Below, in pieces: positions 1 to 64,000 of a stretch of 64,000 nt of DNA. The stretch comes from Girardinichthys multiradiatus. Its lineage: Eukaryota; Chordata; Actinopteri; Cyprinodontiformes; Goodeidae. The translations under genes and the position numbers were made by a program. Each line of letters opens with the position of its first letter. Position 1 is the first letter of the stretch. The stretch covers positions 11,495,002 to 11,559,001 of the forward strand of contig NC_061800.1 in the NCBI RefSeq assembly GCF_021462225.1, in the 5' to 3' direction. The notes beneath the pieces were generated by a model. It was not told where the DNA came from, searched no databases, and was given only the letters and a program-made list of their open reading frames with translations.

Positions 1-945
1 TAGAGACTTGAAAATCACTCTGTATACTCTTAAGGGATTGGGGATCAAAAGTTATCAAAACCTTTTTGATACATGAAAGCGTGTGGGCGTGGCCACGCCT
101 CAAAATATGACTTCTCGCCATAAAACACTAAATTTATATAGCTCCTACAAGGAAAGTCACAGACAAATGAAACCTTCTGGGATTGATCTGCCTCTAGGCC
201 TCAACAATATTCACTGATCAGATGCTGACATCATCGAAGCCCCGCCCCCTGAGAACAGGAAGTAGCAGGTTTTCCTTTCCAGAGTCAATGTTTGATGTTC
301 TTCACCTAATCAATGTGAAAATGTTCCAAGTAACAGCTAACATGATGCTCTTAGACAGTCGACAGTACTTACTGCTTTAGCTGGAGGGTGTGAATATGAT
401 GGCGTGGCGAATTCTTATGTCATGCCACGGCCATACGTTTGGCTCTAAATTACACATGCATGGTCCGATTCACTCCAAACTGAATGCTTGATCTTTGTCA
501 TCCCCCAAACAGCTCTATTGGATTACATTTAAATTTGGATCAATAGCGCCCCCTAGGACACTTCAAAGGCTATATCCCCCTCACACATCATCAGATCCAC
601 TTGAAAGTTAGTATACATGATCATGAGTTAATGATTGACATTTTGACACAGTCAATTGATGATGTCGTTTTAGCCCCACACACAAACAAACAAGTGAGTG
701 CAGCTTCCATCTGGAAGGTCAGATTTACTCGAAATTTTGAATGCTTTTTGCCAGACTGAAACTCTGCATGACCGAAGATTATATGACATGTTGCTCAAAG
801 TGCCACCTACTGGCGACGTGTTGAAGTGACGCGGTGTCATCGTATGTAGGAGGCGATGCCAGGCTCCTGCGGTCGCTCAACAGCCCGAGTTGCGCTGAGG
901 GGTGCGAGGGCCTTCAAAGCTGCTTGCAGGTTTCTAGTTATTATT
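1..945. repeat. Dispersed teleost repeat, copy 1 (class unresolved)
   Basis: This block shares long collinear stretches with 30420-31110: the line about tissue-size phrases such as CTCCTACAAGGAA, the CCACGGCC..ACG..TGGCTCTAAATTACAC segment and the CAAACAGCTCTATT segment. No ORF of note is present. The right end near 920-945 has a short palindrome (CTGCTTGCAG) followed by CTAG and then a (TTA)n run. That resembles a Helitron 3' terminus (hairpin then CTRR), but the left end lies outside the window, so the class is only a guess. Confidence 0.55.
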
Positions 946-1158
946 ATTATTATTATTCTCTGCTAAACGTTGTTAGGCACAAGAACCAGAGAATGCTGGA
1001 AAACAACTGACATAGCAACCTAGTAGGAAATCGCAACCACTATTCAGATAATAAAAGTCAAATCACCTAATAACAAGGGGGTGCTATTAAATATGACATC
1101 GCATTTTGGTTATAGCTTATACTACTCCAAAGGTTTATATCACGTTGTTCTTTGGATG
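946..1158. other. AT-rich flank of the P-like element; no gene seen
   Basis: A short (TTA)n microsatellite is followed by unique-looking AT-rich DNA running up to the 8-bp target duplication at 1159-1166. I see no coding potential. Confidence 0.6.
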
Positions 1159-1166
1159 ATTCTGCA
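1159..1166. repeat. 8-bp target site duplication, left copy (P-like element)
   Basis: ATTCTGCA directly precedes the left terminus and is repeated exactly at 22240-22247 after the right terminus. Confidence 0.85.
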
Positions 1167-1198
1167 CAGCGCCATAGAAAGAGAGAGTTACGACACTC
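1167..1198 (+). repeat. Left terminal inverted repeat of P-like element
   Basis: It matches the reverse complement of 22210-22239 apart from two transitions and a GA indel, ending in the shared block TTACGACACTC. A second shared block (AGTTCCAAACA-like) lies about 80-95 bp inside each end, reminiscent of the subterminal inverted repeats of P elements. Confidence 0.85.
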
Positions 1199-2132
1199 CC
1201 ATTGACCTCTATAGAAAGAATGGAATGCGGAAGTCACATGGGTCATGGAGCTGCTAATAGTTCCAAACACAACTCCAGCATTGGACGTACTTCATTCTCT
1301 GTGTTTCGTAAGGATTTTTTACGGTAAGATGATGAAAATACAACATTATCTTGATATTGTGAGGCTTTAGTTGACTGTTCTGTATCGCAGTTTAGCAATT
1401 ATATTTTATATCGGCAGGTTTAGTTAATTAAGCATGTTAACTCGCTTGTTGTATTTTAATCGCAACTAGCTCATTGCACACATGGCGGGTTTAGACGGGT
1501 CTATCTCATTGTGTCTGATTCAGCATTTTAAAATGTCCATTACAGCTTACATTCTTAACATTGATAATTTTCTATTTTTTTTTATTGTAATTCCAGCAAA
1601 TGAACTAGCACCTCTTTAAAAATACTGTGATATTGACATGGTTAATTTAGTTAAAGTTATAGATTGTTTGTCAACAACGGCCAAATAAATGGGGACATTA
1701 TCATTAAACGTGATTGTGAAGATGAGTCATTTTTTATTATTCTTTTCCAGGTAAACCACACAAGAATGGCTTAAATGAATTGCTGAACCATGTTGCACAC
1801 AAAGCACCACAAAGGTAACACGATCTCATTTTTCTGTCCTTAAAAATAAGAACTGAATCAAGATGTATGAACAAAATGATTTTAAGACCGTCACAAAGTT
1901 GGTATTTACAGCAAGACTGTTACTTAACATTTGTTCTATGTAATTAGTTTTGCATTTGCCAGTCATGGGTGAAGTTGAAATAGATATTAGAATCTATCTA
2001 AAGACAGAACAAGAAATTAAGAATTATTATTGGAACTTATCAGCATCAATACACAGTAGAACAGTAACAAAAAATACTTTTAAACAATCAAAGGTCCATG
2101 ATAGCAGTCAAGTTGTTTGTTGGGGTGCAAGA
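1199..2132. other. 3' noncoding arm of the P-like element
   Basis: AT-rich DNA between the left terminus and the inserted LTR element. The transposase reads leftward, so this is its downstream side. I see no convincing coding sequence; the ORFs present are short and unsupported. Confidence 0.6.
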
Positions 2133-2684
2133 TGTTGGACCACTTGTTTGCTGAATATTGGACCATTCGCATGTTGTTGGACATCACTATGCCTTTCCAA
2201 CGGCATCGGCCATTTTGTATCCAGGACAGTCCGCTCCTACATATCCCGTCGAACATTGCGACTGATATGATGGGCGTCCCAAGTCTGACGTCACAGGACG
2301 CTATATATGAAGACACCCAGTTTGAACATACGCCTTCAGCTGGAGACCGGGTCCGGCTACCAACATCTGAAGCATCACCTGGAGAAGAGTCCCGAGTGGA
2401 TCTCATTTATTCTCTCTCGTTGGCCAATGAACAATTCATAACTGAGGTTTCTGGACTAAGAAGGCCAGAAATTTCACTTTGCCGATTGAAGACGTGAGTT
2501 TAACACGTAACTAAAAACACAGAGTTTCGAGGAGACGAACCGCCACCGTGTTTTATCCTAGTCGACTTTGATGGTCAGATCATATTTTTCCCTTTCGCCA
2601 AGGAGGCCAGAGGACGAAGATTGCTTTTCCTGAAGTTAACTGTGGACGCACAGTAACTTCCAACTTCCACCCCATTCTCTCTCA
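2133..2684 (+). repeat. 5' LTR of outer retrotransposon
   Basis: Near-identical to 18013-18562, starting TG and ending CA. Differences include a 4-bp gap near 2623 (GATTGCTT against GATTGACCGCTT in the 3' copy) and an extra AACTTCC near 2663. The following interior sequence shows no tRNA primer site that I recognise. Confidence 0.85.
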
Positions 2685-3420
2685 CTCTTAAAGTTAATTT
2701 CTAAGCGGCCCGCCTACTGCATTCAGCTGCAGAAAACCAGTGCTGATAAGCAGCAGACCTGCCCCCAGTGTCCACTGGGCGTAATTACAGTTGTGACCAA
2801 CATTCTCCCAGTCAGGTAGAGAACAACACCTACATCTGGTGGCCATTTAATAAAATTGCAGTTGCAGCTGGATTTCCCAAACTGCAGACCTGCACTCGGT
2901 ACCATCTGGTGGTCACTAGTGAGAATTACATTTCCTACTTTGATTTTAAACACTCAATTCATTAACACAGGCAGATAATTCCATCACCTATGATCAAAAG
3001 GGCATAACTTAAAGTTGAAAGTTGAAGTTACAGATCATTCATTACCACTTTTGGATAAAATTTAAACGTTTTTGCTGGGTTTTATTGTGTGAAGCATGTT
3101 TTAATCTGACTCATAAAACTAACTTAGTTGTCTAACAGGAAGGTAGGTGGTTCATATTAGAGAACACTAACATTTATTTGAAGCTAAGAACAGCATTGAA
3201 TGTTAGTTTCGGTTCCCATTTTTAAAATTTTATTTTGAATTTTATTTTGGGTTATTTCAAAATTCTTTCTCTTCTTTCTTTCCCTCTTTGTGTGTGTTTG
3301 CTTGATTACTCCCATTAAAGCATAGACTTGGGTAAGCCACAGTTTGAACGGTCAAACCTGTGTGCCCATTTTAAGCAAACCCATAAACCTGGAAGATACA
3401 TATATGAATCAGACAGCTAG
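2685..3420 (+). other. 5' leader of outer retrotransposon
   Basis: Noncoding leader between the 5' LTR and the tandem array. No motif identified. Confidence 0.6.
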
Positions 3421-3840
3421 CTGAATAGCTTAGCCTGTTTGTGTTGCTAATTAATTTAGCTATCATTAAATCACTGAACAGCTTAGCCTGTTGTGTGCTG
3501 CTAAATAATTTAGCTATCATTTAATCACTGAACAGCTTAGCTTGTTTGTGCTACTAATTAATTTAGCTATCACTTAATCACTGAACAGCTTGGCCTGTTT
3601 GTGCTGCTAATTAATTTAGCTTTCATTTAATCACTGAACAGCTTAACCTGTTTGTGCTGCTAATTAATTTAGCTATCATTTAATCACTGAACAGCTTAGC
3701 CTGTTTGTGCTGCTAATTAATTTAGCTATCATTTAATCACTGAGCAGCTTGGGCTGTTTGTGTGCTGCTAATTAATTTAGTAATCATTGGTCACTGAACA
3801 ACTCAGTCTGTTGCGTTGCTGCTAATTTCTTTAGTGGTGG
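3421..3840 (+). repeat. 53-bp tandem repeat array, about 8 units
   Basis: The phrase CTGAACAGCTTAGCCTGTT (with small variants) recurs at 3421, 3474, 3528, 3581, 3634, 3687, 3740 and 3794, a spacing of 53-54 bp. Units also share GCTGCTAATTAATTTAGC. The array ends just before the Gag start. There are no unique spacers, so it is a minisatellite within the retrotransposon leader. Confidence 0.93.
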
Positions 3841-3872
3841 TTCATAGATAAACAGTTTTGTGTGTTTGCATT

Positions 3873-5432
3873 ATGCATTTTGGGCCAAAGATGGAGGGAA
3901 CATCCCATACTGCATCTGGAGATGTGTGCATGGTGGAGGACCCCATAGGAATGCAGGCACAAGAGGTGATTGGGTCATTGATTATGTTGTCCCCAGAGGA
4001 ACGTAAAGGTCTCAATGAGTATGGCACTGAGCAATGTGAAGCCAGGATTCAGGAGTTGCTCCAAGTCATTAAACACCCACCAAAGGACAGACGGGTCTCA
4101 GATGTGTTAGGACAGCTCACTCTGTTATATCAGCGAAGGTTAATGTTGGAAGTTGACCAGCGTGTTAAACTGCAGTTTGAGCTGAATGATACTTTGCAGA
4201 CGGTGGATGTCCTTAGAGGTGAAATAACACAAGTTGGAAATAGATTGGAAGCAATAGAGTGTAGCCATGCCACCCCTCCCCCCCTGGAAGAATGGAGGGA
4301 CGAACCGAAACCCACCTCACAGGTTGATACCTTTGGAGGTGAGCCACACCTGCGATACCCTGAGAGAACCTGCAGGTCAGATCTGGAGGATGTAGAAGCT
4401 GCTCTCCAGAGATTACCTTTCCAGGCTCATGGAGTTCCCCATACATCCACTGAGGCAAGAACAGGTGTTAGTAGTCAGAATAGGTTCAATGGTGCGGTGC
4501 CCCATCCCACTGCGATCAGCAGCCATGAACGGTACCTGGCTGGGGACCCAGTAGGTGTAAATAGTTCACGTCTCAGATGCGAGCAGCCTTCAAACTTGAC
4601 TCGCAGTACGGTCCTCTACAATCCCTCACCTCTGCCAAGGCAACAGGAAAGCCGCCCCTGGGATTCAGGTGGTTCCTACCGCCCTCAACCGCTGCCCAGG
4701 ACCCAAGTCCGGGAAGCACAGGGCCCACTGTTGTACCGGGAGCAGCCTCCACTGCCTCCTCTGAGGATGAGGCGTGATGCACTGATACACCCTGAGTGCA
4801 GCCGGAGTGAACTCTCCGATGATGACTCAGATGGGCCGTCACCAATCCCTGAGAGTGGATTGCGCACCCGCCAGCTTGAGTCCCTTGCCAAAGACAGAGC
4901 GTTTCGATCCTAATAATGCAGAATCAAACATTAGGGAAGTTGAACGCTGTCTTCTAGATTTGTATTGCCCATCAGCACGGGAAAAACTGAAGCTCATCTG
5001 GAAGACAACATCCAGGAGCGTCCATGTTTTCATGGAGAGCCTAACACCCGCAGTCCGAGACCGTTATTCAACCCTTTGTGAAGCTTTAAGGGAAGAATAT
5101 TCTGTGTACACGGACCGGGTCTCCGCCACACTTGCCACTTTCACTATCCAGCAAAAGAAAAGCGAAGCACCCAGGGAGTATTACCGGCGCTTGAGAGCCG
5201 TTTGCTTCCAAGGACGCAATGCGCCCGGCATTGAGGGGGAACATGCTTTTAAATCCCTGGTCCTCCACAACCTTCATGAAAGTGTGCGATACGATGTTAC
5301 TCTGTATTGCAGAACCAAGACCATGAGCATGCAAGAGATCCGCAAATATGCTCAGATGGCGTGGGAAACACGTGCTCGCCCGACCAAGGGACCAGAGGGC
5401 GAGGCTAGGGTTTTACGGATACATGCAGAAAG
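3873..5432 (+). pseudogene. gag: Gag of outer LTR retrotransposon (frameshifted, interrupted)
   Basis: A Gag-like protein begins at the ATG at 3873. The first part (to about 4890) has a helical/coiled stretch (residues about 60-130, rich in Leu, Glu, Gln) and a Pro/Arg-rich linker. Near 4880-4910 the frame changes: the first ORF ends at 4913 and a second open from 4807 carries the capsid-like helical domain (motifs CLLDLYCPSAREKLKL and REYYRRLRAVC), typical of Ty3/gypsy-type retrotransposon Gag. The reading frame is then cut at 5432 by the ERV1 LTR, with the target duplication AAAG at 5429-5432. The C-terminal part resumes at 16166. Clade is uncertain. Frameshift and insertion make it non-functional. 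Confidence 0.8.
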
Positions 5433-5963
5433 TGTGGAGATATATTATGTGTGTGCATCATTATTATTATGTTCATAACCTGTGTGGGAAATGAAATGTA
5501 TAACCTGTATTAGTATAAGACATTGTGGCCTGCAGAATTGTTATTGCACAAACTTGGCCTTGAGTGTGATGAAGCAGAAAATACTGAGAGCTGAAGGAGT
5601 GTGTGAAAAAGTAGAGACTGACTTACTCCCTGCTTATATCAGTAGATACGAGTGCAGGTGCTGGAACAATGACTGTCTAAATATGGTGAAGCCGGAAAAG
5701 TGTGTACGTGACTACATGTGAGAAAATATTGTAATCAAGGGCGCTGCCCATTTTCATGTGTGTTTTAATAAAAGTAATGTGCCCAGTGAGAAGCTCTGAA
5801 GTCGTCTCGGTGTGTGGTCAGATCACATGAGAGCTTCCCTGGTCCAGGTATTTTGAATTGCATACAGCTGTCTCTGTGTGATTTATTCTAATGTGTGTAA
5901 TTCCTCCAGGTTGCGGTGAATAAACGAACGCGCAGAAGGCCTCTTTAAAGAGGTTCTTCAAAA
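5433..5963 (+). repeat. 5' LTR of ERV1
   Basis: It begins TGTGGAGATATATT and aligns end to end with 15625-16161. A poly(A) signal AATAAA lies at 5767-5772, and GAATAAACG follows further down. The last bases read CAAAA here against CAACA in the 3' copy, so the terminal CA has mutated. A 76-codon ORF from the ATG at 5491 to 5721 is open in both LTRs. Confidence 0.93.
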
Positions 5964-5966
5964 ATT

Positions 5967-5984
5967 TGGTGACCCCCGACGTGG
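5967..5984 (+). other. ERV1 primer binding site, tRNA-Trp type
   Basis: TGGTGACCCCCGACGTGG is complementary to the 3' end of vertebrate tRNA-Trp (expected TGGTGACCCCGACGTGA) apart from one extra C and the last base. It starts 4 bp after the LTR. Confidence 0.8.
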
Positions 5985-7011
5985 ACAACAGAGAGTGACA
6001 GACGAGATCTTCTGACACCAGGCGCCCATTTACATCTTCTAAAAGGTCAGGTAGAGCCTATTTTATTAAAGTCTGCCGATTGAATTTATGTATAGGCTAA
6101 ATTAACCAGGTGTCAGTTCATTCTCAATGTCATTTTACTCTGCATAACTGTAAAAGAGTGTGCGTTAACTGGACGTGTTCAAATGGAGTCAGATAAGAAT
6201 TAAGCTTTTGAAGGTTAGAGGCCTCATTTCAAGCTAATAAAAGGTTGAAGTCCTTAATTGCTGGGCGTGGCGTCCTCACTTATTAATTGACAGATTAATA
6301 AGATATAGCTAGGTTCAAGGCCTGTGACGTGGCAACCCACAAAGAATATTTTTAACGGGAGTTAAAGGCCCCATGGAAGTCCATCTGTATATTTTTAAAA
6401 CAGGTGACTGATTTATTCAGAAATGTATGAAGGGTTAGAGTCCCTTCTAGTGGTCACACGGAGGAATTACACAAGCGACTGGGAGTGCAGTCGAATTTAA
6501 ATCTTTGATCACACATTCTGACTTAAAAATGCGGTTGGATTTTTTATTATTTGAGCAAAAATGAAATGCATTTATTGAATATAGGGTGAAGTGGCTTGTA
6601 GTGGATTGTTTTTGCATATTTGTGCATATTTCCTGCATGCGAGTGTCTGTCACTGACTGTTGTGTTGAATTGAGGAAATACGAGCTGGAATGTGTGTGTT
6701 TCCGACTGACGCTGGATGATTATTTGGGGTAAAATAAAAAGACAAAGTACTAGATATAACTATCTGTGGTGCGGATTATAGAAGAAATGTGAATGTTAAG
6801 TGTTTTTGCTGATATTAAACAAGACTGACTGTGTCAAGCGCTGACTGACTGATTGTATGTGTGTGTGGGTACAGCCAGCGGAGAGCAGCTTTACCATTGC
6901 AGATGAATAAATGCACTGTGTAGTTAACAAGGACAATACAGTGATAAGCGGATTTTATATGCATATTGTGAAGAGTTATTTGAACATTTATTTCACAGGA
7001 TTTTAAACAAC
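5985..7011 (+). other. ERV1 5' leader
   Basis: A noncoding stretch of about 1 kb between the primer site and the gag ATG. Packaging and major splice-donor signals are expected here, but I cannot point to one with confidence. Confidence 0.6.
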
Positions 7012-9203
7012 ATGGAAGGTAAATTTCCGGACACAACAGCATGGCTGGATTTAGAAACACAATTACATAACATACAAGCGCTGGTTCTCCACACCAGGGG
7101 TAAAGATGAAGCTGAGAAGATTAAAAATAACATAAAAAAAAAGGTAAGACAAACGCTGAAGGCAGATGGAATTACTTTGACGGACAAGTGGAATTTAGGT
7201 GATTGGTTTAGAAAGAAACTGAACACAGCGAAGAAAAACAAACAGGACGCACAAGGTAATTTGAATGACGCTTCTGTCTGGTCCAAAGGTAAGCACAACA
7301 CAAACATACATAAATATGAAAAAGACGAGCGATTTTGGGGAGATATTCTTTTGATTTACCAGGGCGGAATTCACACAATGCAGCTGAAAAAACCGGAAAA
7401 GGAGACAAGAAGGAGGGGTCAAAATCAGCTCAGGGGACGAGCCCAGAGGAACCGCCCCCATATACAGACCCCTCCCCATGCAGCTCCCTCACTGGAGCGC
7501 CCACACCACCCCCTGGTGGATTGTACCCCATATTGGAAGTAGAAAATGGAACACTAGTAGTGCATGGATTGGACATTACAAAAGAGGGGAATTAATCTGT
7601 CAGTGGAACTTCCGGATTATCTATGCCAGCATCTGATGGGTCATTTCAGGATGCAGAAAAAGCAGCCTTTCAAGACAGAGAGGTAAGAGAAAGAAAAGAA
7701 CAACATCAAAGAAGCCTGAGCAAAACAAATCCCTTTCGCTCACCCCCACAAGAATCATGTCTAATTTCAGAGGCTGGGGCACGGGGGCCAGGCTCTGGCT
7801 TACAAGGAGCAGGGACTGATCCGGAAGGTTCAGTGGCTTTAATGCTCAGTGGATCCTGGAGGCCAGATAGGGTTATGTGTCCTAATCCTTTTCTCACACC
7901 CACACCTTGTTACACCTCTACCCCAGCTGTAGAGGTGTAGGTAAGCAGGCACAGCATGCCACAGGAAAGTGGAGAACACAGAGCAGATCCGCAGCAAAAC
8001 CATCCTGAGGATGGATCCCCAATACGTAATCACACAGTTGGACAGTTAAGGGAACATTTACCCCGCAAAGCTGCAGCGAAACCAGAAGGTTTTAGTTATG
8101 CCCCAAAAACCAATTATCCCCTTTTACAGCAACAAGGCTCCGGAGCCCCCTGTAGGTATAAACCTTTCTCTCTGGGTGACATAACGGCTCTCTGTGACAA
8201 ACTGACCCCCATAACTGAAGGAGCAGCAGTGTGGCTCCAGACTTTAGAGACCCTGACGGCAGGCACCACGCTAGCATTGGGAGATTATAGAGCAGTGGCA
8301 GGACGGTGCATGCCACACCACACATGTAGAGAGATTGAGACTGTTGCTTTCACCTCAGGAGCCCCGGATTCTGACCTCTTCACCCAGCATGTCCACTGGC
8401 TAGGTGATGCATTGAGAAAAGCATACCCTGTAACCAGGGGACGCACCATTCCTAATTTTGAATGGGACCCTAAAATTAACCCCAGGGAATACCTGGACCA
8501 GTGCAAATCCATGTGGCAAACTCAGACAGTAACTAACCCAGCTAATGAGGGGGCACAGCGAGACTGGTTCAGAAATGCTGTCCTTAAGGGACTGCTCCAA
8601 CAGGTGAAGGCCAGTATGGACGACAATCCTGACATGGCTGGAGCGGACACTGGAACTTGGGATCGCCATCTGATTCACCACCTGTCCAAAATAAGAGAGG
8701 ACCATAAGAAAGATGAGGAGGAACTTAAGACCCTGCAGACCCAATTGCTAAAAATGCAGTTAGCCGAAGCAAAGCAGAAAGCAGGAGAAAAGAACACAAC
8801 AAAACTCCCAAAATAATGTATGAAGATGCGGTTTCTCAGAGCCCCCAGACTCCTCCCTTTCCTGGCCACCAGGACACGATTGCACCGAGGTCTGCAACCT
8901 CTGGTCCTTATCATGCCCAACCAGGCCGGTTCAAGGGCAGAGGCGGGCCGTGGATTCCGTGGAGGACTACCAAGGCGATGGGGGGTTGCTGACGCTTGCT
9001 ACTACTGTGAGGAGGAGGGTCATTGGAGCCGAGAATGTCCATACAACCTTGAGGCATGTGGCCGTGGGTATGGACCCAGAGGAGGCCCAGGGCGACGCCC
9101 GTATCGAGGACGGGGTGGTCCACCACGTGGAGGTCCACAGCAGCAAACTTCACTTCAGCTGCCAGCCTGGGATGAACCCATCTTTGGGCCAGACCACTAC
9201 TGA
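7012..9203 (+). pseudogene. gag: ERV1 gag (matrix, late domain, capsid, nucleocapsid; broken)
   Basis: The matrix-like N-terminus starts at the ATG at 7012 (Met-Glu-Gly, so no Gly2 myristoylation site) in one frame. After a frameshift between about 7335 and 7420 the rest follows in a second frame. That frame holds a PPPY late-domain motif (EEPPPYTDP, about 7445), the capsid (about 8040-8700) with motifs such as WDPKINPREYLDQC, a Lys/Glu-rich helical tail, and one CCHC zinc knuckle (CYYCEEEGHWSREC, about 8998) followed by Arg/Gly repeats. In-frame stops interrupt it at 7593, 7938 and 8814. The final stop is TGA at 9201-9203, and protease continues in the same frame. Confidence 0.88.
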
Positions 9204-10157
9204 GGGCCCCCACAGAACCCCCTGGACAGAGGGACTGAGGACCCCTTACTGTCCGTGACAGTGTATGGACAAACTCTTCCTTTTTTGGTGGACACTGGGG
9301 CCACATGCTCAACCATTCAACAAGCCCCTCCTACCACCCTCTCCACAAGGACTACCACTGTCATAGGGTTTTCTGGGGCTAAACAGGTCCTACCTTACAC
9401 CACACCCCTAAAAACCGAGATAGGGGGACAGACTTTGAACCACAGCTATTTGGTGTCAGCGGACACCCCTGTCAACTTATTGGGCAGAGACATGTTGATT
9501 AAAATGGGTGCCACCATTTTATGTGGACCTGATGGACTGTCTGTGCATCTGCCCAATGGAACTCAACTACCCTGTGGCAACAATTCCCACCTCTCTCACG
9601 GACAGTATCTCATACAACCCCTGGCTGACCCTATGGCTGACATATATTGGGTCCTCCTGCATCCAGAAACCACAGCGGGCGGAGGCATCCTCTCGTTCTT
9701 CCTTCAGTGGAAATCCTGGATCTCGACCCTGGCGCCCTACGTCTCTCCCCCTGACCTGCCACATGTCACCCTCTTCTATGACAGGAATAACTGTGAATGT
9801 TATCAGGAAAGCTTTGTTGAGGAGCTGGAGGGGACTTCCTGGGAGATCGCCACCGCAGACATTTATGTAGCCCCTGAAGGTGTTGTAGCCTCCGTGCAGC
9901 TGTCTACAGAACAGGACAACTGGTTTAAAATGTGGTCTGATGGTGTACCCCATGTTTCACTAGCGCTCCACCCTGCTCACGAAGCCCGCGAACTGGGAGG
10001 AGCGTTAAAACGCTCCCTAGCTCTCACCGACTGGCATTCTTCATCTACACCATATCTATCTTATTCCCCCTCATGTAATACCTACCGCATTACTAACATG
10101 TCCACAGACGTTGGCACCTTGGAACATGTGCAACTTCAAAGACATCATGGGAGATAA
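9204..10157 (+). pseudogene. pro: ERV1 protease plus a 2H-phosphoesterase-like domain
   Basis: It continues the gag frame after the UGA, suggesting readthrough. Retropepsin is recognised by the active site LVDTGAT (about 9288) and the NLLGRD motif (about 9477). The domain that follows is not part of a normal protease. It shows a strand (DIYWVLLHP, about 9639), a helix, a strand with HVTLFY (His at 9762-9764), a helix, a strand pair, a helix, and a strand with HVSLALHP (His at 9951-9953). The two H-x-[S/T] motifs are 63 residues apart. That layout fits the 2H phosphoesterase fold by inspection only. A TAA at 10155 precedes the reverse transcriptase, which stays in the same frame. ERV2 has a counterpart at 38675-39058. 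Confidence 0.8.
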
Positions 10158-12482
10158 AAAACAGATCATCCAATGGCTGCAGCTGTAGTTCAGAGCATGC
10201 CATCTTCAGTTTGGGCAGAGGGCGCCACGGACATGGGACTCATTCAGTGTTCTCCCATCACTTTCCAGCTTAACACTGACCGACCCATTTGGAAATCCCA
10301 GTACCCTCACAAACCAGCAGCCGAAACTGGAATTTCTGACACCATAGAAGGGCTGTGGAATGCTGGGGTGCTGGAACCAGCTGACGGCTCTTCTTGGAAC
10401 ACACCCATCTTACCAGTAGAAAAGAAGGGCACTGGGAAATGGAGAATGGCCCACGACTTGAGAGCAGTGAATGCAGCACTTTCCACTCCTACAGTTCCAG
10501 TGCCCAATCCTTATGTTGCTCTTACCAATCTAAACCCCGAACATGCATGGTTCACCTGCATTGATCTGGCCAACGCTTTCTTCTGCCTGCCTCTAGCTGA
10601 GGAGTGCAGAGGTATTTTTACATTCACATATAAGTCAAACAGGTACTGCTACACTCGTTTGCCACAGGGTTTTGCTCTGTCACCAGGAATATTTAATCAG
10701 GTCCTTAAGGAATCCCTCCAAGACTGTCCCCTCCCACCGAACACCACATGGATTCAATGTGTGGATGACATTCTTTTGGCGACACCAACTGTTTCTGAAT
10801 GCTTGGAGGCCACGGCTGCGGTGCTCTCACACCCAGCACATGCTGGGTACAAGGTCAGCAAAGCCAAACTACAAATTTGCCGAAAACAGGTGGATTTCTT
10901 AGGCAGGGTAATCTCTCAGCCCGGGACAGGAATGTCCCCTTCACATCAATCTGCTGTCCTTTCTCATCCAAAACCAGTGCGGGTGAAGGACATGCTTTCC
11001 TTCTTGGGACTCACCGGATACAGCAGGTCATTTATTCCAGGATACACTGACCTGACTGCCCCACTCCGTGACTTAGTGAAGAAACAGGGCATGCACCATT
11101 TGACAGCGCTTCTAGAATGGACAACAGAAGCAGAGGAAGCATTTATTGCTCTTAAAACCAGCCTTTCCCAAGCTGCTCACTTGGCACATCCAGACTACAC
11201 ATTGCCCTTTCACTTGGATGTTTCTGTAACAGCGCACACCACGAACGGAGTGCTGTTCCAGAAAAAAGGGGGAGTAAGAACAGTGCTAATGTATATTAGC
11301 GTGATGCTTGACAACATGGAACAAAGACACCATGAATGTACAAGACATGCAGCAGGGTTGGCAAAAATAATTCAAAAAACAGCCCATGTGGTGATGGGAC
11401 ATCCACTACACATTTTAACATCACATGGAGTAGTGGCATTTGTCAATTCCAAAACTTTCACACTCTCACCATTGAGACAACAGAGATTGAGTAAGGTGCT
11501 GGAGGCGCCAAATATCATCTACAGCCATGAAGGGATCAACATGGCAGACAGAATGACACAAGGAGAGCCCCATGTATGCGCAGAAAAAGTTGAGGTAAGT
11601 GAGAAAATCAGACCAGACCTACAAGGAGAACCACTGACAGAAGCAAGAAACCTGTACACACATGGCTGTTGATTTAGACATGACACAGAGGGTCTGAAAG
11701 CAGCCTATGCGGTGGTGGAAGACACAGGAACGAACTTTGTGACTCTTAAGGCAGAAGGGCTGACAGACACCCAATCAGCACAGAGAGCAGAGGTGCTAGC
11801 AGTAATAGCAGCCCTAGAACTAGGGGAAGGACAAAAAGTGAACATCTACACAGACTCAGCTTATGTCACGGGAGCAACGCATGTGGAACTGAAGCAGTGG
11901 ATGAGAACAGGGTTTAGAACAGCAGGACAAAAACCCATTAAACATGAGCAAGAAATGAGAAGATTAGCTGAGGCCCTACTACTTCCCCAAGAAGTAGCGG
12001 TCATAAAATGCAAAGGACATGATAACAACAGCTACACTAGGGTGGCTCAAGGAAATCAAGCTGCAGACCAAGCAGCCAAAACCAAAGCTGGATATCTGCC
12101 CATACACATCTTGATGAACTCTGAAGTTGAATGGACACCAGAACCTACTCTGGAAGAGGTGAGTAGACTGCAAAAGGGGGCCTCACCGGAAGAGAAATCA
12201 GTCTGGAAGGCAAGAGGGGGAAGAAAAGACCAGGATGAACTATGGAAAAGTCCAGACGGACGTCCCATCCTACCTCCAGGGTTGACCACAACAGCGCTGG
12301 AAGAAGCACATGGACCGGGACATGCAGGAACTGCACAAATGATGAAGAGTCTTGAGCACTGGTGGCATCCATACCTGAAACAGACGGTAGGTCATTGGAT
12401 AAGCTCGTGTAGCACCTGCCAACAATTCAATATGAGACCCACTCTGAAGCCTGCACCAGGTAAGTTCCCTGTGGACCGGTAG
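10158..12482 (+). pseudogene. pol: ERV1 reverse transcriptase, RNase H and integrase zinc-binding region
   Basis: Reverse transcriptase motifs are clear: the fingers (W.TPILPVEKK), LPQGFALSPG (about 10660) and the catalytic CVDDILLA at about 10759 (the usual YxDD with Cys in place of Tyr). The connection follows, then RNase H, with YTDSAY and NQAADQAAK. The first RNase H acidic residue is replaced by His in LYTHGC, and a TGA stop follows at once (11670-11672). The frame resumes at 11673 through RNase H into an integrase HHCC zinc finger (HGPGH and CSTC). A TAG at 12480 ends the ORF. All segments share the gag/pro frame, so the damage is substitutions rather than frameshifts up to here. Confidence 0.9.
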
Positions 12483-13084
12483 CAGGTAAGGAAATCATCA
12501 TAGACTACACAGACATGACTGAGAGAGTGAATGGGTTCAGATATCTTTTGGTGTGTGTGGATGCGTTCACCGGTTGGCCAGAGGCCTGGCCAGCAAAAAA
12601 GTAAGACAGCAAAACAGTGGTGAACTATCTGATTAATCACTACATCCCCAGGCACGGTTTTCCTGCGAAAATCAGGTCAGATAACGGCACACACTTCAAA
12701 AATGAAGAACTTAGAGAGGTTGAAAAGTTCCTGGGACTGAGACATTCCTTTGGAACAGTGTACCACCCCCAATTTCAAGGGAAGGTGGAAAGGATGAACC
12801 AGACAATCAAAACTAAATTGGCTAAAATCTGTGCACAGACCAAAATGAATTGGATCACAGCATTACCTTTAGCTTTGATGTCAGTAAGAAGCTCAGTGAG
12901 CCAGAGACATGGGTTGACGCCCCATGAACTGCAGACTGGAAGACCTTTTCCAGGCCCAAAAACCAGGTTACCTTTTTTGACTGAATGTGAACAATCTATG
13001 TCTCACCGTGATTACTATAGATCTCTCCACAGCTTGGTTGCAGCATTCTCAAAACAGGTGGCCGCCCAACCATCCGAGGTTTGA
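12483..13084 (+). pseudogene. pol: ERV1 integrase core (frameshifted)
   Basis: The catalytic triad can be read: the first Asp in DYTDM (about 12503), the second in RSDNGTHF (about 12677), and Glu in KVERMN, 35 residues after the second Asp, a D,D-35-E core. The frame differs from the upstream zinc-binding part, and a TAA at about 12602 interrupts it. It ends at 13084 (TGA). A C-terminal GPY-type region is not convincing here. Confidence 0.87.
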
Positions 13085-13249
13085 TCCACCACCTCAGACG
13101 CGGAGTGGATCCTTCTGAAAGGATGTGATTGAGCTTTCCTCTCTTTCACTGGTGGTCGTAGCTGCACTCCCACCGAAGAACTTAACTGAACACTCTGAAC
13201 TTTAAAAAAAAAAAAAAAGGTCTTTTGTGTTTCACCATATTGTTAATCC

Positions 13250-13265
13250 TTATCTTCCTTTGCAG
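13250..13265 (+). promoter_or_regulatory. Likely env splice acceptor of ERV1
   Basis: A pyrimidine-rich stretch ending CTTCCTTTGCAG lies 16 bp before the putative env ATG at 13281, the position expected for the subgenomic env message. Preceded by an A15 run at 13205. Confidence 0.5.
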
Positions 13266-13280
13266 GTACCTTTGAAAAGG

Positions 13281-15277
13281 ATGGGAGGTAAAAATCTAGG
13301 ACCCAGACCCTTTAAGGGTTGGGTCACGGGAGGTATAGGAGTTTTATCATTTTTCATTGTCACATTGATTCTAGGTTTGTATTGTGAACTGCCTTTCCAA
13401 ACATGTACCAGTCATCATCAAAATAAAATATCCAGGCGGAGCGTCTCCCCTAGCGTCTAAATTACACCCTAGGATCGACTACCACTTTCCAAATAGACCT
13501 CTGCAACGTCATACATTGTGGCGACGAGTTCACTCATTTCACAAAAGTAGACTTTTACTTATGCGCCAATGAACAAACCTCAGTTTATTGCACGGATAAC
13601 ACCACCAATAGGGTAACAAAGTCTGGTAATCCTCCTCTATGCGGAGGGACGTGGGGAGCGGTTATAACATGGAGCGGACGCACCTGGATCCCAACCAAAT
13701 CTTCCTTGAACATACAACAAAAAGCTCACTCTGAAAAATTCTTTCTGACCCGTGGAGTGCTCCCAGAGAAAGGCGAAGGCGTTAAGATCCCCTTATTACT
13801 GACCATAAAGGATCTACAACGGGGTTTGTTGGAAGAATCCCATCAATGGAACCAAGTAGTATATCTGGCTCTAGGTATTCACTTCAACACAGGATGGTAT
13901 ATGGGGTATGACCCTCAGGGACTGATTAAAGTTAATTTCAATAAAAACACCACCACTGACCACGGTAAAACCATTAAAATTGATTATTCCACCCTACAAC
14001 CTTTAGATATTATTCAGATGGCTACGGGATATTCAGATGATAACTTATGGCTTAAATGGATAGCTCAAACAGCTAAAGAACAATCCAAATCTGACTGTAT
14101 GGCCTGTGCATCAGCCAGACCGCATTTGACAACTGATCCTGGTCCTCTGTATCCAGAGGACCAGTGGGGTTATAGCTGTATGCTACAGCTGACTAGAGTG
14201 GCTACTTCCACAAACTGTACCACTTTGGCCAGTCTGTTCCCACCCATTGCCAATAACACCAGAGCAGGCCCTTTCACCCCTCAACGAAAAAATGGCACAT
14301 ACACTTGCCTTACCTTCACTTCCACAACACCAAAGGCAAATGTAGGACAAATTCCTCGCGATTGGTGTAACATCACGGTGCCAGGCTCAGTGATAGGTCC
14401 CTGGGCAAGATCAGGACTCTACTATTATTGTGGAGGACATCAGCTATTAACTAGGATTCAAAATAATACTATTGGAATTTGTGCCATGGTTAGGTTGCAG
14501 GCACCTCTCCTTCTGATAGGTAAAGACTTTAAGTATCTTCCCTCGAAACATGCACAAAGCACGGCTCTCACTAGGCGACGGCGTAGACATGTCATGAAGC
14601 GGAGCACAAACGCATTTGACCTGACCGTAGGCTCGCCCACCTACATTGACGCAATTGGAGTCCCCCGAGGCGTACCCAATGAGTATAAATTGGCGGACCA
14701 AGTATCAGCAGGCTTTGAAAACCTTCCCATTATTGGAGCCTTTTTTGCGGTAACTCCCAATAAAAATGTGGACCGCATTAATTACATACATTACAATGTT
14801 CTTCGAATGGCCAACCTCACTAGAGATGCTGTGGAGGGACTAGCTGAACAAACTGGCCCCACATCCCTTATGGCAGTACAAAATAGGATGGCCCTGGACA
14901 TGGTGTTAGCTGAAAATGGCGACATGTGATGTACTTTCATACCCAATAATACCACCCCTGATGGTTCTGTCTCAAAAGCTTTAGAAGGGTTAAAAACACT
15001 TTCAGCCACTATGCATGAGCACTCAGGAATAGACAATCCGTTCGAAGACTGGATGACGGGCATGTTTGGACACTGGAAAGGGTTGATTATGTCATTGTTT
15101 ATTTCCATTGCTGTTTTTGTAGCTATTATGGTTACCTGTGGATGTTGTTGTGTACCATGTATAAGATCTTTGATTGTTCGCTTTATTACTACAACCATTG
15201 AAGGGAAAACCGCACCTCCTCCTTCCCATATAATGCCTTTGCTTGCGGTGAATGCTAACGAGGAGGGCGAAGATTAA
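13281..15277 (+). pseudogene. env: ERV1 envelope glycoprotein (broken)
   Basis: The leader from the ATG at 13281 contains a hydrophobic stretch (GIGVLSFFIVTLILGLYC), and its frame is lost by 13460. The main ORF (13706-14929) holds the surface subunit with a CxxC motif (DCMACASA), many N-x-[S/T] sites and a run of five Arg (about 14574) as the furin-type cleavage site. The transmembrane subunit follows. The conserved LQNR-like segment (QNRMALDMVLAENG) is present, but the cysteine region is damaged: residues appear deleted and a TGA (14927-14929) stands where a CC pair would be expected. The same frame reopens to 15277 with a membrane anchor (LFISIAVFVAIMVTCGCCC) and a short tail. Compared with ERV2, which keeps CX6CC, this copy is damaged. 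Confidence 0.87.
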
Positions 15278-15611
15278 CCCGTAAGAGTAAGTTACAGGGC
15301 GTCTGATATGTATTACTGTCTAGGGAGCAGAAGGATGGTAGAATATTATATTGGCATATTTGGACAGGCTATGGAATAAAGCACAGATAGACACCCTCCT
15401 GCCAATACTCCCTGTCAAGACTTAGAAGGTTGTAAGCATCCTTGGGACTACAAAGGCCGGACAGGAAATAGTCCCTGGGCACATGGCATGGCATTGGAGG
15501 CAGGGTCAAAAAGCATGATGACAAACATTTCCTTCTGCTCCACAGGTTGTAATGACTGTTCAAATCTTTAATGCTGTATCTTCAATTAGTGGTGAAGAGT
15601 TGGGAGACTAC

Positions 15612-15624
15612 AAAAGGGGGAAAT
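15612..15624 (+). other. ERV1 polypurine tract
   Basis: AAAAGGGGGAAAT immediately precedes the 3' LTR and would prime plus-strand synthesis. Confidence 0.85.
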
Positions 15625-16161
15625 TGTGGAGATATATTATGTGTGTGCATCATCATTATTATTATGTTCATAACCAGTGTGGGAAATGAAATGTATAACC
15701 TGTGTTAGTATAAGACATTGTGGCCTGCAGAATTGTTATTGCACAAACTTGAGTACCTTGAGTGTGATGAAGCAGAAAATACTGAGAGCTGAAGGAGTGT
15801 GTGAAAAAGTAGAGACTGACTTACTCCCTGCTTATATCAGTAGATACGAGTGCAGGTGCTGGAACAATGACTGTCTAAATATGGTAAAGCCGGAAAAGTT
15901 TATACGTGACTACATGTGAGAAAATATTGTAATCAAGGGCGCTGCCCATTTTCATGTGTGTTTTAATAAAAGTAATGTGCCCAGTGAGAAGCTCTGAAGT
16001 CGTCTCGGTGTGTGGTCAGATCACATGAGAGCTTCCCTGGTCCAGGTATTTTGAATTGCATACAGCTGTCTCCGTGTGATTTATTCTAATGTGTGTAATT
16101 CCTCCAGGTTATGGTGAATAAACGAACGCGCAGAAGGCCTCTTTAAAGAGGTTCTTCAACA
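15625..16161 (+). repeat. 3' LTR of ERV1
   Basis: 537 bp, from TGTGGAGATATATT to CAACA, followed by the target duplication AAAG. Compared with the 5' copy it has two extra codon-sized insertions (CAT/ATC near 15654 and a GAGTACC variant near 15751) and about ten substitutions. The ORF present in the 5' LTR is also open here (15686-15919). Confidence 0.93.
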
Positions 16162-16165
16162 AAAG

Positions 16166-16379
16166 GAACAGTCTTGCATTGGAAGATCAGGAAATGCCTT
16201 CAACCAGAACCCATGTGAAGAACAGGTTCAGGGAACAACGTAGGTTTGGTCAGCTGGACTGGGGGGGTGGTACTGAATACCAACCACAGTCAAAGTTGCC
16301 GGACCCCTTCCGGTTGAACAAACGACCTGACCATCACGCGAAGCCTAAAGGTAAACCTGATGGAAAAGGGTGGAACTGA
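16166..16379 (+). pseudogene. C-terminal Gag fragment of outer retrotransposon
   Basis: The Gag frame interrupted at 5432 resumes after the second AAAG and runs to a TGA at 16377. The tail is basic and Gln/Pro-rich with no CCHC knuckle. It confirms that ERV1 landed within this gag. Confidence 0.75.
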
Positions 16380-16406
16380 CACACAGAAGGGATTAAAGGG
16401 AAAGAG

Positions 16407-16970
16407 ATGGAGGAGGCCTTACGTAAGATGGTGACAGAAGCAGTACGTCAGGCCACCACGCCCCCACAACCCTTGAAACAGGAAGCCGACCCTCCAGTTA
16501 AACCAGACCCAAACCCCATGATAGGAGGACGTTTCCAACTGAGTTTCTATTTTAAAATAGGATCAGTGATCAACCTGATTTGCTCAATCATGTTTGAGGA
16601 GGTGAGTAGAGCCATGCTCTCCTTCAATGAACCATTTCAGGCCGACGCTTGTGATGTAAGCATCACCAGCCGCACCCAAAACCGATCATGCATCACTAGT
16701 TGGGTGGAGCTGGACATCACACTCGAAGACACGGCTCTGGTGCACCCCATCTATATGTGCACATTAAACAAAGAGCTTTTACTTGGTGGCCAGGACCTGC
16801 TGGACAGGCTGGCCGCACTCATTGACTGCCACCAGGACCAACTCTGGGTCCAGGCGGAGGTGCAAAATCCACTGGGTGTAAGCAGCAAACCATCCTTGGT
16901 GACAAACCAGGTTGCCAGCTTAAAAAAAAAAAAGTTGACACCATCATCCCAGCTGCTGCGCTTTTGCTGA
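16407..16970 (+). pseudogene. Retropepsin-like protease ORF of outer retrotransposon, active site lost
   Basis: The ORF starts at ATG 16407. An aspartic-protease pattern can be followed: strand, then the active-site turn where D-T/S-G is expected, then about 80 residues on a flap region and LLLGGQDLLDRL, equivalent to the retropepsin hydrophobic-hydrophobic-G-x-D motif. At the catalytic position the sequence reads FKIGS (16551-16565), so the catalytic Asp is Lys and the next residue is Ile. The enzyme cannot be catalytic as written. The ORF ends just after a poly-Lys run (A11 at 16923), a likely slippage site. No reverse transcriptase follows. Confidence 0.7.
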
Positions 16971-18012
16971 ACCAGGGAAAGGAGAGACCTGTGCGTAGGA
17001 CTAGTTAAATAGGTGCATATCTCATGAACTCACACTAACATGCACTAATCACTAACAACTTTCTTCAACAGAAACAGTTAAACATATAACTACCTTCTAG
17101 GACACAGTCTTAAACTGTAAGTTGGCACGATAATTTTCCATAACACTGCATGCACAGCAGACCTCACAAAAGTGATTAAGAATGATGTAATGGACACCCA
17201 CATTGCCAGAGATTTCATGCAAAATCTTATTAAAGAGGTTGGTTAATCTGTAGACAGTCCCACCGAGGCACAGATACCCACTGGCCTAGTTCTGCTGAAT
17301 TTAGAGAAAATCCTAAATCCACCACAACAGACACCTTGCAACCTCCACAAACACACCTGGCTTATAGCCTAGGTACTGCAATTCATTTATTCTTTTTCAC
17401 CCTCTTTTCACATCTAGATAGTTTAGAGACAGGAGTCATATTAAAACCCATCATCATTTGGAAGAGCTAATGGTTTAACCCTAAATCTGTTTTAAACGTT
17501 AGTTTTTTTTTTTAGATTATACACTGCAAACCGGCAGGTTAAGCGTTTACAGGCCAGGATTGATTCCCTCACATTCATTCCCCCACGATTCATAGCACCG
17601 CCTTTGCCAATGACACAGCCAGGTTCCAGTGCCTAATAGAAGTTGGATGAATAAGCTATGAACCATGATTTTGTTTTCTTTTTTATATATATACATATAT
17701 ATTTACGGTATCTTTTATTGCTGTTTCATTTTGTCTCAGGGTTACCAAACCTGATGACCAAGGAATGTAATGATGATATGAATGTATTGTCCTGTATTTT
17801 CTCATTGAACAACATAGAAAGGTATGAGTTAGTCAGACTTCAGTCCTGCCCAGGCTAACCTCTATCCTGCCCAGTCATAGGTTTTGAGGAAAACAGAGAC
17901 AGTTTTGTTTGTTCTGCTTCGCCACGGATCACTGATTGGTCAGCAAAGGACAGAATGGTCCCAGTAGCTTCAAAGACTGCGAATCATCTCACCCTTTGAA
18001 CCTAGGGGGGAA
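16971..18012 (+). other. 3' noncoding region and polypurine tract of outer retrotransposon
   Basis: About 1 kb with no recognisable pol or env remnants in any frame. It ends in the polypurine tract AGGGGGGAA (18004-18012) next to the 3' LTR. Confidence 0.7.
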
Positions 18013-18562
18013 TGTTGGACCACTTGTTTGCTGAATATTGGACGATTTGCATGTTGTTGGACATCACTATGCCTTTCCAATGGCATCGGCCATTTTGTAT
18101 CCAGGACAGTCTGCTCCTACATATCCCGTCCAACATTGCGACTGATATGACGGGGCGCCCCAAGTCTGACGTCACAGGACACTATATATGAAGACACCCA
18201 GTTTGAACATACGCCTTCAGCTGGAGACCGGGTCCGGTTACCAACATCTGAAGCATCACCTGGAGAAAAGTCCCGAGTGGATCTCATTTATTCTCTCTCG
18301 TTGGCCAACGAACAATTCATCACTGAGGTTTCTGGACTAAGAAGGCCAGAAATTTCACTTTGCCGATCGAAGACGTGAGTTTAACACGTAACTAAAAACA
18401 CGGAGTTTCGAGGAGACGAACCGCCACCGTGTTTTATCCTAGTCGACTTTGATGGTCAGATCATATTTTTCCCTTTCGCTAAGGAGGCCAGAGGACGAAG
18501 ATTGACCGCTTTTCCTTAAGTTAACTGTGGACGCACAGTAACTTCCACACCATTCTCTCTCA
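18013..18562 (+). repeat. 3' LTR of outer retrotransposon
   Basis: It aligns with 2133-2684 over its full length, starting TGTTGGACC right after the polypurine tract and ending CTCTCTCA. About 3% of positions differ. Confidence 0.87.
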
Positions 18563-19077
18563 CCTCCGCTCAGAAAGAAGGCTTCACATCCTTTTATTAA
18601 TTTTATTTCTTTATTAGGAATAGCCGGGCAGGGTAGACGAGATTTTTAGTGCAGTTAGAATCTAATGTGTTCTGAATGATATGTACATGTAACCTTGTTA
18701 TTGAAACTTTGATGTGCCGTGTTTGACGTCTGGAGGCCGCTGCGCTCCCAGCTTTGTGTGTGTTTTGGCGGGGTTATTGAACACCTGAGAGCAAGCGCAG
18801 ATGTGCTGTGAGACTGGACTGTTAAAATAACCTCATGGTGAAATTCCCCATTTTCTTTGTCTTCAACCTCACTGCTTGCTAGCTTGCCGCCAAAAGTTTT
18901 ATAACTCTTTGTCTGCTCAAGAGTTTGGGGAGGTTTTATGACTGAGTATAACTGAGTTACAGTGGAGCTGCGCCCCACCCTCCACTCACCATCACAACCA
19001 TATCATATTATCATTTTTGCCATAACTGCTGGTTGATCCCATTGCTGTTTTGCTTTATTTTTGTTTTGTCAGATATT
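18563..19077. other. Transposase 3' noncoding flank
   Basis: P-like element DNA between the 3' LTR of the nested retrotransposon and the transposase C-terminus. No coding signal seen. Confidence 0.6.
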
Positions 19078-21170
19078 TTACCCCCTTTGTGTAGAACTTT
19101 GCATGTTTGAGTAGGTGAAGATTGATAAATCAGAAGATTGGATTGTATTGGGTTTTTCAACTTTCTGGACCAGACTGAAGGCTTCATGTGATGGCCGACA
19201 CAGCACTCCTGGTTTGAATTCCGTCAGTATCAATAGGGTACTGTGCTCTCGTTCCATAGTGTCATCATTTTGCTTAATTGAACTTGAGCATCCATCACAG
19301 ATGTTGGAATGTTTGATGACTTTATTTACAATGTATCCTGTAAGATGGTACAGAATACATGTTTCGCTGTTGGTGAGGTCAGGTGTATCTGTGTTTCCAA
19401 TCAGCTGCTCCACACGAAGGCCAGGACTGGGAAATGTCTCCTTAATGTCCAGGAACTCGCCATCCTCCTGATAGTTTCCCGATTTTACAGTTGTACGGAA
19501 CTGCCCAACTGAGATTGATCTCAGTGCCTAGCGAAACTACACTGGTGTTGGGACTGGATTCCTTTGCCTTATGCAGCTGAACAAGTTTTCAAGACAGTCC
19601 TGAGTAAACCTGCTTGTCAACACAAACATGTGTCCATGGTCAAGCATGTCTTTCTGAATACCTAAAATTGTAGATGTTGCCATCACAATTCCTGTTTGCA
19701 CTGGTTTCCAGCTTCCTGTTGGACCTATTCTAAGTCCACTGAAGAGTGCTAACATGTCTTGGAGGAATTTAATAGCTTTGTTGTACTCTTCCATCTTGTG
19801 CCTGTTGAGTCCCATCACAGGGTGGCGAGAGGACATGAGATCAAACCAGTGGTTCACCTTCTCCAGAAACCAGGCTGTTGTCAGATTAGAGGTGGGTTGG
19901 TGCTCCTGCTCCACCATGTATTTCAGACCTGCACTTGCTGACTTACTAAAGACATTCAATGCAGGCCCCACCTTCATTTTGTTAAAATGACTGAGCTGAA
20001 GGGTTTTTTGTGAAAGACTTGGAGCAATTTTCAAAGGCATTTGTTCCTGAAAATCTACCAAATCTTTCAAAGGACCCAGTGAAACCTCATTGTGTGGCAG
20101 ACTCTTTTTGTACAATCTCTGGTGGAATTGTGAATGTCTGACCACTAACCAGGACACTCTTCGAATTCTTCACCAGATGAGGGACATCTGGCATGAAGTA
20201 CAGCCTTTTGTCTGGTCTTACTGGGTGTTGGACAAATGTTTTCTTGTGGTCCACTCCAAAAGTCCCCACATCACTCGGTTAGCACTGCCCATGTCAGTCA
20301 TGATGTTTACCACAACAAGACCTATGGAAGCTACTCTCTCAATGATGTCTAGGATGACTGGCTTGTTAGTAGCTCCATTAGTGGAATTGTCACTAAAATG
20401 GTAAGCCACAACTTGCTTCCATCTTGTTGTACTTCCTGCCAACATAAAAACACATGCATGTGTTGCAGCTCCTGTGTGACCAGGCAGCGTCACATCCCCA
20501 AACAGCTTCCCTGTTCCTAGGTGCAGCTCCACAATAGGGGTGATTGCTATTTCATCTAGAGTTAGTATACATACACTGTCAACCTTTAGTTGGAGCATGT
20601 TGAAAACTTATCCTAGCACACCTGGTTCCAGCTTATTGCTGGTTCATCTCTGAAATTATAATGGCACTGTTAGCATGAAGATAAGGTAAAAAATTTGAAA
20701 TGTATTATTTAACACGGTTCGTACCAAAGTTTACTTTAGAACTATATGTGTGACCACTAGTCAGTGGATCAACATGCAGTGGAAGTTTTGCTGGACTTCT
20801 CATTGCAGGATCCTTCCTCCTCTTTGGTTCTGGGCGATGAAGAAAAAGGGTTGGAACAGCATCAGCCCTCAGTCTCACTTGGCCTGACTGTGCCCTCACA
20901 AACTGTCCTTTTTCAAAATGTGCCTGTAAAGTGATTAATGTATTTATTTTCTTGCACATTTCATTAGGCCCTTGTGCATTTTCCAGTATAGTGTGCAGAT
21001 TGAACTTACAGCACATAGTTTCCTGTTGTTGTGACCTCTGGTGATGTGAGGTTGCTTCTACTGACTTGAACCAACCACTTTTTCCTTCTTTCAGGATCTT
21101 TTGTGAAGCCATACATACGGATTCCTTTCTCTGACCAATTGGTGCATCCAAATGCAGCACACCCAACCAT
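19078..21170 (-). pseudogene. P-element/THAP9-like transposase, frameshifted
   Basis: Read on the minus strand. A THAP zinc-finger N-terminus starts at the ATG at 21170 with VGCAAFGC (C-x4-C) and RKKW. It ends at a GT donor near 21010. The next exon from about 20923 continues with AHFEKGQF and AVPTLF, the hallmark THAP C-terminal motif, although these two splice sites do not keep frame. From 20598 follows the P-type RNase H-like region with LTLDEIAI and TDMGSAN (two acidic catalytic positions), then PHLVKNSK (about 20180). The C-terminal part has RFTQDCLENLFSCIR (about 19590), the site of the third acidic residue. Frame changes occur near 20260 and 20120, and a further break lies between 19537 and 19413. 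It would have cut and pasted the surrounding element. Confidence 0.85.
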
Positions 21171-21199
21171 GGTAACCTGCTGAACCTACAGAGGAACAC

Positions 21200-22209
21200 A
21201 TTTACTTTTTTTGCCTTCTAGCTATGATATTGATTGATTCTGAGTCCTCTAAACTGTTTCTGTATTATTTTCAGGGAGGTCAGCAGATGTGGTGACTGAC
21301 TTCAAAGGGAGCAGCTGCCAAGGAGGATGAACCCTCATTCGGACTTGGGCACATTCTACCTTGTCTAGATTTGATCAGATACAGTTTATTGGTGCAGGTG
21401 TAATTAATAAACTGTATAAATGGTAGTGCAAGTACTTCTTTATTAAAGCTAGTTTTGCATTTTACATATTTTACAATAAATTGTTTGGTCATTTATTTTT
21501 GCACAATTCACAATTGTCATCTAATACTATTTTAACTACATTTTCAATTAAATGAACATTTTAGTCAATGAATTACAATTTCAGAACATTTGTCAGACTA
21601 CAGGCACAATCAACTGTTATAGATACAAGTACTCAGTTGACATGGCAGCAAAAAAAAGAATAATTATGTCTTCTACAAAAAGTAAGAATTCATCCCAGGT
21701 CTTCAGTCATATTTTCATACAGCTACATATTTTCCTCATTCATTTAAAAATAAAATTTAAAATTAAATAATTTAAGAATTACATTTGCTCATTTTCCATC
21801 TGTAATATTTGATTTTTTTTTTTTTTTTTTTTTTAAATACATAGGCAATAGATCTTTCGACATAGTATAGGATGTAGATCTGAAGGTGAGTTTGATCAGA
21901 GCTCTTAACTGCTGGCACAGAATACAGTTATAACATTCCCATGCTAGCATGTGCTAGCATGCAGAGGAGATCAGAAAGACCATTTATATTAGATATTGTT
22001 ACTTCTGTTAGGATTTTCAAATTATGATTTAGTAACCAGTAATCAGTTCATTATTTTTGAATAATTGCCGAAAGTCGCAGGAAAGAGTGAAAAAAGTCGC
22101 TTTTGCGTTATGTTGCGCATGAAGCCGTTCAAACTGACTGACACTGCTGAGATGTTTGGAACTACTGAGAGCTACACGAACCACGTGACCGCCTATCGGC
22201 GAGTTCAAA
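21200..22209. other. 5' noncoding arm of the P-like element
   Basis: AT-rich sequence upstream of the minus-strand transposase, with a T-run at 21812-21834. No gene. The segment around 22150 shares the TTTGGAACTA block (reverse complement of the left subterminal block). Confidence 0.55.
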
Positions 22210-22239
22210 GAGTGTCGTAACTCTCTTTCTATAGCACTG
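22210..22239 (-). repeat. Right terminal inverted repeat of P-like element
   Basis: It ends in ...CTATAGCACTG, is the inverse of the left terminus, and is followed by the target duplication ATTCTGCA (22240-22247). Confidence 0.85.
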
Positions 22240-22247
22240 ATTCTGCA

Positions 22248-23307
22248 TTACCTTGTAAGTGGCCACGCCCACTTCCGCCTAACTAAATTTTTTGGAAAAA
22301 GGCTAAATCTATTTTCGACAACTCCTCCTACATTTTAAGCTCAATCAAGATAAAACTCTTCACATACCATCTTCAGTCTTAGCGGGACAAAATCGTATGA
22401 AATCATTCTCAAATGTTTGTAGTTGTTAAAGCTACATGTGGAGAAACTTCAATTGCAAACTAGCACAAGCTAGGGATCCAAGCCTAGGGGGCTTCAGGCA
22501 TATTCTTCATATTAAATATGTTCTTGGAAAATATTTAGGGATTTTTCTGACAAACTATGGATTTTAAGTGAATTGACAGTTTCAATTTTGATCATTATTA
22601 CTAATATCTATGAAATGTTAGTTGCTTTTAAAACAATCTTTAAAATTAGGGACATGGTAAACAATGTGTATCATTCACATACAGATATGGTTATCTGAGA
22701 ATATTTAGGGAATTGTATGAATTAGGGTGGGGTTTTTTTTAGGAATTTTTGAATTTGGCTATGGACTGTGTACTATGGAAATTAAGGTTAAATATTTTTG
22801 GTTGATAGGGTAATTGATTCAGACACTTGACTATACCCCCATATTCTACAGCCTTGGTCTTGATCTTAGAATATTTTGGATATTTTATTGTGAAATTTGG
22901 ATTTTTAATAAATATTTAAATTTGGGTCATTATAGGCTTGTATTGTATAAGCAACGTTTCTCTTTTTTTTTGTTAAAAAACCATTACATCTAGGGACATT
23001 CTAAACAATGAACATTATTGCAAATATAGACTTGGTTAATTGAGAATATATTTGTTATTTTATGACAAACATACTAAACACATTAAGAGATATCCACTGA
23101 GAAAACATATGTTGAAATTTTCTTTTTGTTCCTGTAAAACAAGGAAGAAAAATCACTGGTCACTCAGTCAAAGTTTAAATTAAATTTTGGCCATATTTGT
23201 CTCTGTCTGTGATGTCTTGTCTTTGTTTTTGTTGGAATGAGATTTTCAGGAGCATTAAGAAGCAGCTAATTTCTGAGGCAGGTGCATATTAACAGTTTTG
23301 CAGTTTA
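22248..23307. other. AT-rich intergenic DNA; no gene seen
   Basis: Sequence flanking the P-like element. Phrases such as GGGACAT.CTAAACAATG and TTGAGAATAT recur at about 22650 and 23000, hinting at an old internal duplication. No coding potential. Confidence 0.5.
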
Positions 23308-23590
23308 AGGTAGGTGGCTCAGTTGGTAGCACTGTTGCCGTGCAGCAAGAAGGTCCTGGGTTCACTCCTGGCCGGGGGTCTTTATTTATGAAGTTTGCAT
23401 GATCTCCCCGTGCATGCGTGGGTTCTCTCTGGGTACTCCGGCTTCCTCCCACAGTCCAAAGACATGCTTGTTAGGTTAATTGGTCTCTCTAAATTGCCTT
23501 TAGGTGTGTGAATGAGTGTGTGCTTGGTTGTTTGTGTGTTGCCCTGCGATGGACTGGCTCCACCCACCTACCAGGTTTGTACATGCCTTA
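23308..23590 (+). mobile_element. tRNA-derived SINE, V-SINE-like (DANA/Mermaid type)
   Basis: The 5' part has RNA polymerase III boxes: an A-box-like TGGCTCAGTTGG (23315-23326) and a B-box-like GGTTCACTCC (23359-23368). It is followed by the conserved V-SINE-type central domain (GTTTGCATGATCTCCCCGTG, GGTACTCCGGCTTCCTCCCA, CAGTCCAAAGACATG). The 3' end fades after 23580. Confidence 0.75.
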
Positions 23591-25009
23591 ACTTCCATGG
23601 AAAGGCTAAGCATCTTCCTTCCTGAGTTTTAACACTGTTTACGAGACAAGAGAATCAAAAAGCTTGTAGTGATTACTGCGCTAACAGCATGTTTATATAA
23701 TAATTAAGGATGAAGCATGACATTTAGATTTCTGTGTTTTACTATTAAAAATTTTATGAAATACTTTAAACTTCTTCAAAGATTTAGTTTTGTATGCAGA
23801 ATCATTGGTGATTTATTAGATTGAAAGCGTTTCTGGTGCCATTAAGCTAGCTGACAGTTCAAGATATGCCAAAAGTAAGGAATATATTTTTGATAAAGAA
23901 TGGAGTCATGACTCCATACTTAGTGGGAATTGATTAGATTCAGTTTGTCAGGTTTATGCATCAAAATTGCATTAGATTTCCATTCATTTAATACTCATCT
24001 TTATACAAGACAAATCAGGATGATATGCGACTTAATTCAATGTAAGACATTGATGAACTGCACAACAACTGAAGTTTGTGTTTTGTTGTTATTGGAACTG
24101 AATTGCAGTTACAAACAACTGGATTTTATTTATGTTGCTTTCAGAAAATTCATAGTGACACATAGTTATGTCAGAATTGATTTCTTTGGTTCTATGTAAT
24201 GTGATCCTGGTTGCTAGAACATAATTTTTTTCAAACATTTTGCTGGATGGCTGCATGGGTTGGACCCTGCACCAGAAGAGGGGAATGTCAGAATAAAGTA
24301 GCACTGGGTTAGAAAAGTTTTAGCACTTATGGGAAAAATTGTAGCTCATATCTCCAGTAAGGACCAAGTGACAATGTGAGAGGCACTTTGTGTTTTGTTT
24401 TATATAACTGGTGCCCAGCTCCCCAAGTCTACATTCTGAGAACCTGTCTGAATGTTTGGTGTTGATTCTTTTGAGAAATTATACATCTTCACAGATTAGA
24501 CCATTATGAAATTTCTCTTTGGGGATTCTGAAACTATGGAAATAATTACCTGTAATCAGGCCTTCCACAAATATCATATGTCACATTTGTAATATTCAGA
24601 ATATTTAGCTGTCACTGCTTGTGTAACAGGTAAAGTCAGAAGAATAATTATTTTTTGCTTTCCTATTATTTGTTGATAAAGTTCCGTGTATTTAAGCACC
24701 TAGGGTAATAATGAACCATTGCATTTACATAGCAAAATCCAGAAAGATAGACATACGTAGGCTTCATTTTGTTGGTGTAGTAAAGGCACAACGTGATTGT
24801 TGCCGGTTTTCTTGCGCCGTTGAAGGCCACAGAATGGTCATGGTTTCTCTGTGGGTGCAGCGATGGGGGAGATGTTTTTGTTTTTTGGGGTTTTACCTAC
24901 GAACACAAGTACCCTGTCTATTGTTCTCACTTATATGACAATGAGAGAAAGAGGAAGAGCAAACCTTAGTCCTTTTTAAGTACTATTTTGCAGGCCTCCT
25001 AATTTAGGC
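23591..25009. other. Intergenic, no gene seen
   Basis: AT-rich sequence with short, unsupported ORFs on both strands. Confidence 0.5.
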
Positions 25010-25335
25010 ATGGTGATATTGCCAAGATCACTGCCCTCCACATCTTTGTTTTACTTTCAAAACGTCTCCACTGTGCTTTCTCAAGTGTCACAGATGGTGA
25101 AGGCTGTATTACCTGAGAGAGCTACTTCCTCCCTTCACTCCTTTGTTCCAGGTGGCTGGGTTCTGGTAAGAGAGTTCAAAAGAAAACACTGGAAGTCCAG
25201 ACGCTGACGAGGTCCATATCAGATTCTACTGATCACCCACACCTACCATCAAGATAGCAGAACGTGTTACCTGGATACACGCGTCACATTGCAAAAAGGT
25301 TCCAGCTTCTCCAGACTGCCTTGGCTCCCAGGGCA
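25010..25335 (+). pseudogene. Integrase C-terminus of a third retrovirus (ERV3 remnant)
   Basis: The plus strand reads WVLVREFKRKHWKSRR, then RGPYQILLI, and after a +1 shift TIKIAERVTWIHASHCKK (about 25247-25308). This is the GPY/F-type C-terminal domain of retroviral integrases; ERV2 has the parallel segment [21 protein letters not shown] (about 45455-45540). A TGA follows KSRR and the frame shifts a few codons later. No LTR, reverse transcriptase or env could be assigned, so it is a fragment of an older insertion. Confidence 0.72.
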
Positions 25336-26009
25336 CAAGGCATCTTTCAACTGGATCATCTACTGGCTAACGTTGTGAGGAGAGCGGGCCGCCACAAGCC
25401 AAATAACTTAATAACCAGCGGGTGGTTGAAGAGGTCGTGGAAGAACACTGTTTTTACAAAGGCATAATCATCCTTTTTGGCAGAGCAACGTTTGTTCCAG
25501 AACATACTGAAAACCCCACCACCTTGCCTGAAAACTGGAATCATAAGGTCATTTGCCTCACCGTGCACACACCATGGAGAGAGACACAAAGGAACATACA
25601 TGGAAGACCGCTAACACAATTGCACATAACCTTTCTCCGAAATTACTGGTGACGTTTGCAGCAGAGAGAATGGGAAATATGCTCCACAATCCTTATTCTT
25701 CTTAATAATTGTTTTGTTTCCTTTGGTGGCTGCTAGGCACTCCCTTGCCTCAACAACAAGGTCTGCGATGGGACCCAAGGAGTGTGTTCATCCCGGCAAT
25801 GAAAATTACAGTTCAAGAAAATACAACTGTTTCTGCTAGATGTGAAGTATCAGATGCTGTTGCTTATGGGCTCCCACTTTGATAGTAACACTGACTCTCA
25901 TAATGATGATGATTTTACCACTGTTTAATCTTAATTTTGTCCAAACATGATTTCTTTCTTGTTTCACGAATGTTATATTAATCATTTATGCATTTAATGT
26001 GTCTTGATT
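25336..26009. other. Unassigned sequence after the ERV3 remnant
   Basis: It may include decayed env of the same provirus, which would normally follow integrase, but I see no diagnostic motif. Confidence 0.4.
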
Positions 26010-27790
26010 CTAATCTAGCCAAGGGGGCCAGCAGGACCACGTCATCTGCAAAAAGAAGAGATGAAATCCACTGGTCCCCAAACCAGACCCCCTCCGCCCC
26101 TTGGCCGCACCTAGAAATCCTGGGCAGCCCTGCCGGAGTCCAACATGCACCGGGAACAGGTCCGACTTAGTGCCAGCAATGCTGCGGACCAAACTCCTGC
26201 TCCTCATGTACAGCACTTTAGCGCTATATAAATAAACTTGACTTGACTTGACTTGTACAGAGACCAGATGGCCCTTGATAAAGGGCCCCCGACTCTGTAC
26301 TCCTGGAGCACCCCCCACAGGGCACCATGAGGGACACAGTCGAATGCCTTCTCCAGGTCCACAAAACACATGTGGACCAGTTGGGCAAACTCCCATGAAC
26401 TCACAAGTACCCTGCAGAGGGTGTGGAGCTGGCCCACTGTCCCACAGCAGGGACGAAAACCAAACTGCTTCTTCTGAAGCCAATGTTCAACTATCTGCCA
26501 GACTCTCCTCTCCAATACCCTGGCATACGCCTAAACAGGGAGGCTGAGGAGTGTGATCTCCCTTTAGTTGGAACACACCCTCTGGTCACCCGTCTTTTGA
26601 AGGGAGACCACCACAAGTCCTGAGGCACTGTCCCTGACCGCCACGCAATGTTGAAGAGGCGTGTCAACCATGAGAGCCCCGCAACATCCAGAGACTTGAA
26701 GTACTCAGGGCGGATCTCATCCACCACCAAAGCCCTGCCACCGTGGAGCTTTTTAACCACCTCGGTGACTTCTTCCTGGGTGATGAAAGAGTCCAACCCC
26801 AAGTCCCCAGCCTCTGCTTCCACCAGGGAATGCATGATGGCTGGATTGAGGAGATCCTCGAAGTACTCCTTCCACCGCCCGATAATGTCCCCAGTCGAGG
26901 TCAGCAGCTCCCTACCCTCACTGTAAACAGTGTTGGCCAAGCACTGCTTCTTCCTCCTGAGGCGCCGGACTGTTTGCCAGAATCACTTCGAGGCAAACTG
27001 GTAGTCCTTCTCCATGGCCTCACTGAACTCCTCCCTGGCCCGAGTTTCTGCCTCTGCCAAAGCCCGGGCCACGGCACGCTTGGCCTCACGGCACCCTTCA
27101 GCCGCCTCAGGAGTCCCACAAGCCAACCACAGCCGATAGGACTCCTCCTTTCACTTCACAGCATCCCTTATTCCTGATGTCCACCACTGGGTTTGGGATC
27201 GCACCGCAGACCTAACAGCCACATCTATGGGCAGCAGCATCGTCAATAGATGCGGAGAACATGGTCCACTCCGACTCTATGTCTCCAACTTACCCTGGAA
27301 TCTGGTCAAAGCTCTCCCGGAGGTGGGAGTTGAATATATCCCTGGCAGAGAGCTCCACCAGACGTTCCCAGCAGACCCTCACTATACGCTTGGGCTCGCC
27401 AAGTCTGTCCAGCTTTCTCCTCTTCCAGCAAATCCAACTCACCATCAGGTAGTGATCAGTGAACAACTCAGCCCCTGTCGTCACCCGAGTGTCTAAAACA
27501 TGCAGTCTGAAGACACGACAACAAAGTCAATCATCGACCTCCTGACTAGGGTGTCCTGGTGCCAAGTGCACTGATGAATATCTTATGGTTGAACACGGTG
27601 TTCATTATGGACAATCTCTGGCTAGCACAGAAGTCCAATAATGAAACACCACTCGGATTTAGATTGGGGAGGCCATTCTTCCCTATCACGCCTCTCCAGG
27701 TGTCACTGTCGTTTCCCACAAAGGCTTTGAAGTCTCCATCAGAATAACGAAGTCTCCGGGAGGGGTACTATGCAGCACCCCCAACAGGGA
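26010..27790 (-). mobile_element. Rex3 (RTE-clade) non-LTR retrotransposon, decayed
   Basis: On the minus strand a reverse transcriptase can be followed through several frames: EDLLNP and VDEIRPEYFK (about 26700-26870), FVDLEKAFD (about 26350) and the catalytic FADD (26041-26052). The nucleotide string GGCAGCCCTGCCGGAGTCCA near 26122 matches the region conserved in Rex3 elements of many fish. Upstream (27450-27740) is the end of the endonuclease (FVVVSS, then TDHYLMVSW at about 27460). Multiple frameshifts and stops mean it is inactive. A 40-bp foreign insert lies at 26214-26253. Confidence 0.82.
26207..26260 (+). mobile_element. 40-bp retroposon tail with 7-bp target duplication inside Rex3
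   Basis: TGTACAG occurs at 26207-26213 and 26254-26260. Between them lie 40 bp ending in repeated TTGAC units after a TATATAAATAAA stretch, like the 3' tail of fish LINE/SINE families. Removing one TGTACAG and the insert restores the usual Rex3 continuity across this point. It looks like an extremely 5'-truncated retroposition event. Confidence 0.7.
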
Positions 27791-27809
27791 CGCCATGACG
27801 GTAAGACAG

Positions 27810-27960
27810 CTTCAAATTACCTCAATTTCAGTTAAAACAAGACTGAAGTAATTATGTTTGGACAAAGTGGTAATTGCAGTGCTTTTCATTCGGATCTTAA
27901 TAGCCTGAAGCCTTTTATTAAGTTGCACCTTAAAACTTTGGGGATTGTATTAGACTAAAA
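27810..27960 (+). pseudogene. L2-like LINE reverse transcriptase fragment
   Basis: The plus strand reads KTEVIMFGQ ... KTLGIVLD, the segment after the catalytic motif in L2-group LINE reverse transcriptases (K-TE-V/I-x-FG ... LG-V/I-x-D). Only about 50 residues remain. Confidence 0.55.
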
Positions 27961-29300
27961 TGGTAAACCTGGTGACTCTAGTGAGAGCAACAATTACGGA
28001 GGCAGAGTTGTAGTTAAACAGATTTATTGATAAACATGAAAATGCAACAAGGTTGTCTAGGAATCCGTGTTCTGTTGGTCGGAGCACTGAGGAGGAGAAG
28101 TAAGTGATTACAGGTTGTTAACTAATGACAAGAGGACAAGAGGAGGAATAGGGAAAAGAAACTAATAAACTAGAAGAATGCAGCAAGAAACAAATAACCT
28201 AACCATAAACAAACACAGAAACACTAAATGGGAACCTAAACTAGAAAACCCAAAGAAGCAAGAGAACTGTAATAATAATAATAATAGTAAAAATAATAAT
28301 AAGAGGAGAAAACCATTCTAAGTAATAAATAAATGAGAAAGCAACTACCAAGGGAACTATGGGCGAGGGGAGAAAGAACTACTAAAACTAGGAGGCAGGA
28401 GAGAGAACAAAACTAACATCAGGGTAACAGAAGGAATAAACAAACATAACTACTAAACCCAAAGAAATAGAAACACCTAACTGAAGAGTAAATAAACACA
28501 AAACCAAAACAAAGTCCACAATGGCAGATCCTGACAGTACCAAGGATCATAAACTTTAACTTGAACATAAGACCAAATAAAAACCTCTAAAGGAGTACTT
28601 TTTTCATGAAAATGATTTTTTTTTTTTTCTTTTTTATTGCTGCATGTATTCAGTTGTAACGAAAAGCACAAAAGATATAAAACTGTTCCAGATAGGCTGG
28701 TAGAAGTAAATTGTCAGTGCAGTCTACACTCAGTATGAATATTGCTGTTGGTCTTGTTACAACAACACTCTGTCATTTATTATAACAGTTCTTGTATTGT
28801 AATAAACAAAAATTATGGTTATAATGTTTTATGGTATTCATGAACACCAGTAAAAGTGTAGTCTATGTAAAATATGGCCAAAAATAAAATATTTTTATAA
28901 TAAAGCAAAAACTGTAATTGCACTAAAAAGTATTCATTACTCTGTATCAGTAAGTACTGAAATGTGCTTACCAGTACTTGTACTCAGTTTGAAAAAAATG
29001 TGGTATCGGTGCATCCCTTTTAATAAATATAAACAAACATTTTGCATAATTTGTGAATGCCAAATTTTACTGTAAAATCAATGTTGATGCACAATGGGCC
29101 ACAATTTCCCACCCTTTCTTTGAACTTATCAAAAGTTGTTAGCATGCCAACATCTCTACAGGGAATAATCTCTGAAATCCATGGTGGATAAAGAAATCTC
29201 TTTAAATACTTTGTCTCAAACACTTTCTGACCTGACTGGTGTCTGTGCGAAGGAGAGGTAGACTTTTTTTAAGACTACTTTTCTCACGTGTAGCACTTTA
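27961..29300. other. Intergenic, no gene; short (AAT)n microsatellite
   Basis: A/T-rich DNA with an imperfect (AAT)n run at about 28271-28305 and poly-T at 28617-28632. No coding signal. Confidence 0.55.
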
Positions 29301-29358
29301 AAATAACTTGCTATTTCATTTATTCATTTCTGTTTTTATAATTATCTTGCTTACTGAA

Positions 29359-30273
29359 ATGAATGCAACATACATCACTTTTGATGGCCATGTAGAGGTT
29401 GAAAAATACAGATATGTTTACTTTATTTTAATGTTTACAAGTTATATTTTGATCCTGTTCAGCAATACTACAGTTGTTAGTATGATTGTGATTCACAAGA
29501 ATCTCCATGAGCCTATGTATATTTTTATTGCTGCTTTGTTAATGAACTCCATGCTTTTCAGCACTGCGATCTACCCAAAGCTTTTGATAGACTTTTTATC
29601 TGAAAAACAGATTATAACTTATAATGTGTGTCTCCTCCAGAGTTTTCTATATTATTCTTTAAGTGGTTCTGAATTCTTGCTTTTGGCAGCCATGTCTTAT
29701 GACAGATATGTGTCCATATGTAAACCTCTGCAATATCCAACTATTATGAGAAAAACTAAAGTGAGTATTTTCCTTGTCTTAGCTTGGCTTGTACCTGCTT
29801 GTCATGTTGTTATACTGATCATTATATTTGTTCATTTAAAACTCTGTAGCTTCACTTTGAAAGGCATTTTCTGCAACAATTCTCTGAATTATCTTCTCTG
29901 TGTGGCTTCAAGAGCAATAATGATATTTGGCTTAGTGGGCCTTTTCAATATTAGTATTCTTCCAATGCTTTTCGTACTATTCACTTACACAATGATACTT
30001 AGAATAGCCTATAGAAGTTGTGGGGAAGTCAGGAAAAAAGCTGCACAGACATGTGTACCTCACCTGCTGGTTTTAATCAACTATTCTTGTTTGTTTACTT
30101 ATGAAATGATTATTGTTAGACTGGAATCTGATATTTCAAAGATTGTACGCTTTGCAATAAAACTGCAAATAATAATCTATAATCCTCTTTTCAATCCAAT
30201 CATATATGGACTGAAAATGAAAGAAATTTCTAAACACCTAAGACAGTTGTTCTATCATGCTAGAGGAAAGTAA
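29359..30273 (+). CDS. Olfactory (odorant) receptor, intact single-exon GPCR
   Basis: It encodes a seven-transmembrane odorant receptor of 304 residues in one exon, as is normal for the family. I chose the ATG at 29359 (MNATYIT, giving an N-terminal N-glycosylation site); an upstream in-frame TTG at 29308 only extends the open frame. Family motifs are present: LHEPMYIFI after TM1, MSYDRYVSICKPLQYP at the end of TM3, KAAQTCVPHL at the start of TM6, and NPIIYGLKMKEI in TM7. TM2 has MNSMLF and extracellular loop 2 keeps its cysteines. There are no stops or frameshifts. It would act at the ciliary membrane of olfactory neurons through a G protein; the ligand cannot be inferred. A related fragment lies at 33700-33860. 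Confidence 0.93.
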   Translation: MNATYITFDGHVEVEKYRYVYFILMFTSYILILFSNTTVVSMIVIHKNLHEPMYIFIAALLMNSMLFSTAIYPKLLIDFLSEKQIITYNVCLLQSFLYYSLSGSEFLLLAAMSYDRYVSICKPLQYPTIMRKTKVSIFLVLAWLVPACHVVILIIIFVHLKLCSFTLKGIFCNNSLNYLLCVASRAIMIFGLVGLFNISILPMLFVLFTYTMILRIAYRSCGEVRKKAAQTCVPHLLVLINYSCLFTYEMIIVRLESDISKIVRFAIKLQIIIYNPLFNPIIYGLKMKEISKHLRQLFYHARGK

Positions 30274-30419
30274 CTTTTTTTAAGCTGATGTCATTTTTGG
30301 CTTTTGATGGAAATGTTTTGTTTGTTCTGGTGGTATTTCATTTGGGAACGTTTTAAAAAAAAGTATAATGATAATTATGTGAGTGGCTATGTCTCAAATA
30401 AAAAACAATAATGAATACA

Positions 30420-31590
30420 AGGTGCGGGTGATTAAAAGATTTCAAAATCCTGTACTTTTGAGCATGTTGGAGGGGTGGGGCCAGGCCTCAGTTTAGCTTC
30501 AAGTCATTATCAAAAGCTTTTTTCTGCATCAAAGTGTGTAGACGTGACCTAACCTAAAAAAAAATGAAACTGCTATAGCTCCTACAAGGAAGGGCACATA
30601 AACACATAATCTTCTGGGACTGATCTACATTGGCCCCTGAACAATATTCAATGGTTGAATGGTGACATCATCACAGCCCTACCCCCCGAGAATAGGAAGG
30701 TCCATATTTGATACCCTTCACCTAATCAACATAAAACTGACACCAGTGACATAACATGATGGTCTAAGTTGGTCTCTAGTACTGAAAGGTTTTGACTGGT
30801 AGGTTTTGGCCGTGGTGGCGTGGCAAAGTCTGAACCTCACGCCACGGCCTTACGCTTGGCTCTAAATTACACAAGCACGGTCCAATTTACTCCAAACTGA
30901 ATATGTTTGTTCTTTGTCAACTCACAAACAGCTCTATTCAATTACATTGGAATTTGGACCTAGGAAATCATATTAATCTCCCTCATACATCATCGGATCC
31001 ACACCAAATTTTGCGTGCATCATGGAGGACAAATGTTGGCACGGTCAATTGCAGACATCACTTTAGTCCTGCCCACTGACCACCAAATGACAGGTTTCTT
31101 AGCTGATTAACCTTCCCACTTACAATAGGCAGTCATATGTTTCACTGTTGGATGGCCTCCTTAAACTCTCACTCATACAACCTTCATACAACCTTCAAGG
31201 TGTCTAATTACACAGTACAAGATGATGTTGAATTCTACTCTGAACGGTGACTGTTGGCTCCACAGTGTGGGGTTGGCAGATCGGTCAATTTTATGCCTTG
31301 CTGTTTCCATACAGTGAGGTCTAAAACACATATGATGGTCCTATTTACTCCACACTGAATATGGTTGATCTTTGTCAACCCCTAAACAGCTCTATGGGAT
31401 CACATTGTAATTTGGATCAACAGCGACCCCTAGCAAATTTTAAATACTTTATCTCCCTCATACATCGTCGTATCAACACTAAATTTTCTCTACATCATCG
31501 TGGCCGAATGCTGAACATGTTATCAGTTGATGACATCACTTTAGCCCTGCCGACTGACAACCAAATGACAGGTTTCTTAGCTGATTAACC
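30420..31590. repeat. Dispersed repeat, copy 2, with an internal duplication
   Basis: 30420-31110 aligns with 1-700. A second partial copy at about 31335-31590 repeats the part at about 30880-31110: both contain TTTGTCAAC..C.AAACAGCTCTAT and end in AAATGACAGGTTTCTTAGCTGATTAACCTTCC. The offset is about 455-480 bp. No ORF is supported. Confidence 0.65.
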
Positions 31591-31985
31591 TTCCTTGACA
31601 GTCTCCAGAACTTTCATACTGTCTCTGATAAGGCATAATAATTTTAGGGTTAGGGTTAGGGTTAGCAATACCAGATCCTACACAGGTCGAGGGACATTAA
31701 GCTGTGAGGGCCGCTGCTTGCAGTCTCTCCTGCTCTGCTCCTGTTCATTACTCACCTCCCACAGTTCTCTCTGCCTTCATTGGCCTCAGCTGTTCCCCAT
31801 TTTTTAGCTGATTGGGTTAGGTGTATTGTATCACGTCTTGTTTCCTCTGTTGCACTCTTTGAATTGTTAGGTGTGTCAGGCTTTCTATTTGATCTGAATT
31901 CTCTTTCATGCGACATTTCTGACTTATTCTAACACATTTGCATAAACACATATTTTCTGTTGCTGCACATGATGTATGGGGACCC
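31591..31985. other. Intergenic; three telomere-like hexamers
   Basis: It includes three consecutive TTAGGG units at 31644-31661 and C/T-rich sequence after. No gene. Confidence 0.5.
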
Positions 31986-32940
31986 TCAGAATTCGAATTA
32001 GAAAACACTTTATTGCCAAGTAGAGTTTCAAACAGACAAGGAATTTGCTTTGGTTAAAAGGTGCTACACATAGACAAAAATACAGCTGACGTACATAAAT
32101 GTAGAAATATATACGTTAAAAGAAAAACATGTTTTATATGAATGTTATGAAAATTGAGAAAAATAGTGCAACTTTTTATTTAAAATATATAATACAATAC
32201 ACTAATATACAATAACAACAATATAAAATTAAATGTATTTGTATTTACATATGCAGAGATATTTTAATTATTTGCAAGAGGAAAGTGTCAGTAGAGGACC
32301 AGGGCCTTGTTAATGAGGCCAGCTGCACACGGAAAGAAGCTGTTTTTGTGGTGAGAGGTTTTGGTCTTGATGGGCCGCAGCCTCCTGCCAGACAGGAATG
32401 TCTCAAACAGTTTGTGTCCAGGGTGGGAGGGGTCATCTGTAATCTTTCCTGCTCACCTCAGAGTCCAGGAGACATGCAGTTCCTGAAGACAAGGAAGACT
32501 GTAGCCAATCACCCTCTCTGCAGAGCGAATGATACGCTGCAGCCTGCCCTTGTCCCTGATGGTGGCAGCAGCAGCATACCAGATGGTGATGGAGGAGTAG
32601 AGGCTGGACTCAGTGATGGCACAGAAGTGTGCCCTCACCAGATGATCAATCTTCCCCCTTGTAGGCAGACTCATCCCCCCAGAGATGAGCCGAATGAGGG
32701 TGGTGTCATCCGAAAACTTCAGGAGCTGAACAGACTGGTGACTGAAGGTACAGCTGTTGTGTACAGGGAGAAGAGCAGAGGGGAAAGAACAGGGGAACCG
32801 GTGCTGGTGGTCCTGGCATCAGAAACATGTTTTCCTTGCTTCACGTGCTGCTTCCTGTGTATCAGGAAGTCTGTGATCCACCTACAAGTGGAGTCAGGCA
32901 CGCTCAGCTGGGAGCTGAGCATGTATCACACAGTTTTTCT
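31986..32940 (-). mobile_element. 5'-truncated LINE, same family as 40219-43590
   Basis: The minus strand reads [29 protein letters not shown] and the C-terminal [10 protein letters not shown], parallel to the intact copy. The 3' end has the same CTTTATTGCCAAGTA (plus strand) signature. Indels and stops throughout mark it as dead. Confidence 0.82.
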
Positions 32941-33306
32941 CACAGGGGTAAGGGGTTGCTAGCTTAGCATTAGATTCAGCTCTACTATGGTTAGCCGTTC
33001 TGTCTCTGTTGCTGTTTCTCAATCTCTTTCTGAGTCTCCTTCTCTTTCCTGCTCTGTGTGTCAGATATCCAGTACCCCTCTGCCTTCTTTATTGATAATG
33101 GTACATGTAATAAATGTATCATTTTTGTAGCTTTGGAGGTGAGGGTGTTGTGTTGGAATTGGAGGCCTGGCTCCGTGCTGTTGAAAAATCAGCAAAGTAG
33201 CTCCCTGTAGCAGTTCCCCAGAAGATACAGTAAGATTGTTATTTACACTGGCAGTAATAAAACCTGGTTACGTCTAGAAGAGATCACTAAATTTGGTGTC
33301 GCTTCA

Positions 33307-33391
33307 GTGTACAAACATTGTACACTGTACACAATGTTGCCAAAACATTATTGCCCATGTTTTGGCAACATTGTCTGCCAAACAATGTTGG
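33307..33391. repeat. Cluster of perfect inverted repeats (hairpins)
   Basis: GTGTACAA-ACA-TTGTACAC (33307-33325) is an 8-bp stem with a 3-nt loop. CAATGTTGCCAAAACAT (33332-33348) pairs perfectly with 33357-33373 around an 8-nt loop, a 17-bp stem. The block CAACATTG/CAATGTTG recurs once more at 33366-33390. A hairpin of this quality is unlikely by chance; its origin is unknown. Confidence 0.75.
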
Positions 33392-33699
33392 ACTACAATA
33401 TGATTTTCTCTGGTCCCCTCCCTGATCTGACCTGTGACGACATGTTTAGCCGCATGCTGTCATTCATCCACTGGTTGTCTAGGTGGTGTCCTGAAAACAA
33501 TGTGGGCTACACTGATAATTGGTGAACATTTTGGGAAAAACCTGTTCTGATCTGAAAAGACGGCTTTCAGATGGAGCTGCTCTTCTTTGTAGGAATCTGG
33601 ATTATTAATTCTCCGAAACTCTGAAAATCCAGGTTCCAGAACAGGAAGAGTTCAGGTTTAACATTTCTCTCTGCCTTTTCCAAAAGGTCTTTATCTTTA

Positions 33700-33860
33700 T
33701 TTTCACATTAGTTGGTGTCTGAAAGTGGTATTTCAAGTACTGTACGGCTTGTAATGACACTGGAAATAATAATGTATAATCCTCTTTGCAATGTACAGCT
33801 TTAAAATAAAATTTTATTCTTAACACCTCAAATAGTTTTAAAAAGCTATAGAAAGGCTTT
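33700..33860 (+). pseudogene. Olfactory receptor C-terminal fragment
   Basis: The plus strand reads ESGISSTVRLVMTLEIIMYN, then PLCN, parallel to ESDISKIVRFAIKLQIIIYN, then PLFN, in the intact receptor at 29359 (end of TM6 loop and TM7). A stop follows and no upstream part is recognised within about 400 bp. Confidence 0.72.
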
Positions 33861-34289
33861 CTGTCATTTGTGCTATTGTTGTTTGGCCTTTTATTTTAAA
33901 TCGTATTTATGAAAATTCCTACATATTTTTATTATCAATCCTTATCTTTGGTGGGATTTTATTGAAGCAGAAATATGGTTTTGACCATAAATATTTATGG
34001 TCAAAAACAACAATATTAGAAATTGCAGATTTCTCAGTTTGATGAATATATTTGCTGAACAACATTCATATAAGACACTTTGTTGAAAAGTCAAATAGCC
34101 ATTTTTAACAATAAAAAGTATCTTGCAAAATTTGTAAAACTTGAATGTTTTTATGTTTTATCATGTTACAGCTACAAACATAAGTGTAATTTAAAGTATG
34201 ATGGGCCAACACAAATTAGTGCATATTTGTGAGTTTGAAGGAAAATAATCCATCCTTGACAATAAATGTGAAAAAATTCAGCCTGGTTT
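33861..34289. other. AT-rich intergenic, nothing recognised
   Basis: No coding or structural feature stands out. Confidence 0.5.
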
Positions 34290-34970
34290 AAATCTCACCA
34301 TAGCACACAATCAGCACTTCCAGGAGTAGACTGGACTACTGCAACTCTCTCTATAGTGAGAGTGACCAGTCTCTTATTCGCCATATTCAGCTGGTAAAAA
34401 ATTCAACTGTCCATCTACTAATGAGGACAAGACAAATAACCCAGATTTTATATTCCCTCCACTGGTTGCCTGTTTCTTTTAGATTTGTTTTAAAGATTTT
34501 ACTTTTAGTTTTTAAATGTCTAAATGGTCTGGCACCTCTTTATCTCAACAAGTTTTTAATCCTCATATTCCCAGTGAAACTCAAAGATCTCCAGACCAGA
34601 AGCTTTTAGTTGTTCCCTGGACTCGGCTCGTGACCAGGAGAGACAGAGGAATTTCAGCCGCAGGTTCTAGGCTACGGAACTCTCTCCCTCATTCTGTAAA
34701 GTCTGCTGGAAGATGATTTTAAATCTTAAACAAACTAATCTTTTTAAACTGGCTTTTAGTTTCAGAGAACATGACCATTAGGCCAGTCCTTGTTTCTTCT
34801 ATGCTTTTTATTGCAGCTTGTATTGCTTATATTTTTAACCTTGTATGTTATTGTTTATAGGTTTTTTATTAGTGTTATTTTTATCTTCCTTTTCAGTTTT
34901 TTTATTTACATATACAGCACTTTGGTTTCCCTTTGGCTTGTAAAGCACTTTATAAATTAAGAGGATGAAA
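34290..34970 (+). mobile_element. L2-like LINE 3' end, decayed
   Basis: The plus strand carries LDYCNSL, QLVKNSTVHLL and ILYSLHWLPVSFRFVLKILL, then LVFKCLNGLAPLYL, the C-terminal region typical of L2-group LINEs. It is followed by an untranslated end with CAGCACTTTGG and GTAAAGCACTTTATAAATTA, a usual 3' terminus. Stops after 34609. Confidence 0.72.
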
Positions 34971-35536
34971 CTCTGCTATTTTAGTCCTTCTAAATCTTAT
35001 TTCTGCTTTTGTTTTGTAGACCACAATGGTCATAGTTTTATAATAGCTATGACCCACATGCAGAGGAACATTCAGGAGACGGAGAAAAGTTTAACAAGTT
35101 TATTTAAGGTTTAGTTAATGGATCTGGAACCAGAACTGGAGTCGTCACTGAACAGAAACAGAGGACTGGTGAACAGGTGGCAATTGTAAATGGACAGGTC
35201 TGTGATAGAACGTAGGGTGATGCTTACAGGTAGTGGAGAGGAGTCCAGCTTAAACATGCATATATTCAGAGCCTGGAGAAGGTGGTTGAGAAGCCGCCAC
35301 CTGGTTCCTAGTGGAACTTCTTGGTGAAAAGCCTGAAGGCTGGGTCAGTTTGAGGAAATTCAGTAATTCAAACCACTACATGCTTTACCCTGAGCAAGCC
35401 TTGATAATGCCGGTGCCAATGAGGTTTGTTGGAGGGTGGGAAGGATTCGTAGAGGCTGGCCCAGGGATTGAGAACCCGGGGGCAGTCAGCTGGAGCTTGA
35501 TCAAGAGAATCTTTCAGGTTTCTAGTACATATTTCT
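34971..35536. other. Unassigned sequence upstream of ERV2
   Basis: Probably old repeat DNA. No gene seen. Confidence 0.4.
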
Positions 35537-35858
35537 GTTGGATGGGTGCGAGGACTTGTTATCACTCATGTAAAAAGGCACCTGCACTCTGCTTTGTATC
35601 ATACTTTTGTATGCCTTCCTCCCTGTGTGTGTGAGATCACCGTTATCTATTTCACACACTAGGCCGTGAGAACCAGCCTCCTTTCGGCCTCACACACACA
35701 CACATACACGCTGTCTGAACTGTCTGTTGAACTGTGTATATTAATAAAGAGATAGGGTGTCAAAACTTTGTAGTTGCACTGCAAAGTGGGCTACCCTTGC
35801 TACAAGTAACTCTGACTGTATCGTTCTTGCCTCTGAGTTGACTAAATAATACCTAACA
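35537..35858 (+). repeat. 5' LTR of ERV2 (left boundary uncertain)
   Basis: The right end is set by the primer site: the LTR should end at CTAACA (35858). A poly(A) signal AATAAA lies at 35743-35748. The start at TGTTGGATGG (35537) is only a guess because there is no second LTR to compare. Confidence 0.5.
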
Positions 35859-35863
35859 TTTAT

Positions 35864-35880
35864 TGGTCCTTCGAGCCGGA
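35864..35880 (+). other. ERV2 primer binding site, tRNA-Tyr type
   Basis: TGGTCCTTCGAGCCGGA is an exact complement of the 3' end of vertebrate tRNA-Tyr over 17 nt. Confidence 0.85.
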
Positions 35881-36649
35881 TTAATTCAATAACCTTATTT
35901 ATCTTTGCTTTAACAATGACTCTGGGATCCGTGGGGGAAGCCTGACGTCGAGCGAAGCACTGCTGCACAGCCTCCATTAGCCGGAGTGGCTGAAAGTCCC
36001 GGTGTGTGTGAATTCACACCTGGCCAGTGGGTTATCGCCTTCCTCAGCGCGTGGTGACTCTCACCAGATCCAGAGAGTCACCAAGAAGTCAACTCCGAGG
36101 TGAGACAGTTTTAAAATACAGTTCATAAGAAAAGTACTTAACAGTACTTGGTAGTGTGTCGCCGGTAAAGGACACTGCATTGGTATGGTTTTATTCCACC
36201 ATGAAAGGAATAGTGACAAATTAAGGTAAGGCCCCACCAAGAAGGGGGCCAAATAAAACGACTAAGGGTTATTCCCCTGCAAGGGAATAGAATAAGCGCT
36301 ATAAAAGTAAAAAGAATGGAGTAAATTGAGCTCATAAAATAACACCAAGTTAACTTAGAAAAAATTACAAGGTACCTGAAACTAACTGTGTGACTGTGTT
36401 GTGTGTGTATGGAGGACTAAGCATTTTAATAGAATCAGCAGGATTCTGCTAGTCCTGTGTTTTCTTTTGCCCAGATTAAAACTACCTACTGGTGACTTTG
36501 GAGATTAAGGTCGGATTTCATTCCAGAAAATTAACACCGCTGCGAATTAGTCGCAGTAGAAGGCCGTGTTAATGTCCTCTCCATAAGTCTCAAGCCAGTG
36601 ACCTTTGATCTGGGACATTCATACTACAATTAAACTAACACGAAAAATA
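35881..36649 (+). other. ERV2 5' leader
   Basis: Noncoding leader before the gag start; no motif assigned. Confidence 0.55.
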
Positions 36650-38213
36650 ATGGGAAAAAAACTGAAAAATAATTTGGAGCGAGATGTAAAATTTATGGAG
36701 AATTATGTGGAAGGAGCAGGCATGATCTGCCGTAGGTGGAATAAAAAACATGGGTTTTTGGGCAAATTAGATACAAAGGATGTCTTAAAATTACAAGGGG
36801 ATCTAAAATTAGAAATAATAAAAACTAAAAAGAGACAAAAGGAAGGTTGAATATAAACTCTCAGAAAAATGGTTGGAACAGAGCAAGTTGAGAGACATAC
36901 AGAGACAGGATAAGAGGGAGAAGCGAAAAGAAAAGTTAACAGCCGCAGTTATGGTGCGGCAAGAGGAGGAGACTACAGCTGCCTTCAGACAGCAAAGGCG
37001 GCAGCCTCCAGGAGAGCAGCCGCCTGCTACACAGGCAGTGGTACAGCGTGAGGAGGAGGAAGAAGGCGCAGCAGCACCTCCTCAAACCCCCGAGAAAAAG
37101 CCAGATAAATCAAACAACCCTTTTAAAACAGAAGAACAGAGCTCCTGGTCTCCTAATTTCTGGGGGAGCACAGGCGTACAAACTAGGAGTAAAAAAATGA
37201 AAACCACTACTGACCCCGGCTTATACCCAAATGAAGCCTTAAAGGCTCACGAACAGAAATTTCATCCATCTGGAAAAAATATAGAGGAAGACACATTTCC
37301 TCTTGTTGAAGTGGCCAATCCAAACATAGGTAACGCTAATAATCCACAGCCGCCAACCATTCTAGTATATAGGCCATGGACGCAGGAAGACAGAACTGCC
37401 GCTTTAAAAGGTATTCCAAACATACAGGAAGGTGTACAGGAGTTTTTAGCAGCTATCACAGAACTCAGAGGAAGTTTCCATCTTAATGGCAGAGAAATGC
37501 ACCAGTGTCTTTCTCGGCTCTTCGGCCATCGCTGGTGTAGAGTAGCCGGAGATTTCACTGGAAATGATGCCCAGGGAAATTCAATGGCGCACAATTCAGC
37601 GGATTTAAGAGATGCCTTACGCATCCTTCACGACAGAATCAGAACAGAATACACACAGACAGCAGATTACGGCAAAATCTCACAATGTAAACAGAAGGAT
37701 GAGGAAGACCCACAAGATTTTTTGGATAGAATGAGACGTGTTTTCATAGCAAACTCTGCTTTACCATACAATGAGGTAGAATGCGGGGCATATCAACAGC
37801 AGCTGAAGAGAGCGTTTTTGCAAGGATTAAAACCTGAGCTCAGACGGTACATAGATAAACATTGGGTACACCAGAATACAGGCACTGTCAACCAGGCGTT
37901 GGAATATGCAGAACATGCACACAAAACGCAACAACACAGGAAAACAGACACATTCACAATGCAAGATGGTTTAATAACATTGCAACAAGTGTCAGCACAC
38001 TCATCAAGGGGGAGGGGAAGATTTAGAGGCGGGGGGAGCAGAGGAGGAGGAGAATTCAGAAACACACAAAGCATTGTGTGTCGGAGGTGTGGCAAAACAG
38101 GGCATTACGCAAGAGGATGCAAAACAAACTGTTGGCTTTGCAACAAGCAAGGACATTTTGCAAGAGATTGTCAGGAGAAACTGGTATACAACCCCAACTC
38201 CAACCAAAATTGA
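36650..38213 (+). pseudogene. gag: ERV2 gag (matrix, capsid, two zinc knuckles)
   Basis: The ATG at 36650 gives MGKKLKN, a plausible N-myristoylation signal followed by a basic matrix. A TGA at 36848 with a frame change separates it from the main ORF (36873-38213, whose first codon is a TTG, so it is a continuation and not a start). That ORF has an acidic/Gln-Pro-rich linker, a capsid with the segment EEDPQDFLDRMRRVF (about 37705), an Arg/Gly-rich stretch and two CCHC knuckles, CRRCGKTGHYARGC (about 38080) and CWLCNKQGHFARDC (about 38131). It ends in TGA at 38211, with protease continuing in the same frame. Confidence 0.88.
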
Positions 38214-39058
38214 CAATTACAGCCTCAGCCCCCTGCAGGGGAAGAAGATAACTCTGATATGGAGGAAGTTGACATACAAGCAGCCTTAGAACTGATAGCG
38301 TTAAGCAAATCACAAGATTTACCCTATAAGAACATAATAATAAATGAAAAAGTGTACAACTGCTTTTGTGACACGGGGGCATGTAGGACAGTATTAAACT
38401 GAACCCCCACCTGGAGTAAAATATTCTAACACTGCAGTACATGTTAGATCTGCAGCCGGTACATCAGAGATCCATTATCTAAGCACACCGGTGATCATAA
38501 AAGAGCCTGAAACAGGATCCACATGCCAGGCTCCCGTTCTAATTAGTCAGAAATGTCCAGTAAATCTGCTAGGGAGAGACATTATGCAGAAGTTACACAT
38601 AAACATCGTGTCTACAGAAACAGGCATGAAAGCTATTGTTGAGGAGGGAGCTGCACACGGGTCCTCACAACCACACTATTACTGGTCTCTAGATCTAGGA
38701 CCCACCCCAACAGCTCGAGAGCTGCTAAGAAAAACAAACTTTTCAACAAACTCAGTACATGCCAGACACTGAACTCCATGTGACTATGAGATACAAAAAC
38801 ACTCCAGGGCCAGATTATCAATATGACACTGTTTTTCATAGAGAGAATAATCAAACCGTTACCATACAGCATCTGTATGTTGACCCCAAAACAGGGAAAT
38901 CCTCTGCCTCAGTCCTACTGTCGGAAAAACAACTACAACTGTTTAAAGACCACACCCCTCATCTATCACTGACTAAACCTGTAGGGGGTCAATGGAAGAA
39001 TTCAGAACATTTTCTACAAAGAGCTGAGAGAGGGAGATATGAGGCATCAACAAACTGA
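38214..39058 (+). pseudogene. pro: ERV2 protease and 2H-phosphoesterase-like domain (frameshifted)
   Basis: Protease follows gag in the same frame past the UGA, with the active site CDTGA (about 38367), then a stop at 38400. In another frame come the protease C-terminus with NLLGRD (about 38563), and next a strand HYYWSLDLG (about 38677) and helix. The frame changes again near 38757 to HVTMRY (His 38777-38779) and, 61 residues later, HLSLTKP (His 38960-38962). Between them are a helix/strand region with TVTIQHLYV and ASVLLS. The order matches the ERV1 domain at 9630-10000 although the residues have diverged widely. Confidence 0.78.
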
Positions 39059-39079
39059 CTGGAAAATAGATCATAATAC

Positions 39080-40218
39080 AGGGATCTGGAAACTCACTCT
39101 AGGGTGGGTGATCAAAGTACATCCAAAAACGCATATGGATGAAGCTGACTGAAAGCTACAGTGTCTGGCTGAAGAAAAACGAAATCTAAAACACTCTGCC
39201 TTGAAAGCTGTCCCACCTGAACTGTGGTCCCAATCATCAACTGATGTAGGGCTAATAAAGGGGTTCCCACCATACAAGGTTAAACTAATATCTGAAAAAA
39301 GGCCATTAGTCCATCAATATCCCTTAAAGCCAGAAGCTGAGGAAGGTATTGAGCCAGTAATACAGGACATGTTAAAATCAGGAATATTAAGAGAAGCCCC
39401 TGAAGCTACATGTAACACACCTATTTTTCCAGTGCAGAAAGCCAGCACAGGAAAGTGGAGAATGGTCCAAGATCTCTGACAAATAAATGATATTGTACAG
39501 CATGCAGCTCCAGATGTTTCAAATCCACACACATTGCTGCATTCACTGACCCCAGATAAAAAGTATTTCTCAGTAGTAGATCTTAGCAATGCTTTCTTCA
39601 CAGTACCACTGCATGAAGAATCACAGCATTTGTTTGGTTTTCAGTTTAAAGGAAAGAAATACACCTATACTAGGCTTCCACAAGGTTTCAGTGAAAGCCC
39701 ACATGTATATACACAAGCATTAAGGTACTCAATGAGCACCTGCATAATACCAGAACAGTCAAGTTCTGCTATATGTGGATGACATTTTAGTAGCATCAGA
39801 CACAGAAAAACACTGTGAAGAGGCCACAATTACTGTGTTAAAGCACCTACACCAAACAGGCCACAAGGCTTCAAGAGACAAGCTGCAGTTTTGTAAAAAT
39901 GAAGTGGTTTAGAACGGACGCTCTCTACTGGATAGTAGAAAAACAGCCATACAGGAAGCCCCAAAACCAATAACAAAGCAGCAAATGATGTCCTTTTTAG
40001 GACTTTGTAATTTCTGCAGAGAGTGGCTTCCCGACTATGCAGCCATAGTGCAACCATTACAATCTATGATTTATGGAACAAACATGACATTAAGGGACAA
40101 AATTATTTGGACAGAAGAGGGGGAAAAAGCATTTATTAACTTAAAGAACTTACTGCAAACCACAGTTACATTAGCCTTACCAGACTACAGCCAACCATTC
40201 ACGCTGTGCGTGGACTCA
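39080..40218 (+). pseudogene. pol: ERV2 reverse transcriptase (broken)
   Basis: Motifs in order: TPIFPVQKASTGKWRMVQDL (stop at 39477), VVDLSNAFFTVPL (about 39576), LPQGFSESP (about 39675), and after a frameshift near 39760 the catalytic LYVDDILVAS (about 39769). The thumb/connection follows with FLGLCNFCREWLPDY and LALPDYSQPFTL. A TAG at about 39910 is one more break. The frame runs into the LINE at 40219 and resumes after it at about 43591. Confidence 0.88.
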
Positions 40219-43200
40219 TGTCAGAATCAGAATCAGAATCAGAAAAGCTTTATTGCCAAGTACGTTTTTGGACATACAAGGAATTTGTTTTGGCGTAGTC
40301 GGTGCAATACAGTACAAATTAAACAGTATAAACATATCTACACTATAATATAAATATATGTGCACAGTTTTAAGTGAGTGAGAGTAAATATAGAGCAGTA
40401 TAAGATGCAAGAGCAATACAACAGTGCAGGTGATCATTGTGCAAGTAAAGCAGGAGTCCAAGCTGAGCGTTAATGTAACGCATAAAGTTACAGGTTACAG
40501 GTGTCCTGTCAGCAAAAAAAGGGGGGGTATGGGGGAAAGGGAGAGTGTCAAGGTGGTTTCCGGGCTTTGTTAACCAGGCTGGTGGCAGATGGGAAAAAAC
40601 TGTTCTTGTGGCGTGAGGTTTTGGTCCGGATGGACCGCAGCCTCCTGCCAGAGGGGAGAGTCTCAAAGAGTCTGTGACCGGGGTGGGAGGGATCAGCCAG
40701 AATCTTCCCGGCCCGCTTCAGGGTCCTGGAGGTGTACAGTTCCTGGAGCGACAGTAGACTGCAGCCAATCACCTTCTCAGCAGACCGAATGACACGCTGC
40801 AGCCTGCCCTTATCCTTGGCTGTAGCAGCGGCGTACCAGATGGTGATGGAGGAGGTGAGGATGGACTCAATGATGGCTGTGTAGAAGTGCACCATCATAG
40901 TCTTTGGCAGGTTGAATTGCTTCAGCTGCCGCAGGAAGAATATCCTCTGCTGGGCTTTCTTGATGAGGGAGCTGATGTTTGGCTCCCACTTGAGATCCTG
41001 GGAGATGATGGTTCCCAGGAAGCGGAAAGATTCCACAGTGTCAATTGTGGAGTCACAGAGGGTGATGGGGGCAGGTGGGGCTGGGTTCTGCCTGAAGTCC
41101 ACAACCATCTCCACTGTCTTTAGAGCGTTGAGCTCAAGGTTGTTCTGGCTGCACCAGTCCAACAGATGGTCCACCTCCCATCTGTACGCAGACTCGTCAC
41201 CATCAGAGATGAGTCCGATCAGGGTGGTGTCGTCCGCAAACTTCAGAAGCTTGACAGACTGGTGACTGGAGGTGCAGCTGTTGGTGTACAGGGAGAAGAG
41301 CAGAGGAGAGAGAACACAGCCTTGGGGGGAACCGGTGCTGATGGTCAGGGAGTCAGAGACGTGCTTCCCCAGCCTCACGCGCTGCTTCCTGTCAGACAGG
41401 AAGTCAGTGATCCACCTGCAGGTGGAGTCGGGCACACTCAGCTGGGAGAGCTTCTCCTGTAGCAGAACTGGGACGATGGTGTTGAAGGCAGAGCTGAAAT
41501 CCACAAACAGGATCCTGGCGTAGGTTCCTGTGGAGTCCAGGTGCCGGAGGATGAAGTGAAGGGCTAGGTTGACTGCATCGTCTACAGACCTGTTGGCTCT
41601 GTAGGCAAACTGCAGGGGGTCAAGGAGGGGGTCGGTGATGTCTTTTAGGTGTGAGAGCACAAGGCGCTCAAAGGACTTCATTACCACAGAGGTCAGGGCG
41701 ACGGGTCTGAAGTCATTAAGCCCTGTGGTCCTTGGCTTCTTGGGAACAGGGACGATGGTGGAGGACTTGAAGCAGGCTGGCACATGACATGTCTCCAGTG
41801 AGGTGTTAAAAATGTCTGTGAAGACTGGAGACAGCTGATCAGCGCAGTGCTTCAGGCTGGCTGGTGAGACAGAATCCGGACCAGTAGCTTTCCGGGGGTT
41901 CTGTCTCCTGAAGAGTTTGTTGACGTCCCTCTCCTGGATGGAAAGAGCCGTCCTCGGCGTGGGTAGGGGGCTGGTGGGGGGGAACTTCAGGGTGGGGGTT
42001 GGAGGTGCCAAGGCCCCTCTTGAGGTTGGGGAGGTGGGGGTGGTGGATTGTGGCTGCAGCTGTTGGGGGGCGTCGTGGGAGATGGTTGCAGGACTGTCCC
42101 TTTGTCTTTCAAAGCGGCAGTAGAACTCGTTCAGGTCGTTGGCGAGGCGTCGGTCGTTGATGGAGTGGGGGGCTTTTGGCTTGTAGTTGGTGATTTGCTT
42201 GAGCCCTTTCCAGACAGACGCAGAGTCGTTGGCTGAGAACTGGTTTTGGAGCTTCTCAGAGTACAGTCGTTTGGCCTCTTTCACTGCCTTGCCAAACTTG
42301 TACTTAGCCTCTCTGTATATGTCTTTGTCCCCACTCCTGAAGGCCTCTTCCTTATCCAGTCTTAACCTTCTGAGTTTAGCTGTGAACCAGGGTTTGTCGT
42401 TGTTGTAACTCACCCTGGTGCATGATGGTACACAGCTGTCCTCACAGAAGCTGATGTAGGAAGTCACAGCCTCTGTGTACTCGTCCAGACTGTTGGTAGT
42501 AGTCCTGAACACATCCCAGTCTGTACAGCCTAAACACGCCTGGAGATTCTCCACAGCCTCACTGCTCCACTTCCTTGTCGTCCTCACAACAGGTTTGCAG
42601 AGCTTTAGTTTCTGCCTGTATGCAGGAATCAGGTGGACCATGATGTGGTCGGATTGGCCCAGTGCAGCACGTGGGACGGCGTGATAAGCGTCTCTAATGG
42701 TGGTGTAACAGTGATCCAGAATGTTGTCCTCTCTGGTCGGACATTTTATAAACTGTCTATATTTGGGGAGTTCGTGGGTCAGATTACCTTTGTTAAAGTC
42801 GCCAGCGACGATTACTAAGGAGTCCGGGTTGGTCCGCTCCACACTCAGTATCTGGTCGGCGAGCATGCGCTGTGCGACCTGCACGTTAGCTTGCGGCGGG
42901 ATGTAAACACCGACCAGGATGAACGAAGCGAACTCACGGGGGGAATAGAAAGGCTTACAGTTTATGATGAAGGATTCCAGGTCTGGAGAACAGTGCTGCT
43001 GAATCACTGTCACGTCGTTGCACCAACCACTGTTGAGGTAAAAACAGATTCCTCCACCTTTCGCTTTGCCGGAGAGTTCCGTGTCTCTGTCCGCTCTGTA
43101 GAGCTGGAATCCTGCCAGCTGCAGCGCAGAGTCCGGTATTAATCCACACAGCCACGTCTCCGTGAAGCACAAAACTGCCGATGAATAAAAGTCCCTGTTT

Positions 43201-43590
43201 TTCCCCAACAGCAGTTGTAGTTCCTCCATTTTGTTGGGAAGTGAGCGCACGTTAGAGAGAAATATTCCAGGTAACGGTGTTCGTAGTCCACGCTGGCGAA
43301 GTCGTACCAGCACCCCAGCCCGTTTCCCTCTCTTCCGGCGTTTCACCGCGTGAACAAAGGTGAGCGCACCTTTGACCAGAATGTCCAAAAATTCCAGAGC
43401 AGTAGGCAGAAAAGTGGGAAATAACTCCTCTGGTGTAGTAGCCCTGATGTTCATGAGTTCTTCTCTGGTGAGAGAGCTCCGGGTACCATCACAGAAGACC
43501 GTTTTAAAGCAAAAAACAAAACAAAACAATGCGCACCAACACGCCGAGGCGACCATCTGCGGCGCCATCTTGTTCTTCCACAGAGGGCTA
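40219..43590 (-). mobile_element. LINE (L2/CR1-like group) with an uninterrupted ORF, inserted in ERV2
   Basis: The 3' end (left) carries a short tandem tail (TCAGAA repeated) and the TTTATTGCCAAGTACG signature; the 5' end is near 43590. The insertion is in reverse orientation relative to ERV2 pol. I could not define a target duplication. A dead relative is at 31986-32940. Confidence 0.85.
40548..43568 (-). CDS. LINE endonuclease/reverse transcriptase, intact ORF
   Basis: One open frame of 1006 residues from the ATG at 43568 ([11 protein letters not shown]); the 14 further codons upstream come from ERV2 flank and lack support. It begins with a hydrophobic stretch and a basic region ([10 protein letters not shown]). 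The apurinic-type endonuclease follows: [21 protein letters not shown], and SDHI. The reverse transcriptase has [27 protein letters not shown] and the catalytic FADDTTLIG. The C-terminal SSITIWYAA and basic [20 protein letters not shown] complete it. Length is normal for an ORF2-type protein and there is no stop, so it could be active. It nicks target DNA and primes cDNA from the break. Subclade assignment (L2 against related groups) is uncertain. Confidence 0.88.
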
Positions 43591-45592
43591 TATGAAAGCT
43601 GTACTGACACAACCCTTTGGGTCTAAAGATAGACCCCTAGCCTTTTACTAAAAGAAACTCGACGCGGTGGCCAGGGGTTTTCCTGCTTGTTTGCAAGCAT
43701 GCTCAGCTGCGGCTGAAGTAGTGAAGCAAACAGCTGAAATAGTTTTATGCCACCCGCTGCTGTTAAACGTTCCCCATTCTGTCTCACTTGTTTTACTACA
43801 GACCTCACTTCCCTTTTTGACACATGCAAGACATATTGCATTAACTTCTCTACTACTCTCACAACCAAATATCACCTTGCAAAGATGTGGCCCATTAAAT
43901 CCAAGTACCTTAATACCTACGGAAGAGGACGGACAGCCACATTCATGTAAAGCAAAAGTAGAAGAGGACACCAAACCCAGACAGGACATTTCCCAAACGC
44001 CACTGCCTAACTCACAAACTGTGTTTGTAGATGGGTCAGCATCAAAAGATGAATATGGGAAAAATAGAGTTGGTTACGCAATGACAACCATTGACAGCGT
44101 AATAGAAGCTAAATCCTTGCCCAAAACATGCTCAGCCCAGACTGCAGAGTTGTATGCTGTAGTGAGAGCATGTGAACTACATGAGGGACAGATACTTACT
44201 ATATACACAGACAGCCAATACGTTTTTGGATCAGTACATCACCATGCTAAAATCATCAGGAACAGAGTTAACACATTTTAATCTTTTGAAAAGATTATTA
44301 TCAGCAATACAGCTACTTGGTAAAATAGCACTCTGTAAATGTAAGGCTCACCAAACAGATTCTAGCACGGAAACAAAGGGGAATACTTTTGCTGACATAA
44401 CTGCAAAGAAAGCTGCAGCAGAACCCCTAAAACTAAAAATGACTGACCTGCTATTTATAGACATGTCCTTACTAAAAGATGCGCAACAGACAGCACCCAG
44501 TACTGAAATAAAGGCCTGGCTGAAAAGAGGAGCTGAGAAAAAAGATGATATATACCACATAGAAAACAAACCCGTTTTACCAAAAAATCTATATAAAACG
44601 GCGGCGGTGGTGACTCATGGCAAATGCCACGTGTCACAGAGAAATATGTCACATCTGGTGAAACATCAATTCTACGCTTTAAATTTTTCTGACTATGCAA
44701 AGAATTTTTGTAGATCATGTATTATCTGCTGCAAACATAATCCACAGGGAAATATGAGACCCAAAAGAGGCCAGTTCCCAGCAGCAATTCATCCCTTTCA
44801 CACGATACACATGGATTTCATAGTTATCATGGTCAGGGGGAAAGAAATATTGTTTAGTGGTTATAGATGCATTTTCAAAGTGGGTTGAGATGTACCCTAC
44901 AAAACACTGTGATGCGCTCACGGTGGCAAAAAGTTTAGTGACACATTTCTTCCCCACATATGGTATCCCACAAATTATAAGATCAGATAATGGGACTCAT
45001 TTTGTAAATAATGTAATAGAACTGTGCTCTAAAGCATTAGGGTTTCAGTTAAAAAAACCATTGTTCTTACCACCCAAAATCTGCTGGGCTGGTTGAACGA
45101 ACAAATGGGACAATAAAAAACAGACTGAGAAAAACAGTTGAGGAGACAGGCAGACCGTGGCCAGACTGTCTGTCTCTGGTCAAACTATGGATGAGAATAA
45201 CTCCAAATCAAACTGGCCTCACTCCATTTGAAATAGTACATGGCAGACCGTTTCCTCTGCCTTCTGACATGAATGAAATAGAGAAAGCACAACAGGAAAC
45301 TTCATTAGCTGAGTGGATGAATAAAATGTTGCAGACAAAAGAAGCACAGATGTCCAGTGGTCTGCCGATAACCTCTGCTCCTATCCTACAGAACGAGCTG
45401 AGGCCTGGAGACCTAGTCCTGATTAAGACACTCCACAGGAAGAATTGGAGCACTCCTCGGTGGAAAGGGCCGTTTCAAGTGCTCCTGACAACGCCCACAG
45501 CTCTGAAAATAGCAGAGAGGCCTTCCTGGATCCATAAAAGCCGCTGTAAGCCAGTTTTGCCGTTACAGGAGCCAGATCAACCGACGGGGTAA
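43591..45592 (+). pseudogene. pol: ERV2 RNase H and integrase (broken)
   Basis: After the LINE the frame resumes with [15 protein letters not shown] (then a TAA). RNase H shows VFVDGSASKDE (about 44020), AELYAV and YTDSQYV. A frameshift near 44270 leads to CKAHQTD and the integrase zinc finger (HGKCH, about 44620, and CRSCIIC). The core has MDFIVIM (first Asp, about 44813), and after another shift RSDNGTHF (about 44983) and LVERTNG (about 45090). The C-terminal part (45191-45592) contains [12 protein letters not shown] (about 45460), the GPY/F domain. Confidence 0.88.
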
Positions 45593-45688
45593 GCAGAAGG
45601 AAGTCCGGCTACAAAGGAGTTGGAGGACCCATATGGCCCAGCGTCTCAAACCGGTGAAGAAAACAGCTGATCTGCGCCCAGTTATAAA

Positions 45689-46827
45689 ATGGCTCTCTGT
45701 AACATGTGGACAGGACTGATAATCCTGAGCTTAATTCTGGTAGCAGGACTCTTTCTCTGTCTAAAGCAGGATCCACAGGAGGCGATACCGCACCAGAAGA
45801 GATGGACATCAGACGGGACCCATCTCAGACCACTGACGGAAGGACATGACACACACCCATTTCTGCAAAATTACTGGTATCGTTATGTGTATGACACAGC
45901 TAAAACTCAAAATAAAACTGATTGTTATGTGTGTTCCATAATGCCCGTGCATTCCCAAGGCCCCACCATATATGTCAAAGCTATGAACCTCACCGAGACA
46001 AGTTGCGCCATATCAATGGGCCTGATAGGATATACAAATAAAAAGTTATTTCTTATGCCAGACCAATCTTTCAGTAACCAGAGATTAAATTATAGTTGTG
46101 ACCCAGAAAACTGCACCTGCGACAGAAAACAATGGCAACCTCTCAACATTACAGGGAAATCAGAGCCATTCAAAGCACATGTAACAGACCCCGGAAACAA
46201 TCGACACTGCATAAGGGAATCATACTCATTTTGTAGGGAATACTACGAAATGTAACTACTTCTATACTTACCGGAATAATCCTGGAAACGGCACATACTG
46301 GATAGAAGGGGTGGCATGGTTATGTGATAATAACGCTTATATTGTACTTCCACCCAGCTGGTATGGTGTATGTGCCCCAGTTTTCACATCAGATCACACT
46401 GTGGTACTTAGTAAGCAGACTATAGTTATACCACATAGGAGGTCCAAAAGGGAAATAGATGTTAAACCACATGACCCCATTTGGGGAACAAATGTAACCA
46501 GATGAATTTAAACTTTGGTCTAAAGATGATAAAACATTATTATCTCTCGTACCCTGGTTAGGTGTGGGCAAATTAATGCTGCGCGTGGAAACTTTAAGTT
46601 ATCGATTTGGATTGTTTCTAAATAACTCTATAATAGTAGAAGAGGGTCAAAACACAGAAATGAGCGCTATGCGAGCCATGATAATTCAGAACCGCATGGC
46701 TTTGGATATTCTAACAGCATCAACGGGGGGCGTTTGTGTTCTATTGAATAACACCTGTTGCACATATATCCCAGATAATATACACTCTGCAGACCTTTAC
46801 CCACTTCCACATCTAGGTGGGAGTTAA
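45689..46827 (+). pseudogene. env: ERV2 envelope glycoprotein (truncated, frameshifted)
   Basis: The ATG at 45689 opens with a hydrophobic signal-like stretch (LIILSLILVAGLFLCL). The surface subunit has CxxC (DCYVCSIMP) and several N-glycosylation sites. Breaks lie at about 46253 and 46503. A furin-type site RRSKR is at about 46440. The transmembrane part keeps [13 protein letters not shown] and CVLLNNTCC (CX6CC, about 46732), characters of gammaretrovirus-type Env. The ORF stops at 46827 with no membrane anchor, so the provirus appears truncated here. Confidence 0.85.
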
Positions 46828-49500
46828 TATTTCATTTGTGCTTTGTTCAGTGTAACGCAAAGCCATTGATGCACAGAGGACCCAGTTCAAGTGAATTGAT
46901 TTTAGACTGCAGTAGAGCTACTTCCTAAGGCTTCTCAGAATCCAGGGGGAACTCCTGAAGACCCTTTTCTGGCTGTGGTTGCATAGGCCATCTTCTATTG
47001 TGTAGTCTCTTGGAGCAGCAGTTTATTGACAGCTGATTTAAAACAGCTGGATGAGATCACCAGGAAGACCAGCTCTCTCCTAGAATGCCACCTCAACCCA
47101 CCGCAGGTGTTGGGGGACAAGAGAACTTTACTAATTAAAGCATCACTGTTGGTACTGATACTGTAACAGCACCTCCTTTAGTGGCAAGCTCCCAAATGCA
47201 AGACTTAGACTTTGTCTGGTCTTTATTGTCACTGAGATTTGCATTGCCAAATACATATCTGGACTAGATTTTATTGCAATGGTTCAGGAAAACGGTGCGG
47301 GAACAAAACAGCAGCTTCATTTTATATATCAAATATACAATACAAGAAAAATCCAACTAAACTACCAAGCAAAATAAAAAAATAAGGAAGACCAACTGTA
47401 TACAATATGAACAAAGGAATCAAAGATGGTAAAAAAAAAGATGCAACATTACCATTCAATCTGAAAATGAGGTTAAGTTAGTCTTGGAACTAACTTAGAA
47501 AATTGGTATACTTTCAAACAACCATTCATAATGCAAGATTGGATAAAACATTATTTTAATAAAATAATATTTCAAAGAATGATTTTCTGAATAAAACCAA
47601 TCTTCTGGATGACTAATTATTAATTGCCTTTCATTAAATGCCTTTATTTAGTACAATAATTATTTATGGAAATATTATTCTTTTAGATTGGAAACTAACA
47701 ACCTTTCTGGATAAATTATTCTTAATGGATTCATAAGATGGCTGTGAGTTACTTTCCACCTTAGCCATTAGCGGTTAGGGGGGATTATGTGGGGATAATC
47801 ACCAGTAGGGATTATGTTTGAAACTTCTCTACCTGGCTATAATTTTATATACTGTAGGTACATGATTCAGTTATCACTGCAGAGTATACCAAGTGAAAGT
47901 TCTTGAACTGAATAGTCAAAACAAAAACTGTTTTCAAACAAGCCTTGGTAATGGAAGCTCAGTTCAACAACAGACTACACATCCATGTAAAATTATTGCA
48001 GCAAAAACTGCTGAAAAACGGAATCTATTTTGTCTATTAGCATCAATCTGTCTAGAATCTATCCAAATGGTCCTAAAAGTGTTATTTTGATCATTAACCT
48101 AAGACAATCTCATGTTCTAGCAAATGGTTCTCTAATTTAGCAGCCCTGTCTTGAAGCTTATTCAGTTTCATGCTTCTGACTCATATTTAATTAGCACCAA
48201 AACCTCCTACTAACTGTACCTAAGTCTGTAGGTGGAGTTCATCCTTTCCACCTGCTAAACCGAAATGACTAATAGATTCATAGCTGAAAAACATCATATG
48301 CTATGCAAACTTATGAAAAACACGTACAAGTATTAATCCACAGCAAGTTTGTATGCTCCCGATGGCAGTTTTCATGTCCATGATCACATATGACCAGCAT
48401 CAGGTCTGTCTATTATGATAACCATCATTTTTAGTCCAACTAGAATACCTCATACAAGTTAAGAAAACACCCACATACTGCAAATAAAATTCCGATTCAG
48501 TGATCAAATCGGCAATTAGAATTTATGCTGCTATTCAGTTTAACACTGAAGGTTTTTAGACAGGGAAGTGGAAAACCCCCGAAGTAGAGAAACGTTTTAG
48601 TGATTGCAGACAAGTAACTGTGATTGGTTTATTTTTTCCCTAACACAAAATTACTGCAAGACACATCTTGAACATAGAACCTATAATCTAGTTAATTTTA
48701 CATAATTAATTAAAGAGAAGCCATCCTCTGATCATTTTAGATTTATTTTTAATAAGTGGCATCATAAATTATAAGTTTTTTATTTATCTTTTTTAATTTA
48801 TTTATTATTATTTCTTTTGTGGTTTGAACCATTCAGGGCCTTCTCTTGACACCCTGAAGACCCCGAAGGCCCTGAAAGCTTGCCACTGTCCTATACATGT
48901 AGGGACTTGAAGTTCTGAATTATGGTTTAGGAGAACTTAAAAGCTGTATTTCTGGTCTTTACTGATTGCAATTATGTATTCCTGAGGTATAATTGTATGA
49001 GCATTTATGTAGTGAGGCATCTAATACGGACTGTCCAGCATCTTCTGAAAGGTTAACGCTTACATAAGGTGGGCTCTTCACTGGTCATTTTCACAAATAA
49101 TTTGTCTTTTTAGTAAATTGTGGTACAATATTTAGTATGAAAGTCTTGTGAGACACAAATTGTTATTCTTTAACAATTCTGTAAAGCATTTATTCCCATC
49201 TCCCCCGTCTATCAAAAATAAGCTTGCACCCTATCAAGAAATCCTATAATGAACGGCAGAAATCAGAATACCAGGGAGTAAGAAAGTTACCACAAAGTTG
49301 CTCATAAAGTGATGAAATTTGGTGTTTTGAACTGTGAGTGTGTCTGTAAGATGAAAGAAAAATGCCAGTTCCACTTAGTATGATGCAATGTGTTTAGAAA
49401 ACTTCAGCATGGTCCTGTGAGACAGATTTGTGATTTGGAAAAAGAGACTACGAGCTAAACAGTGTCTCTCGACCTGTCGTGGAGGTTCAGTAATGGCTTT
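46828..49500. other. Intergenic, no gene seen
   Basis: AT-rich DNA. 47030-47260 has faint LINE-3'-end-like sequence (TCACTGAGATTTGCATTGCC), too weak to classify. No ERV2 3' LTR is found. Confidence 0.45.
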
Positions 49501-50560
49501 CATTCGTGTCATTTGCTCTGACCTCCCATGTGTTTTAACAGCACTGAGGTAAACAGGACAGGCCTCAGAGGACCGGCCTGACTACAGCCAGGCAGAAAAC
49601 AGTTAATTGTCCCCCAGTGACCATAATGAGATGGACCATTGGGCTGTTATTACAACTGCCTCTGTCATCAGAAAGTGTTTTTAAACTAGTCCAGAATGTT
49701 TGATTATGAGAAACTTTTTGCCCCTGGCAAAAAAAGAATTTGTTCTTTACCCTGTTCATGGTTTGTATTGGTTCCTTTGCACTCTCCAATTTATTAGTTT
49801 CTTTTCTGTTACTCCTCTCATCATTAGTTTTCCTCTTTTAGTTATTAATTTCTCGGTTTTAGTCCCCTTTACATTCATTGTCCCTCTTAGCTTTGTTTCC
49901 TCTAGTTTATCTTTATTCTGCAGTCCCTCCTTTATAGATTAGCTTTAGTTATTGTTTACTTTTATTCTTGTCCTCATTTCCTCTGCTTCATTCTTAGTTT
50001 GTTCTATCAGTGTTGGTCTAGGTTTGTTTACTTTTGTAGTCAGGGTTTCTATTTTGCTAAGTTCTTAGGTTGTTGTGTTCCCTCCAGTTTCTCAGTTTCC
50101 TTCAGTTCATGTTTATTCTTGATTCTTATGCTTTAATTTATCTTGGTCTATAGTTTTATTTAGGTTTGCTCACTGTCTTGTCATTTAGTCCCTTTCCTCA
50201 TACTTTAGTTTTATTAGATTCACCTGTTCCTTCTGCCTCCCTGCCTCTTATCACACCTGTTCCCTGTTCCTTTGATTACCTACGCGTTGTATTCCCTTTG
50301 TATATTAGTTAGTCTGGTTCATGTGTTCTTTGCTGGTTCCTCATTTCACACCCAATCGCAACCCTCTGATTATGTCCGATCCTTTCTACGTTTCCTGCAG
50401 CGTGACTTCTAGTAAGTTATTGGCTCTGAACTCTGTTTATGTACCTGCAGTGATTTTTTTGTGACGCTTTTGACGGATTTGGAATAAAGCTCAAGAGCTA
50501 TTCAAGATTCTGCTACCGAACTCTTGTCTGCACTTTGTTCCACACCAAAACCACACCGTG
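49501..50560. repeat. Possible dispersed repeat (T/C-rich), class unknown
   Basis: A strand-biased pyrimidine-rich block ends GGAATAAAGCTCAAGAGC..., like the 3' end of a polyadenylated fish retroposon. No ORF of substance. Assigned on style only. Confidence 0.35.
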
Positions 50561-53320
50561 ACATGTACAAACAACAACAAAAATAAATAAATCATTGGGT
50601 TTATTTTTACAACATCCCTCAAAGAATAATTATTCCAGCTGATCAGAGTCCAAACTGAATGTGTCAAAGAAAAACATTTTTGCCATTATTTTGGTAAAGA
50701 AAAGGACATGGCAAATACAGCTGGCTTTTAGTGCCCAATATTATCATTGCTGGTCATGGGGCTAAAATTAACATTTAATTAAATTAACATTTACGTTTGT
50801 TACTAAAAGCAGTGAGGATAATATGGCTGAAATATGAACAGACTTTCCCTTGACACTTGGAAACCATCAGTGTGCAAAATGTTAATTTTACATCTTTCAT
50901 TAACATTGCTTTAGGTAACTTAGATAACCTATAAATGAAAATTGTGACATAAAACTAAACCATACAAAATGCCTTTGTACAAAGTAGCCCCCACATGTAG
51001 ACAAAGCTTCAAGGTCGAGCATGTTAACACATTTTTTGTAACCATGCTGCTCATCAGTACAGCAAAAACCTTAAAGCATGAAGTGAAAGCAGGGCCTTAC
51101 ACAAAGAATAGAAAAACATAAACATGGACAAAGACAACAACTTGGGAACCGTTTTAGAAACCAGCACTTATTTGTACGCAATATGTATCTATGTATTTAT
51201 ACGCAATCATGCATATATGTGTATGTTGTACGCAAGGCAGATACGACAATCAAAAACTACAACAAAGTGTATAGATGCATAAAAATAGCACAGAGTATGA
51301 AATAAAACCGATAAGCTCATTGGCATAATTCAAACTAAGGACCACAAGAATTAACAATATATTGAGAATATAGATTTCCAAGATTTTCAAAATATTTGCC
51401 AAAATAACACCAACAATTTGTTTTTATATATATATTTTTTTTTACATTGAAGGTTTCACTTTGCTGTAACTGCCTCTATATCCCAGACAGCATCAAAACA
51501 AATGAATTAAAATTATGATTTACATAGTTTGTTGAGCTGTTTGGCAAATTAAAACTTGGTTGAAGCTGCTGCAACATTATCACTTATGTATGATTGAGGA
51601 ATAATCACTTGGCATCCTTACTGGCCAGCTCAGTTTCTCAACACACTTCAGGCAGTGCATAGATTCACATTCTCTGTGTGGATGAGTGTTGTATTGCCGA
51701 AGGACTCAACCAAGATGGTCTTAATATTGGTAAGATGTGCGGATGTAGAGCATCACTAATGTAGCTCTGTGCTTTAAGATTTTTCCAATCTCTTACTGAG
51801 GTGACCTGAGAAACCTGTAGCACTTTGACCCATAATCCAAATGCCATTTATTGAGGCACATTGCAGGATGACACTAGATACTGCACAAAGTCCAATCCCT
51901 GTATGCTCATGACAGCAGCATTGGGTGACTATAACACCTTCATGCCTTAGATGCCAGGCATTTGCATTATGTCATCACCAGGCCTCATGCAATCAGTTAA
52001 TCCATCCCCTATAAAACTCAATTAAGAGTTGGTAATGTTGTCTAATACATGTACAAAGAATCTTGTGACCTGTGACCTTTCCTCACTAGTTTGACTGACT
52101 CTTGGATGTTCTGGTAGCCGTTTGTAACGTATGGTTCCACACCTGATACCACCACTTATGTTATCAGGTGCTCATTCCAGATGTTTCAGCTTCTATTAAC
52201 ATGAAATAATTTCAATAACCATTGCTAGTGTGTACAAGTACCAACTTATGACAAAATTATGCCATTCTGTCTGGGTTTTTAAACTTTTTTCCCTTGAGTG
52301 TAACTTACTTTTTTTCCTAAAATTAAATAATATAAGCTCCTTTAAGAGAACTCTTTAAAGCCAGGATGTGAATGTGTTTTTGAATTTGTTATAATTTTAA
52401 AGGTTTTTATTGGGTTTTATTGACTATACTAGTAATGATATCAATAATAATCTCAAACACTGGAAAAGTGAAATCCTTCATATATTATTCCAGACTCTAC
52501 TTCTATGGGCAGTTTGTTTACAAAGGACCAACATCCCTTGAAGCAAGTGTGTGAAACAAAGTAATAGTTACATATTGACATTCTGGAAACTTCATGGCTG
52601 TCATTAATGTCCTCTGTGGGCACTTTGGTAAACAGGAAGCCATCCCTCAGGAGTGGGATGTCTACAGCCCATCTTTAAACAGCTAATGAGGACCCAGATG
52701 GCCACTGTCAGATGGACTCTTAGGATGTTCTTGCATACGTCTACGTGATCAGAACTGACCTAATTTGATAGGTCATTACAAATCCCCTAGATGATACCCA
52801 ACCACTTTGTCCTTAATTACTTCTTTAATCACCCACAAAGTTAATTGTCACAGTAAGAGCTGTTCAACAGGTCAATGTCTCATGAGATTCTTAGCAGGCC
52901 AATAATTCAAGCAAAACTGGAGCCTACACTGTTGACCAGAAGTTATTTATATGCCAATAGTATATAGTATAGCATAGTACAGTATAAACCTATAGTATTT
53001 ACTCAAGCATCAGTTTGAGAAAATACTATTTAATAAAAAATTGTTTTGTTGCAGTACCTAAACAGTTTGAGTAAATGAAGAGCCATTGGACAGTTATTGG
53101 GTCCACTCATTTTTAGTTTTTTTTTAGTTTAACAAACTTAAAAAAAGTCAAGTTTACATCAGGCAAAGTGCTGCCCTGTTGTGATTGGCTAAAACCTCAA
53201 GAGAAGTTTCAGGCCTCTGCATTTTGCATGCTACTTGGACAATAAGTTTTCATCTGCCAGCTATTTTACAGTTTTTCACAAGTTTGCACTCTTTTAAACA
53301 ACATTTGCCTGCAGTTCATT
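50561..53320. other. Intergenic, no gene seen
   Basis: AT-rich with short low-complexity runs (for example TATATATATTTTTTTTT at 51426). I find no exon, repeat family or RNA gene that I can support. Confidence 0.5.
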
Positions 53321-53668
53321 TACAAAAAATGTGACCACTGTGGGGAGGATGAAACAATAGAACATGTTATATTGGAATGTCATAAAAATGAGCAAGAAAG
53401 AAGATATATGAGGAGAAAATTTGAAAGGATTAAAGAAAGGTTTTATATAATAGATACATAGCAAAGGAACTTAGGTAGCAAACATACACATTATTATGCA
53501 ATTTAAAAAGACAAAATTATTTAATAGAATTTGATTATACAGTAAATATAGACATACAATTTGGATATTAATCCACAATGAACCAAAATCCATACCAGTT
53601 GGTGGCAGTAATGCACACCTTCAGTTATTTTGACAACCACCAATAAACACCAGAAGAAGTTCATACAG
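53321..53668 (+). mobile_element. 3' tail of a non-LTR retrotransposon
   Basis: The plus strand reads CDHCGEDETIEHVILEC, a CCHC-type motif found at the C-terminus of several LINE ORF2 proteins. It is followed by a 3' region ending TTGGTGGCAGTAATGCACACC...CAATAAACACCAGAAGAAG, a common fish LINE terminus. Only the last part of the element is present. Confidence 0.6.
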
Positions 53669-53848
53669 TTTTCTGCCTGGATGAGGTGAGTTGTTTTCTT
53701 TATTTAATTTTAGTAATGAGAAATGTCTGCAAATGTCCTAGTTTAAAGTTTTGAGGTGGACATTGATGGTTATTTCATTCATTTTACAAAACTATCTCTC
53801 TCTCCTCATGTAGTGTTTCTCTAATTGGACAAATAAAGTGATATAATA

Positions 53849-55423
53849 CACTGCTCAAAAAATAAAGGGAACACTTAAACACAATATAACTCCAAGTAAA
53901 TCAAACTTCTGTTAAATCAAACTGTCCACTTAGGAAGAAACACTGATTGACGATCAATTTCACATTCTGTTGTGCAAATGGAAAAGACAACAGGGGGAAA
54001 TCTTTGGCGATTAGCAAGACACTCAATAAAGGAGTGGTTCTGCAGGTGGGGACCACAGACCACTTCTCAGTACCTATGCTTTCTGGATGATGTTTTGGTC
54101 ACTTTTGAATGTTGGTGGTGCTTTCACACTCATGGTAGCATGAGACGGACTCTACAACCCACACAAGTGGCTCAGGTAGTGCAGTTCATCCAGGATGGCA
54201 CATCAATGCTAGCTGTGGCAAGAAGGTTTGCTGTGTCTGTCAGTGTAGTGTCCAGAGCCTGGAGGAGCTACTAGGAGACAGGCCAGTACACCAGGAGACG
54301 TGGAGGAGGCCGTAGGAGGGCAACAATCCAGCAGCAGGACCGCTACCTCCACCTTTGTGCAAGGAGGAACAGGAGGAGCACTGCCAGAGCCCTGAAAAAT
54401 GACCTCCAGCAGGCCACAAATGTGCATGTGTCTGCACAAACGGTTAGAAACTGACTCCATGAGGATGGTATGAGGGCCCGACGTCCACAAATGGGGGTTG
54501 TGCTCACAGCTAAACACCGTGCAAGACGCTTGGCATTTGCCAGAGAACACCAGGATTGGCAAATTTGCCACTGTTGCCCTGTGCTCTTCACAGATGAAAG
54601 CAGGTCCACACTGAGCACATGTGACAGACGTGACAGAGTCTGGAGACACCGTGGAGAGCAATCTGCTGCCTGCAACATCCTTCAGCATGACTGGTTTGGC
54701 AGTGGGTCAGTAATGGCGTGGGGTGGCATTTCTTTGGAGGGCTGCATGGCCCTCCATGTGCTCGCCAGAGGTAGCCTGACTGTCATTAGGTGCCGAGATG
54801 AGATCCTCAGACTCCTTGTGAGACCATATGCTGGTGCGGTTGGCCCTGGGTTCCTCCTAATGCAGGACAATGCTAGACCTCATGTGGCTGGAGTGTGTCA
54901 GCAGTTCCTGCAAGATGAAGACATTGAAGCTATGGACTGGCCCGCCCGTTCCCCAGACCTGAATCCGATTGAGCACATCTGGGACATCATGTCTTGCTCC
55001 ATCCACCAACGTCATGTTACACCACAGACTGTCCAGGAGTTGGCGGATGCTTTAGTCCAGGTCTGGGAGGAGATCCCTCAAGAGACCATCCGCCGTCTCA
55101 TCAGGAGCATGTCCAGGCGTTGTAGGGAGGTCATAGAGACACGTGGAGGCCACACACAATACTGAGCCTCATTTTGACTTGTTTTAAGGACATTACATCA
55201 AAGTTGGATCAGCCTGTAGTGTGTTTTTCCACTTTAATTTTGTGTGTGACTCCAAATCCAGGCCTCCATTGGTTAATAAATCTGATTTCCATTGATGATT
55301 TTTGTGTGATTTTGTTGTCAACACATTCAACTTTGTACAGAACAAAGTATTCAATGAGAATATTTCATTCATTCAGATCTAGGATGTGTTATTTGAGTGT
55401 TTCCTTTATTTTTTTGAGCAGTG
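53849..55423 (+). mobile_element. Tc1/mariner-type transposon with TA target duplication
   Basis: The termini CACTGCTCAAAAAATAAAGG and ...TTTTTTGAGCAGTG are inverted repeats, each flanked by TA (53847-53848, 55424-55425). Length 1575 bp, right for a complete Tc1-like element. The transposase inside is broken. Confidence 0.93.
54140..55165 (+). pseudogene. Tc1-type DD34E transposase with two nonsense codons
   Basis: Frame from the ATG at 54140 ([20 protein letters not shown]) to the TGA at 55163, 341 codons. The N-terminal half is the paired helix-turn-helix DNA-binding domain. The catalytic triad is FTDES (about 54580), MQDNARPH (about 54862) and DLNPIEHIWD (about 54958), a DD34E spacing. 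Stops interrupt it at 54272-54274 (TAG) and 54452-54454 (TGA), with no frameshift. It would cut out the surrounding element; this copy cannot code for a full enzyme, but the intact ends could be mobilised in trans. Confidence 0.92.
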
Positions 55424-55425
55424 TA

Positions 55426-58400
55426 TATGTTTCTTTCTTGACATTCATGTGTGTATTATACCTTCATTGCAGATCACTCAACCAACAGTCATTAGTGTCA
55501 TTATGTTCGAAATAGCTCGGATATGTGACATCTATTTACTACCACACTTGCTCAATGACCACTGAAGATAGGCAGAGATAGGCTGTTGATGTCGCTAAAA
55601 GTGAATCAAAAATAGGTCCATATTTTCAATGCATGTATTATGCGTGGTCCTTAGGTTACAGTCTGGATATATGACTCATATTGGTGCATTGACACACATA
55701 TCACATAGTGTCAAAGCAGTTTAGAAGTGTCGCTTCCCCTGTGAAAGCCATGTTTTCTTACATCTATCTCTGTGCTTTTGCCTCGCTGCCTCTGTTTCTG
55801 TGATTGTGGGATCAGTCGTAATCTCCGAGAAGGCGAGCCACTGACATTTGCACGGGAATAACCCCAAACACACATACACTTAAGCACACAGCTGTGAGCA
55901 GCTGGCCTCTTCAGTACCCAGATGTTCCAATGAGATCAAATGTAACGTAGCTATACAGTTATTGCATTTAGCCAGTGTCACATGTTAGTGCTTACTGCTG
56001 CTGTTTGTGTACTTGCTAAGTTTGCATTGTGAGGGAAAGTGGGAGATATGTATTCTACCAAGTAGAGACACTGGAAAAGTGAGAGTGTTTTTAGTTATTA
56101 CTTTCAGAAAGATAAAGGAACGTTTGCTTATAGTTTAAGTATTGGTTTTGGGGATTAAGCTTTAATCTCGTATCAGGTTAGGTTAATGGATTATGTAAAC
56201 AAAGGTCCTCACAGAGAACAGGCTTTTGTGCTGTGTGGGTTTATGTGTCTGTGGCTAAAAGCGGTGACCGACTAAGAAGCTTTGTGATCCACTGAGCTAC
56301 ATAGAACAAGTGAGACAGGAAGGGAAGGGAACAACATATGAAAACCATTCCTTGACAACAGGAAATTGTAAAAGAAAGAGTTAGAAAAATTGATTGAGTT
56401 GTTTAGAAAATAAAACAAGGGAATAATTTGTGAATCTCAGAGAGAAAGAGGAATGCAGTGGAGGCGGAGAGGGAAATGTTGGTAGATTAAGCTGGGTTAG
56501 AGAGGATTAGTGTCAGGTTTGGTTTGGTTATAAACTCACATCCATGTCAGTCACTTTTGGTTGTGGCTGAAATGCTCACACTGCTGATTCACTCCATCTC
56601 AGAGATCAAATTCAGAATCAGCACTCTCAGGAAAACTGGACCACAAGGAGAGAAGGTACATTGGTTTTGATGCTGTTGGCTGTGAGTTGACTGGATGTGA
56701 GCATATATTTTTGCTTAAATGTGTTTCAATGTACAGATGAGAAAATACAGGCTCAACTGATTAACGTAAGACCCAGTGTCTTCTGTTGGTGTGATTATTC
56801 TGTAAGGTGTTCACAAATGCAAGTTTTTTTTAAGTATAGTTATCTTTGTCAATATACAAAAGGCCAATAAATTGTTTATTTGTATTTTGTTTATTTTACA
56901 CAAATGTGATCTTAAGGCACAAAACAAATAGATCCAACTTATAGACAGAAGTAAATAATCAGATCAATGCAATCAAATAGACATTTAAATTCAATTACAT
57001 TAGTTAGAATGCAATGCAGTAAAAATCAGTTCCTAATAATAACTGATGAAACATGTTTCAAGGAAGCAAAATTAGGTTGATTTTTATACTGGTCAGAGGT
57101 TCCCACACTCTCACCATGGGCAAAAATGTCATATTCATTGGTAGTTTATTGGTAGATTTATTATAACCTTTTTTTTTTTCTTTTTTGGGATTGCTTTTGA
57201 ATTTTAATGATTTTCAAAAGCAAGAATTGGATTTATGGTTTAATTAAGTGTGGATTTACTCTAATCCTCACATAGTCAAAATGATACATACCGGTTCAAA
57301 TACAAGCTTGTGCTCTAATTTTGTATAGGTATTTGACAACTCTTCTTAGCTGAATTGGTAACATTCTTTTAAATTGGTTGGTGTAGTCCCTACATTTTCA
57401 GTTGTATTGATATCAAGACTGTTCCAGAAACTAAATGTTAGCCTGCTTTACTCATTCTAAAATCAATCTAAATCTGTCTTTGGGATTAATGCCCTGCTGG
57501 AATACCCAATTTTGTCCAAGTTCTGATTATCAAACACATCAGATGAAGGTGAAGAATTTTTAAAGGTTGCTGCCTTTCTTTATTATTTCATCCACTACTA
57601 CATCAGCACTACTAACCGGAAACCTTCCCCTCAGCATGATGCCACCAACATCATGCTTGACAGTTGGTACATGGTTCTTCAGCTAGATGTCTTACTGGCA
57701 TTTGATTTTTAATTGAAGCCTCCTGTAGTTTCAAGGGAAATAAAATGTGAGCCAAAAAAACACTAAAGAATTGATGTGCCATTAAATCCATTTGTTCCAA
57801 GTAACCTATGTCAAAAATAGTATGAAGCACAAAAGCAACATAAAATCAATTAAAAGAAAAAATGTTTCACTGTCTTAGTTTTGCTACTTTTGTTTCACAC
57901 CTCACCTTAAATGCATTTGGGCATGTTATACATTTTAAATAAAAGTAACATTTCTGGGAAAAACAAAGTTTTCATACCTATCAATACAGTCAGCAAAAAC
58001 CATCACTCATTTTGTAGAACCCTGTCTAGCAGCAATAAGCTGAAATAGTAATTTTCTGTCTGACTTTACTGGTCTCTGACATGGTTGTGGATTAATTTCA
58101 GCACTCTTTTACATTAACGAATCTAATAACCGTACTAAATGGAATCGTACTGCCATGACCTTTAACATACTAACGGAGGCCTTAAAATGGGGCTACTGTT
58201 TTGTTTTTCAGTTTTTTTCTTGCTATGGTCACTGTTTGATATGTTGAATTTGCAACTAACTGTCTTAAGTGTTTTATTGTGTTTGTGATTATTTTTCTCA
58301 GTGTAAAATGAAAGACTTCAAATTGTTTGCTAATGATCCTCTAGTCCTCCCAGAGTGAACGTTTTAGAGATTAAAAGGCAGTTAAATATTTTAAGATATA

Positions 58401-59098
58401 GAAAGGTCTTAGAGAGTGTTAGGGCATTGTGCAGAACATCATTATACTGCAGATACTTGTTCTTACACAGACGTATTGAAGCCAGCAGCTGCAGTCAGTC
58501 TTTCCACCTCAATTTAATCTGGCAAAAACAGCTGCTTTAGACTATTAAAAAAAGCTGATGCGCCATCTGTCAGCAGCTCCTGCCAAAAACTGAAATCAAA
58601 ACCAGGAACCAGGGTGTCAATAGAGTAACAAGAAAAATCTGATTACACTGGAGGACTTTCAGACCATCTTATTGTGATTTACTTCAATCTCCTGACCTCA
58701 CAGAAAACCTTTGAAAACATGTCTGAAACTAAATTTAGGTCCAGAACTACAAAGCAGAACTGTTGTGTTTGAGGATGCTGAGGTTTTATTACATTATTTG
58801 ATGTCCATGTGTTGCTTACATTTGCTTCACTTGTTTTTTACTTCAGGCAATATCATGGCTCTATTTGGCACCAGCTGACCTGTGAAAACATGCATACATA
58901 AATGACGTGTGTTAATGTGTAAATACAAAGTTTTAAGTTTGTATTATACACAAATATGCTAACCAAATAGGGCATAGGCTACTTGTTCTGTAACATTTCT
59001 CTGTAAAGATGTCTGGTAAAATTTGTGTGATTTCTCTATAGGGGAAATAGCAATTTCTTCCTCTAAGGTGGCTCTGGATGATAACCATAAGACAAACT
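55426..59098. other. Upstream/intergenic DNA of the mpp4-like gene; no gene seen
   Basis: No exon recognised; 57480-57720 has phrases seen in decayed fish DNA transposons (AGCATGATGCCACCAACATCATGC) but nothing firm. Noncoding first exons or promoters of the downstream gene may lie here; I cannot locate them. Confidence 0.45.
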
Positions 59099-62000
59099 AT
59101 GGAAGAAGGTGAGAAAACTAGCACACATTTGTGGCTTATCTTCTATAGACCCTGATATAGTTGCCCGCTTTTGTCTGCTGTCACTATATCATAGCTTTAG
59201 TTTTGCTTTGATTGTAAACTCAGGCCTGGGTTCGATTACAGTACCCTCTACACTTAATACACCTGGCAAAGATGTGTTAAAATCTTTAAAATAAATAAAT
59301 ATTGTTGTTTTTTTGACATAATGACTCTTACTGTTGGTACTTTGTACAACCCTCTTGCAGAGAGAGATCTTTGACCATTCCTCTTTGACCTTTTTCTAGA
59401 TAGCTTAGGATCCTGGGTCCTCATTCTTTTCTTCAGCTCAGCCCACAGGCATGTCAAAGGATTTATTTATGGGAAGTGACATGGCAATGAAATGAGGTTA
59501 TTTTTGTTCAATAATCAATCGCTTTGTTGATTTGGCCTTATGTTTTCCATCATTGTTGTGCTGATTTTCGGTTTTTATCCACTGGCTTTGTATTCAAAAC
59601 TCTCCTGATATTTCAGAGAGTTCATGGTGCCATGGACTGTATAAAGTGTCCCAGGACGTTTGGAAGAAAAACAGTCCCACAGCATTGTATGCCCTCTACC
59701 TATGTATACTTAACAGAGGGTATGAGGTGCTCTGCATCCTTTGTTTCATGCCTATACACTGCTTTGTGTGTGTCTTCTGCTGCTACATGTTAAGGGCCAA
59801 GACTTATTAGAATAATGTGTAGGTGTCTGACTACAAAGCCTTCTGTGTGCTAATGATCAATTAAGAGGCTTCATTACAATATAACGTAAGCTGGACATTA
59901 GACTAAGAAAAACTAGAAAGATCATAGAACATTGGCGTACTGATGCACGCAAATCTTTTACATAGGTCTGCTTCGACATCCTGATGTAAAAATGTCTTCT
60001 CGCTTATGGAGGTGAATTTCTCAGGGAAGCTAATTATGTCTTTTTTAACTTTTCTTCTTTTAACTCAAACAGTAACTAGTAGTGTTATGATGCTTTTAAG
60101 GTCTCTGTTATGCTATGTTTGCAGGGGTCAGTGAGGTGTTATCTAGCGTAGTGGAGGATGTCAGTGAAGCCGTCAGTAGAAACATTGATGGTGCTCAGCT
60201 TCTGCATGAACTACTCAGTGCTCCATGGTTGCACGCCTTACTAAAGGTAATAGTTTTGCAATGCATCCAACCCGCTATCTAGCTGGATATTGCTTATATG
60301 ATTTATTTTTTTGCCTCTTCAGATTTATGAGTGCCTGTTGCAGTTTCAGAGATCGACACTGAGCCCACTTCTACCGTGTGCCTCTGGACTGTCACTTGAG
60401 GTGAGTATCAACAACATTAAAGTTCAAAAGATGGCTAAAGCAGTGTTTTCAGATATTACCATTTTCTCTCAATCATTAATTTTTTCCACAAGTTTTTCAC
60501 ATTTGAATCTTAATGGAATAAGATAAGATAAAATAAGACTTTGTGGAAAGAAAGCAATACAAGGTCCATTACAATTTACTCAGGTACAGTTTTCCAAAGC
60601 CAGGTAGGGACATACCATAGATCTAAAAGCAGGTGCTCATGATTAGGGGAGGCCAAAATGTGACTTTTTGTCCTACATGCAAAATGCTATGGTTAGAGGA
60701 AAACTAATACTGTACATAACTCTGAGCTATATATGGGATAATACTAGAAGAAATCCTGTTAAGTCGCAAAAGATCTGAAACAGGGGCAGACGTTCACCTT
60801 TTAGCAGGACAATCTTTCAGAAACAGCCAGAATTAAAGTGAAATATTTAAGATCAAAACATATTCATATTTGCCCTAATTCAATTAAAGACTTTTTTTCA
60901 GACTTTTGTCTGTAATCAAATGATAATCTTTGGCAACATTTACAGATGTTCTCCATCCAATCTGGCTTTTCTTGAACTATTTTGAAATGAAGAATGGTCA
61001 TAAATCGGAACACAGATGCACAGCGCACATTTTAAATTTCTGTTTGGAAAAAATATGATCCTTTTTCTTTTATTATGTGATGGTCTATCACACAAAATCC
61101 TAATAAATACACTGAGTGTTTGCAGTTTCAAAATGAGGGGTAAGTTTGCGATGCGCTCTTTTCCTTGTTATAATAATTGAGTTGTTGTTGTCAGAATGTT
61201 GGGGAAATGTATGATTCACTATCCATCTTGCTTGTTCATCAGATCATGGCCATAATACAAAGAGCACACCGCCCTTCAGCCGAAGCTTGTGAGCTCTACA
61301 ACCTCCTCAGCTCACCACATGTCCAGGTTTGAACTTAGATTCAACCAAAACCTTCATCTAACTCAAATTTGATGTCAATTAAAGATATTTGAATAATATT
61401 TGTGTCCACTAGGCCTTCCTATCATCTCATGACAGTGTGGCACAGTCTGACTATTTACCTCTCCTTCCTCCGCTGCCTGATGAGTTACCTGAGGATGAGG
61501 AAGCCATGAGGATTGTTTGTCTTGTGAAGAACAACCAGCCTCTAGTGAGATATGAGTTTTGCTTTTTTTTTTTTTACTCTGGAATTAAGCCTAATGGAGG
61601 GCAAATAAAATGTTTTAATGTTTATTAGCTGACATACTGCCTTTTTTAATTTAGCCCTTCATGATCCAAATGAATTAGAATGTTTCTGTTGTACCGCTAA
61701 TTCTTCAAGCAAAAAAAAATCTTAATTCTTTGTTACATAACCTTTATTCTGTTGAGATTGGGATGAAGTTGTTTGGAGTTTATCATGTGACCAGATTTAG
61801 ACACAAACATTGAGTCTAACAGGGATCTCTTCAAACCCTAAAAAACTGAGTTTTTTGTTCTTCAAGAGTGGAAAGGGTTGTGGAAGTGTAGAAGATGGAG
61901 TTGGAGTGATCCATAGCCGACCCAAGTTGGAGTGCTTCGTCCCCACAAGGAAGGCATGGTCAGGGGAGGAGCTCAGAATGACTGAGAATAAAGCCATGCC

Positions 62001-63532
62001 TCTGCCCCCCCTCGGAAATCTTCCATGCCACTTTCTTCCGTGGTACAAGTTGACAGGAAGTTGTCATTTATGTTCACAAAACACAGAACTTTGGAAGCAA
62101 GGGCTCAACCACTCAGCTCCGGCTGTCCTTAATCCAGACACATGTTCCGGTAAGAGAAGGATGGGGAACCAATCATTCTTTTGTCTGTAACCAAGCTTAA
62201 TTGTCACCAAAGTCACAATGGTGAAAATTCAGCCCATCACTCATCATACAGATCATCATTACATTCATCCAACCTTTTTGGCATTAACTTTTTACTGTTA
62301 TTCCATCTTTATCATTTCTACATCAAAAAGGAACATCATTGGTGCATCAGACATGCATTTTCATGTCAAGCGCATTCTCATTCTTTTCTTTATTACGGTT
62401 TTGCCACCATGTAAACTTGGAAAAAATTATTTCAGTGCTGTGGGAACGAAACTTCATTTGTTTTGTTGTATTTTCTAAACTTCTGTACTTTTCTTCTTTT
62501 GCTCTCACCTGCTGGTTTGCTTCAGAGAGACCCAGACCCAACAAAGAAGACGATGCTTCTAGCAGAGGAAGCAGTGATGACTATTCTTACCCTCCCCCTC
62601 CTATCCCAGCCTACAGTGTCAGTCTTCCCAACTCTCCCCTCGTGTACAAAAAGGGAGCTCCGGGAACAGAATCAAGGAGCATTCCTACTTCTGATCGGGC
62701 CCCTGTTAGAGTCCACACAGCACCAGCTATTCTTGCAAGGCAGCACTCTAGTTGGCAGCAAGGAGTCAGCACTCTCCCAAATCCTGTCCGGCATCGGCAA
62801 AAAGAGCCTTCAAAGAGTTCATATATACTTAACCCTTCTGTGTTGCATCCCAACCAACCACAACAGCTGCAGAATACCTCTCAACAGCACCAACATGAAC
62901 ATTATCAACCTCCTTCGGCTCCTGGGTTCAACAAAACCTGCAGCTTGGGAGAGCTCAGGTCTACTGTTCACACCGTGGCCAACAGTATTGAGCACAGTAG
63001 TCAGGATGCACGCCACCTAGGACAGAAAATGGTGGCAGCAACAGAAATGATAACGGATCACATGGAAGAGAATGTCCAGGCCCTTAACCTCCTCGCTGAA
63101 GTGGTAGATAAGCTCCAGGGGATTGTTGTAACCAGAAACCACTCGGAAGCATCTCCTCCATACAGGCCCAAATCAAATTGTCACCCCACACCACCTCCAA
63201 GAGTCTCTTCGTTATCTCCAAAAGTGATTCACAAACCTCCCACACCTTCTCTATGGCCACATTTGCACTCCCCTGCTTCCTCCAGCTCCACCTCTTCTTC
63301 TTCTTCATCCGCCGGTTCCTGCGCAGATGGTTTTAAGGGATACCACTGCCCAAAAGGACTGCATGGAGGAAACAAAACCAGCAAGCATTTGGAAGATGCA
63401 GACAATTATAGACATTTTCAATTCAACAATGGAACAGTTACAAGAGCTCAACAGGAACACAAACAGGACTGCAACATCACGGGCTACTTAACAACGAACA
63501 AAAAAAGGAAGAAAAATAAGCAGCCAAATTGA
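59099..63532 (+). CDS. mpp4: mpp4-like gene: two L27 domains plus a novel C-terminus
   Basis: Seven coding exons join in frame: 59099-59108 (MEE), 60125-60246, 60323-60400, 61243-61326, 61413-61544, 61867-62149 and 62526-63532. All have AG/GT borders, and the sum is 1716 nt (571 codons plus stop). Residues about 10-98 form the tandem L27 region ([20 protein letters not shown] and [14 protein letters not shown]), which binds partner L27 proteins. Then comes [20 protein letters not shown], then LVKNNQPL, the conserved linker before PDZ in MPP-family MAGUKs, closest by eye to MPP4, a photoreceptor scaffold. Where a PDZ exon is expected, exons 6-7 encode an unrelated tail to a stop. PDZ, SH3 and guanylate kinase exons may lie beyond the window as an alternative end. 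The short first exon is the least certain. Confidence 0.72.
61867..63532 (+). CDS. Novel terminal exons (Pro/Ser-rich, one amphipathic helix region)
   Basis: The 61867-62149 exon enters at phase 0 after the L27 linker; a phase-1 junction (GTTCCG/GTAAGA to TTGCTTCAG/AGAGACC) joins 62526. The tail of about 430 residues has YPPPPIP, several Ser-Pro sites ([12 protein letters not shown]), a Gln/His-rich patch, and a helical stretch from [15 protein letters not shown] to [11 protein letters not shown] (62938-63120) that could form a coiled coil. Ser-rich (about 63275-63310) and basic KKRKKNKQ endings follow. I do not recognise the family. It could be an alternative 3' end of mpp4 or, less likely, a separate gene. 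Confidence 0.65.
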
Positions 63533-63727
63533 AAACATGTTCTACATCTGCTGTCTGCTTTGATAGAAACAGACTAAAATTGATTTAGCAGGTCTTGTAA
63601 ACCAGCTTTGTTCTTAGCAAGTTTTTCATATGTCATAAGTGAAACAAATTCATAATGAATTTTTCTTGCCATGAATTGAGATGGGTTTTTTTTCTTTCAC
63701 TGGATCAGCTGAAGGAAGCAAAAGGAA

Positions 63728-63733
63728 AATAAA
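63728..63733 (+). terminator. Poly(A) signal after the novel terminal exon
   Basis: AATAAA 196 bp after the stop codon at 63530-63532, consistent with transcript end here. Confidence 0.55.
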
Positions 63734-64000
63734 TTAAAAGGTACACAAAACTTTTATTTTCCCTAATTTACTGTAATTGCAATGATTGTTATTAAAATCT
63801 TTGCACCTTCATGTTGGCTCCATTTTACAAGTTCTACTTATACTAAAACTGCAAATGCTCTTAGAGTGGAAACTAGCTTTCAAAAACTTGGGATTGTTTT
63901 AACAATTGGCTGACGATGTTATAATTACAATATATTGAAAATGTATACAAACAAGCTGTTCCTGACCATTTTTTTATTATGTTAAATATATTTATTCCTC
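63734..64000. other. Downstream flank, nothing recognised
   Basis: AT-rich; if a PDZ-containing MPP4 isoform exists its next exon is not in this stretch. Confidence 0.5.

What the first reader, a model, noticed from the sequence alone, without database searches (positions are those of the whole stretch)
9630..10000. 2H-phosphoesterase-like domain between protease and reverse transcriptase in ERV1
Seen: after retropepsin, Pol has a segment of about 120 residues ordered strand (YWVLLHPE), helix, strand with HVTLFY, helix, strands, helix, strand with HVSLALHP; the two H-x-[S/T] motifs are 63 residues apart. Known: 2H phosphoesterases (LigT, AKAP7, coronavirus NS2, rotavirus VP3 C-terminus) have two H-h-[S/T]-h motifs in this topology, and the viral members cleave 2',5'-oligoadenylates. 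Inference: this retroviral lineage carries such a domain inside Pol, possibly acting on RNA ends, cyclic phosphates or 2-5A. I know of no report. This is the most interesting signal in the window.
Basis: partly seen in the sequence, partly recalled or inferred. Interest (0 to 1): 0.9.

Follow-up and report, generated by a model that had tools for sequence, protein, structure and literature searches.

The report
CNPase-like enzyme domain in retroviral Pol
Two different endogenous retroviruses in this window carry, between protease and reverse transcriptase, a domain resembling the host enzyme CNPase, whose catalytic residues are largely conserved in relatives from fishes; related domains in fish retroviruses are already in print, so this is a firm but not wholly new case of a retrovirus carrying an enzyme for RNA ends or nucleotide signals.

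The parts
5428..5964 (+). 5' LTR of ERV A (extent of the repeat)
   Evidence: 97% identical to 15620-16163 (blastn; core repeats)
8817..9203 (+). end of gag ORF with CCHC zinc knuckle, ERV A
   Evidence: zf-CCHC E 2.9e-07
9240..9518 (+). retropepsin domain, ERV A
   Evidence: RVP E 1.5e-12, aa 13-105 of ORF 9204-10157
9633..10139 (+). CNPase-like 2H phosphoesterase domain, ERV A
9762..9773 (+). first catalytic motif HVTL (aligned with CNPase H230-x-T232)
9951..9962 (+). second catalytic motif HVSL (aligned with CNPase H309-x-T311)
10158..11672 (+). reverse transcriptase ORF, ERV A (an in-frame stop at 10155-10157 separates it from the 2H ORF in this copy)
   Evidence: RVT_1 E 6.6e-27; stops listed
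11673..12482 (+). RNase H and integrase zinc-binding domain, ERV A
   Evidence: RNase_H E 2.2e-22, Integrase_H2C2 E 1.2e-09
12605..13084 (+). integrase core piece, ERV A
   Evidence: rve E 1.7e-06, 28.7 bits, below the curated cut-off of 32.6
13454..14929 (+). Env-like ORF, ERV A, by eye only: polybasic stretch and a sequence I read as gamma-type Env
   Evidence: translation; no Pfam hit
15620..16163 (+). 3' LTR of ERV A (extent of the repeat)
36822..38213 (+). gag ORF with two zinc knuckles, ERV B
   Evidence: zf-CCHC E 2.2e-08
38428..38607 (+). C-terminal part of retropepsin, ERV B
   Evidence: RVP E 2.7e-05
38729..39058 (+). second CNPase-like 2H domain (partial; its frame differs from that of the PR ORF), ERV B, between PR and RT
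   Evidence: profile E 3.8e-08 among 1229 window ORFs; BLASTP 4e-06 to mouse CNPase, single comparison
38777..38788 (+). first motif HVTM, ERV B
38960..38971 (+). second motif HLSL, ERV B
39153..40215 (+). reverse transcriptase pieces, ERV B (broken into several ORFs)
   Evidence: tblastn with the ERV A RT, 39% identity; RVT_1 E 1.1e-11 on 39480-39779

Best explanation
It is a CNPase-type 2H phosphoesterase that forms part of Pol (order PR - 2H - RT - RNase H - IN) in a clade of class I (epsilon-like, by my reading) fish retroviruses. SHOWN by computation: the predicted fold, the placement, the alignment of both catalytic dyads with CNPase, their conservation, and divergence in step with RT. 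INFERRED: it is made as part of Gag-Pol, packaged at Pol stoichiometry, freed by PR or left attached to RT, and acts without metal, one His as base and one as acid, opening 2',3'-cyclic phosphates to 2'-phosphates or cutting other 2'-linked phosphodiesters. The most likely role is to process nucleotide ends or signals in or near the reverse-transcribing particle: removing 2',3'-cyclic phosphates left by host metal-independent RNases on genome, primer tRNA or sensor-activating RNA. The confidence below is for a CNPase-type 2H enzyme in Pol, active in intact relatives. Rough odds of the steps: 2H fold 0.97; active phosphodiesterase in intact relatives 0.8; 2',3'-cyclic-phosphate RNA ends as main substrate 0.45.
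Against: No activity was measured. The window protein scores no Pfam family for this segment; the 2H-family scores shown for relatives lie below the gathering score (13.6 and 15.9 bits against 27, 16.4 against 25). In pairwise phmmer to mouse CNPase only 16 of 59 domain pieces beat every shuffle, and ERV A (6.7) did not (best shuffle 7.2). P0054 alone gave no CNPase match by BLASTP and CNPase only at E 0.58 among 18 mixed PDB hits. With alignment A2 hhalign was weaker (probability 36) and missed the second motif. One lineage (P0034, P0052, P0054, P0055, P0056, P0063) lacks the first Thr, a change that nearly inactivates CNPase. CNPase Arg307 has no counterpart in ERV A (Val), though R307Q keeps kcat. 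The C-terminal strands are less conserved (median 40% over 20). Both copies in the window are broken. Packaging and processing are inferred only.
Confidence: 0.8

Rival explanations
1. Antagonist of cGAS-STING: the domain, brought in with RT, destroys 2'3'-cGAMP made in response to viral cDNA, as avipoxvirus LigT-like enzymes do and phage Acb1 can.
For: A retrovirus makes DNA in the cytosol (general knowledge); LigT-like enzymes of avian poxviruses cleave cGAMP (PMC11410667, passages); delivery inside the particle would be well timed (inference).
Confidence: 0.2
2. 2-5A phosphodiesterase that blocks RNase L, like coronavirus NS2 and rotavirus VP3 (one of the first reader's suggestions).
For: Same superfamily; several RNA viruses have 2H enzymes for this (PMC8406329 and PMC11410667, passages).
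Confidence: 0.1
3. A non-enzymatic role: an RNA- or Gag-binding mimic of host CNP, an interferon-induced protein reported to bind HIV-1 Gag and block assembly; the viral copy could shield Gag or be a spacer before RT.
For: CNP binding to Gag is cited in PMC3832489 (passages). One lineage lacks the first Thr but keeps the domain.
Against: The two His are the most and the joint second most conserved columns, which a mere scaffold would not need.
Confidence: 0.15

Closest known systems
Vertebrate CNPase (CNP) and goldfish RICH, catalytic domain
   Different: About 14% identity overall; retropepsin, not a PNK-like domain, stands upstream; no Arg307 counterpart in ERV A; part of a retroviral polyprotein.
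CNPase reported in fish ERVs by Basta et al. 2009 (seen only as cited in Naville & Volff 2016, PMC4977317, passages)
   Same: Same enzyme family, ray-finned fish, epsilon-like ERVs.
   Different: The review speaks of additional open reading frames; the original is not held, so whether it is the same PR-RT domain is open. I think it likely.
2H domain of walleye dermal sarcoma virus (PMC9503650, passages, citing Mazumder 2002, not held)
   Same: 2H domain in a fish retrovirus; structure matches A4GTG3 (WDSV) E 2.2e-08 and Q9WHI8 (WEHV-1) E 6.2e-10.
   Different: Those entries are labelled Envelope polyprotein, so there the domain appears to sit in Env, not Pol; the matched range in the target is not given.
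Coronavirus NS2 / AKAP7 / rotavirus VP3 2',5'-phosphodiesterases
   Different: Much weaker match than CNPase; different place in the genome.
Phage Acb1 and avipox LigT-like cGAMP phosphodiesterases
   Different: Much weaker match than CNPase; not part of a Pol polyprotein.

Membership tests
2H phosphoesterase superfamily | two H-x-[S/T] motifs | tested here: met
   the window protein has HVT and HVS; all four residues in 39 of 48 rows covering them
2H phosphoesterase superfamily | 2H fold (by prediction) | tested here: met
   pLDDT 91.5 model; CNPase, drCPDase, LigT, ns2, Acb1 and Usb1 among the 50 VIA entries shown
2H phosphoesterase superfamily | metal-independent phosphodiesterase activity | not testable with these tools
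   needs purified protein
CNPase (PF05881) | Pfam gathering score | tested here: not met
   window segment: no family; best A4 member E 8.7e-04, bits not shown; P0054 16.4 bits against 25. So it is filed as CNPase-like within 2H, not as a Pfam CNPase member
CNPase (PF05881) | CNPase-type whole-domain fold with C-terminal strands | tested here: met
CNPase (PF05881) | equivalents of catalytic H230/T232 and H309/T311 | tested here: met
   hhalign register; Ser for Thr at the last place, which 2H enzymes allow (passage)
CNPase (PF05881) | base-stacking aromatic (Phe235) | tested here: inconclusive
   Phe-Tyr follows the motif but the alignment needs a one-residue gap
CNPase (PF05881) | N-terminal PNK-like P-loop domain of vertebrate CNPase | tested here: not met
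   retropepsin stands upstream in the same ORF
viral 2',5'-PE (NS2/VP3/AKAP7) | closest structural relatives are 2',5'-PEs | tested here: inconclusive
Acb1 / avipox LigT cGAMP PDE | cleaves cGAMP | not testable with these tools

The most novel reading that the evidence does not exclude
A CNPase-type 2H enzyme is a standing member of Pol in a broad, old clade of class I retroviruses that infected teleosts, sharks and rays. It was acquired before the ERV A and ERV B lineages split, mostly kept active since, and delivered with RT to process RNA ends or nucleotide signals during reverse transcription. Walleye-type epsilonretroviruses carry the same function in Env instead.
Probability: 0.45. Interest if true: 0.8.

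Novelty: new member of a known kind. Interest (0 to 1): 0.6.

Why it matters
Viral 2H enzymes have been shown in other viruses to destroy immune second messengers. A conserved one placed next to RT would imply that these retroviruses bring their own enzyme for RNA ends or nucleotide signals into the cell, and makes a simple question testable: what does a CNPase-like domain in Pol cut? A possible second placement in walleye virus Env suggests that the function was wanted twice or moved.

Tried and rejected
Pfam and PDB searches with the single ERV A segment found nothing; only profiles, structure and the ERV B piece did. LigT, NS2 or AKAP7 as nearest family was set aside: profile A4 listed none of them among 26 PDB hits and the VIA scores of LigT and ns2 are about half (AKAP7 is not among the entries shown, which excludes nothing). 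Chance motif pair: rejected by the relatives and the second element. Separate captures in ERV A and ERV B: made less likely by co-divergence, but only 17 of 71 rows had enough of both segments; no shark or ray row was in it, and much of the correlation may come from a few deep groups. Scans of viral contigs with P0001 and P0009 gave no loci, so there was no DNA of relatives and no dN/dS. The Env match could not be tested by sequence. A second structure (the lineage without the first Thr) was never run because the queue stayed full. The host of the window is inferred only: P0065 from Goodea atripinnis is 90-92% identical over about a quarter of the query. Relatives labelled Brevinema and Salmonella I take for fish DNA in those assemblies.

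Full report
What is there. The provirus (ERV A) has LTRs at 5428-5964 and 15620-16163, 97% alike (core repeats), a gag zinc knuckle upstream, and RT, RNase H, integrase and an Env-like ORF downstream. This copy carries several in-frame stops, one of them between the 2H segment and RT; the one at 9201, between gag and protease, could be a natural read-through stop (general knowledge).

Relatives. A search with the PR-2H ORF gave 32 proteins; a domain profile (A3) gave 37, of which 33 were new, including a shark (Chiloscyllium) and a ray (Narcine) protein; a wider profile (A4) gave 20, of which 4 were new. In all 69 distinct relatives were held. Only part of them carry names; those named are fishes (among them killifishes, goodeids, a livebearer, surfperches, mullet, amberjack, a characin, electric fishes, pufferfish, plaice, shark, ray), except two bacterial labels, Brevinema and Salmonella. 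Some partial relatives run from protease through 2H into RT as one predicted protein.

Conservation. On a profile alignment of 71 rows (69 relatives, ERV A, ERV B), the first His is H in 63 of 63 rows that cover it and the second in 55 of 56. The residue two after the first His is Thr in 55 of 63 (six Ile, one Met, one Arg); two after the second it is Ser or Thr in 55 of 55. All four are intact in 39 of 48 rows covering all four. Of the nine exceptions six are one lineage (P0034, P0052, P0054, P0055, P0056, P0063); the others are P0032, P0040 and P0027, the last with Tyr for the second His. The profile was built from 16 of these sequences, and rows are related, so they are not independent. An earlier count with another profile misaligned three rows and gave His1 in 55 of 58 and His2 in 50 of 51. 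The first His has the lowest entropy of 151 scored columns; the second His ties for second. The 2H core is about as conserved as the protease (median identity to ERV A 54% over 27 relatives, 50% over 23), the C-terminal strands less (40% over 20).

Sequence link to CNPase. Profile A3 listed 23 PDB hits, all CNPase/RICH, but at E 0.14 or worse. Profile A4 listed 26: 22 CNPase (best E 0.0012), one RICH, and three others (a designed protein at 0.043, an ssDNA-binding protein at 0.94, a glycosidase at 1.3). hhalign of A4 against mouse CNPase: probability 90.3, E 1.5e-06 for the single comparison, 90 columns, both motifs in register; 200 shuffles of CNPase scored at most 21.6 against 45.7, the reversed sequence 13.6. 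With A2, which holds protease and RT columns, the match was weaker (probability 36) and missed the second motif. Pairwise phmmer against mouse CNPase: of 59 domain pieces 58 were scored, best 18.0, median 3.6; 16 beat the best of 1180 shuffles (7.2; 778 scored), ERV B (9.8) among them but not ERV A (6.7). So most single relatives are not recognisable alone. P0054 alone gave no CNPase match by BLASTP and, in the PDB, CNPase at E 0.58 among 18 mixed hits. Pfam, with a lax limit: of 17 A3 members 8 touch 2_5_RNA_ligase2 (best 0.0044), one CNPase (0.0046), one LigT_PEase, and three unrelated families turn up once each; of 16 A4 members 6 touch 2_5_RNA_ligase2, 2 CNPase (best 8.7e-04), one LigT_PEase, and two other families turn up once each. 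Where bit scores of 2H families were shown they lay below the gathering score.

A second element. A six-frame profile search of the window (1229 ORFs of 30 or more residues) found one further significant place, 38729-39055, E 3.8e-08; the next rows were at E 0.53 with that profile and 0.13 with the other. It lies between the protease and RT of another retrovirus (ERV B) whose RT is about 39% identical to that of ERV A. It reads HVTM and HLSL, 61 residues apart. The piece alone matches mouse CNPase by BLASTP at 4e-06 for a single comparison, over the first motif and the middle strands, not the second motif; its only two PDB hits with E up to 10 are CNPases, E 0.021 and 1. The copy is broken: the protease ORF is in another frame.

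Descent. For 17 elements with both segments long enough (15 relatives, ERV A, ERV B), distances in 2H and in the start of RT correlate at 0.917 over 135 pairs; none of 2000 permutations reached this, highest 0.68. The simplest reading is that the domain is old in this clade and inherited with Pol.

Mechanism. In CNPase, changing either catalytic His or Thr removes or nearly removes activity (PMC4643303, passages). CNPase hydrolyses 2',3'-cyclic nucleotides to 2'-nucleotides (start of that abstract) and is thought to derive from tRNA-healing enzymes (PMC5434554, passages). By analogy the retroviral domain most likely acts on cyclic-phosphate ends. RNAs with such ends can trigger sensors (PMC8406329, passage), so removing them could serve replication or evasion. 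cGAMP cleavage is known for avipox LigT-like enzymes (PMC11410667, passages) and remains a fair rival. None of this was tested here.

What is known already. Naville and Volff 2016 write that fish epsilon-like ERVs occasionally include additional ORFs encoding for example CNPase or macro domain proteins, citing Basta 2009 (passages). A 2022 survey lists 2H domains in certain retroviruses, naming walleye dermal sarcoma virus and citing Mazumder 2002 (passages). The originals, and the SSSV paper, are not held. In the listings (of which 31, 41 and 79 showed only the best 20, 15 and 20 of 80, 6,271 and 828 papers), and in the passages I opened, I saw no statement that places such a domain between PR and RT; that is not proof that none exists. 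The WDSV review gives two predicted membrane helices of Env at 850-874 and 1045-1069 with a cytoplasmic loop between (PMC3185748, passages); at 170 residues that loop is about the size of this domain, so I suggest, untested, that the WDSV domain sits there.

Verdict. Real, well conserved, CNPase-like, part of Pol, and broader than the one element seen. The kind was known; the Pol placement, the reach to shark and ray, the conservation counts and the co-divergence with RT are what this work adds, subject to the unread originals.

Noticed in passing
36822-45592: A second retrovirus (ERV B) with gag, PR, a 2H domain, RT, RNase H and integrase pieces; broken; self-blast at E 1e-20 showed no LTR pair over 150 bases there; interrupted by a 1024-aa ORF on the minus strand (40548-43622) that I read by eye as LINE-like, not searched.
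   Followed up: partly
BFVD A4GTG3 and Q9WHI8: The structure search finds this fold in entries labelled Envelope polyprotein of walleye dermal sarcoma and epidermal hyperplasia viruses; the reported cytoplasmic loop of WDSV Env has about the right size.
   Followed up: partly
P0034, P0052, P0054, P0055, P0056, P0063: A lineage from metagenome and archive contigs keeps both His but has Ile or Arg in place of the first Thr: lost or altered activity.
   Followed up: partly
5428-16163: ERV A has LTRs 97% alike yet several in-frame stops through gag and pol, as if a defective copy had been spread by help from others (inference).
   Followed up: no
2132-2662 and 18012-18547: A 96% identical direct repeat pair flanks the provirus on both sides.
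   Followed up: no
29302-30273 and 54455-55165: An olfactory receptor ORF (7tm_4 E 3.6e-37) and a Tc-type transposase ORF (DDE_3 E 3.9e-13).
   Followed up: no
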